In this document: one piece after another, positions 1-64,000 of the stretch
Layout: each line of letters starts with the position of its first letter
How positions within the stretch are numbered: position 1 is the first letter of the stretch
Assembly: GCF_010093595.1 (NCBI RefSeq)
Contig: NW_022985463.1
Coordinates: 5,323-69,322, forward strand
Length of the DNA stretch: 64,000 nt
Origin: Mytilinidion resinicola
Lineage: Eukaryota > Ascomycota > Dothideomycetes > Mytilinidiales > Mytilinidiaceae
Direction: 5' to 3'
Translations under genes and position numbers: made by a program
The notes under the pieces: generated by a model
What the model was told of the DNA's origin: nothing
What the model saw: only the letters and a program-made list of their open reading frames with translations
Database searches by the model: none

Positions 1-1689
1 GAGGTGGGCCACTCGCTTGGGTGGGCCGCTCGCTTGTGGAGTACGTTACGCATTGTTATAGTCGCTCAAAGTCAAAGTACCCCTCATATTTTGCGGCACG
101 GGGGGTTTTCCGTTACGCAGGGAGGGACGTTAGATGGGTTTATGAAAAGAACATTTTGACTTGATTATGGTCGCACGTGACTGTACGTTTGTACACGTGA
201 AATTTTAAAGAACTGAAAGTAGTAACCCCACTTGTAGTGGAGCTCCCCCGATCTCTTCATAGAAGTGATGTTGAAATCACGGCTCAGCACTACAGAATAC
301 AGCCGTGTCTGGAAAAACTGGAAACACGGAGCAGGCAAGATTGTCGTCACATCGTTGGCTGTACGTAAACGCGGAAGGAGCCTGTGCCACAAGAGCAAGA
401 AAAGCAAAAGCAGGTGCATTCAGCCGGCGCAAGTTCATCGTGATTGATCGGCCTTCCCACTCTAATACAGCAGCCTGATGTCCGTGATCCAAGATCCTGG
501 GACCGTACGCGGAGTCAGTGATGGAAGGCGTGCTGCAGCGTGATAGCGCTGCATGTGTGACTCAAGAGCATTATGCTTATGCTCGGCCTAGGGATGTTGT
601 GCGACTCTCCTCTCGGATGTCGCGATAAAGGTGCACGACAGATGATAGTGATCGCTGACTCATCTCCGGAAAGCGGGTAGGATGGGTGCCGGAATTTTGG
701 TTCCGGCGAGCTTTGAGGATTGGACGGGAATGGCGCCGGTAGGTCTTGGGAGGAGAAAGGACTGGGAGGGTGGGAATGCGGCTCAAGTGCAGATGGTTCG
801 ACCTCGAGTCCACCTGACCATCACCGAGATAGACTAATATGCATGCACTAAGACATCCCTGTATAGCTGCATGCTTGTCGCTGTTTTAAGATGGGGAAAG
901 GGATCGGACGGCTTAGCGGATAAAGCAAAAAAGGAGGGTGTTGGAGAAGCCAGACGATTGGTTGATGGAATTGATAGATGTTGGTTCGAACTGTTGGTAA
1001 TTTTCGGCGACTTCCGATTTCCCGTAATGGAGGGCCTGCCGATCTGGGACGGATGCTGCATGTGGTATCGTCGAAGTAATGGGTGATACCTCGAAGGATG
1101 CATAGCTTGATCTGTAGTAGCCTTCGCAGATTTATAGATAATTAGTCGGAAAGGCACAGTACTAGGATATAAGATCGCGGACACTGTTGTAGTATCGCTT
1201 GAGCTCCCAACTATTCGAAAAGAATACAAACCTATTTCATTACAGGTCTAGACTTACCGGGCCACCTCAGCTGTGGTCGAGGGATGTGCACAGCCCGGAC
1301 CGTGACCCGATGCCCAAGCTTTTGTGAGTACGTGGAAAACCCACGAGCGGTGTTGGAAAAGTGCAAGGAAGCTCTTGTCCCAGTATTGTAGTCGTCTCGA
1401 TCGATCACGACGATTTGAGTTTGGGTGATTTAGGAAAGCGTAAGACTAACAACAAGATGCTTAATATAGCCGCAGCTCTGCGATAGATGAATTCTTCGAT
1501 TGATGTGCTGAATACCAAATATACAATAGAACGTAACCAAACAATGTAAGAATAACTGGGTATTCGCAATGAGAACATCAAGACACCATGATACATGAAT
1601 TCCGAAGGGGTGCGCCGCCGTGACAAAGTGAAAAGAGGCTAAAACGTGGAAGTTGGCGGAATTTGAGCGAACCCGCGAGAAGAATTGTT
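1..1689. other. Left-edge region without a recognisable gene
   Basis: Only short open frames occur on both strands, none with family motifs or a convincing splice structure. It lies downstream of the minus-strand gene that ends at 1690 and may carry its 3' untranslated region. Confidence 0.5.
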
Positions 1690-3714
1690 TCACGTTCTCT
1701 GCCGTACTGCCATATTGGTGGTTCCGAAATCCATGACCTTGGACGAATTTCCTGGATCAGACTTGTGGCGAGAACGGCCTCGTCTCTGCCTCTTACGTCC
1801 GTCTGGAGCAGGTGGAATGGGGGCTGGCCTGGCAGGTAGTACCGCAGGCGGCAGCTGTTCGACTGAGTCTTCTTCTATTGAATCCGGACCATATCTGACG
1901 TTGGCGAGATCTTTCGTGGCTAGATCGGTTCTCCACACATCAAGCGCCATATGCGCCCAATCCGGGATACGCTCTCCTTGTGATGCTTCACCAACACTCC
2001 GCTCCAGCTCATACATCTCCCATGGGGAGATTCTGAGCTTATGGAGAATCCACATGTTGATACGTTCACGTGTGCTTTTGAAATCACGTAGATAATCGCT
2101 AAGGGTAGACTGGCTACTTGGACCCTCGTCCAGGAGGAGCAAGTCTCGTCCGTCTCCCCAGAAATTGTCATCTTCCTCGAAAGCTGGCTCTCCTTCAGGG
2201 ATAGTCACCAGGTCTCCAATACCTCGCAGATTGTCGGGCTGCGCCATTCGCCAGATATCTGGCGTTTGTAGATCAGGAGCCGTAAGTTCTAGAGGAATGC
2301 GATCTTCCCCGGCCATGCCTTTCGGCACGTCTTCCGCCGTAAGAACAGTACTACGGCGCTCAGTACTTCGACGCGGGATGTTGTGTAATCCTAACGACTC
2401 TTGTTTGCTGTGGGACAGCGAACTCTCATATTCGGGTTCTTGGGGCATTGCCTTGAACAAAGGCATCTGGCCGACTTTGACGCTATCGCCAAGATAGGCT
2501 CCGTTGAGCATGGCGGCGTTCCTTGGTTCGCCCTCTACCTCGCTCTTATGCGAACCTGTTTCGAAGGAAATGTCGGACATGTGTGTTGCTACCGTCGTAG
2601 TACCAGTTTGCAACTTGAAGAAGTGGTTGAATTTGCGTTGCAACTCTTCGTACTGCTCCTTCAAGGCAAACTCAGCGGCACCCAATCTACCCTCAATCTC
2701 CTCGTAGTCGTCTTCAGCCGGACCAACCAGGTCTCGGGATGATTGGGCTTTCTGGAAAAAGTGTTCCAATTTAGTGTCTGTGGAGGTAGTCCCACTGATC
2801 CATGATACACGTAGAGCATCCATAAAGATTCGGTCATTGTCAGAAACATTCTGCCGATGTATTCGCAATGCGGTTCTTTTCTCCTGAACTTGGACCCGAA
2901 GCCTGGTTATATCCTCCTGCATTTGCACAAATTTCGACAGATCCTCCATGAACCGATCATAAATTCTTTGGGCCCCAGGGTTCACTCGCGGCAATTCGGC
3001 ATTATCACTGGAGATGATCATATTGTAGGTTATATCTAGAGGTTGGGGTGGACCCGGCGGGGGCGGTGGAGGAGGTGGAGCTTCGGTCATATTGACAGAT
3101 TTGACAGATCCTTCGGTCTTGGTTGGTGTGGTTGGCGGTAGAAAGTCTGCTGGAGGCGGAGGCGGATGTGGAGGTGGAGGTGGATGTAAAGGTACGAGCT
3201 GTTCCTGGGAGGTCTCCATGTCTGTATCAATCGTTGGAAGGTCGTCGCCGATCAGCGGCTGTTCGTGCGCGTCATTCTGAAAACCTTCAGGGGCATGTGG
3301 CGGCAGGACCGTCGGTGGAGGAGGGATGGGATGGACGACGGAAGGGGGAGGAGGCGGGAATATGAGCGGTGGTAACGCGTCATGAGGAGGAGACGGTAAT
3401 GCCGGGTCTTCCTTCACTGGTGGTTGTTTAGGCGTGGTGGGACGTGATTCTTCGCTGAAATATGGTTCAGCGAAATGAACCTTGGCCCGTGCTGGCTTTG
3501 GCTTTGGCCCCGTCGCGAAATCACGACCCCGCGGTATAGTGTCGTCGTCCCCAATCGTGTTCGAGTCTGAGCAGACATCTGACAGTGGAAGAGACGCTTG
3601 GAGAGACGCTTCAGGAAGGCTCTCCAGGAGTCGGTCCTCGGAAGACGGCGGGGCAGACGACTTGACGTCTTCGAGGGCGGACAATTCGAACGACACGGGA
3701 CGGTCGGCCTCCAT
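1690..3714 (-). CDS. Proline-rich coiled-coil protein (paralog 1 of 3)
   Basis: I recognise no named family; the product has 674 residues from the ATG at 3714. Residues about 94-226 are dominated by polyproline runs (PPPPP, PPPPPPPP). Residues about 250-372 form a charged coiled coil containing an EDDYEE segment. A short motif STRERINMWIL lies near 546-556, and a basic Ser-rich tail (GRSRHKSDPG) sits near the C-terminus. The coiled coil, the R-x-R-x-x-W motif and the basic tail recur in the genes at 10396 and 14407, so these are paralogs. The ATG directly follows a splice acceptor (TTTTTAG); a GTAAGC donor at 3766 would define a 52-nt intron that joins in frame to a short upstream exon encoding MDSQMSTSAASLKA, so the N-terminus may be longer. 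It is divergent from the DUF6590 gene at 4359. Function unknown. Confidence 0.8.
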   Translation of the reverse strand: MEADRPVSFELSALEDVKSSAPPSSEDRLLESLPEASLQASLPLSDVCSDSNTIGDDDTIPRGRDFATGPKPKPARAKVHFAEPYFSEESRPTTPKQPPVKEDPALPSPPHDALPPLIFPPPPPSVVHPIPPPPTVLPPHAPEGFQNDAHEQPLIGDDLPTIDTDMETSQEQLVPLHPPPPPHPPPPPADFLPPTTPTKTEGSVKSVNMTEAPPPPPPPPGPPQPLDITYNMIISSDNAELPRVNPGAQRIYDRFMEDLSKFVQMQEDITRLRVQVQEKRTALRIHRQNVSDNDRIFMDALRVSWISGTTSTDTKLEHFFQKAQSSRDLVGPAEDDYEEIEGRLGAAEFALKEQYEELQRKFNHFFKLQTGTTTVATHMSDISFETGSHKSEVEGEPRNAAMLNGAYLGDSVKVGQMPLFKAMPQEPEYESSLSHSKQESLGLHNIPRRSTERRSTVLTAEDVPKGMAGEDRIPLELTAPDLQTPDIWRMAQPDNLRGIGDLVTIPEGEPAFEEDDNFWGDGRDLLLLDEGPSSQSTLSDYLRDFKSTRERINMWILHKLRISPWEMYELERSVGEASQGERIPDWAHMALDVWRTDLATKDLANVRYGPDSIEEDSVEQLPPAVLPARPAPIPPAPDGRKRQRRGRSRHKSDPGNSSKVMDFGTTNMAVRQRT

Positions 3715-4358
3715 CTAAAAAGCACGGGAATCAGGAGAGGCAAAACAACTATTGGCGATTGCTTACGGCTTTCAAAGACGCGGCGGACGTTGACATCTGA
3801 GAGTCCATCCACATCCCATATTCGAGCTGCACAGCCGGACGTGGAGCAAACGCAACGGCCGCAGGAAAACGGGGAAGAGGCCAGCGAATCGGCCAGCAAG
3901 AGCACGGAATGAAGAGCAAACGGCGAGAGAGAGAAAGCGACACGTTGCGGGCAGAGCGCAACGGCGGACGGCGAGCCTCACATCGTGGTGGTGAGCGGCA
4001 CACTGCCTCATATTCCAGGGCTGACGCGCCAGGGAGCTTTCGCGCGGTATGCGGGATAGCGGCGGGAGCTTGATACGACGGATTGGGGCCGGAACAGGGG
4101 CCAATATCGCGGGCTCGGCTACGGCGACAAATGGCCAAGCGTCGATAGCTGTAACGAAACCACATGCACGCTGTGCTGTCAGGCCGCTTACCCTACTTAT
4201 TACCGTGAGTGCCCCTCACTCTGCCTAGATGCTATGCGGCTCTTTGGGCGCCCGCTGTATTTGACTGCCTTCGTTCCGGCCCAAAGGTCGCTGGCTGCCC
4301 CCAGGACATCCCCGCTGCTGGATGATCCGCCCCTCGTTTGGCCAACCATCATGTAAAT
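3715..4358. promoter_or_regulatory. Shared divergent promoter region, module 1
   Basis: This gap separates a minus-strand coiled-coil gene from a plus-strand DUF6590 gene, so it must hold both promoters. It probably also holds a 5' intron (3715-3766) of the left gene. No TATA box or paired motif was identified with confidence. Confidence 0.5.
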
Positions 4359-5982
4359 ATGTCTTCGGGCGCCTACTCCGCGTGGGTCTGGTCTCCAGAG
4401 CACCAGCGTCACTACTGTTACCGCTATGTGAACAACCAGATCGAGTACCAGTGGTCAGGCCTCCCAGCTGCCCAAGCAGCACAAGCGCAAGCAGCCGCGA
4501 CAACATCGTTACCGCAGACAGCGCATGCAACGAGGTCAGTGACAGTTTCTGTAATAGCCACTATGTTTCCAAAGGGAGCCTTGTTATGGATTGGAGTACT
4601 AGCTCTGGCAGTTACTTTGTTTATGTAGGCCGTCGGAAGGGCTCGTTGCTTTGGTCTCTTTAGTAGCCTCGCCGTCTTAGCAATGAAACTGCTCAACGTT
4701 CAAACCTACCTCCTTCCACTCGCAAGTTCTTGCACTGACTTCAATTATACAGTGCTACACCTCGCTCAGTGCCGCCAATAGACTCAGCAGCTGCATCCTC
4801 AAGAGTAGCCACAGCCTCGAGAACAATTACATCCTCAAGAACAAATCAACAACCAAAGAAAGAGGCGCCTGTAGTGGAAGAGGAGGAAGACGACGGCGAA
4901 GATGAAGACGATGATGCCGATGACGCCGATGACGCCGAGGGTAGTGGAGATGATGAAGAGGAAAAGCCCAAGCCTCAAGCGTCACCGCCGACGTACAGGC
5001 CCGCCGCAACCACAACAACGCAGCCAGGTCGGTCTCAAAGCTACCAGTATGGGACCGGGCAGTCTCATAGCTATCCATACGGAGGTGCCCAGTCCACCGC
5101 TGCTACTTATGCGTCCTCTGTAAATACCTACGTCGCGCCCGCTTCGGCTCCCACTTCGCCCCAGTACACTACCAAACGCCCTTACACAAGTGTTTCTCAG
5201 TCGAGTGTAACACAACAGCCGCAGAATCCTTCTACTGGAGATCCAGCCCGTCGGCACATCAAGACAAGCTTCGCGCAGAACGTCGAGTCCAAGGAAGACA
5301 GCCTTGATCCTCGTATGTGGTTTCCGTACTCATTACTTGCCGTGACTGACCGTATCAGGCTACAGAAGAGTTTCCGCTCGGCATATACCACAGTTTTTCT
5401 GCAGAGGAAGGGTCTTCAAAATGCTTTGGACTGAGCCCGCTGGCGTCACTCCAGGGAAAACTCGCGGTTCTACTCATTTCAGTCTGATTAGGTTCAATGA
5501 AACAGCATACTCCGAAATTCGTCGGTTCATTGTTATAAGTAACAAGGGACAGTACAGTCAGTGCATGTAAGTTTGGGAATAGGCTCCTGGCCCGTCGTTA
5601 TAATCATGTCAAAGATTAGCTTGCTGCCACTTCATCCATCCAACGCAGATCAGAGTTTGGGGCTAACCGTCCTAGACCTATCCAGACATACCGTGGGCAA
5701 GGTACTCGTAAGCATGGTATCGTTGTCGAGGATCACTCGTTGATCTATACTGGCGACGAGGATGACGAACCGCCCGAACTCCTTCCAGGCGAACGGATCA
5801 CAAAACAACCGCTACGGGTAGAGCCAACGGGCTCGGAAACTCTCGAGTCTGCCTCTCGAGTGAACTTTGGTAAGGTGTACACTGTGGAACACAACGTCAA
5901 AGTGTTGGACATTGGCGTTGTTTGTCCACAGCACATATACCTCTTGGTGAACTACTTCACCGACGCTTTGACCTCAGTGTAG
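4359..5982 (+). CDS. DUF6590 protein with N-terminal aromatic (WW-like) motif
   Basis: Model join(4359..4534, 4753..5312, 5359..5566, 5676..5982), 416 residues. Residues 1-30 hold a W-x-W-S...YxYRY...YxW motif also seen in its paralogs. A low-complexity middle follows: an acidic run near residues 90-120, then Ser/Tyr/Gln-rich sequence. From residue about 246 comes the DUF6590 domain, with FFCRGRVFKMLW, RRFIVI, an intron just before PIQTYRGQG, DHSLIYTG, LLPGERITKQPLRV and NFGKVYTVEHNVKV. Unlike its paralogs it lacks the intron after G-R in the first domain motif. The family has no known biochemical role. Its head-to-head partner starts at 3714. If the first intron were retained, translation would stop at 4628 after a hydrophobic stretch. 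Confidence 0.88.
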
Positions 5983-7760
5983 AGGACGCGATTGGGGAAG
6001 CCGGGGAGCGGTCGACTTTGAGATGCTTGACGCGCCACACACTAAGCAACATACGCTTAGTCGGTTTGTCTCGCAGGACCCGTTTACACACTCCGATGTG
6101 TGCCATCATATACGGGCGTCACCTGCTTCGTGTTACTCGCGATAGTGGGTGGCGTTGCCATGTCTTTTCTGCTTCGCATTTTTTATCCCTATGACGAATT
6201 TCTCTTTATACGGCCATATCCTTCATTTGCTCCAACTTTCTCCTTTAGCTTGCCCTAATTCTAGTCCCATGATATGTCTGAGTAATGCTCTTGGCGACGA
6301 ATTTATTCTCGACATGTCGACGGCGTTAGATAGCTCTTCAAGCGTAATCCAATCAGACTCTTGATGCTTCTTATCTTTCGGAAAGAAACGGCGGCCCCAG
6401 CTGCACTATGACACCGGAGCCATGATACGGATTATGGGTTTAGTGTGGTTCTGGGTGTCTGGGTCCCGAGTTGACGGCCCGAGGCACGTGCCGCTACCCC
6501 ACTACGGCCCGCTAGATCGAGACTAGTCGATCGCACCCACGTTTTAACCGGCGTAACGGCGCACCTCAAATTTGACTTTCCGCCCAACGCAACTCATCAG
6601 GAGTTCATCACGTCTTCCATCCCACGTTCATCACTCTTGTCCTTGAATATAAAGAATCTTGCTACCTGCTCTCACGCATGTTCTTTTTGCCCTTCTTCCT
6701 CAGCCTAATTGAACGCGGCTTGACCGGTACTGCTGTGTTTAGTCCACGAAGAGATGAGGTGCGTATCTCCATACAAGCCGGGCAACATGCAACATCGATG
6801 GTCGCAAGCCCTACCCGACCCAACGGAATCCCCTGCCACTAGCGTTGCATAAACTTGTTGCTGTTTTAACAGCTTGCCTTACTAAGGAAAATAAGGCGAC
6901 GAACGAGGCTGAGGCTGATAGTAAGAAGGCATAGGTTCGGGGATCCGAACGGCCGAAGGAACAGATGCAGTATCCGGCGTGAGCTTTCTCATACTCTTGC
7001 GGTCAGAGAATACGGCTAGGCTGTCGCGTTGTTTCGGATACCGGCTGTTCGACTCCGCTGATAGTATGAAGATGATAGTGGTGAATGGTGCTATTGCTTA
7101 GCAGGCATCGATACTCGGGGCCCTTGGTCGGTAATGTTACTGCTGATGGATTCGCGGAGGCGGTAACGGGCTGTCATTTGGTATGTCTGCTTATCTTAGG
7201 AAAGAGGTCATCGCTGAATAGAAATCGTTCACCGATGAGACGCAAGTCCGAAAGCTTCCTTCGCCAAGGCTCCGTACATGAACCCTCGTGAGAGAACCAC
7301 GTGACTAAAGAGACTAAAGAAATACCCCCACGAAGGAATCCTTCCAAGAATTCACTTATCGAAAGGCCACACTAGAAGATGATCCCATTAAAAGTGCCAG
7401 GAATTCCTTTGATTCATCTAGTATCATATCAAGCAAAAGAAAACGTGGACTAAACGACCGTAGACCAACCCAAACCAGCTCGAGAAATCTCAAATTACAT
7501 AAATCGTAATCGCGTACAGCAGTAGAAAACAAATACCTCAAACACTACTCGATAAAAGGATAGTAGGCGCATCGTATTGATAGTCATGCGTTTAGGACAT
7601 AGAGGAGACTCGACGAAAGAAAATCATTACCAGACATTTGGATTCCATCAAAGGACGTTTGGGCGTTTCACGAGTATGTTTCGCGAGCTGGGCCAAACGA
7701 CCTGCGGAAAACAGCGTATCATCTGAGCTACATGTCGCTCATGAAACCCATCATCCGGTC
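5983..7760. other. Intergenic, convergent side
   Basis: This stretch lies between the 3' ends of two DUF6590 genes. It contains only short open frames without motifs, and I see no gene or repeat. Confidence 0.5.
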
Positions 7761-10008
7761 CTACTTTTTACTCCCTCCCCAGATACTGTGCCTTCTTGCT
7801 TGCTTCGGTTTCGCATTTGAGCTAGATGGTCTTCTCTCTCTTCCTTGTACCGTCCTGCCGACTTCGGCGACTCTTGTTCCGCTTGTCGGATATGTTGGAA
7901 GCTGAGCTTGTCTGCTGGCTGGCTTTTCGGTATCATTGCCTGAATCATCTTCTTGTCTTTGGTCATACTCGAAATCTTGGACTTGGTCGATTTGTGGAGC
8001 TACTTGAACATTTAGCTCGGTGTTTGCTAAAGACAACGTGTTCTCGTAGACCATGGACTCATCCGTATGGCTAGATGTGTCGATAGGAGAGCATCTATCG
8101 GAAGAAGACTCCGCGGGCCATGCCTGATGGGTTCGGTCAGCCTCGCCCATCCCGAATTGGCTACGCATCGACCCTTGCGGTGGTGCGTTGGGAGAGCGTA
8201 GACTCTGAAGGTGGTCTACGCGTGATTGCGCGTATGGTGAGGGCGTTGTCGAACCACCATATTGGTTTACGGCTTGCTGCTGAAGCGCTGGGGCACGCTG
8301 GTCCTGATATGCTAACGGGGATTTATATCCTGGATGGTCCGCACCACCAATCGTTTGGAATCTGGGCGCCGAACTCGGCGGCGTCTCGGCGATTCCCCAG
8401 GCCTCTTTATACTGGTGTACCAACTTCACCATCGACTCTTTGGCAACTTTACCGAAATCGTAGACTTTTACGTTATGCTCCACGGTATAGATCTTCTGGA
8501 AGTTGACTCGCGAAAGTGGATCCAGTTTTTCCCATGGGTTGGTGGCAACTACACGAATTGAGTCACCCATTGGAAGCTCCGAGGGGCTTTGAGGTAATTC
8601 TTCTGGCTTGGGAGCTGGTGGTCCATGGTCACCCGTATAGATGATAGCGTGGTGGCTCTTCTTCTTTACAGCCGACACGCCTCTTCTAGAGTACGTCTGT
8701 ATCGGCCTTGAAAGGATTTCAGCATTCCCCATTATAAAATCAAAGGCACCGAGGTTACTCACAAACAATGACAGCAATTATGGCCTAGTCTAACGACAAC
8801 GAACCAACGGATTTTCACATAAATCTCCTGATTGAATCTAGGATCTCGGGCAAGCTGCTGAACAGATATCGTCGGGGGAGCGGTTCCTTCTCCCACCATC
8901 TCTGGCCAAAGAACCTTGAAGACCTTTCAAAATGTTAACGAAAGTCTTTCTTCGAATATCCAGTGCAGTTATTCGACTTACTCGACCAATCTCAAAGAAC
9001 GGAGCTGCGGGACGCCGTACCATAAAACCTGAAGTCGTTGAGTCACAATTTAGAAGCATGGATTCGGGCCATATCTTACTTGGATCTAGTTTTTCTCGAT
9101 TGCCTTGTGTCCCTTTGATCCTCTTAAGTGGACGTACTTGCGGCTCCAGCCCATCTTGCTCTTGAAGGTTGTATCCCAAGTTCATCTCCGTGGTCGTCTT
9201 AGATACCTCAGACGTGAAACAAGGGTCAGCTCCTCTAAGGATAGAAGGTGAATATGTTGGGTAATTATACTGAGGAACAGATATAGAGTGGCCTGCGGTG
9301 GAGCTTGAACGTTGGTACATGTTGGATGTGACTGACTGAGAAAAATGCCCAGGTGCGTCGGCAGTAGCGGATTGCGGTATACTTATTGAAAAGGAGTGAG
9401 GCGCATTTTGATGAGAGACCAACACACTCGAATGTCCTCCAGATGTTAGTCTGTTGGTTTGTGAGAGGGGCGTGAGATATCCCTGGCCGCGTTGAAGTGG
9501 AGGAGCTTGATTGGACATAGAACTCTGTGCGTGTAACCTATGATTTTCATTTCTATCGCCGTGCGCTGGCACACCATTCTCGACTCTGGTATGTGGAAAG
9601 TTATACCCGCTGCTTTGTCCTTGGACATTTAGCATGTTCATGGCTTGATTCAATCCACTGGAGGCATTCTCGGAAATGGAGTCAGGCACTTGACCAGGCG
9701 AGAGCGGATGGTTATGCGATATGCGTCCCACACCGTGTGAGATTTGTTCTGGACTGTTTTTGCAGTTTTGTATCAGCCTAAGACACAAGAGCTGGGAATG
9801 AAATAACCTCGGGGAGAGCCACTTACAGATTTGCGTTGAAGCTTGTATTAGCTCTAGCTAGAGTCCTAGCTTGATTCGGTGGAAGACTGACGATGCGTCC
9901 AGATGCAAACACCCAGGAATTTCTCACCGAATCGTATCTGTAATACTCTCCGCAGGTTTGGTCGTACCCATCCCACAGCGCGTGTTGTCGCCCGGGAGGT
10001 TCTGCCAT
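7761..10008 (-). CDS. Large DUF6590 protein
   Basis: Minus-strand model 10008..9827, 9777..9080, 9028..8982, 8923..8763, 8706..7761, giving 677 residues. The N-terminus has a divergent aromatic motif (LWDGYD...GEYYRYD...SWVFASG). A long Ser/Gln/Asn-rich linker (about 60-290) precedes the DUF6590 domain: FFEIGR, VFKVLWPE, WFVVV, HCLPIQTYSRRG, HAIIYTGDH, SRVNFQKIYTVEHNVKV. A disordered tail of about 240 residues ends in an ARRHS-type basic site. Exon 3 is only 47 nt, the same size and domain position as in the genes at 17371 and 19728. The start was chosen because ATG 10008 opens the aromatic motif. It is divergent from the coiled-coil gene at 10396, 387 bp away. Confidence 0.88.
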
Positions 10009-10395
10009 CCCCAGCACCTACATAGCATTCGGAGTATCGCACGGACTCCAAGGCGAACGAGCCCTTTTAGTGGCAGTTGAGTGAGGCTCAGCGTATTTTA
10101 CTCGTTCTAATGGGCATTTCAATTGCGTTGCACTAGTTGTTTTTATGACAGCTCGCCATTCTGCCGGGTCTGCACGAAAGCATGTTTTCAGCCTGCTGCC
10201 GCGGTTCGTGCATATCAAACTAGCGAAATAAGCCCCGTGCATAGCGGGCGTGTCATCTAACAAGGATTGTATCGGAAGGCAAATGCATGAAAATGGCAGG
10301 GCTGGCGGGATCACTCAAAGCTGTCCTTCACCCCAAGGTTCCTCGTATGCCTTTCCCGACTAGATTGCCGCCTACTACCCGCTCTTAGGACTCTT
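10009..10395. promoter_or_regulatory. Shared divergent promoter region, module 2
   Basis: This 387-bp gap between two divergently transcribed start codons is the tightest of the three paired intergenic regions. No specific binding site was recognised. Confidence 0.55.
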
Positions 10396-12050
10396 ATGGA
10401 CCTGAAGGGAAAGCAGCCGACCGGTAATGAAACAACCCCGGCCGGTATTGATGCCGTTGCATTTCAGCGCCCGTAAGTTCAGAGTCGTTTTCAAAGCCAA
10501 AGATACACACTTCTCAATCAGTTCACAGGACCTCGTCAGGCGACGACATACCTCCTCCTTATGTCGAGACGCCCAGCACTCCAGCTTATCAGCATGATAT
10601 TGCTTCGCCCTCCAGCCTTGAAACTAGGGGGCGTACGCCACCATTGGAGAGATTGGCCGATGATACCCCAAGAGTATTCAATCAGGCCTCAGCCTCGTTC
10701 CAAGAAGTTTCGGCCCCCCCTCGCCAGCCGTTATACCAACAATTCTCAAATGGTGATAAGCTTCAAGGACGCTCCCCTAGACCGGCGGAGAATCAAATTA
10801 TCCCCCAGGAGGCGAGGATATCGGGGCAGACCATGCCCTACAACATCTTAACGAGTAAGAGATGGATTGCATCGCAGCGACGCGTAGCCCGATCAAGGGA
10901 CAAGGTGCTCACAACACGTGTCCGCGTGAGAAAGCAAAGGAATAGATATGTGCAGCATATGCAACATTCTCAACTTCTTGGGCGGAAGCTGGCGGCGAGT
11001 TTCAGTGCAGCGTTGGATGGCTTTCGGACACGACAGGACCAACACACACTCGAACAAATTGTGTCTGGACTCGAAAGCGGATGCCAGGAGTTCAACGGGT
11101 CTATGGGGGAATCGGAAGTGCAGAGAGAAGAAACATACGCTATCGAAGATCAGCTTTCAATCTTGGAATATCGATACGGCAAGAAAGAGGACAGCTTATC
11201 TCATCAGGTCGAGAGTGCATTGGCGGGCGAAGACACGGGATATGAGACCACAGACACATCTTCGGAAGGCCTTTCCATAATCTCAAGCCATGACTCTGCT
11301 CCAGTGGACTTCCCGCCGCGGCTCAAGGAATACTATTCTAGGATAGGAGATCGTAAGATCCAAGAGGACCGCTTGAACAATTTCAAGATCGAACTCCAAC
11401 AGGAACTCGACATGCGCGAAACCCTTCGTGGAGAAGGCAAAGACGTCAACACTGATGAGGAGTTCTTCAGCGAAAGACTACTAGAACAGATCCAGATTGA
11501 AACTGAGCTTGCTGAGGCACGTTCAGATGTCCGACGTCTCCGGCAACTATGCCTAGAGGAAGGCATATATATCGAAAACGTGTTCGACATTGACGACGAC
11601 GACGAAGCACTTTCCGACGCTCAATCCGAGGCCTTCTCCACGCCGATGGAAATGGAGCAATCTACCAATGAACTCTATCCTCCAGCACTATCTCGATCGT
11701 ATGGAAGCGTCTCTCCAGGTGGAAGTCTTATTTCTGGCTTTCTAAATACTCGCGACCGCGTCAGAAAGTGGCTGATTGACGATGCCGTGAACGAGAAATT
11801 CCTTAGTGCACCGACAAGCGACATACTATCCAGAGATCACAAATGGGTCAAATTGGTACCGGCATCTTGCTCCCCGATTGAGCCGCCACAAGGCTTCGAG
11901 CACACGTTCCAACCACCCGATCCTATCCGCAACGCGCAGACGCAACTTTCTCACTCAGCTCCGCACATAAGAGCCTCATCCAGCGAAACCACCGGCCGCT
12001 CTCCACGAAGACGTGCATACAGTGCTGCAGGAGCGTTGCAGCATCAATGA
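10396..12050 (+). CDS. Coiled-coil protein (paralog 2 of 3)
   Basis: Model join(10396..10472, 10529..12050), 532 residues. The first exon begins at ATG 10396 (MDLKGKQP) and splices in frame through a GTAAGT donor and a TTCACAG acceptor. I recognise no named domain. Residues about 120-330 are helical and charged with two coiled-coil stretches (RVRVRKQRNRYVQHMQ; EDRLNNFKIELQQEL). A motif NTRDRVRKWLI lies near residues 432-442 and a basic site SPRRRAYS near the C-terminus. These correspond to features of the proteins at 1690-3714 and 14407-16545. It is divergent from a DUF6590 gene. Function unknown; a scaffold or partner of the DUF6590 protein is an inference from position only. Confidence 0.82.
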
Positions 12051-14406
12051 TGCCACCAGCATGCTCCGTCACTACAATGCCCTTCTTTCAGCTAGGCGCC
12101 TCGATCTTCCCGTCTCCTGTTCTATCCAATGACGTTCCTATGTTCATTCCGGGGTTGTTGGTGTGGCGCATCTTGCATTTCAGCTCTCAGAGATAAGGCA
12201 ACATGTTGATAGATATGGGTTTCTCGTTTGTAAGATTTAGATGACCCGGTTACGAAGTCGCTTCTGCCTTTCTTTTCCTGCTTCTATGTCGTTAACTGAA
12301 GCATGATACCCCCCTTTTCTGAAACCTGTTCGGTCTTTTTCGTATACTCTTCGCGAACTGCCTCTTCCGTAGTCTAACTTCCGCTGGCGCTGATCTCCTC
12401 AAGATCCCACTTTTGCACAGTGCTCGTGGCTTAGAATTCGATATCAGTGATATTAAGCCGGCCATATCTTGGATATTAGTGGGTGAGCATGCCTCTAACT
12501 TTGTTGGTCGCCGGTGAGAGCTGTCCAATGAACACCAAGCGTTCCCGATCCGTGGATCCTGATCCTTGCCCTATCCGTATGTCCGTGTCCGTGCGGGGGG
12601 TGTGCATCCTCTTGAGAATCAATCCTCACCCTATGGAATAGTGAGGCTGCAGAGGCAGATGATTATACAGCTTGCACAGCCCGCCTGAGGATCGAGGCAG
12701 GGAATACCAAGTTTCGTCCCACACCTTTTCGGCCAGTGATCAAGTGTTCGCTCTCAGTTTCATTTTGATGTCGCTCCATTTCACTCTTTCGGTCCAGTCC
12801 CTACTCGCTAGGTAGCAGATGGTAGACCGTGGACCCCACGGCGGAACAAGCAAAATGTCTCGATTATGGTGGTAGGTGGCACGACTCATTTGACACTGCT
12901 TCTAAGCCACCTCGCTCGACCCCGCAGCCCTGTGGGGGTGATTGACTAATACCCAGCTGTATCTAACACGACTATTTTGGCTAGTTTCCTCACAAGCATA
13001 ACCCAGCAAGCGCAGCGGCGTGGCGCCATGGGCCAGCCCGGCGGCGCGGGACGAATCGTGGGCAGAGTGGGTCTCTCCCGAGCATAAAAACGCACGGACT
13101 GGGCTGTGAATGTGAAAGTCTTCCGATTTTAGAGTGGCATGTCAACAGGAAGGCAACCAACGTCGTGTTGTCGATTTCGGTTGACGTGACATTTGTACGC
13201 TGTGAAGCGTCGGACTTGGAGAACACACCCGCAAGGCGGCAGAGCACACGGCGTAGCAAACGAGCTCAGCTTGCCCCTATGCAGCTTCCCGAGTCCTTCA
13301 CTGTGCTCACCCCCATGATTCGTGCGAAATAGCCCACGTGGGAGGCCTAATCCCACTTCTCCTTCAAACGTGCACTGCCCGCGGGCCTGACTTTGAGATG
13401 TGGAAATCATGGGTTGGTGCTCCGTAAGATCCTGGATGACTCCTAGACGGCATCTCCGTTGTGATGTTTGCCTAAAGCGGCCCGAGCATGACCGGTTACG
13501 AATGCAGGTGCTGCAGTGCTGATGCACGAGAAGATGCACGGTGGATCAATGCGCAGCTTTCCCCGCGATTTAATGGAGTCACGTCTCCGTGCCGATCAGT
13601 CATGAGCGTGACTGGTCCGTATACGCGCTGCTCTCGAATTTTGGTAAGGCCGAGTGGTATCCAGAGCCTCCAAGACTGATATGCCGAAACTTGAGCTGCT
13701 CTCTGGCTGATTCGAGCGAAGTCGATTGGATGACGAACTTAGTACCTAATAGCTTCAATACCCAATGACCTACAGTCCTCCCACTCTTGAAGCAGCCAAG
13801 CTTTAAGGCAAGCGTTTTCGACAAGCACGCGAGAAAGGCTATCCTCCAATATCGCGTAAGGGGTGGTAAGTTGGACGAGGCCAGAAGCCACCCAATGAAG
13901 TGTATGCGCCCTGCTGCCGCTTTGAAAGATCAAGCTACATGAGCCGAGTTGAGAGAAACCGACTTTGTAATTTACGCGTATGGGAAGCGGTCTAAAGAAG
14001 TCATTACAAAATACAGGTTATGGATGTACGTGTGAATTGAAAAAAACAAAGTAGATCAGATAAACGATCGGGGGTACGGACTAGCAATACCTGAGTGTCG
14101 AACACGAAATCTAAGGGAAGGTCCCTTGGTCCCAAAGTTCTCTTTCATCCTCCAGTACCGGATACCCGAAATCGACGCTCTGCAAATAAATTCTGCCCAA
14201 CTGCTAGTAAGAACGTTTCGAGCTCTGTATCAATGAGACCTCTAAACGCACATGCTTCCATTCAAAGCAAATATGACACAAACATGATAATCGCGCGATA
14301 TAGGATTCAGACTTGCTCGAGCCATGGGAAGATCTCGTTGAAGTTGAAGGAATGACGACCACAAGCCAGGCAACGTAACAACGTCGTATATCGCTCACTT
14401 CTCTCC
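12051..14406. other. Gene-poor spacer within the DUF6590 cluster
   Basis: About 2.4 kb separates module 2 from module 3. It lies downstream of the genes on both sides (convergent 3' ends). I see no family motif in the short open frames and no clear relic of either cluster family. Confidence 0.5.
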
Positions 14407-16545
14407 TCAAGAGCGCGGTGATTTTTTGTTCTTGTGACGATCAGGTCCTCCATCGGGTCCTTCGGGAGGCAATTTCTTGGGAACTGGTAGGCTATTTGAT
14501 TGGGGGTATATGCTCCCAGTGTTGCTTTCGCTACGTGATCTTCGATGTGGTGAAGGCGGCAGCTCTCCTCTAGAGGATCTCCGTACTTCTTGTGACTCGC
14601 CACTTTCGTTCATCGGCGAGGCGGATCTTGACAATTCTAACGTGCGAGAAGAGGTAGAAACTACCGTGAGCGGTGGACTGGGCACTGAGGGTCCATTCAG
14701 TGTATATGTCCACGGCTGGTGGCTGTTTCCGAAAGGCTCAGCGGTCGCTGGTGGAGGGGTTCTCATATATTCTGCTCGTCTGAAAGGGTCACTGAACGGC
14801 AGGTTTAAAGTCGCAAAAGATTTGAACTCATTTACATCAATTTTGATGTCTCCAATATCCCCTGGGTCTGATCGAGGCCGGTCATCGGTTTTTTCAGGCT
14901 GGATACGGAGCTTCTGGGTCTGTTCATTTGGGGGTTCAAGGTAAATCGGGTCAAGATTTAGCGTAGGCTTAGATTTGCCATCTACTTCCTGCGAGTCTAA
15001 GCGCGGAGAAGGAAGAGCTGGTGTGGTATTAGGTTCTTGGTTGACTTGAGACATATCCAGCAGAGTTACCTGCAAGGGATGAGATAAGGACGGAGTCGGA
15101 GTTTCTTCATGTGTCGGAGATGGCACGCATTGATCTTCTCGTGTCAGTGTAGGGGGCTCCGTTTCCTCTTGATTGCTGGGACGAGCATTTCTATAGAGAC
15201 TATCGGTATCGCCGGAGCTTCCCGCGGAATCCGGAAGTGTTTCATTCGACTTTATCTGGGGTGGTGTAGGAGCAAGCTTAACAATGGCAGGCGGCCTCGA
15301 AGTGGCTTCTGTGTGTTTCGAACTCGAAGAAGGGCTCGGCCTTTCTCTGCCTGCGGCTGTAGATCCATTTTCTTCGGCACTCACGTGCGACACCTGACTA
15401 TCTCTTCCACTCCGGGCGACGGAACTGCCAGAGGTTTCATCATTCCAACGCTGAATCATTATCTGCCAAAAGGAGGACTCGTCAAGGTCCTCATTGTATA
15501 AGCCAGAGAGGAAAGCCTTGAAGCGAGCTTTCTCAAGTGAAGATGCGTCCATAGTATCAAGTAGCCACTGACCGACTCTTCTTCTGTTGCTTGGATTTTC
15601 GTCCCCATACATAGCTAGGTTGCTTTCAGTCTTCGCCCGTGATATTGTCTCAATGTTTGCAGTTGGTAAAGGCATCGTAGACGATCCCGAAGGATCCGAG
15701 GCTCGGCGACCAATGATAAGGGAAGGGCGACTGCTACTCAGCAGCTCTTGCTTCAGATTTCTTTCTTTGACATCGACAGCAACGAGCTTCTCGATGACCA
15801 CGCTTGCTTGCCGTTGAATTCCGTCCTTTTCCTTCTCTATTTCCGGGGGTGTCGAAAAGTCGGCGATTATCCGTAGTTTATGGTCATCCATGAGAAACAT
15901 CTCTTGCTCCCGGAGGCCGTTGAACTGATCTTCGAGCTGGCGCTTCTCCATCGCAGTAGTGATAAGGTCGCGGGTAAGTCTCTCTGTGATATCTTCAGCA
16001 GCTGGTTGAGAGATGGCATGTGGCGTAGTAGGCCCGCTGTCCGAGAACTCGCTGTTACCGTTCTCATCGCTATCTTCTGGGAAGGAATCCAGCATGTCAT
16101 ACTGATAAAAGTCGTCTTCCTTTTCGATGAAGCGCCACTCTGAGGCACTGAATACTTTCTGGGCTTCGGAATAGTCGTCTTCAAGTTTTCCAATGATATC
16201 TCGTGCTGCTTGAACCTTCAGGTATTTTTCGTGGAGATCCGGCGGCAGATATATGCCTTGTTGCTCGCAAAATTGCCTGAGGCTAGTCATAAACGAAGCC
16301 TCGTCATTCCCAGCTCTCTCTCGATATAAACGAATGGCCTCCAGTATGCCCCGAAGATCCACTCGCTCGATAACTAACCCTTCCCTTGACTTTGCGAGCT
16401 GTTTGTGTAGGTTTTGGACATTCTCTAAATGTCGGCGGTAATGTCGGCGGGCAGCCTTCGAACGGCGTACTTGACCTCGACGGGAGATGGGAGGGTCATG
16501 CGACTGCCTCGCTGGACCTGCAGTCAAGTCTTGTTCTGTCGACAT
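14407..16545 (-). CDS. Coiled-coil protein (paralog 3 of 3)
   Basis: Single exon of 712 residues from ATG 16545. Residues about 25-165 form an Arg-rich coiled coil with an EDDYSEAQ segment matching the EDDYEE segment of the paralog at 1690-3714. A second helical block spans about 200-290. The motif NRRRVGQWLL lies near residue 320-330. The C-terminal half is Ser/Pro/Thr-rich and disordered, ending with a basic Ser site (SPHRRSRSES). Start choice: ATG 16545 opens directly into the conserved region. It is divergent from the DUF6590 gene at 17371. Function unknown; no enzymatic motif is visible. Confidence 0.82.
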   Translation of the reverse strand: MSTEQDLTAGPARQSHDPPISRRGQVRRSKAARRHYRRHLENVQNLHKQLAKSREGLVIERVDLRGILEAIRLYRERAGNDEASFMTSLRQFCEQQGIYLPPDLHEKYLKVQAARDIIGKLEDDYSEAQKVFSASEWRFIEKEDDFYQYDMLDSFPEDSDENGNSEFSDSGPTTPHAISQPAAEDITERLTRDLITTAMEKRQLEDQFNGLREQEMFLMDDHKLRIIADFSTPPEIEKEKDGIQRQASVVIEKLVAVDVKERNLKQELLSSSRPSLIIGRRASDPSGSSTMPLPTANIETISRAKTESNLAMYGDENPSNRRRVGQWLLDTMDASSLEKARFKAFLSGLYNEDLDESSFWQIMIQRWNDETSGSSVARSGRDSQVSHVSAEENGSTAAGRERPSPSSSSKHTEATSRPPAIVKLAPTPPQIKSNETLPDSAGSSGDTDSLYRNARPSNQEETEPPTLTREDQCVPSPTHEETPTPSLSHPLQVTLLDMSQVNQEPNTTPALPSPRLDSQEVDGKSKPTLNLDPIYLEPPNEQTQKLRIQPEKTDDRPRSDPGDIGDIKIDVNEFKSFATLNLPFSDPFRRAEYMRTPPPATAEPFGNSHQPWTYTLNGPSVPSPPLTVVSTSSRTLELSRSASPMNESGESQEVRRSSRGELPPSPHRRSRSESNTGSIYPQSNSLPVPKKLPPEGPDGGPDRHKNKKSPRS

Positions 16546-17370
16546 CGTAGGTCCAAGGCTGGTAAATTGATAGCCGGTGATTCTTTGAGATTAGTTTGTT
16601 GCCATCTTGCTCAAAGGATTTCGGATACGCTGGGACGAATGATCAGGAACGGTGGCCGATTGCGTTTGAAAAGTAAAACAGTAGTTGTTCGACGCGTGCC
16701 TCCCTTCATAGCATTCTAGCAACACTCATCAGCCACAAAGAGAGGAATACGTGGATATATGTGACAGGTTGCGGCGTACGGCATGATAGTGTCCAACGTC
16801 GGCTGAATGCAGCTTCAAGCATCAAACGGTGGTGGTCCTAGGACCTTTGAAACTGGCACATCCGGGACTCTAATCCAGGAGGCGCGTATGGCATTCTCGT
16901 CCTCACATACCTAGCCTCTAGCGCCGGGGCTGCGGCTCAATAATAATACGATATATTGTAAAAAGGCAATTACAAGGGATTAGACTTGCGGCAAGGGCGA
17001 AACGGAGGGGGCACGCCACGCAGCGCACACCCAGCGCCCCGGAGCAGTGCACCCACCGTGATTCATGGATCGTGATCGGTGAGAAGACAACCGGCCCCAT
17101 TTGCTGCGCTAAAAGCGGCGAGAAGGCGCCGGCCCGTGTGGACCCATCCCTGTCGACGCAGGTAGCTCCCTTGCAAACCACCGACATCCCCCCGGACCTC
17201 AGCATGTGCTCGATGTGCGAAATGGCGGGGAAGCCGTGTCCACAGTGCACCGCTGGCAAAAATGACGCTTGATCAAATGCAGGTGCAGAGCCTCAATCGT
17301 AGTGAAGGGGCGTATATATAGGTCTTGCGTTCGCCGTCAAATGATGGGATGAAGCAGCAATCCGGTAGTC
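16546..17370. promoter_or_regulatory. Shared divergent promoter region, module 3
   Basis: An 825-bp gap between the divergent coiled-coil and DUF6590 genes. Short open frames occur on both strands, but none has motifs. Confidence 0.5.
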
Positions 17371-18833
17371 ATGGCTGACCCGAATCAGTGGAACTGGAGC
17401 CCCCAGTACCAAAAGTATTACCGCGTTACATTCGACTCAGATGGTAGGACTGACTGTCCGATTGAGTCTGACCAGAGCAGGCAAACACGCTGACCTTTTT
17501 TACAGGCCAGCCAGTGTACCATTGGTCGACAGCTACACCTCAGCGAACGCCAAAGTAAGTGTTCTCGGAAGCCTCATAGAGGCTGGGGTAAGTAAGCTGG
17601 AATGGGCTGACGTGTAGTAGTAGACGTAACACAGGCGATTCTTGGAATGACTCTGCATTGGGTGGCAGCCCCCCATCAGCATCGCAGGACTCTCCGACGT
17701 CGACCTATCCCTCATACCCACAATATGGGCAGCAATCTTTGGATCCCAGCTCTGCTCACGCATACCCGCAAGACCTTGAGAATCAGACGTCGAAAAATGA
17801 TACTACCTCCAACCCAGGATTAGGACGCAACCCAGCGTATCTGACATCGACTTCTGCTTATTCGACGGCTACCCCTGCATACTCACAGACCGCTGGGTAT
17901 CCCGCATCGACTAGCAATGCTTCATCAAACCTTCCTGGGCAGGCACCAAGACCTGATGTCTCAGTCCCGGCACCATTGCCTACTCCTGGTGAGCCAAGTC
18001 TTCGTTGGTATCTGGTCTAAGAAGCAAACGAGCTCAGGGACTGACTAATTATTTTAGATGAAGGCAAATTGCACATCCGAGGGAATCTTTCTCTTGGTAC
18101 AGCGGAACCGCTTGACCCAAGTATGTTTGGTTCTATCAAATCCGCACTTTTGCTGACTCTTACTAGGCTACCGTTTGAGAACCAATGCCGGCCAGTTCTT
18201 CAGGAAAGGGAGGGTAATTGCTATTTCAATGATTACTTGACGCCGCTTATAATTTCTTTAGATGTTTTCGGTACTGTTTACCGAAAGTTACGGCGAAACC
18301 CCTCCTAGACCAGACAATGAAAACGCCAGCGTGGTAGGAAATCGCGCAGTTCGAAAAGATCCGAACATCAGCGTTGTGAAGCACAACGAGTTAGTGTACT
18401 CGCAGATTCGCCGCTTTATATCTGTTGATAACAAACACGGGTTTTGCTACGCCTGGTGAGTGTCGGAATTCCAAAAGAAACTCTGCATACAAAGGTAGGA
18501 TGATGAGACTGACCTGATAGCCCAATATTCACGTACGGAGGGCAAGGCACGCTAAAGAGGGGCTGTAGACCCGAAGACCACTCCATCGTCTACTATGCTG
18601 GACTTCAGATGCCCACGCCCCTTCCAGGAGAAATCAGAATCACGAAGCCTCCTATTGGGGTTATACCCACAGCGAACGATACTTCACTCACACAAATGGA
18701 CGTTGCTTCGCGCCTCAACTTCGGAAAGGCTTACTTGATAGAATACAACGTGAAGGTGAAGGATCACGGGAAAGTCCGCGCCGAAGACATGGACACTCTG
18801 ATCTATCACTATAAGAAGGAGCTGAACGGGTAG
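17371..18833 (+). CDS. DUF6590 protein
   Basis: Seven-exon model join(17371..17443, 17506..17554, 17621..17988, 18058..18120, 18167..18213, 18262..18455, 18521..18833), 368 residues. The N-terminal aromatic motif reads WNWSPQYQKYYR...GQPVYHW. A Ser/Tyr/Pro-rich linker follows. The DUF6590 domain (about 185-366) shows FFRKGR, MFSVLFTE, QIRRFI, PIFTYGGQG, HSIVYYAG, LPGEIRITKPPIGV and NFGKAYLIEYNVKV. Exon 5 is 47 nt. The third exon acceptor is a repeated TAG (17617/17620), so one residue is ambiguous. It is the closest relative of the gene at 19728, which follows on the same strand: a tandem duplication. Confidence 0.88.
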
Positions 18834-19727
18834 TGATGAATCGTACTAGGAGTCTGAGTCAAGAACTCGGAGATCGAACAATACGTTGAACCTCGACATG
18901 GTTCTCAATTCCTTAGCGTTACGAACCTGTTACGAAACCCATTACGTCTGCCTTTGTGGCTATACTCTAGCCACGAAGCTTGTCCTTTTGCCCCTCGGCC
19001 TCTCCTTACTTGGAATTTGGACGGTTTTCATTCTTGCGGCGTATCACATCCACGGTATCTTACCAAACGCGACGTATGATTATGATCATAGTCATGGTCA
19101 TGAAGATTCCGGTCTACTTCAGGATTATGGAAGGCGATTCTCAACAATCGCTGGCAGCTCATCTTTAGTTCTTCTGTCGGTCGTATTTAGCAAATCCTCT
19201 GATTACTTCCTCGGCGGACTTCGTTGCCGGCTCTGACTTCCATGATGAATAACCTGAAATCATGATTGGTAGCAACTAGTGCCCGCGCAGTTGGATCCCC
19301 GATACTCATTCGGTACCGCCACGCATTTGCCAAGCTTGATCGATCAGCACCATGCCAACGTCCTAGAGAGTTTTCGACAAGCTGAAGCCCAATATTCGCT
19401 CCTCATAAGCAATTTGCAAATCATAGTCGATGGCGTCAATGCCTGCTGGCTTGAGCTAACCGCCTCGGATCGGTGCAAGCCGGGGCCTAGGGTGATATGC
19501 AGCACCACCCCTCACATGCAGCACACGTATCGAAAGTGGGGGAGATTAGCCAATTCTTCCTGCAATGCAGGCTTCTGGTGCTCGTGATCCTTTTAGACAG
19601 CTTCCAGCTGAGCATACGCAGAGCCGCATGGAGTCAAGGGGTGCGGCCAGCGTATAAACCATTCGGCGTCCGAACCTGTGCAGCATGAAGATCGTAACAA
19701 GCTACTCATTTCGACTCGTACGGAACC
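18834..19727. other. Spacer between tandem DUF6590 genes
   Basis: This holds the 3' untranslated region of the upstream gene and the promoter of the downstream one. A hydrophobic open frame from ATG 18898 to 19236 begins 65 nt after the preceding stop. It has no recognisable family and is not called as a gene. Confidence 0.45.
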
Positions 19728-20763
19728 ATGGCATCCGGAAATATCGTGTGGACCTGGAGCGAATCATACAAGAACCACTTTTACATCACCTACGATTCCC
19801 AAGGTATTGCGACAAGCTCTTACATCACCGCGATATCCACTGACACGACCAAGGGAATCCTTCGTATGTCTGGGCCACCACTGATCAGAGACGCGACTCA
19901 GGCCGTAAGTTAGGTCATTTTGCCCAATTGAACACTACCTGCATCCATTCAGTAGCTCCTTATACGTAGTAAGCTAACGCATGATTGGTGGATGCAGAGT
20001 TTGAGACAGGAAACCACATCCATGGGACGGACGGCGAATATGAGCAATTGGATCCGAGTAAAGCCGATGACTGACAGATGGAAGCCGAACGTTGCTAACG
20101 TTTCCAGGCTACACGGTCAGACAGGATGCCCGGACATTTTTCCGCAGGGGAAGGGTAGGTCTTTTGCTGAAGTGAGATGAGTCCCTACTGATTACCGCGC
20201 ACAGTTGTTCTCCGTTCTTTTCAGTGAAGGCATGGGAGAAACCGCGAGGATGCAGGACAGGGACTGTGTCACCGTGGTGAAATATGGCGGCAAGGTGTTT
20301 ACTCAGATACGACGATTTGGTAAGAAAAGCAAGCTTTTCCACCAATGCTCTCAACTAAGCCGAGTGTTAGTCGTCGTGGGTGAGAAGAAAGGTTTTTCCT
20401 ATGGCTGGTAAGCTAGTATCCTCGCTTTCGCATCTATCTGCTTCTGATCGATTCAGCCCCATATATACATATAAGGATCGCGCGACTACCAAACCTGGAT
20501 GTCGACCTTCTGAGCATGCGGTTGTCTACTATAGCACGCTGCAATCACCCACACTTCTCCCAGGTGAGACAGATTTGGTCAAAAAGCCTATCGGCGTCAA
20601 GCCGTCGGATCCGAACCAACAGCCCATGAATACCGCATCCCGTATACGGTTCGGCAAAGTCTACCCCATAGACTGGAACGTCAAAGTCAAAGATCTTGGG
20701 AAAGTGATTGATGAAGATATGGAGCGGCTGCTCGCCTACTACACCAAGGAACTCACTGGGTAA
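19728..20763 (+). CDS. Compact DUF6590 protein
   Basis: Seven-exon model join(19728..19803, 19854..19904, 19998..20057, 20108..20154, 20205..20319, 20371..20407, 20457..20763), 230 residues. It has the aromatic N-terminal motif (VWTWSESYKNHFYITYDS, then NPSYVW) and almost no linker before the DUF6590 domain (about 63-229): FFRRGR, LFSVLFSE, QIRRF, PIYTYKD, HAVVYYSTL, LPGETDLVKKPIGV, RFGKVYPIDWNVKV. Exon positions match its neighbour at 17371, including the 47-nt exon, with one extra intron splitting the RRF/VVVGEKKG segment. This is the minimal form of the family in the window. It lacks a paired coiled-coil gene of its own; the next gene is the unrelated helicase. Confidence 0.87.
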
Positions 20764-21352
20764 TTGATGACCAGAAGCGAAGTTCTGGCCTCCAAAGAAC
20801 CTATCATACGTGCCTCAGCTCACTCCTGAGTCTGTGGCTTTCAACGAAGCTGAATACGTCTTTTCATAGTGAATTCTTTCTTTCATAGCCTGAAGTTGGG
20901 CGGTGTCAACCAGAAATTGTTCGCTTTTAGGGGGTACGAAGGACGGAAGCAGAGAGCCGGGGACATTACGTTAACGAGACTACGACGACCGTCATACTTG
21001 AGATTCATTAGAATCTCTTAACGAAATATTCCTCCTTCTAGTCAACGCTGAATTATCTCATAGTATGTAGGCAACTGATCTGAGGGATTCTTTCCTGAGC
21101 TTTCCAAACCCCTGAGTGAGGCTATGTGACTTTATGATCTCCAAATAGATGGTCAACTTCCATCCGAACGACAGCAGAAAAAAGATGAAGTGATAAAATC
21201 GAAGTAATACCGTGAAGATATTTGTAGCAGGTCAAAGCTTTGTGGGGCAGTCACGTGAAGATATCTTGGCTAGCCTTGGCATTGTTGCTAAGAAAAATTC
21301 CGAACCTTGACGTCTCCAGAAACCAACACAACTACAACCACCATCCGCTAAG
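20764..21352. other. Intergenic upstream of helicase
   Basis: No gene is visible. It presumably contains the promoter and leader of the helicase gene. Confidence 0.5.
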
Positions 21353-23297
21353 ATGAAACGAAAACTCAACGAAGAGGGCGTCCCGGAAGAGGTGCGCTCT
21401 GCGCCGTCTATGAAATCAGGTTCGAAATTCGAAACGCTGCAGCTTGATCCTCGTCTCATGCGTGGGATTCAAGCGCAGTCGTGGGCAGAGCCGACGAAAG
21501 TGCAATTGGAGGCCATCCCCCTAGCTATGTATGCCGTCTTCCATAGAACTGATTACACTCAAGCTGACAGTATCTAGGGAAGGCAAAGATATCCTCGCCC
21601 GATCCTCCACCGGCACTGGAAAAACCGCCGCCTACCTTTTACCTGTACTCGAGAAGATCCTCCGCAGCAAAACAACGTCAAGCCAGAGACAGACCACAGC
21701 ACTCATACTGCTCCCGACCCGGGAGCTGGCAGGACAGGTCGCAAAGGTCGCGGAGTCGCTTGTGGCGTTCTGCGGACAAGACATACGCGTGGAGAATCTC
21801 GCACGTACAGAGGATGGTCTCGTTCAACGCGCTCGCCTTGCAGACTTCCCGGATATCGTTGTGTCTACTCCGGGTGCAATATCGACCAACTTGAACAACG
21901 GCGCGCTGTCTCCCGATCACCTGGCACACCTCGTAATCGACGAGGCGGACTTAGTTATGAGCTATGAATACGAGAACGATCTCGAAAACATCTCCAAGTC
22001 TTCCCCAAAGGGCGTTCAGTGCTTCCTCATGAGTGCTACTCTATCTTCCGATCTAGACTTTCTGAAAGGCCTTTTCTGTCGAAATCCGGTCATTCTAGAG
22101 CTGGACGATGACGAGAAAGATACAGGCGGTGTCACTCAGTATGTTGTGCGATGCAAGGAGGATGAAAAGTTCTTGTTGGTCTATACTTATTTCATGTTGA
22201 AGACACTTAAGGGGAAGGGTATCATCTTTGTGGGCGATATCGACCGATCATATCGACTGAAATTATTCCTGGAACAGTTCGGTATCAAGAGCGCGGTTCT
22301 AAATTCCGAACTACCAGTCGCCTCCCGCCTACACATTGTGGAACAGTTCAACAAGAATCTTTATGAGATTCTCATTGCCAGTGATGAGAATGAAGTTCTC
22401 GGCAATGAAGGACGAAAGAAGAAGAGTCACAAGGAAAATGAGCAAGAGGAGGGGGTGGATGAAGATGCCGAAAAGAGCAAGACCTCCGATCCGGCAGATG
22501 CCCCGGTGGATGACGATCAGGATGGAGAAAAAGTCACTACAAATGGCAAGGTAACTGAAAAGTCTGGGCCACCAAAGAAAAAGAGGAAAGGACCGAAACT
22601 AGACAAAGACGCCGGCGTTAGCAGAGGCCTCGACTTCCGAAACATCGCCTATGTCCTCAATTTCGACCTTCCTACGAGCTCCAAATCTTACACTCACCGA
22701 ATCGGACGAACAGCACGTGCGGGGCAAACTGGAACGGCCATCTCATTCGTCGTTCCAAAGGAGCATTACCGGAAACACCGTCCGACTACTTTCCCGTCCA
22801 CTGAACACGATGAGGAGGTCATGGCAAAGATTATCGCATCTCAAGAAAAGAAGGGGAAGTCTATTCAGCCCTTAAAAATTGACGATAAACGTCTAGAGCC
22901 CTTCCGGTACAGACTAGCGGACGCTCTGAGAGCCGTGACTCGGATAGCTGTGAGAGAAGCAAGGGTGCGGGAATTGAGGATTGAGCTCTTGACCAGCGAC
23001 AAGCTCAAGCGACATTTCGAAGAGAACCCTGAGTTGAAGCAACAATTGCGCCACGACGGCGAGCTCAGAGCTGTGAGATCGCAACCACACTTAAAGCATG
23101 TTCCTGATTATCTTCTTCCTGGAGGCAAGCAGGCCGCTCAAGATAACGTTGGGTTCATTGGGATGGGCAAGTCAAACGAGAATCGGATTCGGAAGGCAAG
23201 AATGCAAAACAAAGCTCGTGGTAAAGGGAAGAGGCCCGGAGGAAAGAATGCGGACCCACTCAAGACATTCAACGCAAAGGGGCGTGGAAAGAAGTGA
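21353..23297 (+). CDS. DBP9: ATP-dependent RNA helicase, Dbp9/DDX56 type
   Basis: Model join(21353..21528, 21578..23297), 631 residues; the 49-nt intron restores AIPLAMEGKD across the junction. Visible DEAD-box motifs in order: Q-motif region (PTKVQLEAIPLA), Walker A (STGTGKT, near 69-75), PTREL, TPG, DEAD (about 180-183), SAT, RGLDF and HRIGRTARAGQ. An acidic/Lys-rich insertion of about 85 residues splits the second RecA domain before RGLDF, as in the Dbp9 family. The C-terminal tail is Lys/Arg-rich (GKGKRPGGKN). Dbp9 acts in the nucleolus in early 60S ribosomal subunit assembly. The gene is essential housekeeping and unrelated to the cluster on its left. Confidence 0.93.
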
Positions 23298-23567
23298 GAT
23301 AGTTACAGAAAGTATGAATAGTATGTAGACTTCAGGAGTATCCAATCCCACGTCTACATCTCTCTTTGACTTGAATGATAGGTGTTATATGAGTGCCTCT
23401 TCCAGACGCCGCTGGATACCTAGCCACTATAACAGCAAACTTGCCCCAACATCTCCCCAAGCCCACCTGGGCGCCCATGGCGATGATAGTAAGAATAACG
23501 AGACCCCAGATCTCTGCACCAGCCCCCGCAAGGACCTTCTCAGCCTTCCTCCCCCCTTTCCCCGCTC

Positions 23568-25043
23568 CTACCCCATCCTAAACCCCCCAGCCCCCCTCAC
23601 CCGCTGCACAACCATCTCAACCCCATCCCCCCGAAACGCCTCCCCCAAATCCCGCCTCAGCTCCGCATCGCCCGCCACCAACTCCCCAAACGCCCCCTCC
23701 CGACTCAACCGCACAAACCCCTCTCTCAATACCTCAACACACACCTTCCTCATCTGATCCCCCCTCGCCTCCTCCTTCCCACCACCAACCCCTCTTCTCC
23801 GCGTCTGCTGGTACACCACCCCCACCGCCCTCACCACCCCGCCCACGCCCACCTCCTCCGCCCCCCGGATCCGCGCGGCCCGTGCACGCGCCAGGATCTG
23901 CGCGCACGCGGCGCGGAAGTTCGTTAGGGTCGCCGCGATGAGGGTCGGGACGCCGAAGCGGAGCGCGTGCAGGTAGACGTGCGCGTGCCATTCGGGCGGG
24001 GCCATGGCGGGGCGGGAGGGGGAGGTGTGGGCGAGGAGGGCGCGGTAGGTGGGGGTGTAGGAGCGGGTGTAGAGGTGGGAGAGGAGGGCGCGGAGGGCCC
24101 AGGTCCAGCAGAGGGGCGGGAGGGGGAGGGTGGGTAGCTAGGTTGGGGGGGGATGTTAGTATGGAGGAGGTAGTGAGGAGGGATTTGGAGGGGGAAGGGG
24201 ACCTACAGATGGGTTGGTTTCAAGAGCTTCCGCGAACCACTGCGATTGCGAGCAGAGGATTATTTTGTGGGCGCGTGTGGAGTGGGAGCCGTAGATTAGG
24301 GTTATGTCGGCGAAGGTCTCGTCTACGAGAAAGCTGGGGTTGGGGGTTAGTGGTGTGAAGAGGAGGGCATGGGATTGAACAGTTACGTACCGATGGAGCC
24401 CGTTGTCGGGGACTTCAGGAGAGGTGTTTCCTGGTACTGGGGTTGGGAGAGCTCTAGGAGCTGCGGTCAGGACGGCGCTAGGGGGTGTTGGAGCCGGTGG
24501 AGGGACGTTCTCCACGTTCTCTACCGTTTTCGGATCTCTAAGAAAGCCTCTTAGAGCTGCAGCTGAGTTCGCTCCAGGGGGTTTCGGAGCTGGTGGACAT
24601 CTATCCCGGGGGAGACGGTAAGGACCTGCTCTAGGAGCTGGTGGACATCCATCCCAGGGGATATATCTAGGAACTGCTCTAGGAGCTGGGTGTGGGATCG
24701 CTGTAGGAGCTGCGTTCGGGTTCACGAACGAGACCGGGTTCGGGACCGCGCTGGGGGATGTCGGAGCTGGTGGTCGAATGTCGTCTACGTTCTCTGCTAT
24801 TCGGAGAGATCTGATATCTAATCCGGTAGCTGGATCTACGGCTGTTCGAGGCGGGGTCGGGGCGGGGACGTTCTCCATGTTGTCTACCATATACAGAGAG
24901 AACTCAGGAGCCGGACCCTCGGGGGTGTAGCTGCGAGAAGTCTTCAGTTGCGGTCGTAACATGGTGGTAGGTGTATTGCTAGATGTGTTAGTGGGTTTTT
25001 TAATGGGAAGTTTGTTTGAAGGTGTGGAAAAGCAGGTTACCAT
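23568..25043 (-). CDS. BTB/POZ-domain protein with repetitive Pro-rich N-terminus
   Basis: Minus-strand model 25043..24391, 24333..24207, 24137..23568, 449 residues. The first intron (24390-24334, GTACGT donor, CTAAC branch) is a multiple of three and could be retained; the second (24206-24138) changes frame and is required. Residues 1-217 are Pro/Ala-rich with internal repeats (ENVPAPTPP, DIRPPAPTSPSAV, ENVPPPAPTPPSAV; CPPAPR and CPPAPK). The BTB fold follows: FADITLIYG, HKIILCSQSQWFAEAL, then after the second intron LRALLSHLYTRSY and a helical C-terminal part. BTB proteins of this fungal type mediate protein-protein contacts; the partner is unknown. Confidence 0.78.
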
Positions 25044-25742
25044 TTTGGCAATGGATTTTACACTAGATATTGGGGTGGGAGTCCATATTCACTTTTACGT
25101 AGGATGGCGGACTGGCGGGTGTATATAGAAGATTCTAGGCTACTGAAGTGCCCCTTAGCTCTCTTTAGCTTACAGGCTGATATCAGAAGGGAGGGTAGTT
25201 AGCGAGGTCGATACCGAAATACTCGACTGAAGTTGGATCGCAACAGACATTCCATCTCGTCTCGGGTTTTGCAGTTCGGAGCACGATTAACATGAAGGCA
25301 TATTCTTTTCTAGAGGTGAATTGATTGAGGAGCTCTAAGGCGCAGAATTGCCGATAGGTGTGTGTGTGAATATTCAGATCCATTTTCTGTTCCGTTGTTG
25401 GTCGAAAGAAGACGAGGGGGTTTGTGTTTGCGATATGATGACCTTCACGCCTTGACTCGTGTTGAGCGTGCAATACGCACGCCAGATATTTTAGATGTAT
25501 GATGAATGAGTAACACTCTCAGACTGCAATGGCTCCAATTTTTCTATCTGCACTTGGCGTGTTTTAGGCTAGATGATGAGGAGCATAAGAGTTTTTCGCC
25601 ATCGTGGATCTTTAAAATGAGAAGATGGAGCAGCAGGTGAGAAACAAACTTCACCTACATTATGAGACTTCAACATGTCCAAATAATGAATCTGCCTTTT
25701 TGGTACGCTATTGTACTCATCTCTCTCTTATCATTTCAACCT
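25044..25742. other. Intergenic between two BTB loci
   Basis: A minus-strand open frame with ATG near 25383 encodes about 66 residues without motifs (25183-25383). It is not called as a gene. Confidence 0.45.
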
Positions 25743-26070
25743 CTACGCTAGCTCCTTGATGAGGTCAACTCTAAACGCGGGAATCTCATCCATCAACTCA
25801 AATAAAGGCAATTGTGTGGTGGCCGCGAGAGGCTTCACCATGATATTTTCAGAACAGATCTTTGCGAAGACCTAAGTGACTACACACGATGATTCGGTGG
25901 ACTTCATACTCGTCGTCGCGACAACGAATAATGAGGTCTGAGAACTGAGAAGATTCAAAATAGCTATGAAACGTAAGAGCTTCATACTCAGTATGATTGA
26001 AAAGGTTTCTGACCGCATAAGTCCCGCAGCCATGAACGTAGTAGCTTCCTCCACCAGAGTACTGAAGCAT
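25743..26070 (-). pseudogene. Broken BTB-domain gene copy
   Basis: From ATG 26070 the frame reads a BTB start (YFESSQFSDLIIRCRDDEYEVHRIIVCSH) and then stops at 25849. Shifted by one base, the adjacent sequence continues with VFAKICSEN and ends with a typical fungal BTB C-terminus (LFELMDEIPAFRVDLIKELA, stop at 25743). The core between these blocks, usually about 130-150 residues, is missing. The frame break near 25870 and the internal deletion indicate a relic. It does not come from a recent copy of the intact neighbour at 23568, since the shared residues are only the family consensus. Confidence 0.6.
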
Positions 26071-26523
26071 TGGCTCCCCTTTGACCTAATCGAACTGATC
26101 GACCCTGAGCCCCGAAGACCGTGGCCTGCGCCAGAATACGTGGCAGCACCCTGAGAAGGTTGGTTGGGACAGTGGCTTCGCTTCTATCTGATCCGGTCCG
26201 ACCACATAATGCTGTTGAATGTATGGGGAGCGTCTTTGCAAGCTGCGCTTAAACATTGACTTCTCTTGCTTCTTAGAGACCTAGACGATGGCCCTGGCAT
26301 TACAGTTGTCGTCAGCGAAGTCCTCATTTGCTATTGGATCCATTGGTTGGCCTTGGTTTGGTTTGAGATGATGAGCGGACGAGAGGAAACGAAGATGGCT
26401 TGGGAATGGAGATATTGTAGCCGACTATACTTCGTAGTAAGGAAAAGCACATTAGATTGAAGTGGGCGGAGGCCCGACGATGGAGAATCAAGTCGCGACG
26501 GAAGAAGCCTGTCGCCAAATATC
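26071..26523. other. Intergenic
   Basis: Nothing recognised; presumed promoter of the gene at 26524. Confidence 0.4.
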
Positions 26524-27597
26524 ATGCAACAGTCCAGCCCCTCGTTGAGCCCCCTAACCATCCCAAGTTCGACAGACGAAGAGGAAGACACCAGCGATAG
26601 TGACATTGAGGTGATGGTTGATTTGCAAGATTCGACCGACTCGAGTCTGTCTACTACAAATGCGACATTCAAGAACAAGCTCCGCGAACTCGCCGATCAT
26701 TTCAGAGACTACGCACTTACATCAATCCAGTGTGTCATCCTGTCGCTTATTATCTGGCTCGGCGACTGTATCCTGATACAAGCTCCTAGGAAGCAGCGTC
26801 ATTATGGATTTGTTCGGGCGTCCCGCCATGCTGTCGCATACATCTGCGCACTTGACGTAGACGCCACGGTATGCATCATCAAGGAATCCCTGACGCCAGG
26901 CATGGTGCGTGTGATCCAATTGATGAGTAGAGGGCATCAAGTGACTGAGGACGATATCCGAAATATCGGCGGTGACCCGGAAGACGAACACCAAGGTATC
27001 TACGGGAGTCTTCTCACGACGCTCGCCTTTGCCGGTCTACATATAGGGAGCGGATCGTCCGCTATAGCTATCCCCAACGCAGCCCAACAGGAAACCGGCC
27101 TCAAACGACGGATCGACGAGCATACCAACCCCGAATTCCGTGAGAGGGCCAAGCTTAGGGACACTATTCATTACACCTTCTGGAGAGAACACAAAGCCGT
27201 ACCCCATTTTGTGGTACTAGCGGTATTCAAACAGATGGTACCTAAAGCACTGGTATTGCTTACCGAGTCTATTATGATGCTACTTCTTAGCACGTTAGAG
27301 AACGAACCCGGCGTCACACTGCCAACTGGGCCTCACTGGCTGTCAGGCTCTCCTCCAGCATGGCGTCGTTTGAACGATACTTGGCCCATGAACGCGATGC
27401 CCGAGCACTTTACCTTACTCGATTCATCACCAGAAGCATCGAATAGGCAAAGAGATGAATCGAAGAAGAGGAACGACACTATGAAGGGTAACTTGCTGAG
27501 GAAGTGTGTACTAAAGTACGAGATAGAAAGGAACTTATGGCCTCACGGTACATCTGCCAAACACACTCCGTCGTGTCACAATCTTAACGGTCATTAA
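26524..27597 (+). CDS. Hypothetical protein, possible GIY-YIG-like fold
   Basis: Single exon, 357 residues from ATG 26524. An acidic Ser/Asp-rich N-terminus (residues 1-45) precedes a folded region. The segment from about residue 156 reads QGIYGSLLTT, then GLHIGSGSS, GLKRRIDEH and later LLTESIMM. This order (GIY, xIG, R-x-x-x-H, E) resembles the GIY-YIG nuclease core, with His in place of the second Tyr. A nuclease role is an inference from motif spacing only; it could be an inactive derivative. The C-terminus is basic and low-complexity. It stands alone between a BTB relic and catalase. Confidence 0.65.
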   Translation: MQQSSPSLSPLTIPSSTDEEEDTSDSDIEVMVDLQDSTDSSLSTTNATFKNKLRELADHFRDYALTSIQCVILSLIIWLGDCILIQAPRKQRHYGFVRASRHAVAYICALDVDATVCIIKESLTPGMVRVIQLMSRGHQVTEDDIRNIGGDPEDEHQGIYGSLLTTLAFAGLHIGSGSSAIAIPNAAQQETGLKRRIDEHTNPEFRERAKLRDTIHYTFWREHKAVPHFVVLAVFKQMVPKALVLLTESIMMLLLSTLENEPGVTLPTGPHWLSGSPPAWRRLNDTWPMNAMPEHFTLLDSSPEASNRQRDESKKRNDTMKGNLLRKCVLKYEIERNLWPHGTSAKHTPSCHNLNGH

Positions 27598-28388
27598 GAC
27601 TCGGCTCTAGCTGAAGGCTGGAGACATTGTTAAAGTTGTTTGGTTATTTGACGATCAAATCCCTTACTATCGATACGTTACGTCTGGCACCAAGTCGACG
27701 GACGCAGCGCGTACATTTGGTATGGAGATAGTAACCAAGGGGGACTCTCGTCATACTCGCTTGACAGAAAGAATATACCAATTGACGCCCACGTGGAAGT
27801 AGCCATCCAGATGGTGAAAGATGCAGCCCGCTTCCAAAGCTACTGATTAGAAGGTCCACCGGCGTGGTCCGCATGATATATCCATAGGTAATCAAGCAAT
27901 AGGCTCTGTGCCGACGTCGATGACGAAGCATGGCAATCGGCATGAATCAGAGACTCTCGGGATAGGTAAAATATTATCAACATCATCGTACTTCGGTAGT
28001 GTGATAGGATAGCGCCGATAGCCATCTGCCGGTGGCTCTGCGGGAGTTCTCTGACATCGGCAGGTTCCACGGTGTCACAGGTGCTGGCGATGGTGGCGGC
28101 TCCAAGAAGCAAGGCAGTGGGGATGGGATTCTAATGTGTAGATTGTAATTGGCTGGGCTGCACGCGTCGAGAATATGGGGATTGGAAATAGAGCTGTGCG
28201 CACGGGCCGTAGTTCTACCCTTGTTTGAAAGTCTAGTTCATCAACGTCATGGACTACGAACGGCCGGCATGAAACGTGGGGTATATAAATTCGAATGCAC
28301 TTCTGTGGCAACCATGCCTTAGATACCGCAATTGCCTCACATCAATTGTCTTATACACACCAAAAACCCTTCTTAACTGTTCATAACC
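27598..28388. promoter_or_regulatory. Catalase upstream region with TATA box
   Basis: A TATATAAA element lies at 28282-28289, about 100 bp before the catalase ATG, in a plausible TATA position. No other regulatory site was identified. Confidence 0.5.
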
Positions 28389-30126
28389 ATGTCTCGACAC
28401 GTCGCATCCGGCAAGAACGGGGACATGTCCCGCAACTATATCGAAGACCGCGCTGCCAAGAGCCAGGACACTCTATACACCACGAGCAACGGCGCCCCAT
28501 ACCCTCACCCATACGAGACCCAGCGTGCTGGCACGAACGGGCCTCTCCTTCTCCAAGACTTCCACCTGGTCGACCTTCTCTCCCACTTCGATCGCGAGAG
28601 GATTCCAGAGCGTGTCGTTCACGCAAAGGGCAGCGGTGCTCATGGCTTCTACAAGACCACAAACCCTCTGGATGACCTGTCTTGTGCAGACATCTTCAAA
28701 GCTGGCAAGGAGTGCCCCATCACCGTCCGCTTCTCTACCGTGGGAGGCGAGTCTGGTTCTCATGATTGTGCTCGCGACCCTCGAGGGTTCTCTGTCAAGT
28801 TCCGGACTGACGAAGGCAACTGGGACGTGGTGGCAAACAACACTCCTGTCTTCTTCCTAAGAGACCCTGCCAAGTTCCCACACTTCATCCACACCCAGAA
28901 GCGTGACCCTGCCACCCACCTTACCCACGCAGACGACTCGACCGCCTTCTGGGACTACCTATCTCAGAACCCCGAGTCAATCCATCAAGTCATGATTCTC
29001 ATGGGCGACCGTGGCATCCCCGATGGGTACCGCTTCATGCACGGATACTATGGACACACAATGAAGTTGGTGAACAAGTCCGGCGAGTGGGTGTACTGCC
29101 AGATGCACTTTAAGTCGAAGCAAGGGACCAAGTTCATCACTCAGGCGGACGCCACTACAAAATCGCCGGATCATAGTCAAAAGGACCTGTTCTTTGCCAT
29201 CGAGCGGGGCGAATTCCCTTCTTGGGATGTCGAGGTGCAAACCATGACGCCGAAGGAGGCCGAGGAGCTCTGGGAGAAGCAGAGGATCAACGTTTTCGAT
29301 CTGACCCATGTCTGGCCGCAGAAGCAGTTCCCTCGTCGCAAGGTCGGAGAGTTCACGCTTAACGAGAACGCGAAGAACTACTTTGCCGAGATCGAGCAGG
29401 TTACGTTCAACCCGTCGCACTTGGTGCCGGGTATTGAGCCATCGGCGGATCCGGTGCTGCAGTCGCGGTTGTTCAGCTACCCAGACACTCACCGCCACCG
29501 TGTTGGTCCCAACTACCAGCAGCTGCCCGTCAACGCCCCTCGCGTACCCTATCGTATGGCCAACTTCCAGCGCGACGGCGCCATGTCCTTCTACAACCAG
29601 GGTTCTCGACCAAACTACTTATCTTCGATCGAGCCCATCTCTTTCCGCAACCGGACAGTCGATCTTAACAAGACTCACGGCAACTTCACCGGCGACGCTG
29701 TCACTTTCCTCTCCGAAATCCGACCCGAGGACTTCAACGGCCCGCGGGCGTTGTGGGAGAAGGTCTTCGATGACGGCGCGAAGGAGCGCTTCGTCGGCAA
29801 CGTGTCGGGCCATATGGCGAACTGCTCGGATAAAGAGATCATCAAGCGCCAGATCGGTATCTTCCGCGAGGTGTCAGGTAGGCGGCGCAACTTTTTCTCT
29901 ACTATAAGTCTGCTAATAGATTTTAGACGACCTCGCGACTCGCTTGGAGAAGGCGACGGGTGTCAAGGGATATCCGGGCATTGGGGACCTGAAGTTCAAT
30001 GGCACGCACAATGGTATGGCCAGTGATAGCAGCTTGTGGGCTGCGAATGGTGTCGAGGATGTTGCGTTCAACGACAACCCCAACGGCGCGCCTGTCAGCG
30101 GGACCCATAGGGGCATCACTGCCTAA
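28389..30126 (+). CDS. Monofunctional heme catalase (small-subunit type)
   Basis: Model join(28389..29877, 29927..30126), 562 residues. It decomposes hydrogen peroxide to water and oxygen. The distal His lies in VVHAKGSGAHG, the catalytic Asn in ANNTPVFFLRD, and the proximal heme Tyr in RLFSYPDTHRHRVGPNY. The 49-nt intron interrupts the C-terminal helical region (IFREVS / DDLATRLEKATG). The length is that of clade-3 small-subunit catalases. No signal peptide is visible, and the C-terminus (HRGITA) is not a canonical SKL-type peroxisomal signal, so a cytosolic location is the simpler reading. Confidence 0.95.
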
Positions 30127-31266
30127 GTATGCCAGCGGCTTTGAGATGGAGAAAATAGAGAATGAAACGCATTGACTGTTATACTCTACATATAGATGCA
30201 AGGAAATGGGAATACCAGAATGATTGAACTTGGGTTCAAAGAATGTAACAAGAAACAGTTGCAGAACTAAGATATATCCATGTGAACGCTGGTGCAGTTC
30301 GAGTGGTAGCTAGCCCTACTGGTTCTACTGCTGGCGGACCGACTGTGGACAGTGCTAAGCCACCATCTGGAGTTCTTTGGTGCATGACCAGAAGTTTAGA
30401 TAGAAAGCAGCGCCTTGAAGCATTCAAAACAGACTCTTGGGTGCTGGCCATCGTGAAGGATGCACCAGCGATGTCCGAGTCTAAGCACTCATGCTGTTGT
30501 CTGGGGTGCTGGGCTGCTTGGTCTACTCTGCTGAGCCGCGCTCCGCGGGGCCAGACAAGTGTGAACAGCGGTGACTGGCCTGCAGCCTCACAGTGCAGCG
30601 TCGGCAAAGGAGGGTTCAATCGGGATGAGAAAGCCGAACGCTAATCTCTTTTGAACGCTCGTCACGTGCTGGTTTCCAATGGCCTTCTTTGCGCGTTCTT
30701 GCAGCCATCGTCATCCTAGCGACGTCTTCAGGCCTTCGCACCCCTATCTTTGCACGCCACAGCACCCACCACGAGCGATGAATATCCGCTCATCCCCCCG
30801 TCTCTTCTCTCAAGGACATGGCGCCGCCTTTCCCGCCAATATCGCTGCCCTCGAGCCGCATCGCCATGGATTTGGACGAGTTTAGGGCTAGAGCTGGTCT
30901 GTGCGTCGACGATGCAGTCCGCCGTAGTCCCAGTGGCTCCGGCGGGCGGTACCGGCTTTTGTGTCGCGCGTCTTTCGTTTCTCTCCGCACTGGGACTCGA
31001 CTGGCTTCCTCTTCACCACCATTGACCGCCCGTAGACGGCACCCTCACCGCAGCCCAGTCCGTACCATGCTTCTAGCCGTCCACTTCGCCTACGTCCGTC
31101 GCCCAATCTCTGCAGCCTGCGCCCTTTGAAGCTTGTCGAAGCTTGTGACCCGCCCGCTCCGTGCTGGTGAGCCCACAATCCATTCCCTCCAGCCCGCGCC
31201 CTTGAAGCTGTGCAGGCGACTGACATCAGCTTGAAACCACCAGCCTAGCACTATCACTTCCTCAAC
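30127..31266. other. Intergenic, upstream of PHD gene
   Basis: No gene is visible. Open frames on both strands are short and compositionally random. Confidence 0.5.
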
Positions 31267-33383
31267 ATGTCTCCCCGGCGTTCGTCGCGCGCGAGAACCA
31301 CTCAGCCACGCCAGAGCGACCCGCCCGCCAACAGCACCTCCACCTCCTCTGTATCATCCGGCCGCACCGATCGGGCCACCAGGTCCAACATCAAGCAATC
31401 CTCGCCCCAGAAGTCCTCCACGCCCCATTCCCTTTCGTCTGAAGAGGTCGAAGAGCCCGTCGCCGATCCGCCTGTCGAGCCGCCACAGACCCGCCGACGG
31501 GCCCGCGAACAGGACAATGACGAAGACGACTCCGCCAAACTCGACGACGAGCTCGACGACGATATCGCCGAGGAGGAGGAGATAACCAGATGTGTGTGCG
31601 GGCAGCAGGAATACCCAGGTCCCCCTTCCGACGCCGGTAAGTCCAGAGACGGCCACTCTTCCGGGTTGGCTGACTCTGAGACTCTGGCAGAAGACGCGGG
31701 CGGCTTGTTCATTCAATGCGACGTCTGCAAGGTCTGGCAACATGGCGGCTGTGTGGGCATCATGGATGAAGCCGCCAGCCCAGAGGAGTATTTTTGCGAA
31801 GAGTGCCGCAAGGATCTACACAAGCTCATGACGAGTTCAAAAGGGTACGTGCAGTCATTACCGTGTCTCTCGAATTTTCAGACCCTCGAATGTCATCATG
31901 GAACGTGAAGGCAGCTCTGCGCGCAGCTAGATTCACGCGACACGTCCCTCAGTTGCCACGTCGAAGCTAGCGCATGCTTCTCCACTCTATATGAACACTT
32001 TCACCAGCATTACGCAAATCCAGAACTGTCGCTAATGGGCTGGGCTTATAGGCAACGATATTCCCGCTATCTACCCGTCTCCGGCTACAATCCCTCCAAG
32101 GGCTCCAGGAAATCGTCCGTTTCGAAAGACCGGGAACCCAAAGGATCCAGAGACAAGGAAAAGTCTTCCAGAGCAAGCGCCGAGTCATTCACGAAGCGAC
32201 GATCTACAATGAACAGCCGAGCAGCCTGGGACGAGGATGAAGTCTTGCGCAAGGTGCTGGAAGCAAGCAAAGGTGAGGGTTCTATTGAGGGCGGGAACAG
32301 AAAGAAGAGGAGTCGCGACGATAGCGAAGAGTGAGTATCCGAAATCGCCTTCCGAACGTTTCGAGCTGTGACCGCTGCTGATCACCCGTCGCAGCATCAA
32401 GCAAGAACCGAAACGTCAGCGCACTGGATCGCGCTCGCCAACCACCTCCCCCACCTTAGAATCCGACGACGAGGGCCCCGCATCGAAAAATACAGCCAAT
32501 GGCAGACAAAAGCCGCGCGGAGCAGCAGCGCGAAGCCAGCGCGAAAAGGAACTTCGAGAGAAGGAAAAAGAACGCGAACGCGCTGAAGCAGCCGGCAGAC
32601 GCAAGGGTCGCATAGAGAGAAGAAGAGCAGATGGTACGCCTACCCTGTTTGCTAACCTTTATCCTCAACCCTTTCTGACGCAATCCTACAGAGCCCGAAA
32701 CCGCAGAACAAACCCCCATAGACGACAGCGCCGTACCCCCCTCAGCGTCCGAATCCGTAGCCCCCGATACCCCCTCCACGGCCCCCCAACCGGCACCTAC
32801 ACACAAGAAGTCCGGTCGACCACCACAGAAACGCGTCTCCCGGCTAGGCCGCAACCAATACACCCGCGACCGTGATAGCAATATCACGGCAGCGAACAAC
32901 GGCGCTTCACCTAGCCGCACAAACAACGACAACTCCCCCCGCTCGCCCCAGACATCAGCCGTAAACGGCCACAGCGGCAACAACGGCCACGACAGCTCCG
33001 ACGGCGCGGTGGGCGGCGGAGGCGGCGGAGGCGTCACAAAACACCCTAAAGCGAAGAACTGGCGGCTGGAGAAGATGAGCTGGAACGACATCCGGCGGCC
33101 CGCCGGCGTGATGCAAAACTACATCTCGCAACGGCAGGTCGAGCTGGCGGGCGTGAATGGGGAGAAGAGCCCCCTACGGCCTGTGGTGCTGGAGGTCAAC
33201 GGCACTGGCGCCGGCGGGGAGAAGGAGCGGGATAAGGAGATGCGGGAGGTGGATGCCAGGGGCGGAGAGGAGGGTGGGGTGGACCGGTTCAAGAGCCTGA
33301 GCACGCTGCAGATGATGGATGATTTGAGCAGGGAGCTCGTGCTTTGGCAAAGGATGGTGCAGGAGAGTCAGGCGGAGAAATGA
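31267..33383 (+). CDS. PHD-finger protein, Cti6-like
   Basis: Model join(31267..31844, 32052..32330, 32395..32633, 32692..33383), 595 residues. A Ser-rich, acidic N-terminus precedes one PHD finger (about 108-185): RCVCG, FIQCDVC, WQHGGC, YFCEECR, giving the Cys4-His-Cys3 set, with the aromatic WQHGGCV segment of methyl-lysine readers. After the first intron comes QRYSRYLP, typical of the fungal Cti6 family, then long Lys/Arg- and Ser-rich regions and a conserved-looking C-terminus (MMDDLSRELVLWQRMV). In yeast, Cti6 is a subunit of the Rpd3L histone deacetylase complex. Assignment is by motif order; a poly-Gly run (about residue 468) is specific to this copy. Confidence 0.85.
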
Positions 33384-33981
33384 TGTGAGGGGAATTGATC
33401 GTAATGGCGGCGTTTTCGGAAAGGGCTTTTGGCCTCCACGTGGATTCTCTACGCGGGACTTTTTGGGATACTGGAACACCTCACGTGGGCGGGTTGAGGG
33501 GATACCCTGGATGAGGCACGCGGCTATTTAGCTACGGGGTGGGCGTGGGCTTCTTGTATAAAAAAGGCTTTCATGGAATGAGATGGTGATTCTGCTTCAC
33601 AACGGGCCTGCTTCGTGCGTTCCTTGACCTAAGCTGATTTCGTGCACGCAGCGTGATAACAAGGTGAAATAAGGGGTCCGAGAAGGGGTGAACTCCTCAT
33701 GTGCAAAGTCCAAGGCACGCAAAGGCGATACGCCTAAGGCTAGCTTGGTCGTAGAACGGTCCAACCATGTTCGACTTCTTCTTTGACGACGAGAAGTTCT
33801 TCTCCATTTCTCGCACCACACCTCTTACCCCAAACCCCTTTTTAAAACCCCCCCCCCCCCCTCCTCCCCCACGCGCTAAAATGCAAGCACAACATAACAC
33901 GAGCGAGCAGGAGAATGAGAATTGAATTGGTCCCCCTTCCGCGACCCCTCCACCCCCCCTACCCCCTCTTACCTCGACTTT
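33384..33981. other. Convergent intergenic with poly-C tract
   Basis: This lies between the 3' ends of the PHD and MOSC genes. It includes a 14-nt C homopolymer at 33848-33861. No gene is seen. Confidence 0.5.
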
Positions 33982-34822
33982 TCAGACCGGTCCCAGCCCT
34001 ACATGCGGCAGAGCCGGCATGGCGACTAGTACGCCATCCCCCGCGCGCACGCAGCCGCCGGCGACGACGACGCCCATGACGCCCGCGCGCCGCACCACGC
34101 GCCCGTCGCGCGCTTGGTAGCACACCTGTCTGCACGCGCCCCAATAACGTATCAGCGAAATACACAACGGGGGGAAAAAAAAGGGGGGGAGGGGGGGGGG
34201 AAGGAATGACTCCCTCTATCCTACGCCCGTGCGACTAGACGGTAAACGCGAACAAGGTGGGTGTGGGTGAGGTGACGTACTGCAACAACCCGGGCTTGAA
34301 GCGCTCGATGCCGGGGCCGGGCTGGCGCAGGCCCGTGAGCTCGACCACGGCGCCGCCGCCGCCGGCGGGGAAGTGCAGGCGCGTGCCGCGCGGGAGGGCG
34401 GCGAGGTCGAGGCCGTGGGTTGTGATGTTCTCGCCGAGCTGGCCTGCACGAGGGGCATTGTAAGCGAAAGGGGGGGGGGGGGGTTAAATTGTCAGGACGA
34501 GGAATCTTTAGAAGAGGGGCGAAGGGGGTTGGACTTGAGAGAGGAGGGAAAGCAGCGGCGTAGGACGGCGTGGCTGACCATACGTGATATCGAACCCCTT
34601 GCCCTTGAGCTCGTAGAGCAGCTCGTACGGTATCAAGTGCACCTGGCGCAGATTCGGCGAGCTCGGGTCATGTGCCGCGAGGGAGGTGTGCTTGACCGTC
34701 GCGCCGGCGTGGGCGTCGTTCTGCACGCCGAGACCGGCGACGAGGGTGATGGCGCCGACGACGGATTTGCTGAAGGTGTGGCTGGGAGCTTGGCTGACGG
34801 CGGTGACGGAGGGGATGGACAT
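33982..34822 (-). CDS. MOSC-domain protein
   Basis: Minus-strand model 34822..34579, 34443..34281, 34129..33982, 184 residues. The MOSC (molybdenum cofactor sulfurase C-terminal) fold is visible as NDAHAGATVKH, RQVHLIPYELL, GQLGENITTHGLDLAALPRGTRLHFP, VELTGLRQPGPGIERFKPGLL and a C-terminal GDGVLV. Stand-alone MOSC proteins of this YiiM-like type bind molybdenum cofactor and may act on N-hydroxylated substrates; the substrate here is unknown. Both introns (135 and 151 nt) are longer than usual for the window and carry homopolymer runs. The start at 34822 opens the family N-terminus. Confidence 0.87.
34469..34484. repeat. G homopolymer inside MOSC intron 1
   Basis: About 14 consecutive G on the plus strand, read as a C-rich tract in the minus-strand intron. 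A second G/A/G run lies in intron 2 at about 34169-34200. Confidence 0.8.
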
Positions 34823-36748
34823 GGTGGTAACGGGGAAGTTGAAGGGGGTTGGTGAGGATTATGAGGAAGTTTGGTCAGATAGAATGGGATAGGATGAGGT
34901 AAGAGAGAGAAAGAGAGAGCGCGGGGCAGATCTGAGATGAGGTGCGGGGCAGTTGGTATGCATGTATAGTGCAGCAGCAGGGAGCTTGGGGTGGAAGCGT
35001 AGGTAGTGGAAAGAGAGTGTGTGGGTCTCTTCGTATCGGCGGGCGGTAGCCTAGCCCGGGCGTAGGAAGAAGAGCTACGGGAATCGAAAACACCAAAGCG
35101 GAGTTACCGCGCCATATTTGGGCTGCCACGTTGCAGACGGTACGTACCGTGGTGTGGTGTGGTGTCAAAATGGAGCGACAGGCACAACTTACTGTCAAAA
35201 GCGACGATGTGAATGGGTGCCGAGAGGGAGATGCGGTGGGAGCGCTAAAACGTTAAATATGGACGCGCAGTTGGCGGCGCTTCATGTTGGTGTTAGGACG
35301 AATGTACCAATGAGGGTGAGAATGATGCCGAAGTAGAGAAGAACATAACCAATAGTATAGAACATAAATAATATTGATCGTACTATCCAGAATATACTGT
35401 CAAATTGAGAGGTGATGTCGTAAAGCAGGGCCAGGTTTAGATATGGGCAGCGTGGTATGGGTGGGACAAGAACTTCCTACAGGGAATTAGGCTACGAGGC
35501 GTATGCAGGTCGTGCAACGTTCCGGTAAGACATTAGAAGAAGTGGTGGGTTAATTTAGGACAACTCATGGTACGGAGGAGGGATCGTAATGGCAGGACTG
35601 ATGACGCGAGCTTGAGAGGGTAGTTGGTGTTAGGAAAATATGAGGTGGCAATAAGGTCGGTGGAAATAGAGATGAAAAACGTGAGGTATTCGGTTCATGT
35701 TCAGGACTCACGAACTTGTCCATCTCGAACGCCCTCGTAGTCCTTGATATCGACACGCGAAAACAACTCCTCGTGTCTACAAATCGGCGAGGTCCTGGAA
35801 CATATCAAGCATCGATCAAGTCAAGCATAAGATCTCCCATCGAAAGGAAAGGTAAAAATCCAAGATGCAAGGTGGCGATTGAATCAGTCTGATTTCCAAC
35901 CTCATAACCAGCCCCCCACCGCAAGCTATGCATCAGCAAAATAAGCAGATGGCCATCCAGGTCGTAACGCATCCATGGCGTGGCAAAATCATCAACAAAA
36001 GGGCTGTATATACATGCGGATTAAATGCGAGTAGCAGTTCCGAAAGAGACCATGGTGCGCTCCACTGGAAGGTAAAACCCCTGAAGCGTATGGAAAATGA
36101 GAGAGAAGAAGCGAAATGAGCAAATTTTGGGTGGGACGTTTTGGCTAAGGTATCCGGACACGGGACCGTACAGTGAGGGTCCGGAAGATTGCAGGTTCAC
36201 CAAGGGAGGGTCCAGGGAGATGTGGAGATGATGTTCCGTGAGGAAATTTGAGTGTTAGATCCTTGGTGGAATCCTGGTCCTGTGGAGAAATGATAAAGTC
36301 CGGAATGGAGACGGCAGAACATGACAAAAAGAAAAACCGCGCGGCATGGATCCATGAAGTCGTATAGCCCCAGACACCAGCACCAGGAATAACACTTTCA
36401 AGCACAGTCCAGGCAGATCCCACGGCATCCACAATTACAAAAAAATCAACGCCCGGAATCCATCCAGAAGGTTTGAACGTTCTAATCCGGCTTCTTTTCG
36501 GTACTCACGTATTACCGGGAAGATCCCTGAGAAAGAGGAGAAACGAGGTGAATGGCTCGGCAATTAAAGGGGTACTCCATCAAAAACGCTCCGGCGAAAA
36601 CGTGTTTAGGGTATCTCCAGGTGGTGCACGGACCAATGGAAGACGACTGCTGGCGGTGACGGGACAGAAACAATGGCCACGGAAATCTACAACGCCAGGG
36701 GCGGAAGTATGAAAATAATTGCACACGAAGGACATGGACCAGCCGCTA
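34823..36748. other. Gene-poor intergenic region
   Basis: About 1.9 kb upstream of the MOSC gene and downstream of the RfeG-like gene. Only short open frames without motifs; nothing else recognised. Confidence 0.5.
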
Positions 36749-37763
36749 CTAACCACGGCGGCGTCCGTGATTAGCGGGTTGCGGTGGCGGATTTGGGTAC
36801 TCTGGTGCGGGATTTTCGTCAGTGACTGCCGGCCCAGCTGACCAAACACGAAAAATACTCACGGCGTCCATCCGAAGCTTGGTAGTACCCAGCAGGGGGA
36901 GCACTGTACTGGCCTTAGCGATATACCAAAGGAGACCGGTGGAAGAATCCATAATACCTTGGTTGCGGAGGAACCTGATAGGATTGTGTCGGAGGAGCTG
37001 TAGCAGCCTGTTGTGGGTACGTGTACCTTGGGTCTTGATGCTGCGCGTATTGTGCATGCTGGTCCTGTGAAGCACTCTGCTGGGTGTATGTGTAGTTAGG
37101 CTGCGTCCTAAGTTGTCCTTGGGCTTGGTTGTAGGGAGGTTGCTGGTACGCTTGACCTGCTGGAGCGGCATATGCGGCCTGTGGCTGTGGCTGCGCATAC
37201 GTGTAAGACGGTTCCGGCTGTTGGTACTGCTGGTGTGATTGATGTGTGGGTTGAGGGGGGTAGGCGGGTCTTGAGGGCTGCTGGTATGGAACGGCAGCCG
37301 GAGCAGGCGCGGGGTCACTTGGTCCATAGTACTGCCTAGACTGGTGGGTTCTAGAGTCCTGATATGAAACTAAAGCTTTGTCAGGGTGTTTTGAGTGCTT
37401 TGCATCTCGCGCATGCGGACTACCTCGTCCTTGTGAGACCTCAGTGCGCCACCGCTGCGAGTCCAACTTCAAGTCGGCTACCATTTGCTGTGGTCGTCAG
37501 CGACGAAATCTCCACCAGAACGGCATACATACACTTGTTAGATTGCGGTAGGCCGTAATCCAATAGCCTTGCACGCCCTGCTGCATGTCAGAAGCCGTGG
37601 TGGTGTGGATGGGACGTCCAGGTGGTAGGCAAACCTGATACTCGCCAGTACCTTCTCCAGGCCGCACCAGAGCGTCATTGCCTAGATAGCGCTGGATATC
37701 GGCGGTAATGACCTCTCTGGCGATGCCCTCTCCGGGCTGGAACCACTGCCGAGTTACAGACAT
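36749..37763 (-). CDS. RfeG-like fungal protein
   Basis: Minus-strand model 37763..37635, 37577..37533, 37487..36958, 36903..36863, 36801..36749, about 265 residues. The N-terminus has the family signature WFQPGEGIAREVITADIQRYLG, NDALVRPGEGTGEYQ, GVQGYWITAYRNLT and MVADLKLDSQRW. A Gln/Tyr/Pro-rich low-complexity part follows, then APPAGYYQASDGR and a basic end. The family is named after Aspergillus RfeG, annotated as a transcription factor, though no DNA-binding fold is obvious. An additional 81-nt in-frame intron (GTCTCA..CAG) may split the residues after SQRWRTE. The first intron acceptor is ambiguous by one codon (37578/37581). Confidence 0.78.
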
Positions 37764-39312
37764 AGCGGAGAGATGTGATGGATGATGAAACGTGAGAGAG
37801 TGAAAGGAAGGTACTGGTGGCAGCACGGAAAAAAGCCACAACCGAGCAGCAGAGATAGCGGAAGGATTCAGGTCCCGCGATAACGGTCACGGAAGGCCGT
37901 GGTCGAGAGAAGCGGCAGTGCTGGGCGAGCGCGGTGGGGGGTGGTGGGAGGCAGAGGGGGCAGCGGCAGGTGGGAGAGATTCCAGAAGAGCGCAGACGCA
38001 GCAGGCAGCGAGGTGCGGGGATTCTCAATATACCGGCAGTTTGGCAAGCTGGCAAGCCGCACGACGAGGGTCGACGGGGAGGGAGGCGTGATCAGTGGCG
38101 GCAAGCCGTTTTGGGATGCCGGGGGGCCAGGAAGGCTTCAGCTGCGATGAATAAGACCAGAGGGCCCGGCTGCGGCTGCTGCACGTCGCCAAAGACAGAA
38201 CGGACGGAGCGAGGCGGTTGGGGAGGTGAAGGTACACGCTGCGGCTCTGTGGGCGGGTGGGCGAGCTTAAGAGGCGGGCGGGCGCAGGCGGCGGCAATTG
38301 GACAGCCAGAGCTGCACGCAATGGACTCGGGCAGCAGACGGACGCCGTGTCAGGCCTGCAGCGCGCGTGTCAAGTGTGTCAAGCTGCTGTCCGTTCGCGC
38401 TGTGCCGGATTCTGGGGTTGCGGCGGTGCAGGCGGCGGGAGGCGGGAGAGATCGAGGGAGCGCGAATCGACTCGACCTTAAAGAGAGCAGGAGGGCGAGT
38501 TCGGGGCGCAGGAGGTGGCAGAAAGTGCCAGATGGGCCGCGAAGACGTCAACTCCCTTTTGTCTGTCTGGCGGCCTGCCAGTCCCGCTACGCAGCGGTGG
38601 GTACGCCGACGACATGGCGAGCGTCGGGTTGAAATGCGACGGTTGGGCAGCGACGGCCCAAGAGAGGACGCGGCCAGCGCGACCCACCGCAGTATCACCA
38701 CCGCCTGGCCACCCACGAAGCGTGACAGCCAGTGACGCGCGCTGTCCACGTAAAAGCGTGGAATGTCTGCTCGGCGTGCTGATGTTGAAGGTGCTCCATC
38801 GCGCCGCTTCTTATACACAGGGGAGCCATACCGCCAGATGCCCGGACAGAACTCCTCACGCTATTCCCGCACTATCCCGCCCTCAACGCCTCGCCGTCCA
38901 TCACTCAGACGTCGCCGCGGCCAGCCCAGTCGAGCCAGCACAGCGGCCGCTTGGGCACTGCTGCATGCGAGCGCAACGATTGTTTTATAACCGGTATCCC
39001 GCCATTCGCACGGCGCTGCTAGCACACCGCAGCCTCTCAGTTTGTCGGCATCATCCCAGCCTCAGGCAGAGACGCGGCGGCGAAGGCGTTGCAGCTCCAG
39101 CAGGCCAAGCGCCTCCGCACATCCTCGAGGCTGCCGCCCGTCAGGCACCGCGGGAAGCACGTGTTCGCCGTCGCGCTGCGGATACTAACTGCACGAAGCT
39201 GCAGCTGCCGCATCGCACACTGCACCTCCATGCACCCACGCCCAAGCGTCCGCAGCGCTACTCCTGACCTCCTGCGACATCCCGGCGTTGCTCCCGTCGA
39301 CATGCGTCCAAT
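37764..39312. other. GC-rich upstream region of RfeG-like gene
   Basis: About 1.5 kb between the RfeG-like start and the 3' end of the GST gene. Long open frames occur on both strands because of high GC content; none shows family motifs. Confidence 0.5.
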
Positions 39313-40441
39313 CTACAGCTTTGCACCTGCAGCCGCCTTCGCCTCGACCGTTGTGACCCTGAAGCCCGTCCTGGGGGCATGAATCCGGATCTCCTTGCCC
39401 CCGTCTCTGCTCCGAGAGGTCACCGCTACTTCGTTGTGCGTGAGCGTCACCAGACGGCCCCGGTCGCGGTTGAGGAACCCCGAATCTGTGGGGTATACTT
39501 CTACCTCGATGCCCTCCGTGAGACCGAGCGGCTCGTTTGCGTCGACGCCGCTGCTGGGCTCTGCAAAGTCGGCCTCCAGGATCAACTTGACTGCTTCGGG
39601 CCCCTTCAGCGGAACCGGCTTGGGCACCGCTGCTTTGCCTGCCTTGACGGCTGCACGAAATCGCGACACCCACGAATAGACGCGAGGGAATTGCTGCGCG
39701 GAGACGACATCGGGCGGCAGCGAGCCCTTCATGTCCACGAGCCAATCAAACGGCCAGATGCCTAGAACAGAGGTGAGGTGAGGTGAGGTGAGGGGCTTTA
39801 AGGAGCGGACGCGTGAAGCCACCCACCTTCAATGTCAGCCAAGGATGGCTTATCGGTCTTGAGTATCCAATCCCTCCCATCGGCTAGGAGCGTCGTTTCG
39901 AGGAAGTCGAAGGCGGACTTCATGTAGGCGATCGACTCGGGCCTTCCCTTCTCCATGGCCGCCTTGTCCCAGGGTCTGCCTGACCACTGCGTGCGGTCCT
40001 TCATGAAGGTGGGATCGTTCATTGTCGGGAACGACGTCGGAATCAGCGATGCCGCACGTGAGAACACGGGTCCCTCAATCGTCCACTTCTCCAACAGCCG
40101 TTCAATCGCTTTCTGCTCGGGCCCGGTGGCACCAAGAGCACCGTTGGGGAATCTTTCCTCCAATTTCCTCAGTATCAGCCGGGTGTCGCAGTAGACGTCT
40201 CGCCCGATGGCCATGACCGGTATGCGACGGTACTTCACCCCAAGCGCGTCGAGGTCTGCACGTGGCATGACGGGTGGTTGCAGCTACTGATTGTCAGACT
40301 GCATGCCTCCCCAGCATGAGGGATAAAGAAGCTTACACACTGCGCATACTCAATGCCTCGTAGCGCCAGATACCACACGACTCGCCTTGCATATGGCGAG
40401 TAAGGGTAGTGGAAGAGGATGAGGTTGTTTGGCGCTGCCAT
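39313..40441 (-). CDS. Glutathione S-transferase-fold protein with C-terminal extension
   Basis: Minus-strand model 40441..40337, 40283..39827, 39761..39313, 336 residues. The thioredoxin-like N-domain shows LFHYPYSPYARRVVWYLALRG, then after the first intron LQPPVMPRADL, YRRIPVMAIG and DTRLILRKLEERFP. An all-helical GST C-domain follows (SLADIEGIWPFDWLV across intron 2). The last 120 residues form an extension (EVEVYPTDSG, RLVTLTHNEVAV). Many fungal proteins share this layout; substrate and role are not known. A catalytic Ser/Tyr could be in SPYARR. Intron 2 holds a short AGGTG tandem repeat. It is divergent from the polymerase eta gene. Confidence 0.85.
39771..39790. repeat. AGGTG pentamer microsatellite
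   Basis: Four perfect AGGTG units within intron 2 of the GST-fold gene. Confidence 0.85.
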
Positions 40442-41274
40442 CTTCAGTGCTAGCTCTGATAGCTTTTACTATTATATTGTACGTGACAAGGTGGTAAGTC
40501 GACGCAGGCCCCATCGTCGTTTATATGGTCGTCGTATTGTGAAGCGAAGCTCACGTCTGTCTTTTGCCTCGGCTTGCGGCCACCGCGGCGATCGGCGTAG
40601 GGCGTGCCGTCGACATCGTCATGCAAGCTTGGGCCAATCAACGCCCGAGTGCAATATCCAAACCTTGGACGATTCCATTTAGTGGAGGTTCAAGATACAT
40701 GACATTGTAGATTGAAGGTAAGAAGTGTTTGAGAGAACTCGTACGACCGAGGACAAACATGCCCGTCTGCCAGGTGGCTTTTGTTAGTAATTGTAGTACT
40801 TGGAGTATTATTGATACCTAGGTACACGAAATTAGACTATCCCGTGAATTGCTTCCGAGAAGTACAGTCTTAAGATTATCACTCATAGTAATCCAACTCA
40901 CTGATTGTGCATCCTGGACTATCTTCGGGTTCAACTTGAATCCACTGTCTACCCAATTGGGCCGGATTTGAAGAACAGTGAACGAATATGCAACTTAAGC
41001 CTAGCATTGGGGCCTTAATCCTGTCTGGAATACACAATTCAAATGCTTTACAGCAAAAACGAATTCGTGCTCCATACTTCGATCTGGGCAGTATGCATTT
41101 CGTGGAAATTCTTGACGTCGACACGCTCCCGGCACACGTGACAACCCGTAGACGCGAAGCCATTCAACTTCAACTGCATCTCTTCCCCAAACTCACCACA
41201 AAACGTCCACAAATACCCATCTCCACCAACAATGCCCCTGCCCCCCACCACCGCCTAACCCAACGCCCCCAAAC
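40442..41274. promoter_or_regulatory. Divergent promoter region, GST-fold / polymerase eta
   Basis: An 833-bp gap between divergent start codons. No specific element was recognised. Confidence 0.45.
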
Positions 41275-43443
41275 ATGTCCTCCCCGCCACCCTTCCTCCC
41301 CTCCTCCGCCCCCTCCTCCGCCGCCGGCCGCCGCAAATCCGCCTTCACCTACAAACACCTCGCGCAACTCGCCTCCTACTCGCCCACCACCCCGCTCCGC
41401 GTCATCGCCCACGTCGACCTCGACGCCTTCTACGCCCAATGCGAGCAAGTCCGCCTGCACCTCCCCGCCTCCACACCCCTCGCCGTGCAGCAATGGCAAG
41501 GGCTGATCGCGATCAACTACCCCGCGCGCGCCTTCGGCCTGGGGCGGCACATCACGGCCACCGAGGCGCAGAAACTCTGCCCGGCGCTGGTCATGCAGCA
41601 CGTCGCGACGTGGCGGGAGGGCGACGCGACGTGGGCGTACCACGCGGACGCGGCGGCGCACATCGCGACGCACAAGGTCAGCCTGGACCCGTACCGGCGC
41701 GAGAGCCGCAAGATACTGGGGGTGATTAAGAGCGTGTTGCCTGCGGGAGCCGGGCAGCGGGTGGAGAAGGCGAGCGTGGATGAGGTGTTTATGGATCTGA
41801 GCGCGCAGGTGCACGGGATCTTGCTGGAGCGGTACCCGGAGCTGAGGGGGCCGCCGCCGTATGACGACCCTGCGGAACTGTTGCCGCGGCCGCCGACGAC
41901 GGCGCTGGAGTGGCGGGGGGATGCGTTGGTGGATTTGGAGCGGGGCGAGGCGGAGGAGGAAGATCCGGATTGGGACGATGTGGCCATTTGCGTTGGGAGT
42001 GAGATTGTGAGGGATGTGCGTGCGCGGGTGTGGGAGGAGCTGCGGTATACGTGCTCTGGGGGTGTCGCGCGGAATAAGATGCTGGCGAAGTTGGGGAGTG
42101 GGCATAAGAAGCCGAATGCGCAGACGGTGGTTCGGAATCGCGCGGTGGGGCATTTTTTGAGTGAGTTTAAGTTCACGAAGATTAGGAATCTGGGCGGGAA
42201 GTTGGGGGATGAGGTGGTGGCGATGTTTAATACGGATGCGGTGGGGGATTTGCTGAAGCAGCCGCTCGAGCAGTTAATGCGGTTGGGAGATGATACGGGA
42301 TCGTGGCTCTACGGTATCATTCGCGGCGAGGACAACAGCGAGGTCAATCCGAGGACGCAGATTAAGAGTATGCTGTCTGCGAAGTCGTTCCGCCCCGCTA
42401 TCAACGACTTCGAGCAGGGCGTCCGCTGGCTGCGCATCTTCGCTGCGGATATTTTCTCCCGCTGCGTGGAAGAAGGCGTGCTAGAGAATAAACGCAAACC
42501 GAAGACCATCAACCTACACCACCGCCAAGGGCGGCAGACGCGCTCAAAACAGGCCCCTATACCCCAGGGCAAAACCTTGACCGAGCAGATCCTATTCGAT
42601 CTCGCCAAGAGCCTCTTCGCACAGATCATCGTCGACGGGCGCGCATGGCCGTGCATAAACCTCTCCCTAAGCGTAGGAGGCTGGGAAGACAGCGTCGCCA
42701 ATAATAAAGGCATAAGCGGCTTCCTCGTCCGCGGCGAAGAAGCCAAAGCGCTACGAGAGAGCGAGAGACAGTCCGACGCGGCGGTCGAACGGAGAGACGA
42801 GCGGCCGCCGGAGAAAAGGAGGAAGCTAGAGAACGGCCGCAGTATACAAAAGTTCTTCACGCCTCGCCTCCCCAATCACACGAGCACGAGCGGCGATGCA
42901 GACGCTCCGCCCAACCCCAACCGCTCGCCTGAGCGCCAGGACAGTAGAGAGCAAGAAATGTTCGACGACGACTTGGACCTCGATCACCAACTAGACTCGG
43001 ACGACGACGACGTCCAATACCCTCCCCTCTCTCCCTCCCGCCCATCAACACCAAAAACGCACCTCAACGACGACACCCCTCCGGACCTCACCCCTCCATC
43101 CGCACAACCCCAGTCCCACTCCCCCCGTACCCTCCCCCATCACGTCCAGCAAACTCTGGACACCTTCTTCTGCTCCCGCTGCTCTACCACTTTTCTCGCA
43201 GCGGAAAAGACCGAGCACGCCGACTGGCACTTCGCGAAAGACCTCGCGAAAGATCTGCAAGCGCAGGAGCGGGCCGACGCGGAGCGGAGACGCACTCGCG
43301 CGCCCTCGAAACCTGTGCCTCCGAAGCCGCAAAGCAGAGGCCGCGGTCGGCCGGCTGGCGGTGGTGGGAGTGGGAGTGGGAGCGGGAGTGCAGGGAGAGG
43401 CGGGGAGAAGGGGCAAAAACGGCTGGCGTTTGGGAAGGGTTGA
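41275..43443 (+). CDS. RAD30: DNA polymerase eta (Y family)
   Basis: Single exon, 722 residues. It performs translesion synthesis past UV photoproducts. Catalytic carboxylates are visible in VIAHVDLDAFYAQCE and in SVDEVFMDLS. NYPARAFGL and the helix-hairpin region (RNLGGKLGDEVVAMF) follow, then the little-finger segment (RKPKTINLHH). The C-terminal part is disordered and contains SIQKFFTP (about 523-530), a partial PCNA-binding motif, and a canonical PIP box QQTLDTFF (about 625-632). This directly abuts a UBZ-type zinc finger: CSRC with HADWH downstream. A Gly/Ser-Arg tail closes the protein. The start ATG at 41275 follows an in-frame-free leader. High GC content causes long antisense frames. 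Confidence 0.93.
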   Translation: MSSPPPFLPSSAPSSAAGRRKSAFTYKHLAQLASYSPTTPLRVIAHVDLDAFYAQCEQVRLHLPASTPLAVQQWQGLIAINYPARAFGLGRHITATEAQKLCPALVMQHVATWREGDATWAYHADAAAHIATHKVSLDPYRRESRKILGVIKSVLPAGAGQRVEKASVDEVFMDLSAQVHGILLERYPELRGPPPYDDPAELLPRPPTTALEWRGDALVDLERGEAEEEDPDWDDVAICVGSEIVRDVRARVWEELRYTCSGGVARNKMLAKLGSGHKKPNAQTVVRNRAVGHFLSEFKFTKIRNLGGKLGDEVVAMFNTDAVGDLLKQPLEQLMRLGDDTGSWLYGIIRGEDNSEVNPRTQIKSMLSAKSFRPAINDFEQGVRWLRIFAADIFSRCVEEGVLENKRKPKTINLHHRQGRQTRSKQAPIPQGKTLTEQILFDLAKSLFAQIIVDGRAWPCINLSLSVGGWEDSVANNKGISGFLVRGEEAKALRESERQSDAAVERRDERPPEKRRKLENGRSIQKFFTPRLPNHTSTSGDADAPPNPNRSPERQDSREQEMFDDDLDLDHQLDSDDDDVQYPPLSPSRPSTPKTHLNDDTPPDLTPPSAQPQSHSPRTLPHHVQQTLDTFFCSRCSTTFLAAEKTEHADWHFAKDLAKDLQAQERADAERRRTRAPSKPVPPKPQSRGRGRPAGGGGSGSGSGSAGRGGEKGQKRLAFGKG

Positions 43444-44024
43444 GCTCATAACCTTTATGATAGTACCGTAGGAAGGGGTTCAGCGTGTGGAAGCACGAGT
43501 TTGAATAGGGTTGGGGAAGATTGGGTAGTAGGAACACGAATTCCACAATACGAGCGAGCGAGCGAGCGAGCTTGCTTTTGAGTCAGATTCGTCTACCACA
43601 CGACCTGAAGTTTATAAACTCCCTACGTCGTTTTTTTCCGGAGCTAGATGAGTGGTGCATCTCGAAACCCCTCCCCCCCCCTTTTCCTCCTCTCACAGCT
43701 CATCCATCAAAAGCCGGCGCTGCGTCTCCATCCTCTCTGTTCCTCGCCTCTCAATACGTGTCACGCCTTCAAGCCGCAGGAGAAACCTCACTCTTCTCTG
43801 CAGAGAAGTTGGTGCGGGGTGCGGGTGCGGGGGAGCATCTTGCGAATGTCTTTTGCGTGGGCTGGAATGAAAAGCTTGGAACGTTGGGTTTATTGAGCCT
43901 ACCTACTTATCGGGAAAGGGGGTGGGGGCTTGGGCATTGCTGTCAGACCCGACTAACTGAAAAGGAGGAAGGGGCGGCAGGGCCGGTCAAGGAAAAGCGT
44001 GGAGTTCCGCGAGCCGGGAAATTT
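43444..44024. other. Intergenic with CGAG microsatellite
   Basis: This holds five CGAG units at 43551-43570. A plus-strand open frame covers much of this stretch but has no motifs and is not called. Confidence 0.45.
43551..43570. repeat. CGAG tetramer microsatellite
   Basis: Five consecutive CGAG units downstream of the polymerase eta gene. Confidence 0.85.
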
Positions 44025-44480
44025 CTAGATGGGAGGGGCGATTCGTGGTATGGAGGGTCTGGGGAGAGAAAAGCCGGAGGAGAGAGGATAGGGCTTATTT
44101 GGAGGCGGGGTGGAAAGGCTGGTGTGTTGTTGTTTGTAGCGCTCTCGGGGGTGGAAAAGGGTGGCGAAAGCGAGAAGGTGGGTTTGAGGTGGAAGGGATA
44201 CGGAGGGGTGAGGAGCAGAGGGGTGGTTGGATGGGAGGGAGTGGAAAGGGGTGGTTTTGGAAATTGGAGGACCTACGACGTCATAATAATAATACCGCTC
44301 GCACCGTTGTAAACTCTTCCAAGAGATCTTTGTGGATGTAACACGGCACGCTGTGTCTTGTTCTTTGGCGACGGCGCAGGGGGTTGTAAGGGGCTTTTTG
44401 GGATCGCAGGGGTGGCCGGGGGCGAGGGTGTCGATGAGATGGGCGCAGGGGATGTGAAGGATGGCGTCGATATGGCACAT
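44025..44480 (-). CDS. Possible small Cys/His protein
   Basis: A 151-residue frame from ATG 44480 begins MCHIDAILHIPCAHLID, followed by GHPC, TTPC and TACR. The spacing M-C...C-x-H...C...C resembles small fungal proteins with presumed zinc-binding N-termini. The remainder is Pro/Ser-rich and may be untranslated or altered by splicing. Overlapping frames exist on both strands, so coding status is uncertain. No function is proposed. Confidence 0.35.
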   Translation of the reverse strand: MCHIDAILHIPCAHLIDTLAPGHPCDPKKPLTTPCAVAKEQDTACRVTSTKISWKSLQRCERYYYYDVVGPPISKTTPFHSLPSNHPSAPHPSVSLPPQTHLLAFATLFHPRERYKQQHTSLSTPPPNKPYPLSSGFSLPRPSIPRIAPPI

Positions 44481-44777
44481 GGCTTTGGGGCAGAGCTCAT
44501 TCAGTAGTATCTTGGGTAAAATGAGTAAAGTAAGAAGAATGGGGAGAAACGTTTGGTCGGAAATTCAGAATTGGTGGTTTTCTAGAAAAATGCGGGTGCC
44601 CAGAACGTAGAGTAAGGAGAGCATACTCAAGGATTCATGGCTAGGATTGGATGAGGTTTATATGATGAGCTGTCACAAGTCACGCCTCTTGATGGATGTG
44701 TCAAACTCAATATATCCACGTGTGGGGTAACTACGGCACTGAAAAATTCTAGGTCCACCCTCCCCAATAAGCTATAA

Positions 44778-45876
44778 TTAGGACGGGTTCCAGTCATCTA
44801 GCGTTCGATCTTGTCTCTTCTTTTCCTGGTTCGAGTGCCACATATACCATAAGGTCGCCCCTGCGATTAATGCTGCGGTGATCCCTATTACTATCCCTAC
44901 TATCTCTGCGGGAGTGAATTGCCGACCATTGTTCTTGTTTCCGAGTGGTGATGATGCAGTTGTTGTAGAAGAGGGGGTAGACGTTGGTAAGTTCGAGGTG
45001 AAGGGCGTTGTGGATGGGATTTGAGAAGTTTTGAAGGTGGAACTGAGAGCTTCACCAGGATCCGATAGAGTGCTTGTGGGACTATGAGTGGCAGAAGTCG
45101 AGGGAATTGTTGTCAATGTTTCTATGCCGTCATATTAACCACCGCAGGTGTCGTATTATGATGGTCGATGATTCAAGCAGCAGCGCAGCGAAAAGGCCCC
45201 AAAACGGCTCAAAGACAGCACCACATATTGCGGGCTTCACCCTGACTCCGCCTGAGTATACGGTAACCGTCGCTGTGACGTACATAGTAACAGTGTACGC
45301 ACCTGCTGCGCCTGGCTGCTGCGTCGTCGCCGGCAGTGCCCCACCTGTCGTCGGTATTGCGACTTGCCCAATATGCTTGCAGTACTCCGTATACGCTGCA
45401 ACCGCGCTGGTCATGTCGTTCAAGTTGCTCCCGCACGATGAGTAGGCGCAATTGGAGAGGTAGCTCGTCGCAACCGGAATGAGGTCGGAGCGGCAGAAGC
45501 AGCCGTCGATGGGGTCGTTCCCACAGCTGAGTTGCTCGTTGGCGAGCCAGAAGTCACCCCGTGCGTTGCATTCCCAGTAGCAGCATTGAGCGCATCCGCG
45601 AAGCTGTTGGTATAGTGGATACTGGGATATACTGACGGTTCCTGCATTTGTATGTCCGAGGAAGTTGATCCCGAGGGCAAAGAGAAGCGGAGCAAGCAGT
45701 ATTCGAGGAGCTATGGCTGGACTCTTGAGGCGGGAAGTACGAGAGTGTTGATGGATATACGCCTGGAAGAAAGAAACAGAGCTCCTCTATACACTTAGGG
45801 GGAATGAAGGAGAGAAAGCAAGAGTAAAGGCGAGCGAGGAAAAGCCGTTTGAGTTCCTTATCAGCCTGATCCCCAT
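44778..45876 (-). CDS. Cys-rich, mucin-like single-pass membrane protein
   Basis: Two coding blocks are clear. The upstream block (about 45720 down to 45220) reads a hydrophobic leader (ILLAPLLFALGINFLG) and a Cys-rich domain: CAQCCYWECN, CGNDPIDGCFCRSDL, YLSNCAYSSCGSN, AVAAYTEYC, then Thr-rich sequence. The downstream block (45115-44778) is Ser/Thr/Pro-rich with a transmembrane helix (IVGIVIGITAALIAGATLWYMW) and a short charged tail. The layout (secreted Cys-rich domain, mucin stalk, one membrane helix) is common among fungal cell-surface proteins. Exon joints are not settled: an intron ending at the acceptor near 45118 is needed, and the leader block has ATA where a start is expected, so an upstream exon (ATG 45876) is possible. 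Confidence 0.55.
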
Positions 45877-47068
45877 GCTTCAAGGCTGCTCAGCTGCAAC
45901 TTACTCGGTCCAGCCTCAGCGCCATGCCAATACTTCGCTATGCCACAGCTGGAGGTCGACGAACACGGACCAATCATACGCGATGAAACTCATCATATCG
46001 CGTGACTGAGAACCTCAGATGCACGTGTTCAATCTACTTCACAAGCTTTGCTACTTCGGAGGTGGAGATATAACTTAGACAAGAGAGAGTTTCTAGGAAG
46101 ACAGACAATACAGCACTATCCTCATGGTTCAACAGGATGGCCATTTCAGAGCGACCATGGGGTAGAGTCTGATTCCAAAGAGTCTTGTGGCTGGGTGGTT
46201 GACCAGGTAGGCAGCTTGGCCCTGAAGCTTGTCGGAAGCCTGTTATAGCCAAAGGTGGGAGAAGTTGTTTCTATTCTCAGTGAGTCGATGGGGGTAGACC
46301 CTTAAGCGTCAAAACGGTTGTTTCTAGAGATTAGAAGTTGAGGTGTTGAGGACAGACGTCAGCGAAAAGAGGAGGAAGTTCACTCGTCGCTTGCTTGGCG
46401 ACTATTCTATACCAAAAGGAGAGCATCACGTGCTCTCACATGACTCTCTTAAATAAGGTACGGGAACCTTAATCAAGTTATTCGATGATACTTTGCAGAC
46501 TTATCAGTCCTCATGAACTTTCTCCCATTCCACAGCACCTGCTCTTGGTTTAGGTATGGGCGAGGGGAATGACCTTGTTGGCAGCTTTTCATAGCCTAGT
46601 GGCCAAGAACTTTATTTGTGTATCAGAGCTCTGGAGCGGCTCCTTCAGCCCCTTCATCTCGTCCGCCCTGCGGGTCCTTTTCGGCACGTGTAGACACTTC
46701 AGTCGCATGTTTTATTTCTGGCTCTTCATCACGCCTCTAAGCCCCTTCGAAGTCAGCGCAGGCCGCCATGTGTATACAGCTATTGTGCATAGCCTGCTCT
46801 GTCTGCTTATGCTTCTCTACCCAATCACGACTAGACTGGGAGAGAATAGAATAAAATCTGCGACCGACAAGAGCCCTAAAACACAGCCCTGTATGTATGC
46901 TTACGCGATACGCTTATAGTGCTTCTCTATCCGCCCCCAAATCGGACCCGGCACTTAGGCTGCAAGGCCCCCCGGCGCCAGAGGCAAGCTACATAATGAA
47001 TCGCCGTGCACTTTTAGAGATCCAAAAGATACCCCGTCTACTTTTCCCTGCGCGTTTTTTCTCTCATC
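45877..47068. other. Intergenic upstream of membrane protein
   Basis: About 1.2 kb with only short open frames; no gene recognised. Confidence 0.45.
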
Positions 47069-48922
47069 ATGGGCGACGGCTCCGTCGAGCTACGAGAGCA
47101 CGGCACCAAGCGTGACGACAACTGCCTTGTTCGATCCGACGATGCCGGAATCTGGAATTATATCAAAGCGTGGCACTGGTTTCCCCTCCACCTGGCCTGT
47201 TGCATTTGCTTCATTGTTGTCATGTTCTTGCTGGTCGACAACCACACCTTTTTGTCCGGAACAACTCCTGATTCCGATCTACGACGGTCCGGATTCTACC
47301 AAACAGAGGTGACTGGACTCGTTTCAGCTGCGCTTGTCCTTATTCGCCTTGTCGCCGGCGTAGGTTCCGCCCTCGTCCTGTGGCGCTTGATTTTCATCCT
47401 TCTGGAGAAAAGCGGCCTCACTCTTGCGGAGATATGCCGCTTGGCCGACAAGAAGCTTCCGATATTGCCTCGCTTTGAGTCCTCTAGTCAATCGCTATGG
47501 TCCTGCTTTGCTTTCGTCGTTGTAATCTTGCTCTGGCCCCAAACAATCGCCGCACCGCTTGCCAACTCCTCCTTGGCTTGGACGCCTTCCACCAAACTAG
47601 CCAGTGCATCATCATCACAAAATTATATTCTCAATACATTAAACGATCCCAAGGACAAGGACAGCTTCGTATACGCAAATTTGATCACAAGAGTCATTTT
47701 CATAGCGTCTTTCATGGCCGGCAAAAACCCCGACTACGCATTCGCCGCGCTGAGGGATTCGCAAATTCCTCTTAGGCGATATAGTTACTTGATCCCTTCG
47801 CTAAACGATGGCGGGCTTGGTTCATTCGGTTTGCCATACTTTGAGGTCATAAACCTCAAATGGATTGACGCGCCCGACGGTCGTCAACTCAACCAGATGG
47901 ACAACTCGAGCATGCTTGAGGATCCGGTTACTCCTGAAGTATTTGCTCCTGTAGGGAATCTAGCTTTTCTGAGGGATACCAAATGGCTCGCAAACGAGAC
48001 GGTAGATCTGTACGAACCTCAGATTTTCGAAGGGAAAAAGAATGTTTCTGTCAAGGTCGATGGGACGTATCTTGGTCAGATAATCGATGGAAAGAACGTG
48101 ACCGAAGACACTCCCTGTCCAACGGTTGGAGATGTTTTCGGAAAGCTACCGTCCGTCCAAAGATTCCACCGCGGATACTACGTTTCTAACGACTGGCGTG
48201 CCAACGACTGCTACTTGCTCGCAGAAGTTACCATAAAAGCTGGAATCTACCCAAAACGATTTAGCAACGTAACTCTTGTTGGGTCTTCAGACCACGTTCA
48301 CGCCATAAGCCCCATAGGTGGTGCCGATGATGCGAATCCCTCCCTGATTCCTGACGGTAGCGTCGGGCCAGTATTAGACATGATGTCTGATGTGGCAAGG
48401 CTGATAATTGCACTCAACCTAACTTCGGATTGGCAAAAGGATAATATCGACAACTTCGTAAAAGGTATGCTTTCGATGTCGTATCACAGCACCTGGAGCG
48501 CGATGCCCGTAATAATCAATGATAATACCGAGGCTGTTGATGTCACACCTATGGAACCCGTTATCCTTGCCTCTGTCGATAAACGGCGACTATATGCCTG
48601 GCTAGGCATGAATTTGGCACTCACAGTTGCTGCGCTTCTTGTCGGAGTCGCGCATCACTGGACCACCACGAGGATAAAGACGATCCGCGACACCACCCTC
48701 GCTGCATTGACAATAGACATCTCGAAGATTTCACACCAGAGCGGTAGTGGACTATGTAATGCTTCGGCATTGAACGGAGACGACCATGCTATAGGAAGGA
48801 TGAAATGGAAAGATGATAACGACATGGAAACCTATCATATGACTGATGAAACTCATCGAGACGGTTGCCGGAGAGAATTGGTGATTGTGAATAGAAGGCA
48901 AAGAAGACTGAGAGATATATAG
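47069..48922 (+). CDS. Four-helix membrane protein, unknown family
   Basis: Single exon, 617 residues from ATG 47069. Predicted membrane helices by eye: about 38-57 (HLACCICFIVVMFLLV), 84-110, 143-162, and one near 515-540 (LGMNLALTVAALLVGVA). Between the third and fourth lies a loop of about 350 residues with several N-glycosylation sequons (NSS, NVS, NVT, NLT), so it is probably extracytoplasmic. A basic cytosolic tail follows (NRRQRRLRDI). The arrangement recurs in uncharacterised fungal membrane proteins. No transporter or enzyme motif is seen. Confidence 0.8.
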   Translation: MGDGSVELREHGTKRDDNCLVRSDDAGIWNYIKAWHWFPLHLACCICFIVVMFLLVDNHTFLSGTTPDSDLRRSGFYQTEVTGLVSAALVLIRLVAGVGSALVLWRLIFILLEKSGLTLAEICRLADKKLPILPRFESSSQSLWSCFAFVVVILLWPQTIAAPLANSSLAWTPSTKLASASSSQNYILNTLNDPKDKDSFVYANLITRVIFIASFMAGKNPDYAFAALRDSQIPLRRYSYLIPSLNDGGLGSFGLPYFEVINLKWIDAPDGRQLNQMDNSSMLEDPVTPEVFAPVGNLAFLRDTKWLANETVDLYEPQIFEGKKNVSVKVDGTYLGQIIDGKNVTEDTPCPTVGDVFGKLPSVQRFHRGYYVSNDWRANDCYLLAEVTIKAGIYPKRFSNVTLVGSSDHVHAISPIGGADDANPSLIPDGSVGPVLDMMSDVARLIIALNLTSDWQKDNIDNFVKGMLSMSYHSTWSAMPVIINDNTEAVDVTPMEPVILASVDKRRLYAWLGMNLALTVAALLVGVAHHWTTTRIKTIRDTTLAALTIDISKISHQSGSGLCNASALNGDDHAIGRMKWKDDNDMETYHMTDETHRDGCRRELVIVNRRQRRLRDI

Positions 48923-49468
48923 TTGGTACCTTCTTCACTCGCAATTCCATAATTATAGACTATTTTCAAAACCTTACTTTCTTCTAACCTACTACCTGCA
49001 AGTAAGCTGCTAAACAATTGCAGGATGTCGCTGCAACCTACAATACTCAACCGATCAGAGAGAATATACCCTGCAGTCCTCACTCTCGTCAGACACCCCG
49101 CACGAACCTCGACGTCTTCCCCGGCTCCCAAATCATAGGGCAGCTCGTGTAAGATCTAGATAGCTCCCGCAGGGCGGCGGATCGTGCCGACGTGTAGCAT
49201 TAATCCCAATTTGGAGTAGCGCCGTGACGCTCACCTAAAGATAGATTACGCGCCGACGTGAAACGCCATTGAAAAGCTCCAATCGAACCCCCTTCTCATT
49301 CGCTAGAGCATTAACGAATCACTTGGTGATGAACTGTAGCCGCTCGATGTCTTATTTGAAGAAGAGATGCTGTCCCGCTGGAGGTCCTACGAGCGGGGTC
49401 TTGTTTCCGTTTGTTCGATTCTCTCCTGATATTCCATTCCAAAGATTTACACTTCTCCCTGGTTCAAT
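48923..49468. other. Intergenic
   Basis: Nothing recognised; it includes the 3' end of the membrane protein transcript and the promoter of the DOMON gene. Confidence 0.45.
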
Positions 49469-51053
49469 ATGAATTATTTCTTAGTGCATTTACTAGTCTT
49501 AGCTGCGAGTCAGTTCAATATGCCCGTTGAAAGAATTACGCGGTTGATATGTTAACATCTTAGCAGTCTTACCATGGGTGCAATGTGATGCCCCTCCAGC
49601 CTCAACTCTCTACCTCAGCGAAACCAACACCACATTCTCCATCAATCTCCCCGATAACTCATCTGATGTATACATCTACTTCTCCTCCCCAGCGTTCTCC
49701 TGGGTCGCGGTGGGCGCAGGCGATAAGATGGCGAACTCCCTCTCTTTTATCATGTACCCTTCCGCCAACAATAAAAGTAAGCTACAGCGTCTCACCCAAA
49801 GCAAAACTTCTGAGCACCACAGCTAACAGTATTAAAGATGTCACAATAAGCCCCCGCATTGCAAGGTCCGTCTCTTTTCCATATTACTATACACTGTTTA
49901 GTCTAACCTGAGTAGTGGCCACTCCGAACCAACCTTCGCCCCAGAGATTCAGATCGAGTCTCTGCCCGGCACAACCATTAACAACGACACACTTGTCCTC
50001 AACGCTGTCTGCCACAACTGCCGTACTTGGCGTGGCGGCTCACTGGACGTCTCTTCCACCACTCAACCGTGGATATACGCATTCGGCCCAGATCTCGAGC
50101 TACAAAGCAATTCTCAACATGCGCCACTGCGACGGCATCACGCTTACGGTATGACCTTCCGCCCGTGTCACATAGAATAGAAAATTACTAATGCACACTT
50201 AGGCCACTTCACGATGAACATGGTCCAAGCCTCCGGAGCCGGCGGCGTGCCAGAACCCAGCACCGTAATGAACGGCGCCCAGCTCGTCGGCGCAGAGAAA
50301 GAAGACAACGGAAATCAAGCCACAGTCGCCCACGCGATCCTCATCGCCTTCGCTATCTTGGTCATGACACCGATCAACGTAGTCCTCGTGGGACTCTTCA
50401 AGACGTTCAATTTGCATATCTGGTTCTCGGTGCTGGTTATGATGTTCATAATCGCTGGATTCGGGTTGGGGATATCTATTAGTGGGGAGTATAATAGGGT
50501 GAGTCTAGCTCAGTCTTTGAATTTCTCATAAGTTTGCCAGGTAGTAGTAGGCTAACGGAGCGCATTCACACAGTCCAAACACTTCTCCTCCCCCCACCAG
50601 GTCCTCGGCTTCATCACCATTATCGCTTTCCTTGCCATTGGCGTACTCGGCGGCTTCCAATCCCGCCAACTGCGCGTGCCCTCCACGAACGCGCCACGGC
50701 AAGCTACAAAACTGGACACTGCGCATACATGGCTCGCGAGAGGGGCGTGGCTCCTTGCCGTCATTAACGGCGGACTGTAAGACACCCTTTATTTTACCCC
50801 TACACCTAGTCACTTCTCTCATGTTTCGGACGGGCTCATGCTTACATCCCACCGCAGTGGTCTCCAATTCGCCTCCTCGCCCATGCACACCCGCATCATC
50901 TACGCGCTCGTCACCCTCGCTCTCACGCTACCGATGGTGATAGTGTATCTCCTCGTCTGGAGGCGGCAACGGGTTACCAAGGAGAAGTTTGATGAGGACC
51001 GGGATGTTGTGCTTGAGGCGTACTATCTGTCGCAGCCGAAACCGATCCATTGA
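49469..51053 (+). CDS. DOMON-cytochrome b561 membrane protein
   Basis: Seven-exon model join(49469..49508, 49564..49776, 49838..49865, 49916..50148, 50203..50498, 50574..50776, 50858..51053), 402 residues. A signal peptide (MNYFLVHLLVLAA) precedes a DOMON domain of the cellobiose-dehydrogenase cytochrome type (FSWVAVGAGDKM, TWRGGSLD, WIYAFGP). Five membrane helices of cytochrome b561 type follow (HAILIAFAILVMTPINVVLVG, WFSVLVMMFIIAGFGLG, SSPHQVLGFITIIAFLAIG, HTWLARGAWLLAVINGGLGL, IIYALVTLALTLPMVIVYLL). Such proteins pass electrons across a membrane to extracellular acceptors. A 28-nt exon (49838-49865) is unusually short but keeps the frame. The 3' end converges on the UstYa-like gene, 400 bp away. 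Confidence 0.9.
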
Positions 51054-51453
51054 GCGGGGACGGTAGGATTAGGATGGTGAAGTTGTGCGTGTAAGACTTT
51101 GGTCATATGGGAGATGCTGTGGGCTGCTTCATTTCGGGTTAGCACAGGGAGTTTCGATGATTTTTTGGGTATGAGTACGTAGGGCGTTCGAGGAGTTTGC
51201 AGACCCCCCATGTTCAGATGGACCGCTTAGAAAGATGTACACGATTTGTAATTCTCCGTTCATTCGAAATGGACGAACTTACAGATTACAGTAACGTTTC
51301 GGCCGTTCATTGACATTCTGGCTGAGAATACAAACATACCGCAACCGCAGAACAGCCTCACCAAAGCCTAAAGTCACATCAAGCATCTGGCCTCACGACT
51401 AAAGAAAGCCCAAAATCCAAATAACTCCTCCAAAGACTCTCAAATCCCAATCC
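51054..51453. other. Convergent spacer
   Basis: A 400-bp gap between the 3' ends of the DOMON and UstYa-like genes; no gene seen. Confidence 0.5.
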
Positions 51454-52443
51454 TCAAGCCGCCTGCTCATGACTCTTCTCGAACGGCCTCGCAAGTAACT
51501 TAAACTTCCCTTTCTTCAACGCCCTCTCCCCAGCCCATCGGCTCAACGCCTCCCAATTCACACACACCGTCTTCGCATCACTCTTCAGCACCTTATTCCG
51601 CGCCTCCCGCGAGTCCTTCGCCCACTCGAAGCTGTACAGCCCAACGTCAGCGTGGCACATCACGGCGCGGCGGAGGGTTCCGATGCAATGGTCTACACAG
51701 CCGTATCGTCAGCGCCTCTAATGCAACGCAATACAAAATGCTCCGAGAAGGCTACGAGGGGTCCGTACCGTAATGCTCCACCGCAAAAACAACATCAGCG
51801 TGTGAGATGTTGGTGAGGTGGTGGCGGTAGTAATCCATATGCACGGCCTTCCGTAGGATATCGAGGCAGTGCAGTTGGTGCCAGACGCCCAGCGAGCCCA
51901 TGTAATCGCCGTTGGGGAGCTGGACGCGGTGGGTGAGGTTTTCGTGCTGGGCGGCGAGTTCGGCGGGTGAGGCGCGGATGAATTGGGCTGCGAGCTGGAG
52001 GCTAGAATTCGGTGTCGCTGGGACGGAGCTAGCGGGTGCGTACATGATAGTAGGTCATCCCAGGCTAAGTCGGTCGCAGGTGAAGGCGGCTGGTCATATG
52101 GAGAGTCTGTGTTGTCCCAGAGTGGGCGCTTCTCATATTTGAGAGCTTTTGTTGCGGGTGCTGGGAAGGAGTTAACTGAGGGGCTGGGTTTGAGGGCTGG
52201 CTTCGTACAGTATGGGGATTTGGGGAACAGTGTGGATGCGTCATGTCGGGATTCAGTTATAAAAGTTATGGTCAAGAATGCGGCTATGTATGAGAGGAGT
52301 AAAAGTATGAGTGCCGAGATAACGGTCTGAATTATTGAAACGTGAGTATTCTTTCGGCTTTCATGCCATGGCGATGAAAGTTCGGTGGGCTGGGTGCGGT
52401 TTCGAAGCAGAGGTTCTGATGATTCTGCCGATGTGTCTTCCAT
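51454..52443 (-). CDS. UstYa-like (DUF3328) oxidase
   Basis: Minus-strand model 52443..52044, 51987..51769, 51692..51454, 285 residues. A cytosolic N-terminus of about 34 residues precedes one membrane helix (IIQTVISALILLLLSYIAAFL). The lumenal domain carries the two family HxxHC motifs: WHQLHCLDILRK and EHYDHCIGTLRR, the second completed across intron 2. MCHADVGLYSFEW and a C-terminal WEALSRW region follow. UstYa-family proteins catalyse oxidative cyclisation of ribosomal peptides in the ustiloxin type of pathway (cross-linking at aromatic residues) and also act in other fungal pathways. It is divergent from a Kex2-repeat secreted peptide precursor at 53331. Both introns are needed for frame. 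Confidence 0.88.
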
Positions 52444-53330
52444 CTCGGTCGCAATAGCTGCTCAGTCGAGTTCAATGAGCATCTTATAGATGTCATCGCC
52501 TGAGCTGAGGTTCGGGAAATTTGAAAGAGACTTTTTGCGAGGTTCCATGGGCTTGACACTATAGTAGCTATTGGAGAGTTTGTACCACATCAAAGAAGCG
52601 TAAGATCATATGCATTTCCGCAGCCCGTTCGGGAATGACCCAGTCTGCAACCTCCCATTTCCGTTGTTTGTGTCCTAGAAACTATTGAGAAGATCAGAGA
52701 CACGGATCAGAGAAACTCCGCTCACCAGACCCACCGCAGCATATTTCCTAAGCTGCCATATGCTGGGACAAACTTAAACCTCGGCAAATATTGATCAAAA
52801 TCATCTGATTCAAGCAGGATGGTCGCTATCCGTCCCAGGCGGAACGGACGCAACGCTACACGGTCCTATAGGGCCACTGATAGTGTTACTCTCAACGTGG
52901 AAAGAGACACAATCGATGAAAACCGCTTTGTTGCTGATAGTCTATCCGGAGGGCCCGCGGGTTGCGTCCCTTACAAACATGAAGAATGGCATAAGATAGT
53001 AGTTTGCACTGCGACCTCGGCATATCCTCTGGCTCTGGCTCATGAGCGGGGCCTCGATCGGATCTCTCATTCTAGCCGACCGACAAATTGGAAGAGTGTG
53101 ATGGCTGAAAATGTCGGTTTGGTTTCAGACGCTAGGGATCACGATGTCGGTCTTTGTCGGCGTCGGGGGGATTTGCACGCACCTGGTCGTTCGGAGAAGT
53201 TTGAACCCGCAGTACTGCACCTCAAATATCGTTCGTAGCCCTCTGCGCTTTTCTTGCGGTCATTGAGATTTACTACTCCTTGTCACAGCTTCGCCGCAAG
53301 AAGTTTAAAGGAACGGAAGTCAAGCACAAC
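52444..53330. promoter_or_regulatory. Divergent promoter of UstYa-like gene and peptide precursor
   Basis: An 887-bp region between two divergent start codons, consistent with co-regulation. It includes an ATG-initiated frame (52819-53238) without motifs, which I do not call. Confidence 0.5.
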
Positions 53331-53720
53331 ATGCTCACCAAGGGCTTCATCCTCGCTTTCTTGAGCTCTGTCATTATCGCCGCTCCGGTTTCCATCAACG
53401 GTACTACCTTCTACTCAAATTGGAATCATATTTAACAAGTCGCAGAAGAAAGATCCCTCCGCGCCCGGAACGAAGGTCACGTTTTAACCAAGCCGTTTGA
53501 GGCGAATCCGAAACCGGTAGCCGCTAGAAAGCAAGATGAGGTTGACGGTAGTGGACAGTGGAAGCGTGAAAAGGGCCATTTTGAGGTCATGCAATTTCAC
53601 ACAGATGCGAGGCTCTCAGAGCATGATAAAGTTGGCGGTGATGGACATTGGAAGAGACAAGACGAAGTCGAGGGCGGAGGGGATTGGAAACGAGACGAGT
53701 TCGAGAGAGATGCGCAGTGA
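53331..53720 (+). CDS. Secreted Kex2-processed repeat precursor (candidate RiPP precursor)
   Basis: Model join(53331..53400, 53446..53720), 114 residues. Residues 1-20 form a signal peptide (LTKGFILAFLSSVIIAAPV). The mature part has three copies of a short unit ending in Trp-Lys-Arg: residues 53-64 (QDEVDGSGQWKR), 84-94 (DKVGGDGHWKR) and 95-106 (QDEVEGGGDWKR). An acidic tail follows. Lys-Arg after each Trp is the expected Kex2 cleavage signature. A degenerate segment (65-83) separates unit 1 from unit 2. There are no cysteines in the mature part. Paired head-to-head with a UstYa-like oxidase, it fits the dikaritin type of ribosomal peptide precursor. The peptide product is inferred, not shown. 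The 45-nt intron is required to keep the frame. Confidence 0.72.
53532..53693 (+). repeat. Kex2-type peptide repeats
   Basis: Three imperfect units encoding Gly-rich peptides ending W-K-R at 53532-53567, 53625-53657 and 53658-53693. The codons differ between copies (AAGCGT, AAGAGA, AAACGA), so amino acids are better conserved than bases. Confidence 0.8.
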
Positions 53721-54842
53721 TAATGAAGCAGCGCCAATAATCGATTGCAGCTGCGAGCGAGATCTTGAGGTCTTGTATTGAGAACAAGCTGATGATTTCT
53801 TGGGGGTTGTGGGTTGCTGCGTATCTTCCGTTGGCTTCATAAGACTGTAACTGCTATAAATCTCCTCAGTTTGGTGTAGTACTGTTGGTAGAGCGCGAAA
53901 GAAAGGGAATCTGCTGAGTCCGAGAACCTGGATAGTTGGTATTCGCGAGAAGCATGTCAGGCAGATGTCAAGCTACTTAGCTACAAACGAGACGATGAGT
54001 TCGTCCGAAGTCCTTGTCCAGCTGCAAGAAAACTATGGGCAAAGCTGTGAAGAGTGTTTCTTGGGAGTCCGAGAGGTTAACTAACTAGCTTTGGAAAGGG
54101 TTTATTACTAAGCAACCACGGACTGTTTAACTAGCCAGGCCCAGGTAACTAAATGATCCACAATGCTTACTAATCTAGTCGCTGGTCTCTTAGCAGTCAC
54201 GTGGCAGTCACGTGGAGGATCGGTATTCCTCCACAACTTCCAAGAAAATGCCCAGTGTTGCCAATAACGGATTGACGTCAAACGTCCTCTAAATAGCTCT
54301 CAACCCGAGCTTCTTCAAGCGTCACCCGACCAGGTGACGCGATTCACGGGTGTTGCTGCCGAGCGCCCCTTTCTAAATTCTCACACAACCTTTGCCTCCC
54401 ACAACGGTCCGTGCAAAAACCAACACCAGGAACTCGGGAAGATGCATCAGCAGTCACGCGTTGCAATATTGAGAATGATTACCCATCAACTCGTTTCCTA
54501 GCATCATCTCTGCCTTACTGAATAGCCTAAAGCGTCGAGCCACGCGGTACCTGGCGGATCAATACGAGGGCCCAATCGCCTGCGCCGGCGGAACAGCGGA
54601 TGCGAAAAACATCGGGTGACGTCGTCGCTTTTCATAGCAGACGGCACATGGATCGCCACGCTTGCCTGCAGGACAGCGGGATACCTGCAGACCTTTATGG
54701 TCGGCCCCTGCGTCGAGCAGGAGTCCCTTTCCCATATTTTCTAGCTCGCATGACCCTCTCTTCCTCTTTCCTACAACCTTCACTCGCTTCAGAAAGGCAA
54801 TTGATCCGCCTCGTTTCTGTATAATCTTTTTGTATAATCACA
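53721..54842. promoter_or_regulatory. Upstream region of GH17 gene with tandem E-boxes
   Basis: Two copies of an 11-bp unit CAGTCACGTGG occur in tandem, placing CACGTG palindromes at 54198-54203 and 54209-54214, about 630 bp before the GH17 start. Such sites suit bHLH factors; a role is inferred. No gene was seen in this stretch. Confidence 0.45.
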
Positions 54843-55768
54843 ATGCGCGCCTCCACATTCGCTTCGCTGCTCGCTGCGCTCTCCGGCTTCTCCGGCGCTG
54901 AGGCATACTGGAAGGGCTTCAACGTGGGGGCAACCAACCCTGATGGCTCTTGCAAGACCACTGCGGACTGGAAGACTGTCTTCACGACTCTGAAAGGCCT
55001 TCCTGGAGCATTCACTTCCGTCCGCGTTTACGCTTCCTCCGACTGCAACACGCTCGCTAATGCCGTTCCCGCGGCTGTGGACACTGGAACTGGAATCTTG
55101 GTTGGTGTGTGGACCGAGGACGACGCTCACTTCGAGGCCGAGAAGCAGGCGCTTTTGAGTGCTATTCAAGAGCATGGATCCGACTGGATCATTGCTGTTG
55201 GTGTTGGCAGCGAGGATCTCTACCGCGGCGATACAACGGCCGACAAGCTCGCTTCTCAGATCAATGATGTCCGCGGCATGATTCGCTCCGTTGGTGCTAA
55301 CCAGGACGTCGGACACGTTGACACCTGGACCGCGTGGGTCAAATCAGAGAATAACGCCGTCATCTTGGCATCCGACTTTGTTGGAACGGACGGCTACCCC
55401 TACTTCCAAGGCGCCGAGATCCAGAACGGCGCCAACGTCTTCTGGGACTCTGTGCAGGCGACGCGCGATACTGTTAACGCCGTCAAGCCTGGAACCTGGG
55501 TGTGGATTACCGAGACTGGATGGCCGGTTAGCGGTGCCAACTTCGATGCGTCTGTCGCTTCTGTGTCGAATGCGCAGGCATACTGGACCAACGTGGCTTG
55601 CGCTGCTTTTGAGCAAGCTCACACTTTCTGGTAAGTGTTCCGAATGCTTCACACGCTTGAGGACCGTCAGCTGACTCCATTAGGTATGCGTACCAAGACT
55701 ACCAGGCATCGCCGTCGTTCGGTGTCGTGGATGCGAACAGGAACCCAGTCTACAACCTTGCTTGCTAG
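54843..55768 (+). CDS. GH17 beta-1,3-glucan hydrolase/transferase, secreted
   Basis: Model join(54843..55630, 55684..55768), 290 residues. A signal peptide (STFASLLAALSGFSGAEA) is followed by YWKGFNVGA, typical of the fungal GH17 group. The acid/base Glu lies in VGVGSEDLYRG, the nucleophile Glu in WITETGWPVSG. The C-terminus (YQDYQASPSFGVVDANRNPVYNLAC) is complete after a 53-nt intron. There is no GPI-anchor signal, so it is a soluble cell-wall enzyme. It acts on beta-1,3-glucan in cell-wall remodelling; the choice between hydrolase and transglycosylase cannot be made from sequence alone. Confidence 0.92.
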
Positions 55769-57121
55769 AAGAATGTCCCTAAAAAGCTGGAATGATATGA
55801 TACTACTGCTACAAAACCTGAGGGTAATAATATGAGAGATCGGAATCAGAATGTACGCTATACTAGACATTTTTGGAGTCAAAAGTGTACCTTGATGAAA
55901 TTGATATGTATAATGAACGTTGATCTATTCTGTATTCGTTAAGAGATAGCGCACGAGACCCGTGGATATTCCTTGATCTAAACGCGCACTACAATGAAAC
56001 TGGCATAACCAGCCGATGATCTTTGCGGCTGCCGTTAGTGAATGCACTGAACTTTCCAGAACTCTAAGCGAGCGAAGTCGGGATGTCCACGCGTCCCTTG
56101 CCCGCCAACCGTTCGGATGCGGTAGTGTGGTAGTAGGGCTGCGTTCTAAATTGGGTGCTCAATCTGTGGGTCGAAGTGACGATCCGGTTCCGACGGCAGA
56201 AGCCATGTGACGATGCAGTGGGTCTGCGAACCGAATGCTGTCTTGATCTTGGAATGTTTCAAGGTTTGGCAAGCGGGAGACTTTGGAGAATGATGGGGGT
56301 AAAGAAGTGGAGTGGTTGGGGAAGGTTGGCTCAGGATATTGTGTGCATATGCAGATATTGCGTGCCTCGAAGTTGTGAGACTTCAGTGTGTAACAGTCGT
56401 ACAGTAGCGGCGAGCGCTTTCATGTGCCTGTCTGCGACGTCTATGTAATACTGTCGCAACGGCACGGCTATGGCCGAAAGAAACGATCAACGGCGGCGTG
56501 GGATCTGCAGAGCCTCAGCCCTTGATGCATGAGAATTGCATCAGTCCCAAGAAAGCGACTCGGTGTGGTCTCGACGCGATGACACAGCGTCTGCGGCCAA
56601 GCCGAAACGGGTTCCGGTCAAGCTGGGCGCGGTCAGCGATTGGGCCAGCGGCGTCTGTTTATCGCAGCGGAGTCCGGCAGGCTGGCTGGTGGTGAGTGGA
56701 GATGCGCTGGCCTTGCATGGGAGTGCAGAACCCGACCGTCTCCCCGCAGATGCCAATGTCACACTTCGCGACTGTCGGTGAACTGGCGGCCTGTGAAGCC
56801 CTTTTTCAGCCCTATGTCCTTGCAACGCAGCCTGCGATTGGCTACGACCGGCCAAACTCACCGATGGGCCTCTGCATGCCCGTGGTATGCGCCAAGCTGC
56901 CTACGTGGGGAGTGTGATCAGGACAAGTATCGCCAGCTTGACTTGGCGACTTAAAACAAGACGCCGCTTCCTCCCTACGCCGTATATCTGTCCGAACATC
57001 TCTCAGGCGACTATTTGACTGCGGCACTCCTCGCACTGCCTCTTGCTTTCTGATCCTCTCAATCATCCATCCCTCGCTACCCCGCATTGCAGGATACCCC
57101 ACCAAACACTGTTTGGGATCG
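55769..57121. other. Intergenic
   Basis: About 1.35 kb with short open frames on both strands; no gene recognised. Confidence 0.45.
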
Positions 57122-57673
57122 ATGCCTGTGCTCCCATCCACTGTTTCGAAACCACCTCCTCCAATTCAGACGCTGGCTACTTCTTCCAGCGAGTCCCAAG
57201 CCTCAATGGCTCCAACATCTCCTGCTGAGCCCTCTCCCGCCTCCTTCATGTCGCGCCGCAGCACTCAAGGCTCAGCGTCGTCGACGATCTCCCCGGTCGA
57301 GGCGACCTTCTTCGAATCAATTGCCTCGAAAGTAAAGCGAGGCCGTTCCCGCAGCCGCTCCCAGCAAGGCGTACCCCGGAACCGATCAAAATCGCCCTTA
57401 CCACCCGATCATCTGTCCTCATCGTCTTCTGCTCGCACCTCCACCTCGCCGCCAAGGCCTCAGCAAACCCGTCACTTCTCAACCATCAGCCAGGACTCGA
57501 CTCGATCCAGCAACGATGACTCAAAACGATTTGACCCAACTCCAACGCGGCGCGCTACAGCAAGCAGCGATCCATGGCGAGGACGCCACGCGAACTCGTG
57601 GCTCTTCAACGACTTCAGCGTCACAGACCACGCAAAGGACCTCTTCCACCTCGGCAAGAACTCCCGCTCATAA
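57122..57673 (+). CDS. Ser/Pro-rich small protein
   Basis: Single exon, 183 residues from ATG 57122. The protein is disordered and rich in Ser, Pro and Thr, with a basic RGRSRSRSQ segment in the middle. A more structured C-terminal end (WRGRHANSWLFNDFSVTDHAKDLFHL) looks conserved in character. No family is recognised. Coding is supported by the length in a region of moderate GC and by the change from disordered to ordered composition at the end. Confidence 0.65.
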   Translation: MPVLPSTVSKPPPPIQTLATSSSESQASMAPTSPAEPSPASFMSRRSTQGSASSTISPVEATFFESIASKVKRGRSRSRSQQGVPRNRSKSPLPPDHLSSSSSARTSTSPPRPQQTRHFSTISQDSTRSSNDDSKRFDPTPTRRATASSDPWRGRHANSWLFNDFSVTDHAKDLFHLGKNSRS

Positions 57674-58502
57674 AGCAGCTGAGCAGTGCTCGTCTGTAAT
57701 CTTCTACTAGATTGTTTGGCTGTGCTGGAACGCTGCTGGATGCTTAGTGCATGCTTCTCGATGAAGCGGAACAGGCCACTGATACACATACTTCTGTGGA
57801 TAGAACTGTGTCTTCGGGCCAGGACAGAGAGTCGAGCTGGCTCGAGTCAAATTGGTTATCTCTGCAAAAGACTGAGCGATATTTTTCTTTCGTTCTAACG
57901 ATTCAGACGTTTAGTTGGGACGGTGCGGTGATTTAAGGATGGGCTTTTCTTTCTCTTGTTGGAAACGTGGTATCTTTGAATGAACGGCCTGGATGCTTTC
58001 ATCTACCATGATGTATACTAGTCTAGTCTGATACCCCTGCAAGAGATATATTACGAATGTCATAGAGAGCAGCTAATCGCCTCGTCCGTGTGCATTGAAG
58101 ACACCCCGTGTTTGATAATGGTAACGTTTTGAGTGATAAACCTGCTATTATTAGGAAATGAGGATCACTAGGAGCCGCATAGCCCTGCGGCGTAAGGAGT
58201 GGGGGTGGGGTATTGGACGCCTGTATGCCTGATTTGAAGGTTGTAGAAAGAGGAGGAAGTTGCGTGACAAGTCCGAGCTCCTCGTCCCTCAAACTCTCTT
58301 TCTTCGTTCATCGTTACCCACCTTGACACTCACGATATCATCCACTCCGACTCCGGCTGCTAACTTCGGAGTGCTTCACGCTGGAAAGACGTCCTTACTC
58401 CGACCATCAGGCTCCACAACGGTACATAAGGCCGACGAAACGCATCATGTCGAGCCCCGCACACTCTTACGCAGCCTCCCCCCTCATCTACAACCACCCA
58501 CC
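57674..58502. other. Intergenic
   Basis: Nothing recognised beyond presumed promoter sequence for the FAD oxidoreductase. Confidence 0.45.
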
Positions 58503-60057
58503 ATGACAGACACTGGCTCTACGGACCATGTTCGAGCAACCTTACCAACGCCGGTTTCTACGGCATCATTCTGGCACAGCGAGCCATCCGAGTTCCTTTT
58601 TGGACACAGAACAACCGACGATCTACCAGCGGCAGCAGACATTGTCATCGTAGGAAGCGGCATAACAGGAGCATCCATCGCCCGATTCCTTGCAGAAGAT
58701 GAACGGGCAAAGGGCAAGAGCATTGTCATGCTGGAGGCGAGAGAGGCATGCTGGGGGGCTACGGGAAGGGTGAGTTCGCCATACACCCTCGATAAAACGA
58801 AGCTTGAGCCACCGCTTTGGTCAATACATGCAACATCTGCTGATTTGCGACAACTTCCCACAGAATGGAGGCCACTGCCAGCCACTCCTCTTCGACCGCG
58901 GTCCCGAAGTCGCAGCCTTCGAGCTGAAAAACGTTCACGCCGTTCAATCCTACATCGAAGCCCACAACGTCCCCTGCGAATGGCGCAGTGTGTCTGGATG
59001 CCGTACCTTCTGGAAAGAAGACCTGATCCAAGAAGCAGAAGAAGCGATCAAAGAGCTTAAAGAAGCAGCCCCAGACATCGGCAAAATGGTCACAATAATC
59101 AAAGACGCCGCCGAACTAGCCAAACACCGCGTGCACCCCTCCTGCACCGGCGCAACCCTCACTGAAGGCGCTGCCAGCCTCTGGCCCTATAAATACGTTA
59201 CTTTCATCCTCGAGAAGCTCGTGAAAGAAGGCATTTTAAACCTCCAAACCACTACTCCCGTCACCTCCATTACCTCAACTCCTTCGACCTTCGCGTCCAA
59301 CAACAACCCCCCAAAGCCCCTATACACTCTCCATACCCCCCGCGGCCCCATCTCAACAACCACCCTCCTCCTCGCCACAAACGGCTACACTTCCTCCCTC
59401 CTCCCCTCCTTCGCCGACCTAATCGTCCCCGTACGCGGCACCATGTCCGCCCTGCTCCCCCCTCCCGCCGCCACCCTCCTCCCAAACTCGTACGGCATGG
59501 TCGGCGCCCTCGACCAGCCCAAAACCGCCGACGACTACCTCGTCCAGCGGCCCTACTCCGGCGTCCCAAACCCCGCCGCCCACTACATGTTCGGCGGCGG
59601 CCGCGGCGCCAGCTCGCTCCCCTGCATCGGCGTCAGCGACGACTCGGTCCTCGACACCGGCGCCGCCGCATACCTCCGCACCGCGCTGCCCAAAGTCCTC
59701 GATCTCGGGCCGGACAGCAAGCCTGGCGATGAGCTGGAGGCGGTGCAGCAGTGGACGGGGATTATGGGGTACTCACGCGACGACCACCCGTGGGTGGGCG
59801 CGGTGCCGGATATGCCCGGTGTGTGGCTGGCGGGGGGGTATACGGGGCACGGGATGCCGAATGGGAGTCTGTGCGGGAAGGCGGTGGTGGGGATGGCGTT
59901 GGCGGCGTTGGAAGGGAAGGGGGAGGGGGTTGGGGAGGCGATGGTGGACAGGGGGGAGATGCCGAGGGCGTATTTGATTAGTAAAGAGAGGATTGAGCGG
60001 ACGAGGAGGCTGCCGACGGTTGAGGTGCAGGATCTGCAGGGAGGGTTTAGGGTGTAG
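58503..60057 (+). CDS. FAD-dependent oxidoreductase, DAO family
   Basis: Model join(58503..58769, 58864..60057), 486 residues. A Rossmann dinucleotide motif (IVIVGSGITGASIARFLAED, near 46-66) is followed by the family GRNGGHCQP segment restored across the 94-nt intron. A C-terminal FAD-contact motif (GGYTGHGMPNG) is preceded by WTGIMGYSRDDHPWVG. The DAO family includes amino-acid oxidases and related enzymes that oxidise C-N bonds; the substrate is unknown. No signal peptide, membrane helix or peroxisomal signal is visible. The 3' half shows strong GC bias. Confidence 0.9.
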
Positions 60058-60883
60058 AGAGGTGTAGAGGGTAAAGGGGAGATGGTAGATAGTAGATGAG
60101 AATTGGTAGATAGGGGTTAGGAGGTACGCTTCGGGGCATAGATTGTGGTTTCGTCAGTACATCTGTAACATCTTCGCACAGCGCGCCCTACGTGCTCCCA
60201 CTTTCCCTCGTGTTCTGCGTAAAGACTCCCCTTTCAAGTATACTAAAGCGGGTGCTTGGCTAGTACAGAGCGTATATAGCGTATTCATTCGTAAACTGGC
60301 AGGTAAATGGCGTGAACAATCTACCCAACGCATTTCTTCATCGGGGCATCCACTTACAGCGATTCGTCAATTCCATGATCAAAGGGCGCACCAAACTACC
60401 CTTTTGCGGTCAAGTATACTACCGCTAGCGTGGAATTGCTACAAGGATCCACCTATCACGAGTACCGCATATCGAGGTCCTCTAGCATGCGACCCAGTCG
60501 GCATAACCGATTTCGTTCGCAGCGTTTGCGGCTGGGATCTGGGCTTATTTGGCTTAGTCATTCGGGGCTGACGGTGGGGTATGTTTGCGTGTATAAGAAG
60601 CATGACAGCCCGTTGTTTGAAGCTGCCATACATCTTGCGCTTTCCCGTTTTTTGATTCAGTTGATATTTCCACGTTAAATTGGACGGACTTGGTCGGTTC
60701 TTGTAGACTCCGAGGCTATTAGATACAGTATAAAAGTACGTTCAAGACTAGAGTATTTTTGTACTCTTTCCATCTCTACTCCTCATCAATCAATATACAT
60801 TGTCAGCGCCTCTGTCCTTGCTCCTCATCCTGATATCCCATCTAGCATCCTCTATCCCAAAGCAACATCTTCAATCTTCAACA
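60058..60883. other. Intergenic
   Basis: A plus-strand open frame (about 60143-60571) lacks an upstream ATG and motifs, so it is not called. Confidence 0.45.
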
Positions 60884-61649
60884 ATGTCCTCCCCCCTCCC
60901 CAAATCCTACGGCCTCGTCCTCTTCCCCGGCTTCCAAGCCCTCGACGCCTTCGGTCCCCTCGACGTCCTCAACGTCCTCTCAATCTCACATCCCCTCTCC
61001 CTCTCCATCCTCGCCTCCACCCTCGCGCCCGTGCCCACCAACAGCCCGGCCAACGGCAAGCTCTCCCCCAACTTCGGCGAGTCCGTCGTGCCGACGCACA
61101 CGTTCGCGAACCCCCCGGCCGATCTGGAAGTGCTGATCGTGCCGGGGGGTTTTGGGCTGCGGAACGAGGCGGTGGTGGAGGAACTGGCGCAGTTCCTGAA
61201 GGGGGCGTATCCGAAGTTGAGGTATGTGCTGACGGTTTGCACGGGGAGCGTGCCGTTGGCGCAGAGTGGAGTGTTGGAGGGGCGGAAGGCGACTACGAAT
61301 AAGAAGGCGTGGGTTTGGGTGAGTTTTCCCTTCGAAAAGGGTTTTTTTTTTCCGTATTTTTGCTGTGTGGAGGGCGCCATTGGGACTAGCATGGATTGAG
61401 ATTCTGACGTATGGGCAGGCGACGTCGCCGTTTCCGAAGGTGGACTGGGTTCACAAGGCGCGATGGGTAGTGGATGGGAACATCTGGACCGGCTCGGGCG
61501 TGTCGGCGGGTATAGATTTGGTCCTCGCGTTCGTGGAGGAGGTGTATGGGGCGGCGAAGGCGAAGGAGCTGACGATCGGGATTGAGTATGATAGACATGA
61601 GGATCCGAGTTATGATCCGTTTGCGGATATTTGGAAAGTCACAGAGTGA
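60884..61649 (+). CDS. DJ-1/PfpI family protein
   Basis: Model join(60884..61318, 61419..61649), 221 residues. The class-I glutaminase-like fold is shown by YGLVLFPGFQALDAFGPLDVL, LIVPGGFG, the nucleophile-elbow Cys in VLTVCTGS, then LEGRKATTNKKAWVW and, after the intron, WVVDGNIWTGSGVSAGIDL. This is the isonitrile-hydratase-like branch by motif, but no substrate can be assigned. A 100-nt intron carries a run of T. Start chosen at the ATG in the context ACAATGTCC. Confidence 0.9.
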
Positions 61650-61700
61650 ATCTGGGACACTGCTTAGTCGATAGAAAAGGTACCCGTAATGTTATACCTC

Positions 61701-64000
61701 TCAGCCGTAACTGATGACGCTTTGGCCTCCGACTTTGATTGAGGATACCGCTGGAAGCTCCCAGCTGGTGAAGTTGGATGGCAGTTCTGCCATTTGCGGG
61801 ATGGGCTCGATGCTTGGGAGCTCTGCTGGTGGTGCAGGTTCGTCTTCCCAATCATTTTCGACCTTTTGGTCGGTCCATTTGTGCCGTATCAGTTTGCCCT
61901 TTTGATCGATTGCAAATACATATAACCCTTCAGGCGACTCGAGAAACCGCAGAGATGTGGGTGATGCCTTTTCTTGAGATGATAGCTGGACGACGCATTG
62001 CTCATCTACCTCCCTCTTGCAACCGATACCACCCTTTACGGCACCAGCCAGACTGAGGATTTTGATTTTGCCACCTTCTTCAAGCACAGCTACAAGGCCA
62101 CCGTTCGAGGTCACGGTCCCCACAAGATATTTGGCGCGTAGGCTAGTGAGGTCGTGTTCTAGATCTGGCGGCATTGTGACTGGACATGGCGCAACAGGAC
62201 TGATGTATGACCACTCCCCTCGTCCGTTATTGGCGGCTCGCTCGAACGATGGCGAAGTCGTCGTAAGGATGTAAGGCCGCCTTGAGGGAGCAAAGAATAG
62301 TGTCGCCGATGTCACGCCGTAAGAAACCATAGACTATGTACAATTAACTGCGGTCAAATGAAGAGATAATGTGAGAGGTTGGAAGAGTGAAGCCGCAAGG
62401 TGATCGTAGAAGATATTAACGCAAGTCACATACCTTGGTGTACTCTCTTTCAACTCTGAACGGATGACCTTTTGGTTGCCCATTATTTGATAGCCGCCAT
62501 ATGAGCACCACGTTGTTGTTCGTGATACAGATCAACTTGCTTTTGTCTGGGCTGAAGCTAACCCCTTTGAGAAGGCCGCCAGCGAGAGGATCCGGACGAC
62601 TTCTATAAAACCTCTCCAGCTTGGGCTCAAGCCTTCTGCGGTTATTATGCTTCTTGAAATGGAAGAGCTTAATGTCGCCAATGAAACCATTGAGGCCTCG
62701 GACAATCCCGCCACCAACGGCAATCCACACTTGATCTTTACCTTCATGAATGGCAAGGCAGCTTGGCTCCCACCGGTGTCCTCCAGCTTCTTGTTCGGAC
62801 AGCTGACATTGTCCGACGGGTTGTGTCGCATTTGGGAGGTTGAGATGATGGTACTCATGGACTTCTAGGCCGCGGCCATTGGTGAACGCAAGGAAACAGT
62901 TAGATAGTACTGCATCCTTCATATAACTCTGAGGTCGAATCAACTCCAATCCAGCCTGCAACTTCTTACCATGGGATAGATAACGCGTATCGTAAAGCAC
63001 AACTCGGTCGTCGCTTTGGAGAAATGCAGCTTCGCAATTTGGCGAGAGCCCGGAGTTGATGCAATCCACTCGAGAAGACGTTAAGAATTTACGTGCTTTT
63101 TCCCGAGGCCTTTGTAGTTTGACTAATACAGTCTCTATATTTGATGATCGCTGCATAGATTCGATGCCGTTTTCGTTCCATCCATCGCGCCGGATACGGT
63201 ACTGGGGACCTTCTTCGGACACAAGGCTCCCCGATGATGATAAAGCTTGAGAGTGGCGTCGATCTCTGACATACTGGCCCCTTTCCTGGAGGATGCACTG
63301 GCTGATGGCTTGGACTTCGGCTCGGAGCTGCTGTGCGGGTTGTTGCACGTGACTGCGACGAGGATGTGAAGCAACCGTATGTATGTCTCTTGAGCAGTCA
63401 TCATGGTTGCCTGCGTTGATTAGAAGTACCTCTATCTTTACCAAAGTTAGCCTATCGATACTTTAATGAGAACGGACACAGAAGGAGATAATTAAAAGAC
63501 ATGTACATAGTTAGAGTACATGCTTGTTCAATCAAGGGATGATATACTTACTGCCTTCCAGCGAACCCTTCGCTCGTCCGCAATGGCGATCGTACGGCCC
63601 ATGAGATTCCAGAATGGTTGGGGGAGGTCTCCGATCTCAAGGATCCCACTTAACTGTCGAGCACATTCTAGAATGCCGCAAAGATAGGTAGTGATATCGA
63701 GCGCAGCAAAAGTAGCCATTGGGGTGAGAGAACTAGGAGATTGAGGTGCTAGAACCATATCAAGCTCATCGGTGACTACTTGGGAAACCTTCTCCAGAAC
63801 CATCTTTGCAAAGTTCTGCACCCCTTGGAGCATTGGAGCAGGTTGTCGGCGCCCTGATGCTCGTACGTTAGAGCCTAAGGTGACGGTAGAAAGCAGATGC
63901 AAAGCAACGGTCAGCCGGGCAAGCTCTTGAACGGTGGCGAGGATATGAAGCTTGTCGGATAAGTGGTGCCAGAATTCAGACAGTCGTCGTTCGATCTCTT
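61701..64000 (-). CDS. WD40-like protein, 5' end outside the window (partial)
   Basis: Minus-strand model (64000)..63552, 63435..62434, 62333..61701; the upstream end is cut by the window. The upstream exon is helical (ELARLTVALHLLS, MLQGVQNFAKMVLEKVSQVV, DITTYLCGILECARQLSG). Later exons show beta-propeller-type strands with spaced Trp/Asp ends: CEAAFLQSDDRVVLYDT, VWIAVGGG, KGVSFSPDKSKLICITNNNVVLIWRL, SLRFLESPEGLYVFAIDQKGKLIRHKW. Intron junctions (GTAAGT..AAAG and GTATGT..ATAG) are phase 0. The family is not recognised; a helical scaffold plus WD40-type propeller is the safest description. No nucleotide-binding (NACHT) motif appears in the visible part. Confidence 0.7.

Follow-up and report, generated by a model that had tools for sequence, protein, structure and literature searches.

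In the window, a stretch of 64,000 nucleotides from Mytilinidion resinicola, DUF6590 genes stand head-to-head with genes for coiled-coil proteins three times, and comparable pairs recur at other places in the genome. The DUF6590 domain is predicted to have the MazF/PemK/CcdB toxin fold. Our preferred reading, which we regard as quite possible yet short of probable, is that each pair forms an effector/regulator unit of two genes, one of which encodes a MazF-fold domain, and belongs to the self/non-self and cell-death repertoire. A two-part control or defence unit of DUF6590 and coiled-coil proteins is not described in the literature searched, which contains no paper on DUF6590, a Pfam family of unknown function.

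Head-to-head pairs in the window

The original prediction had named three divergent pairs, a strand swap in pair 2 and a fourth DUF6590 gene extending the array. The pairs hold at the coordinates given here, with gene models that are open throughout; the strand swap is real, and the fourth gene, DUF_D, is a tandem copy behind DUF_C that lacks a coiled-coil gene to pair with.

1690..3714 (-): CC1, coiled-coil gene of pair 1; one exon, 674 aa
3715..4358: spacer between the divergent starts of pair 1; 644 bp
4359..5982 (+): DUF_A, DUF6590 gene of pair 1; 4 exons (4359-4534, 4753-5312, 5359-5566, 5649-5982), 425 aa
7761..10008 (-): DUF_B, DUF6590 gene of pair 2; 5 exons (9827-10008, 9080-9777, 8982-9028, 8763-8923, 7761-8706), 677 aa
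10009..10395: spacer between the divergent starts of pair 2; 387 bp
10396..12050 (+): CC2, coiled-coil gene of pair 2; two exons separated by an intron at 10473-10528, 532 aa
14407..16545 (-): CC3, coiled-coil gene of pair 3; one exon, 712 aa
16546..17370: spacer between the divergent starts of pair 3; 825 bp
17371..18833 (+): DUF_C, DUF6590 gene of pair 3; 7 exons, 369 aa
19728..20763 (+): DUF_D, fourth DUF6590 gene; 7 exons, 230 aa

The intron borders of DUF_A to DUF_D were picked by eye from GT-AG borders and the family alignment, without transcripts. The spliced models match Pfam DUF6590 (PF20233) over nearly the whole profile with 147-157 bits (cut-off 27), DUF_B having been scored with its final 207 residues omitted.

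The three coiled-coil proteins are only 21-26% identical to one another, and whether they would prove unrelated in a profile search had been named as a check on the prediction. They are related. Against a family profile of nine homologs that was built without them (the named ones come from Acarospora and Pleopsidium), CC1, CC2 and CC3 score 92.1, 63.0 and 81.2 bits, and the maxima from 2000 local shuffles of each are 6.6, 18.7 and 9.9 bits. The match in CC1 covers residues 257-362 and 534-604, and CC3 is 48% identical to a protein of Lophium mytilinum. In Pfam, CC1, CC3 and the main CC2 exon match no family above its cut-off. A model of the Acarospora homolog (pLDDT 59, pTM 0.30) is predicted to consist of two helical hairpins in antiparallel arrangement, with a small C-terminal part that is also helical and low-confidence tails; none of the PDB matches listed for it reaches E 0.001, and those matches are general coiled coils and other long helices.

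A spacer comparison found no conserved sequence common to the three spacers, which share six 8-mers; in 50 simple shuffles the mean number shared was 0.38 and the highest 4. A shared promoter for the pairs was therefore rejected, the spacers being without similarity and the 8-mer excess too slight to build on.

Recurrence and relatives of the two families

A DUF6590-like gene and a coiled-coil gene are arranged head-to-head at three further places, on C10, on C32 near 62 kb and on C32 near 440 kb. Across the genome, 7 of the 10 coiled-coil genes and 7 of the 13 DUF6590-family genes are paired; three of the former and six of the latter, DUF_D among them, have no such partner. These counts leave out a 0.08 match of the second coiled-coil family (see below) on C32 near 96 kb and weak matches on C12, C1 and C3. 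Given 13 DUF6590-family genes in a genome of 47.1 Mb, any one gene would have a head-to-head DUF6590-family neighbour within 1.3 kb with a probability of about 1.8e-4, and the pairing seen in the window exceeds chance.

Copies on C32, C3 and C7 and one copy on C10 lie above the Pfam DUF6590 cut-off of 27 bits, and the other C10 copy, at 26.1, lies just below it. Judged by profile comparison, the divergent DUF6590 type of C10 and C32 is related to DUF6590 (hhalign 88.7%, E 2.6e-6, 138 columns; 62.5%, E 7.3e-5 with a trimmed alignment), and its members are related to each other: five of them score 38-137 bits in a leave-one-out test, compared with at most 6.5 bits for 500 shuffles each, and a sixth member, broken by a stop, stands outside this test.

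The coiled-coil genes of C10 and C32 form a second family that is not demonstrably homologous to CC1-CC3. It gives no match to the profile that detects CC1-CC3, and hhalign returned E values of 0.1 and 0.015 against the first family and 0.15 against the CC3 group. One hhalign alignment places the second hairpin and an R-I-x-x-W motif of both families in register, which is a hint only.

The proposal of a bidirectional unit made of two jointly kept families survives, as far as this genome allows, both refuting conditions named with the original prediction: CC1-CC3 are related, and the arrangement recurs at the three further places, although with a coiled-coil family of unproven kinship. That the families were amplified together stands in part: six DUF6590-family genes are unpaired, and DUF_C resembles DUF_D and the C3 copy more than it does DUF_A or DUF_B.

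Outside this genome, the CC3 homolog and the sole DUF6590 protein found in Lophium lie on contigs that differ in length and so are not neighbours. A non-exhaustive homolog search found no DUF6590 protein in Macroventuria, Acarospora or Pleopsidium, which have coiled-coil homologs, and a single pattern in each retrieved none from prokaryote or viral contigs. Fusions to a protein kinase domain are seen for DUF6590 as well as for the first coiled-coil family.

Predicted fold of the DUF6590 domain

DUF6590 proteins carry an N-terminal Trp/Tyr-rich motif and a linker rich in polar residues, followed by a domain predicted to be a barrel. The predicted model of the homolog P0023, on which alone the fold prediction was made rather than on the spliced proteins of the window, has the MazF/PemK/CcdB fold, a barrel/sheet with a C-terminal helix. 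This prediction lends substance to the term 'toxin-like' used in the original prediction, the activity side of which stays putative. A route to the fold by sequence profile gave no clear link and was set aside: with the DUF6590 profile (A4), HMMER gave only low-complexity matches and no MazF among five PDB matches at E 10, and Pfam offered no toxin family among the best 25 of 49 families. The hhalign comparison of DUF6590 with MazF is weak (22.5%, E 9.3e-4, 47 columns; reversed profiles 0.1%), and the divergent type reaches 2.3% (control 0.2%).

MazF RNases are dimeric endoribonucleases in which an Arg and a Thr are the two essential catalytic residues. DUF6590 conserves an Arg (53/54) and a Thr (56/56) in the same order as MazF, in counts that omit the 4 of 53 A4 rows with fewer than 110 residues in the domain, and the divergent type also keeps an Arg and a Thr/Ser. 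The catalytic match has only this order to go on: the profile alignment pairs neither residue with its MazF counterpart, the MazF Arg not being opposite Arg77 and the MazF Thr falling one residue before Thr97. Arg77 moreover sits inside a strand of the P0023 model, which counts against the match, since the MazF active-site residues are found on loops (PMC7180214). No fungal MazF-type protein came up among the papers listed in the literature searches, nor in the passages of PMC7180214 and PMC4041440.

Function of the pairs and comparison with known systems

In the reading that we prefer, each pair would be read from one short spacer as a two-gene unit. The MazF-fold domain would be the effector, acting on RNA or binding nucleic acid or protein, and the coiled-coil protein made alongside it would hold it, sense for it or release it. 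Similar signalling may feed into both families, because both have kinase fusions. The pair would then work like an effector/regulator or toxin/antitoxin-like pair within the repertoire by which fungi tell self from non-self and regulate cell death; physical interaction of the partners, RNA cleavage, toxicity and an immune role are what we infer for the pairs. Against this reading count the weak profile link to MazF, the six DUF6590-family and three coiled-coil genes that are unpaired, the spacers with no sequence in common, the coiled-coil proteins in which Pfam finds no antitoxin-type DNA-binding domain, the DUF6590 fusions that would suit a binding module equally well, and the separate location of the two genes in Lophium.

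Alternatively, the DUF6590 domain could be a MazF-fold RNA- or protein-binding module without cleavage, forming with the coiled-coil protein a kinase-signalling scaffold whose genes are kept together for co-expression. We consider this a rather doubtful possibility, one to be taken seriously given that the MazF catalytic Arg and Thr go unmatched in the alignment, that DUF6590 is fused among 67 homologs to SH3 (2/67) and C2H2 (1/67) domains in addition to kinases, that the modelled coiled-coil partner has long helical hairpins, and that in CcdB the same fold can serve protein binding (PMC7180214). That even the divergent type retains an Arg and a Thr/Ser hints at a role beyond that of a general scaffold, although a binding site could explain this too. 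It is improbable, in our view, that duplication and linkage are the whole story, with an ancestral neighbour pair copied as a block and the adjacency functionally meaningless. The clustering of pairs on C27 and C10, a truncated remnant (L021) and the lone tandem copy DUF_D are what such a history would leave, but the copies are old or fast-changing, to judge from the identity within the coiled-coil family, yet seven pairs stay head-to-head, and the unlinked C10 and C32 places repeat the arrangement with coiled-coil genes whose family does not align to that of CC1-CC3.

An allorecognition locus of two genes similar to Podospora het-B, in which one strain's coiled-coil protein would react with another's DUF6590 protein and set off cell death, would account for partners that diverge fast, identity in the coiled-coil family being well below the 37-48% among three DUF6590 domains. 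Two HET genes flank the C10 group, of which Pfam confirms one while the other was recognised by eye, and a DUF7580 gene is the divergent neighbour of the DUF6590 gene on C3. Together with the kinase fusions, this is circumstantial backing for the self/non-self role that had been proposed; HET neighbours were rejected as strong evidence, because the genome has at least 151 HET matches, which makes such neighbours common. As the data come from one genome and Pfam detects neither HET nor NACHT nor gasdermin domains in the window pairs, we think such a locus unlikely, and rather clearly so.

In type II toxin-antitoxin modules, both genes lie in one operon and the partner, an antitoxin with a DNA-binding domain, neutralises the toxin. 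The fungal pairs differ from bacterial MazEF/PemIK and CcdAB in being eukaryotic and spliced and in encoding longer proteins; their genes are divergent and 387-825 bp apart rather than in an operon, and the partner is a long coiled coil in which no Pfam domain passes the cut-off, the Pfam search of CC1, CC3 and the main CC2 exon having found no antitoxin-type DNA-binding domain. DUF6590 also lacks a HMMER-level sequence match to these toxins, and its candidate catalytic residues are unpaired in the profile alignment.

Marks of the known fungal two-gene cell-death clusters are balanced polymorphism between strains and a known cell-death or NLR domain in one member. Pfam scans of the window pairs found no such domain (gasdermin, HET, NLR, HeLo). 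Like the gasdermin/protease clusters of the HET-Q1/HET-Q2 type, the pairs are two-gene units in a fungal genome, although without a gasdermin or protease domain in Pfam; among fungal gasdermin genes, about 80% are clustered with the gene for their protease (PMC10197012). The Podospora anserina het-B locus (Bh/Bp) likewise consists of two adjacent genes of different families, one of them bacterial-type (PII-like), and 89 PII/HET neighbour cases are given for Pezizomycotina (PMC10890737). The domains of het-B are others, however, and its incompatibility was tested genetically, whereas the window pairs are known from sequence alone. Their divergent arrangement resembles that of plant sensor/helper NLRs, where a divergent pair is a functional unit, and in Sordariales a head-to-head order is seen in 13/225 two-NLR clusters (PMC12258605); unlike these, neither the DUF6590 nor the coiled-coil gene is an NLR by Pfam.

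A bolder version of the preferred reading, which we hold to be unlikely as it stands, would place DUF6590 among the MazF/CcdB toxins as their eukaryotic branch, with cognate controllers encoded by the head-to-head coiled-coil genes. Filamentous fungi would then possess a toxin-antitoxin-like system on their chromosomes that was multiplied and diversified within their immune and self-recognition repertoire. With the predicted MazF-type fold, cleavage or binding of RNA becomes a first function that can be tested for DUF6590. If the coiled-coil gene controls DUF6590, fungi would have a two-gene toxin-antitoxin-like system, and the DUF6590 pair would stand beside the gasdermin/protease and HET/PII units among the defence parts of bacterial type that fungi have kept.

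The array and its coiled-coil family

Gene order was examined in a single genome, that of Mytilinidion resinicola (47.1 Mb in 44 contigs), where the window occupies bases 5323-69322 of contig C27. The original prediction placed three divergent pairs of a DUF6590 gene and a coiled-coil gene, and a fourth DUF6590 gene, at coordinates that our gene models bear out:

1690-3714, minus strand: CC1 (coiled-coil), head-to-head with DUF_A
4359-5982, plus strand: DUF_A (DUF6590), head-to-head with CC1
7761-10008, minus strand: DUF_B (DUF6590), head-to-head with CC2
10396-12050, plus strand: CC2 (coiled-coil), head-to-head with DUF_B
14407-16545, minus strand: CC3 (coiled-coil), head-to-head with DUF_C
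17371-18833, plus strand: DUF_C (DUF6590), head-to-head with CC3
19728-20763, plus strand: DUF_D (DUF6590), after DUF_C

Every frame in the array is open, with introns of 46-218 bp that have GT-AG ends and whose borders were placed by eye from those ends and the family alignment. The spliced DUF6590 models cover the Pfam domain almost end to end, at 147-157 bits. The array is accompanied by ordinary genes: a DEAD-box helicase (21531-23297, plus strand), a catalase (28389-30026, plus), a Y-family DNA polymerase with a UBZ finger (41275-43443, plus) and an FAD-dependent oxidoreductase (58804-60057, plus).

CC1 and CC3 share a barely detectable likeness (26% over 115 residues), and neither matched CC2 in single-sequence searches of the genome. 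We bridged them with a profile of nine homologs (where named, from Acarospora and Pleopsidium) that includes no window protein. It scores CC1 at 92.1 bits, CC3 at 81.2 and CC2 at 63.0; in 2000 local shuffles per protein, the top scores were 6.6, 9.9 and 18.7, respectively. The prediction had named unrelatedness by profile search as counting against it; the search was run and the three proteins are related, at 63.0-92.1 bits versus at most 18.7 when shuffled. A protein on contig C2 scores 44.1 with the same profile (shuffles 5.8). CC1, CC2 and CC3 therefore belong to a single family, and the C2 protein is its fourth member. The motif (R/K)SD(P/L)G near the C-terminus, common to CC1, CC3 and the C2 protein and absent from CC2, might be a docking site. 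The model of a coiled-coil homolog, of low overall confidence, consists of two antiparallel helical hairpins. For CC3, and likewise for one DUF6590 copy, Lophium mytilinum is among the nearest relatives that carry a name; the CC3 and DUF6590 homologs found there sit on contigs of different length.

Pairing elsewhere in the genome

The Pfam search finds DUF6590 at nine genes: four on the window's contig, two on C10, both of a divergent type, and one each on C3, C7 and C32, the last carrying two DUF6590 domains. One C10 copy (L020, 3595-4563, minus strand) lies head-to-head with a coiled-coil gene (4990-6138, plus), with a HET gene alongside (HET 9e-23). Searching the genome with this coiled-coil protein and one relative, and with DUF6590-like proteins, yielded further copies, bringing this second coiled-coil family to six members (three on C10, two on C32, one on C30) and adding four DUF6590-like genes on C32, one containing a stop. 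Of the C10 coiled-coil members, one is truncated to a remnant that contains stops, and a second carries a stop between its pieces. The head-to-head pairs on these contigs, all divergent, are as follows, with approximate gaps, counted between the open frame of the DUF6590-like gene and the first ATG likely to be a start:

C10 near 1457 kb: gap 426 bp
C10 near 1469 kb: remnant as partner, overlapping the DUF6590-like frame at that frame's 5' end
C32 near 62 kb: gap 869 bp
C32 near 440 kb: gap 1267 bp

Near 440 kb, the DUF6590-like gene was first spotted by eye next to its coiled-coil gene; it scores 38.1 bits with a profile that excludes it (shuffles 5.2). Leave-one-out profiles confirmed every member tested: five DUF6590-like genes at 38-137 bits (shuffles at most 6.5) and five members of the second coiled-coil family at 128-216 bits (shuffles at most 14.0). 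Over the domain, this DUF6590-like type has a match to DUF6590 at 88.7% (E 2.6e-6); between the second and first coiled-coil families, hhalign gives E 0.015-0.15.

Seven of the 10 coiled-coil genes are paired, the others being the C2 protein, one gene on C10 near 1475 kb and that on C30. So are seven of the 13 DUF6590-family genes; the unpaired ones are DUF_D, the copies on C3 and C7 and, on C32, the double-domain gene and two copies near 65-66 kb. Our chance test leaves out the window pairs, which were its starting point, and both pairs on C10, which had been spotted by eye next to DUF6590 genes. The other four second-family members were found by sequence: those on C32, two in number, are paired, and the remaining two are unpaired. 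At ~1.8e-4 per gene, the probability of at least two of four being paired is ~1.9e-7, assuming random placement; block duplication reduces the number of independent events. Either this is an old unit that has diverged past sequence recognition, or DUF6590 genes have gained a head-to-head coiled-coil partner twice.

Fusions, neighbours and the kinase alternative

Further genes, fusions and neighbours among them, are:

L018:4776-6875 (C2), minus strand: kinase/coiled-coil fusion, a 700-aa frame with Pkinase at residues 31-301 (1.8e-33), then CC1-CC3-family sequence
L017:4388-6563 (C7), plus strand: DUF6590/kinase gene, DUF6590 running in one open frame into Pkinase (5.7e-32)
L016:7121-8851 (C3), plus strand: DUF7580 gene (7.1e-15), lying divergently next to the DUF6590 gene of C3
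L020:3-3029 (C10), plus strand: HET gene (Pfam), flanking the C10 DUF6590-like/coiled-coil group
L057:5216-6983 (C10), minus strand: HET-type gene (by eye only), flanking the same group
L015:4446-6662 (C32), plus strand: gene with two DUF6590 domains

The main rival to an effector role holds that DUF6590 is a binding module in kinase signalling. The kinase parts of the C2 and C7 genes are 36% identical and are not each other's closest relatives; both belong to a large family, with 66 matches to the C2 protein in the genome (including itself and two CC3 stretches). The 9.9 kb around the C2 fusion contain no DUF6590 match. The C7 gene may be decayed, because its upstream part has in-frame stops. 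Among 67 homologs, DUF6590 also accompanies SH3 (in two) and C2H2 (in one).

The stretch between the two domains of the C32 gene resembles, to the eye, a protease of retropepsin type; a Pfam search at E 1 reports none. Within each of the homolog pairs P0015/P0021, P0018/P0034, P0032/P0065, P0067/P0076 and P0050/P0066, both members come from contigs of one length, suggesting that other fungi, too, have DUF6590 genes together on a contig, perhaps clustered.

Predicted fold and proposed mechanism

A MazF fold for DUF6590 is predicted from the model of a homolog, P0023 (MazF/PemK/CcdB fold). In a 56-row alignment with P0023 numbering, Arg77 is present in 53 of the 54 rows with a letter there, the sole exception being this genome's C3 copy, and Thr97 in all 56; the divergent type has Arg in 5/5 and Ser/Thr in 5/5 at the aligned columns. 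The model places Arg77 inside strand 71-84 and Thr97 immediately after strand 89-96. MazF is described as having two essential catalytic residues, Arg24 and Thr47 in SaMazF (PMC4041440), on loops between strands 1-2 and 3-4 (PMC7180214). The order of Arg77 and Thr97 is that of the catalytic Arg and Thr; in a profile alignment with MazF, Arg77 is unpaired and the MazF Thr falls opposite the residue preceding Thr97. That Arg77 and Thr97 are MazF-like catalytic residues is a hypothesis.

A literature search found no paper naming DUF6590, PF20233 or DUF7580. Neither the gene arrangement nor the partner domains of the pairs are those of a type II toxin-antitoxin module. The plan proposed here, an effector beside a neighbour that controls or triggers it, is that of toxin-antitoxin modules, of fungal gasdermin/protease clusters, in which ~80% of fungal gasdermin genes are found together with their protease gene (PMC10197012), and of the het-B pair (PMC10890737). 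The self-recognition repertoire of this genome is rich: HET matches number at least 151 (364 candidates at first look, of which 150 were scored), and the kinase family has dozens of copies. A putative MazF-fold domain opposite a partner of an unrelated family, in a repeated and fast-diverging arrangement, fits an effector controlled or triggered by its neighbour: the DUF6590 domain would be that effector, held in check or triggered by the partner encoded beside it.
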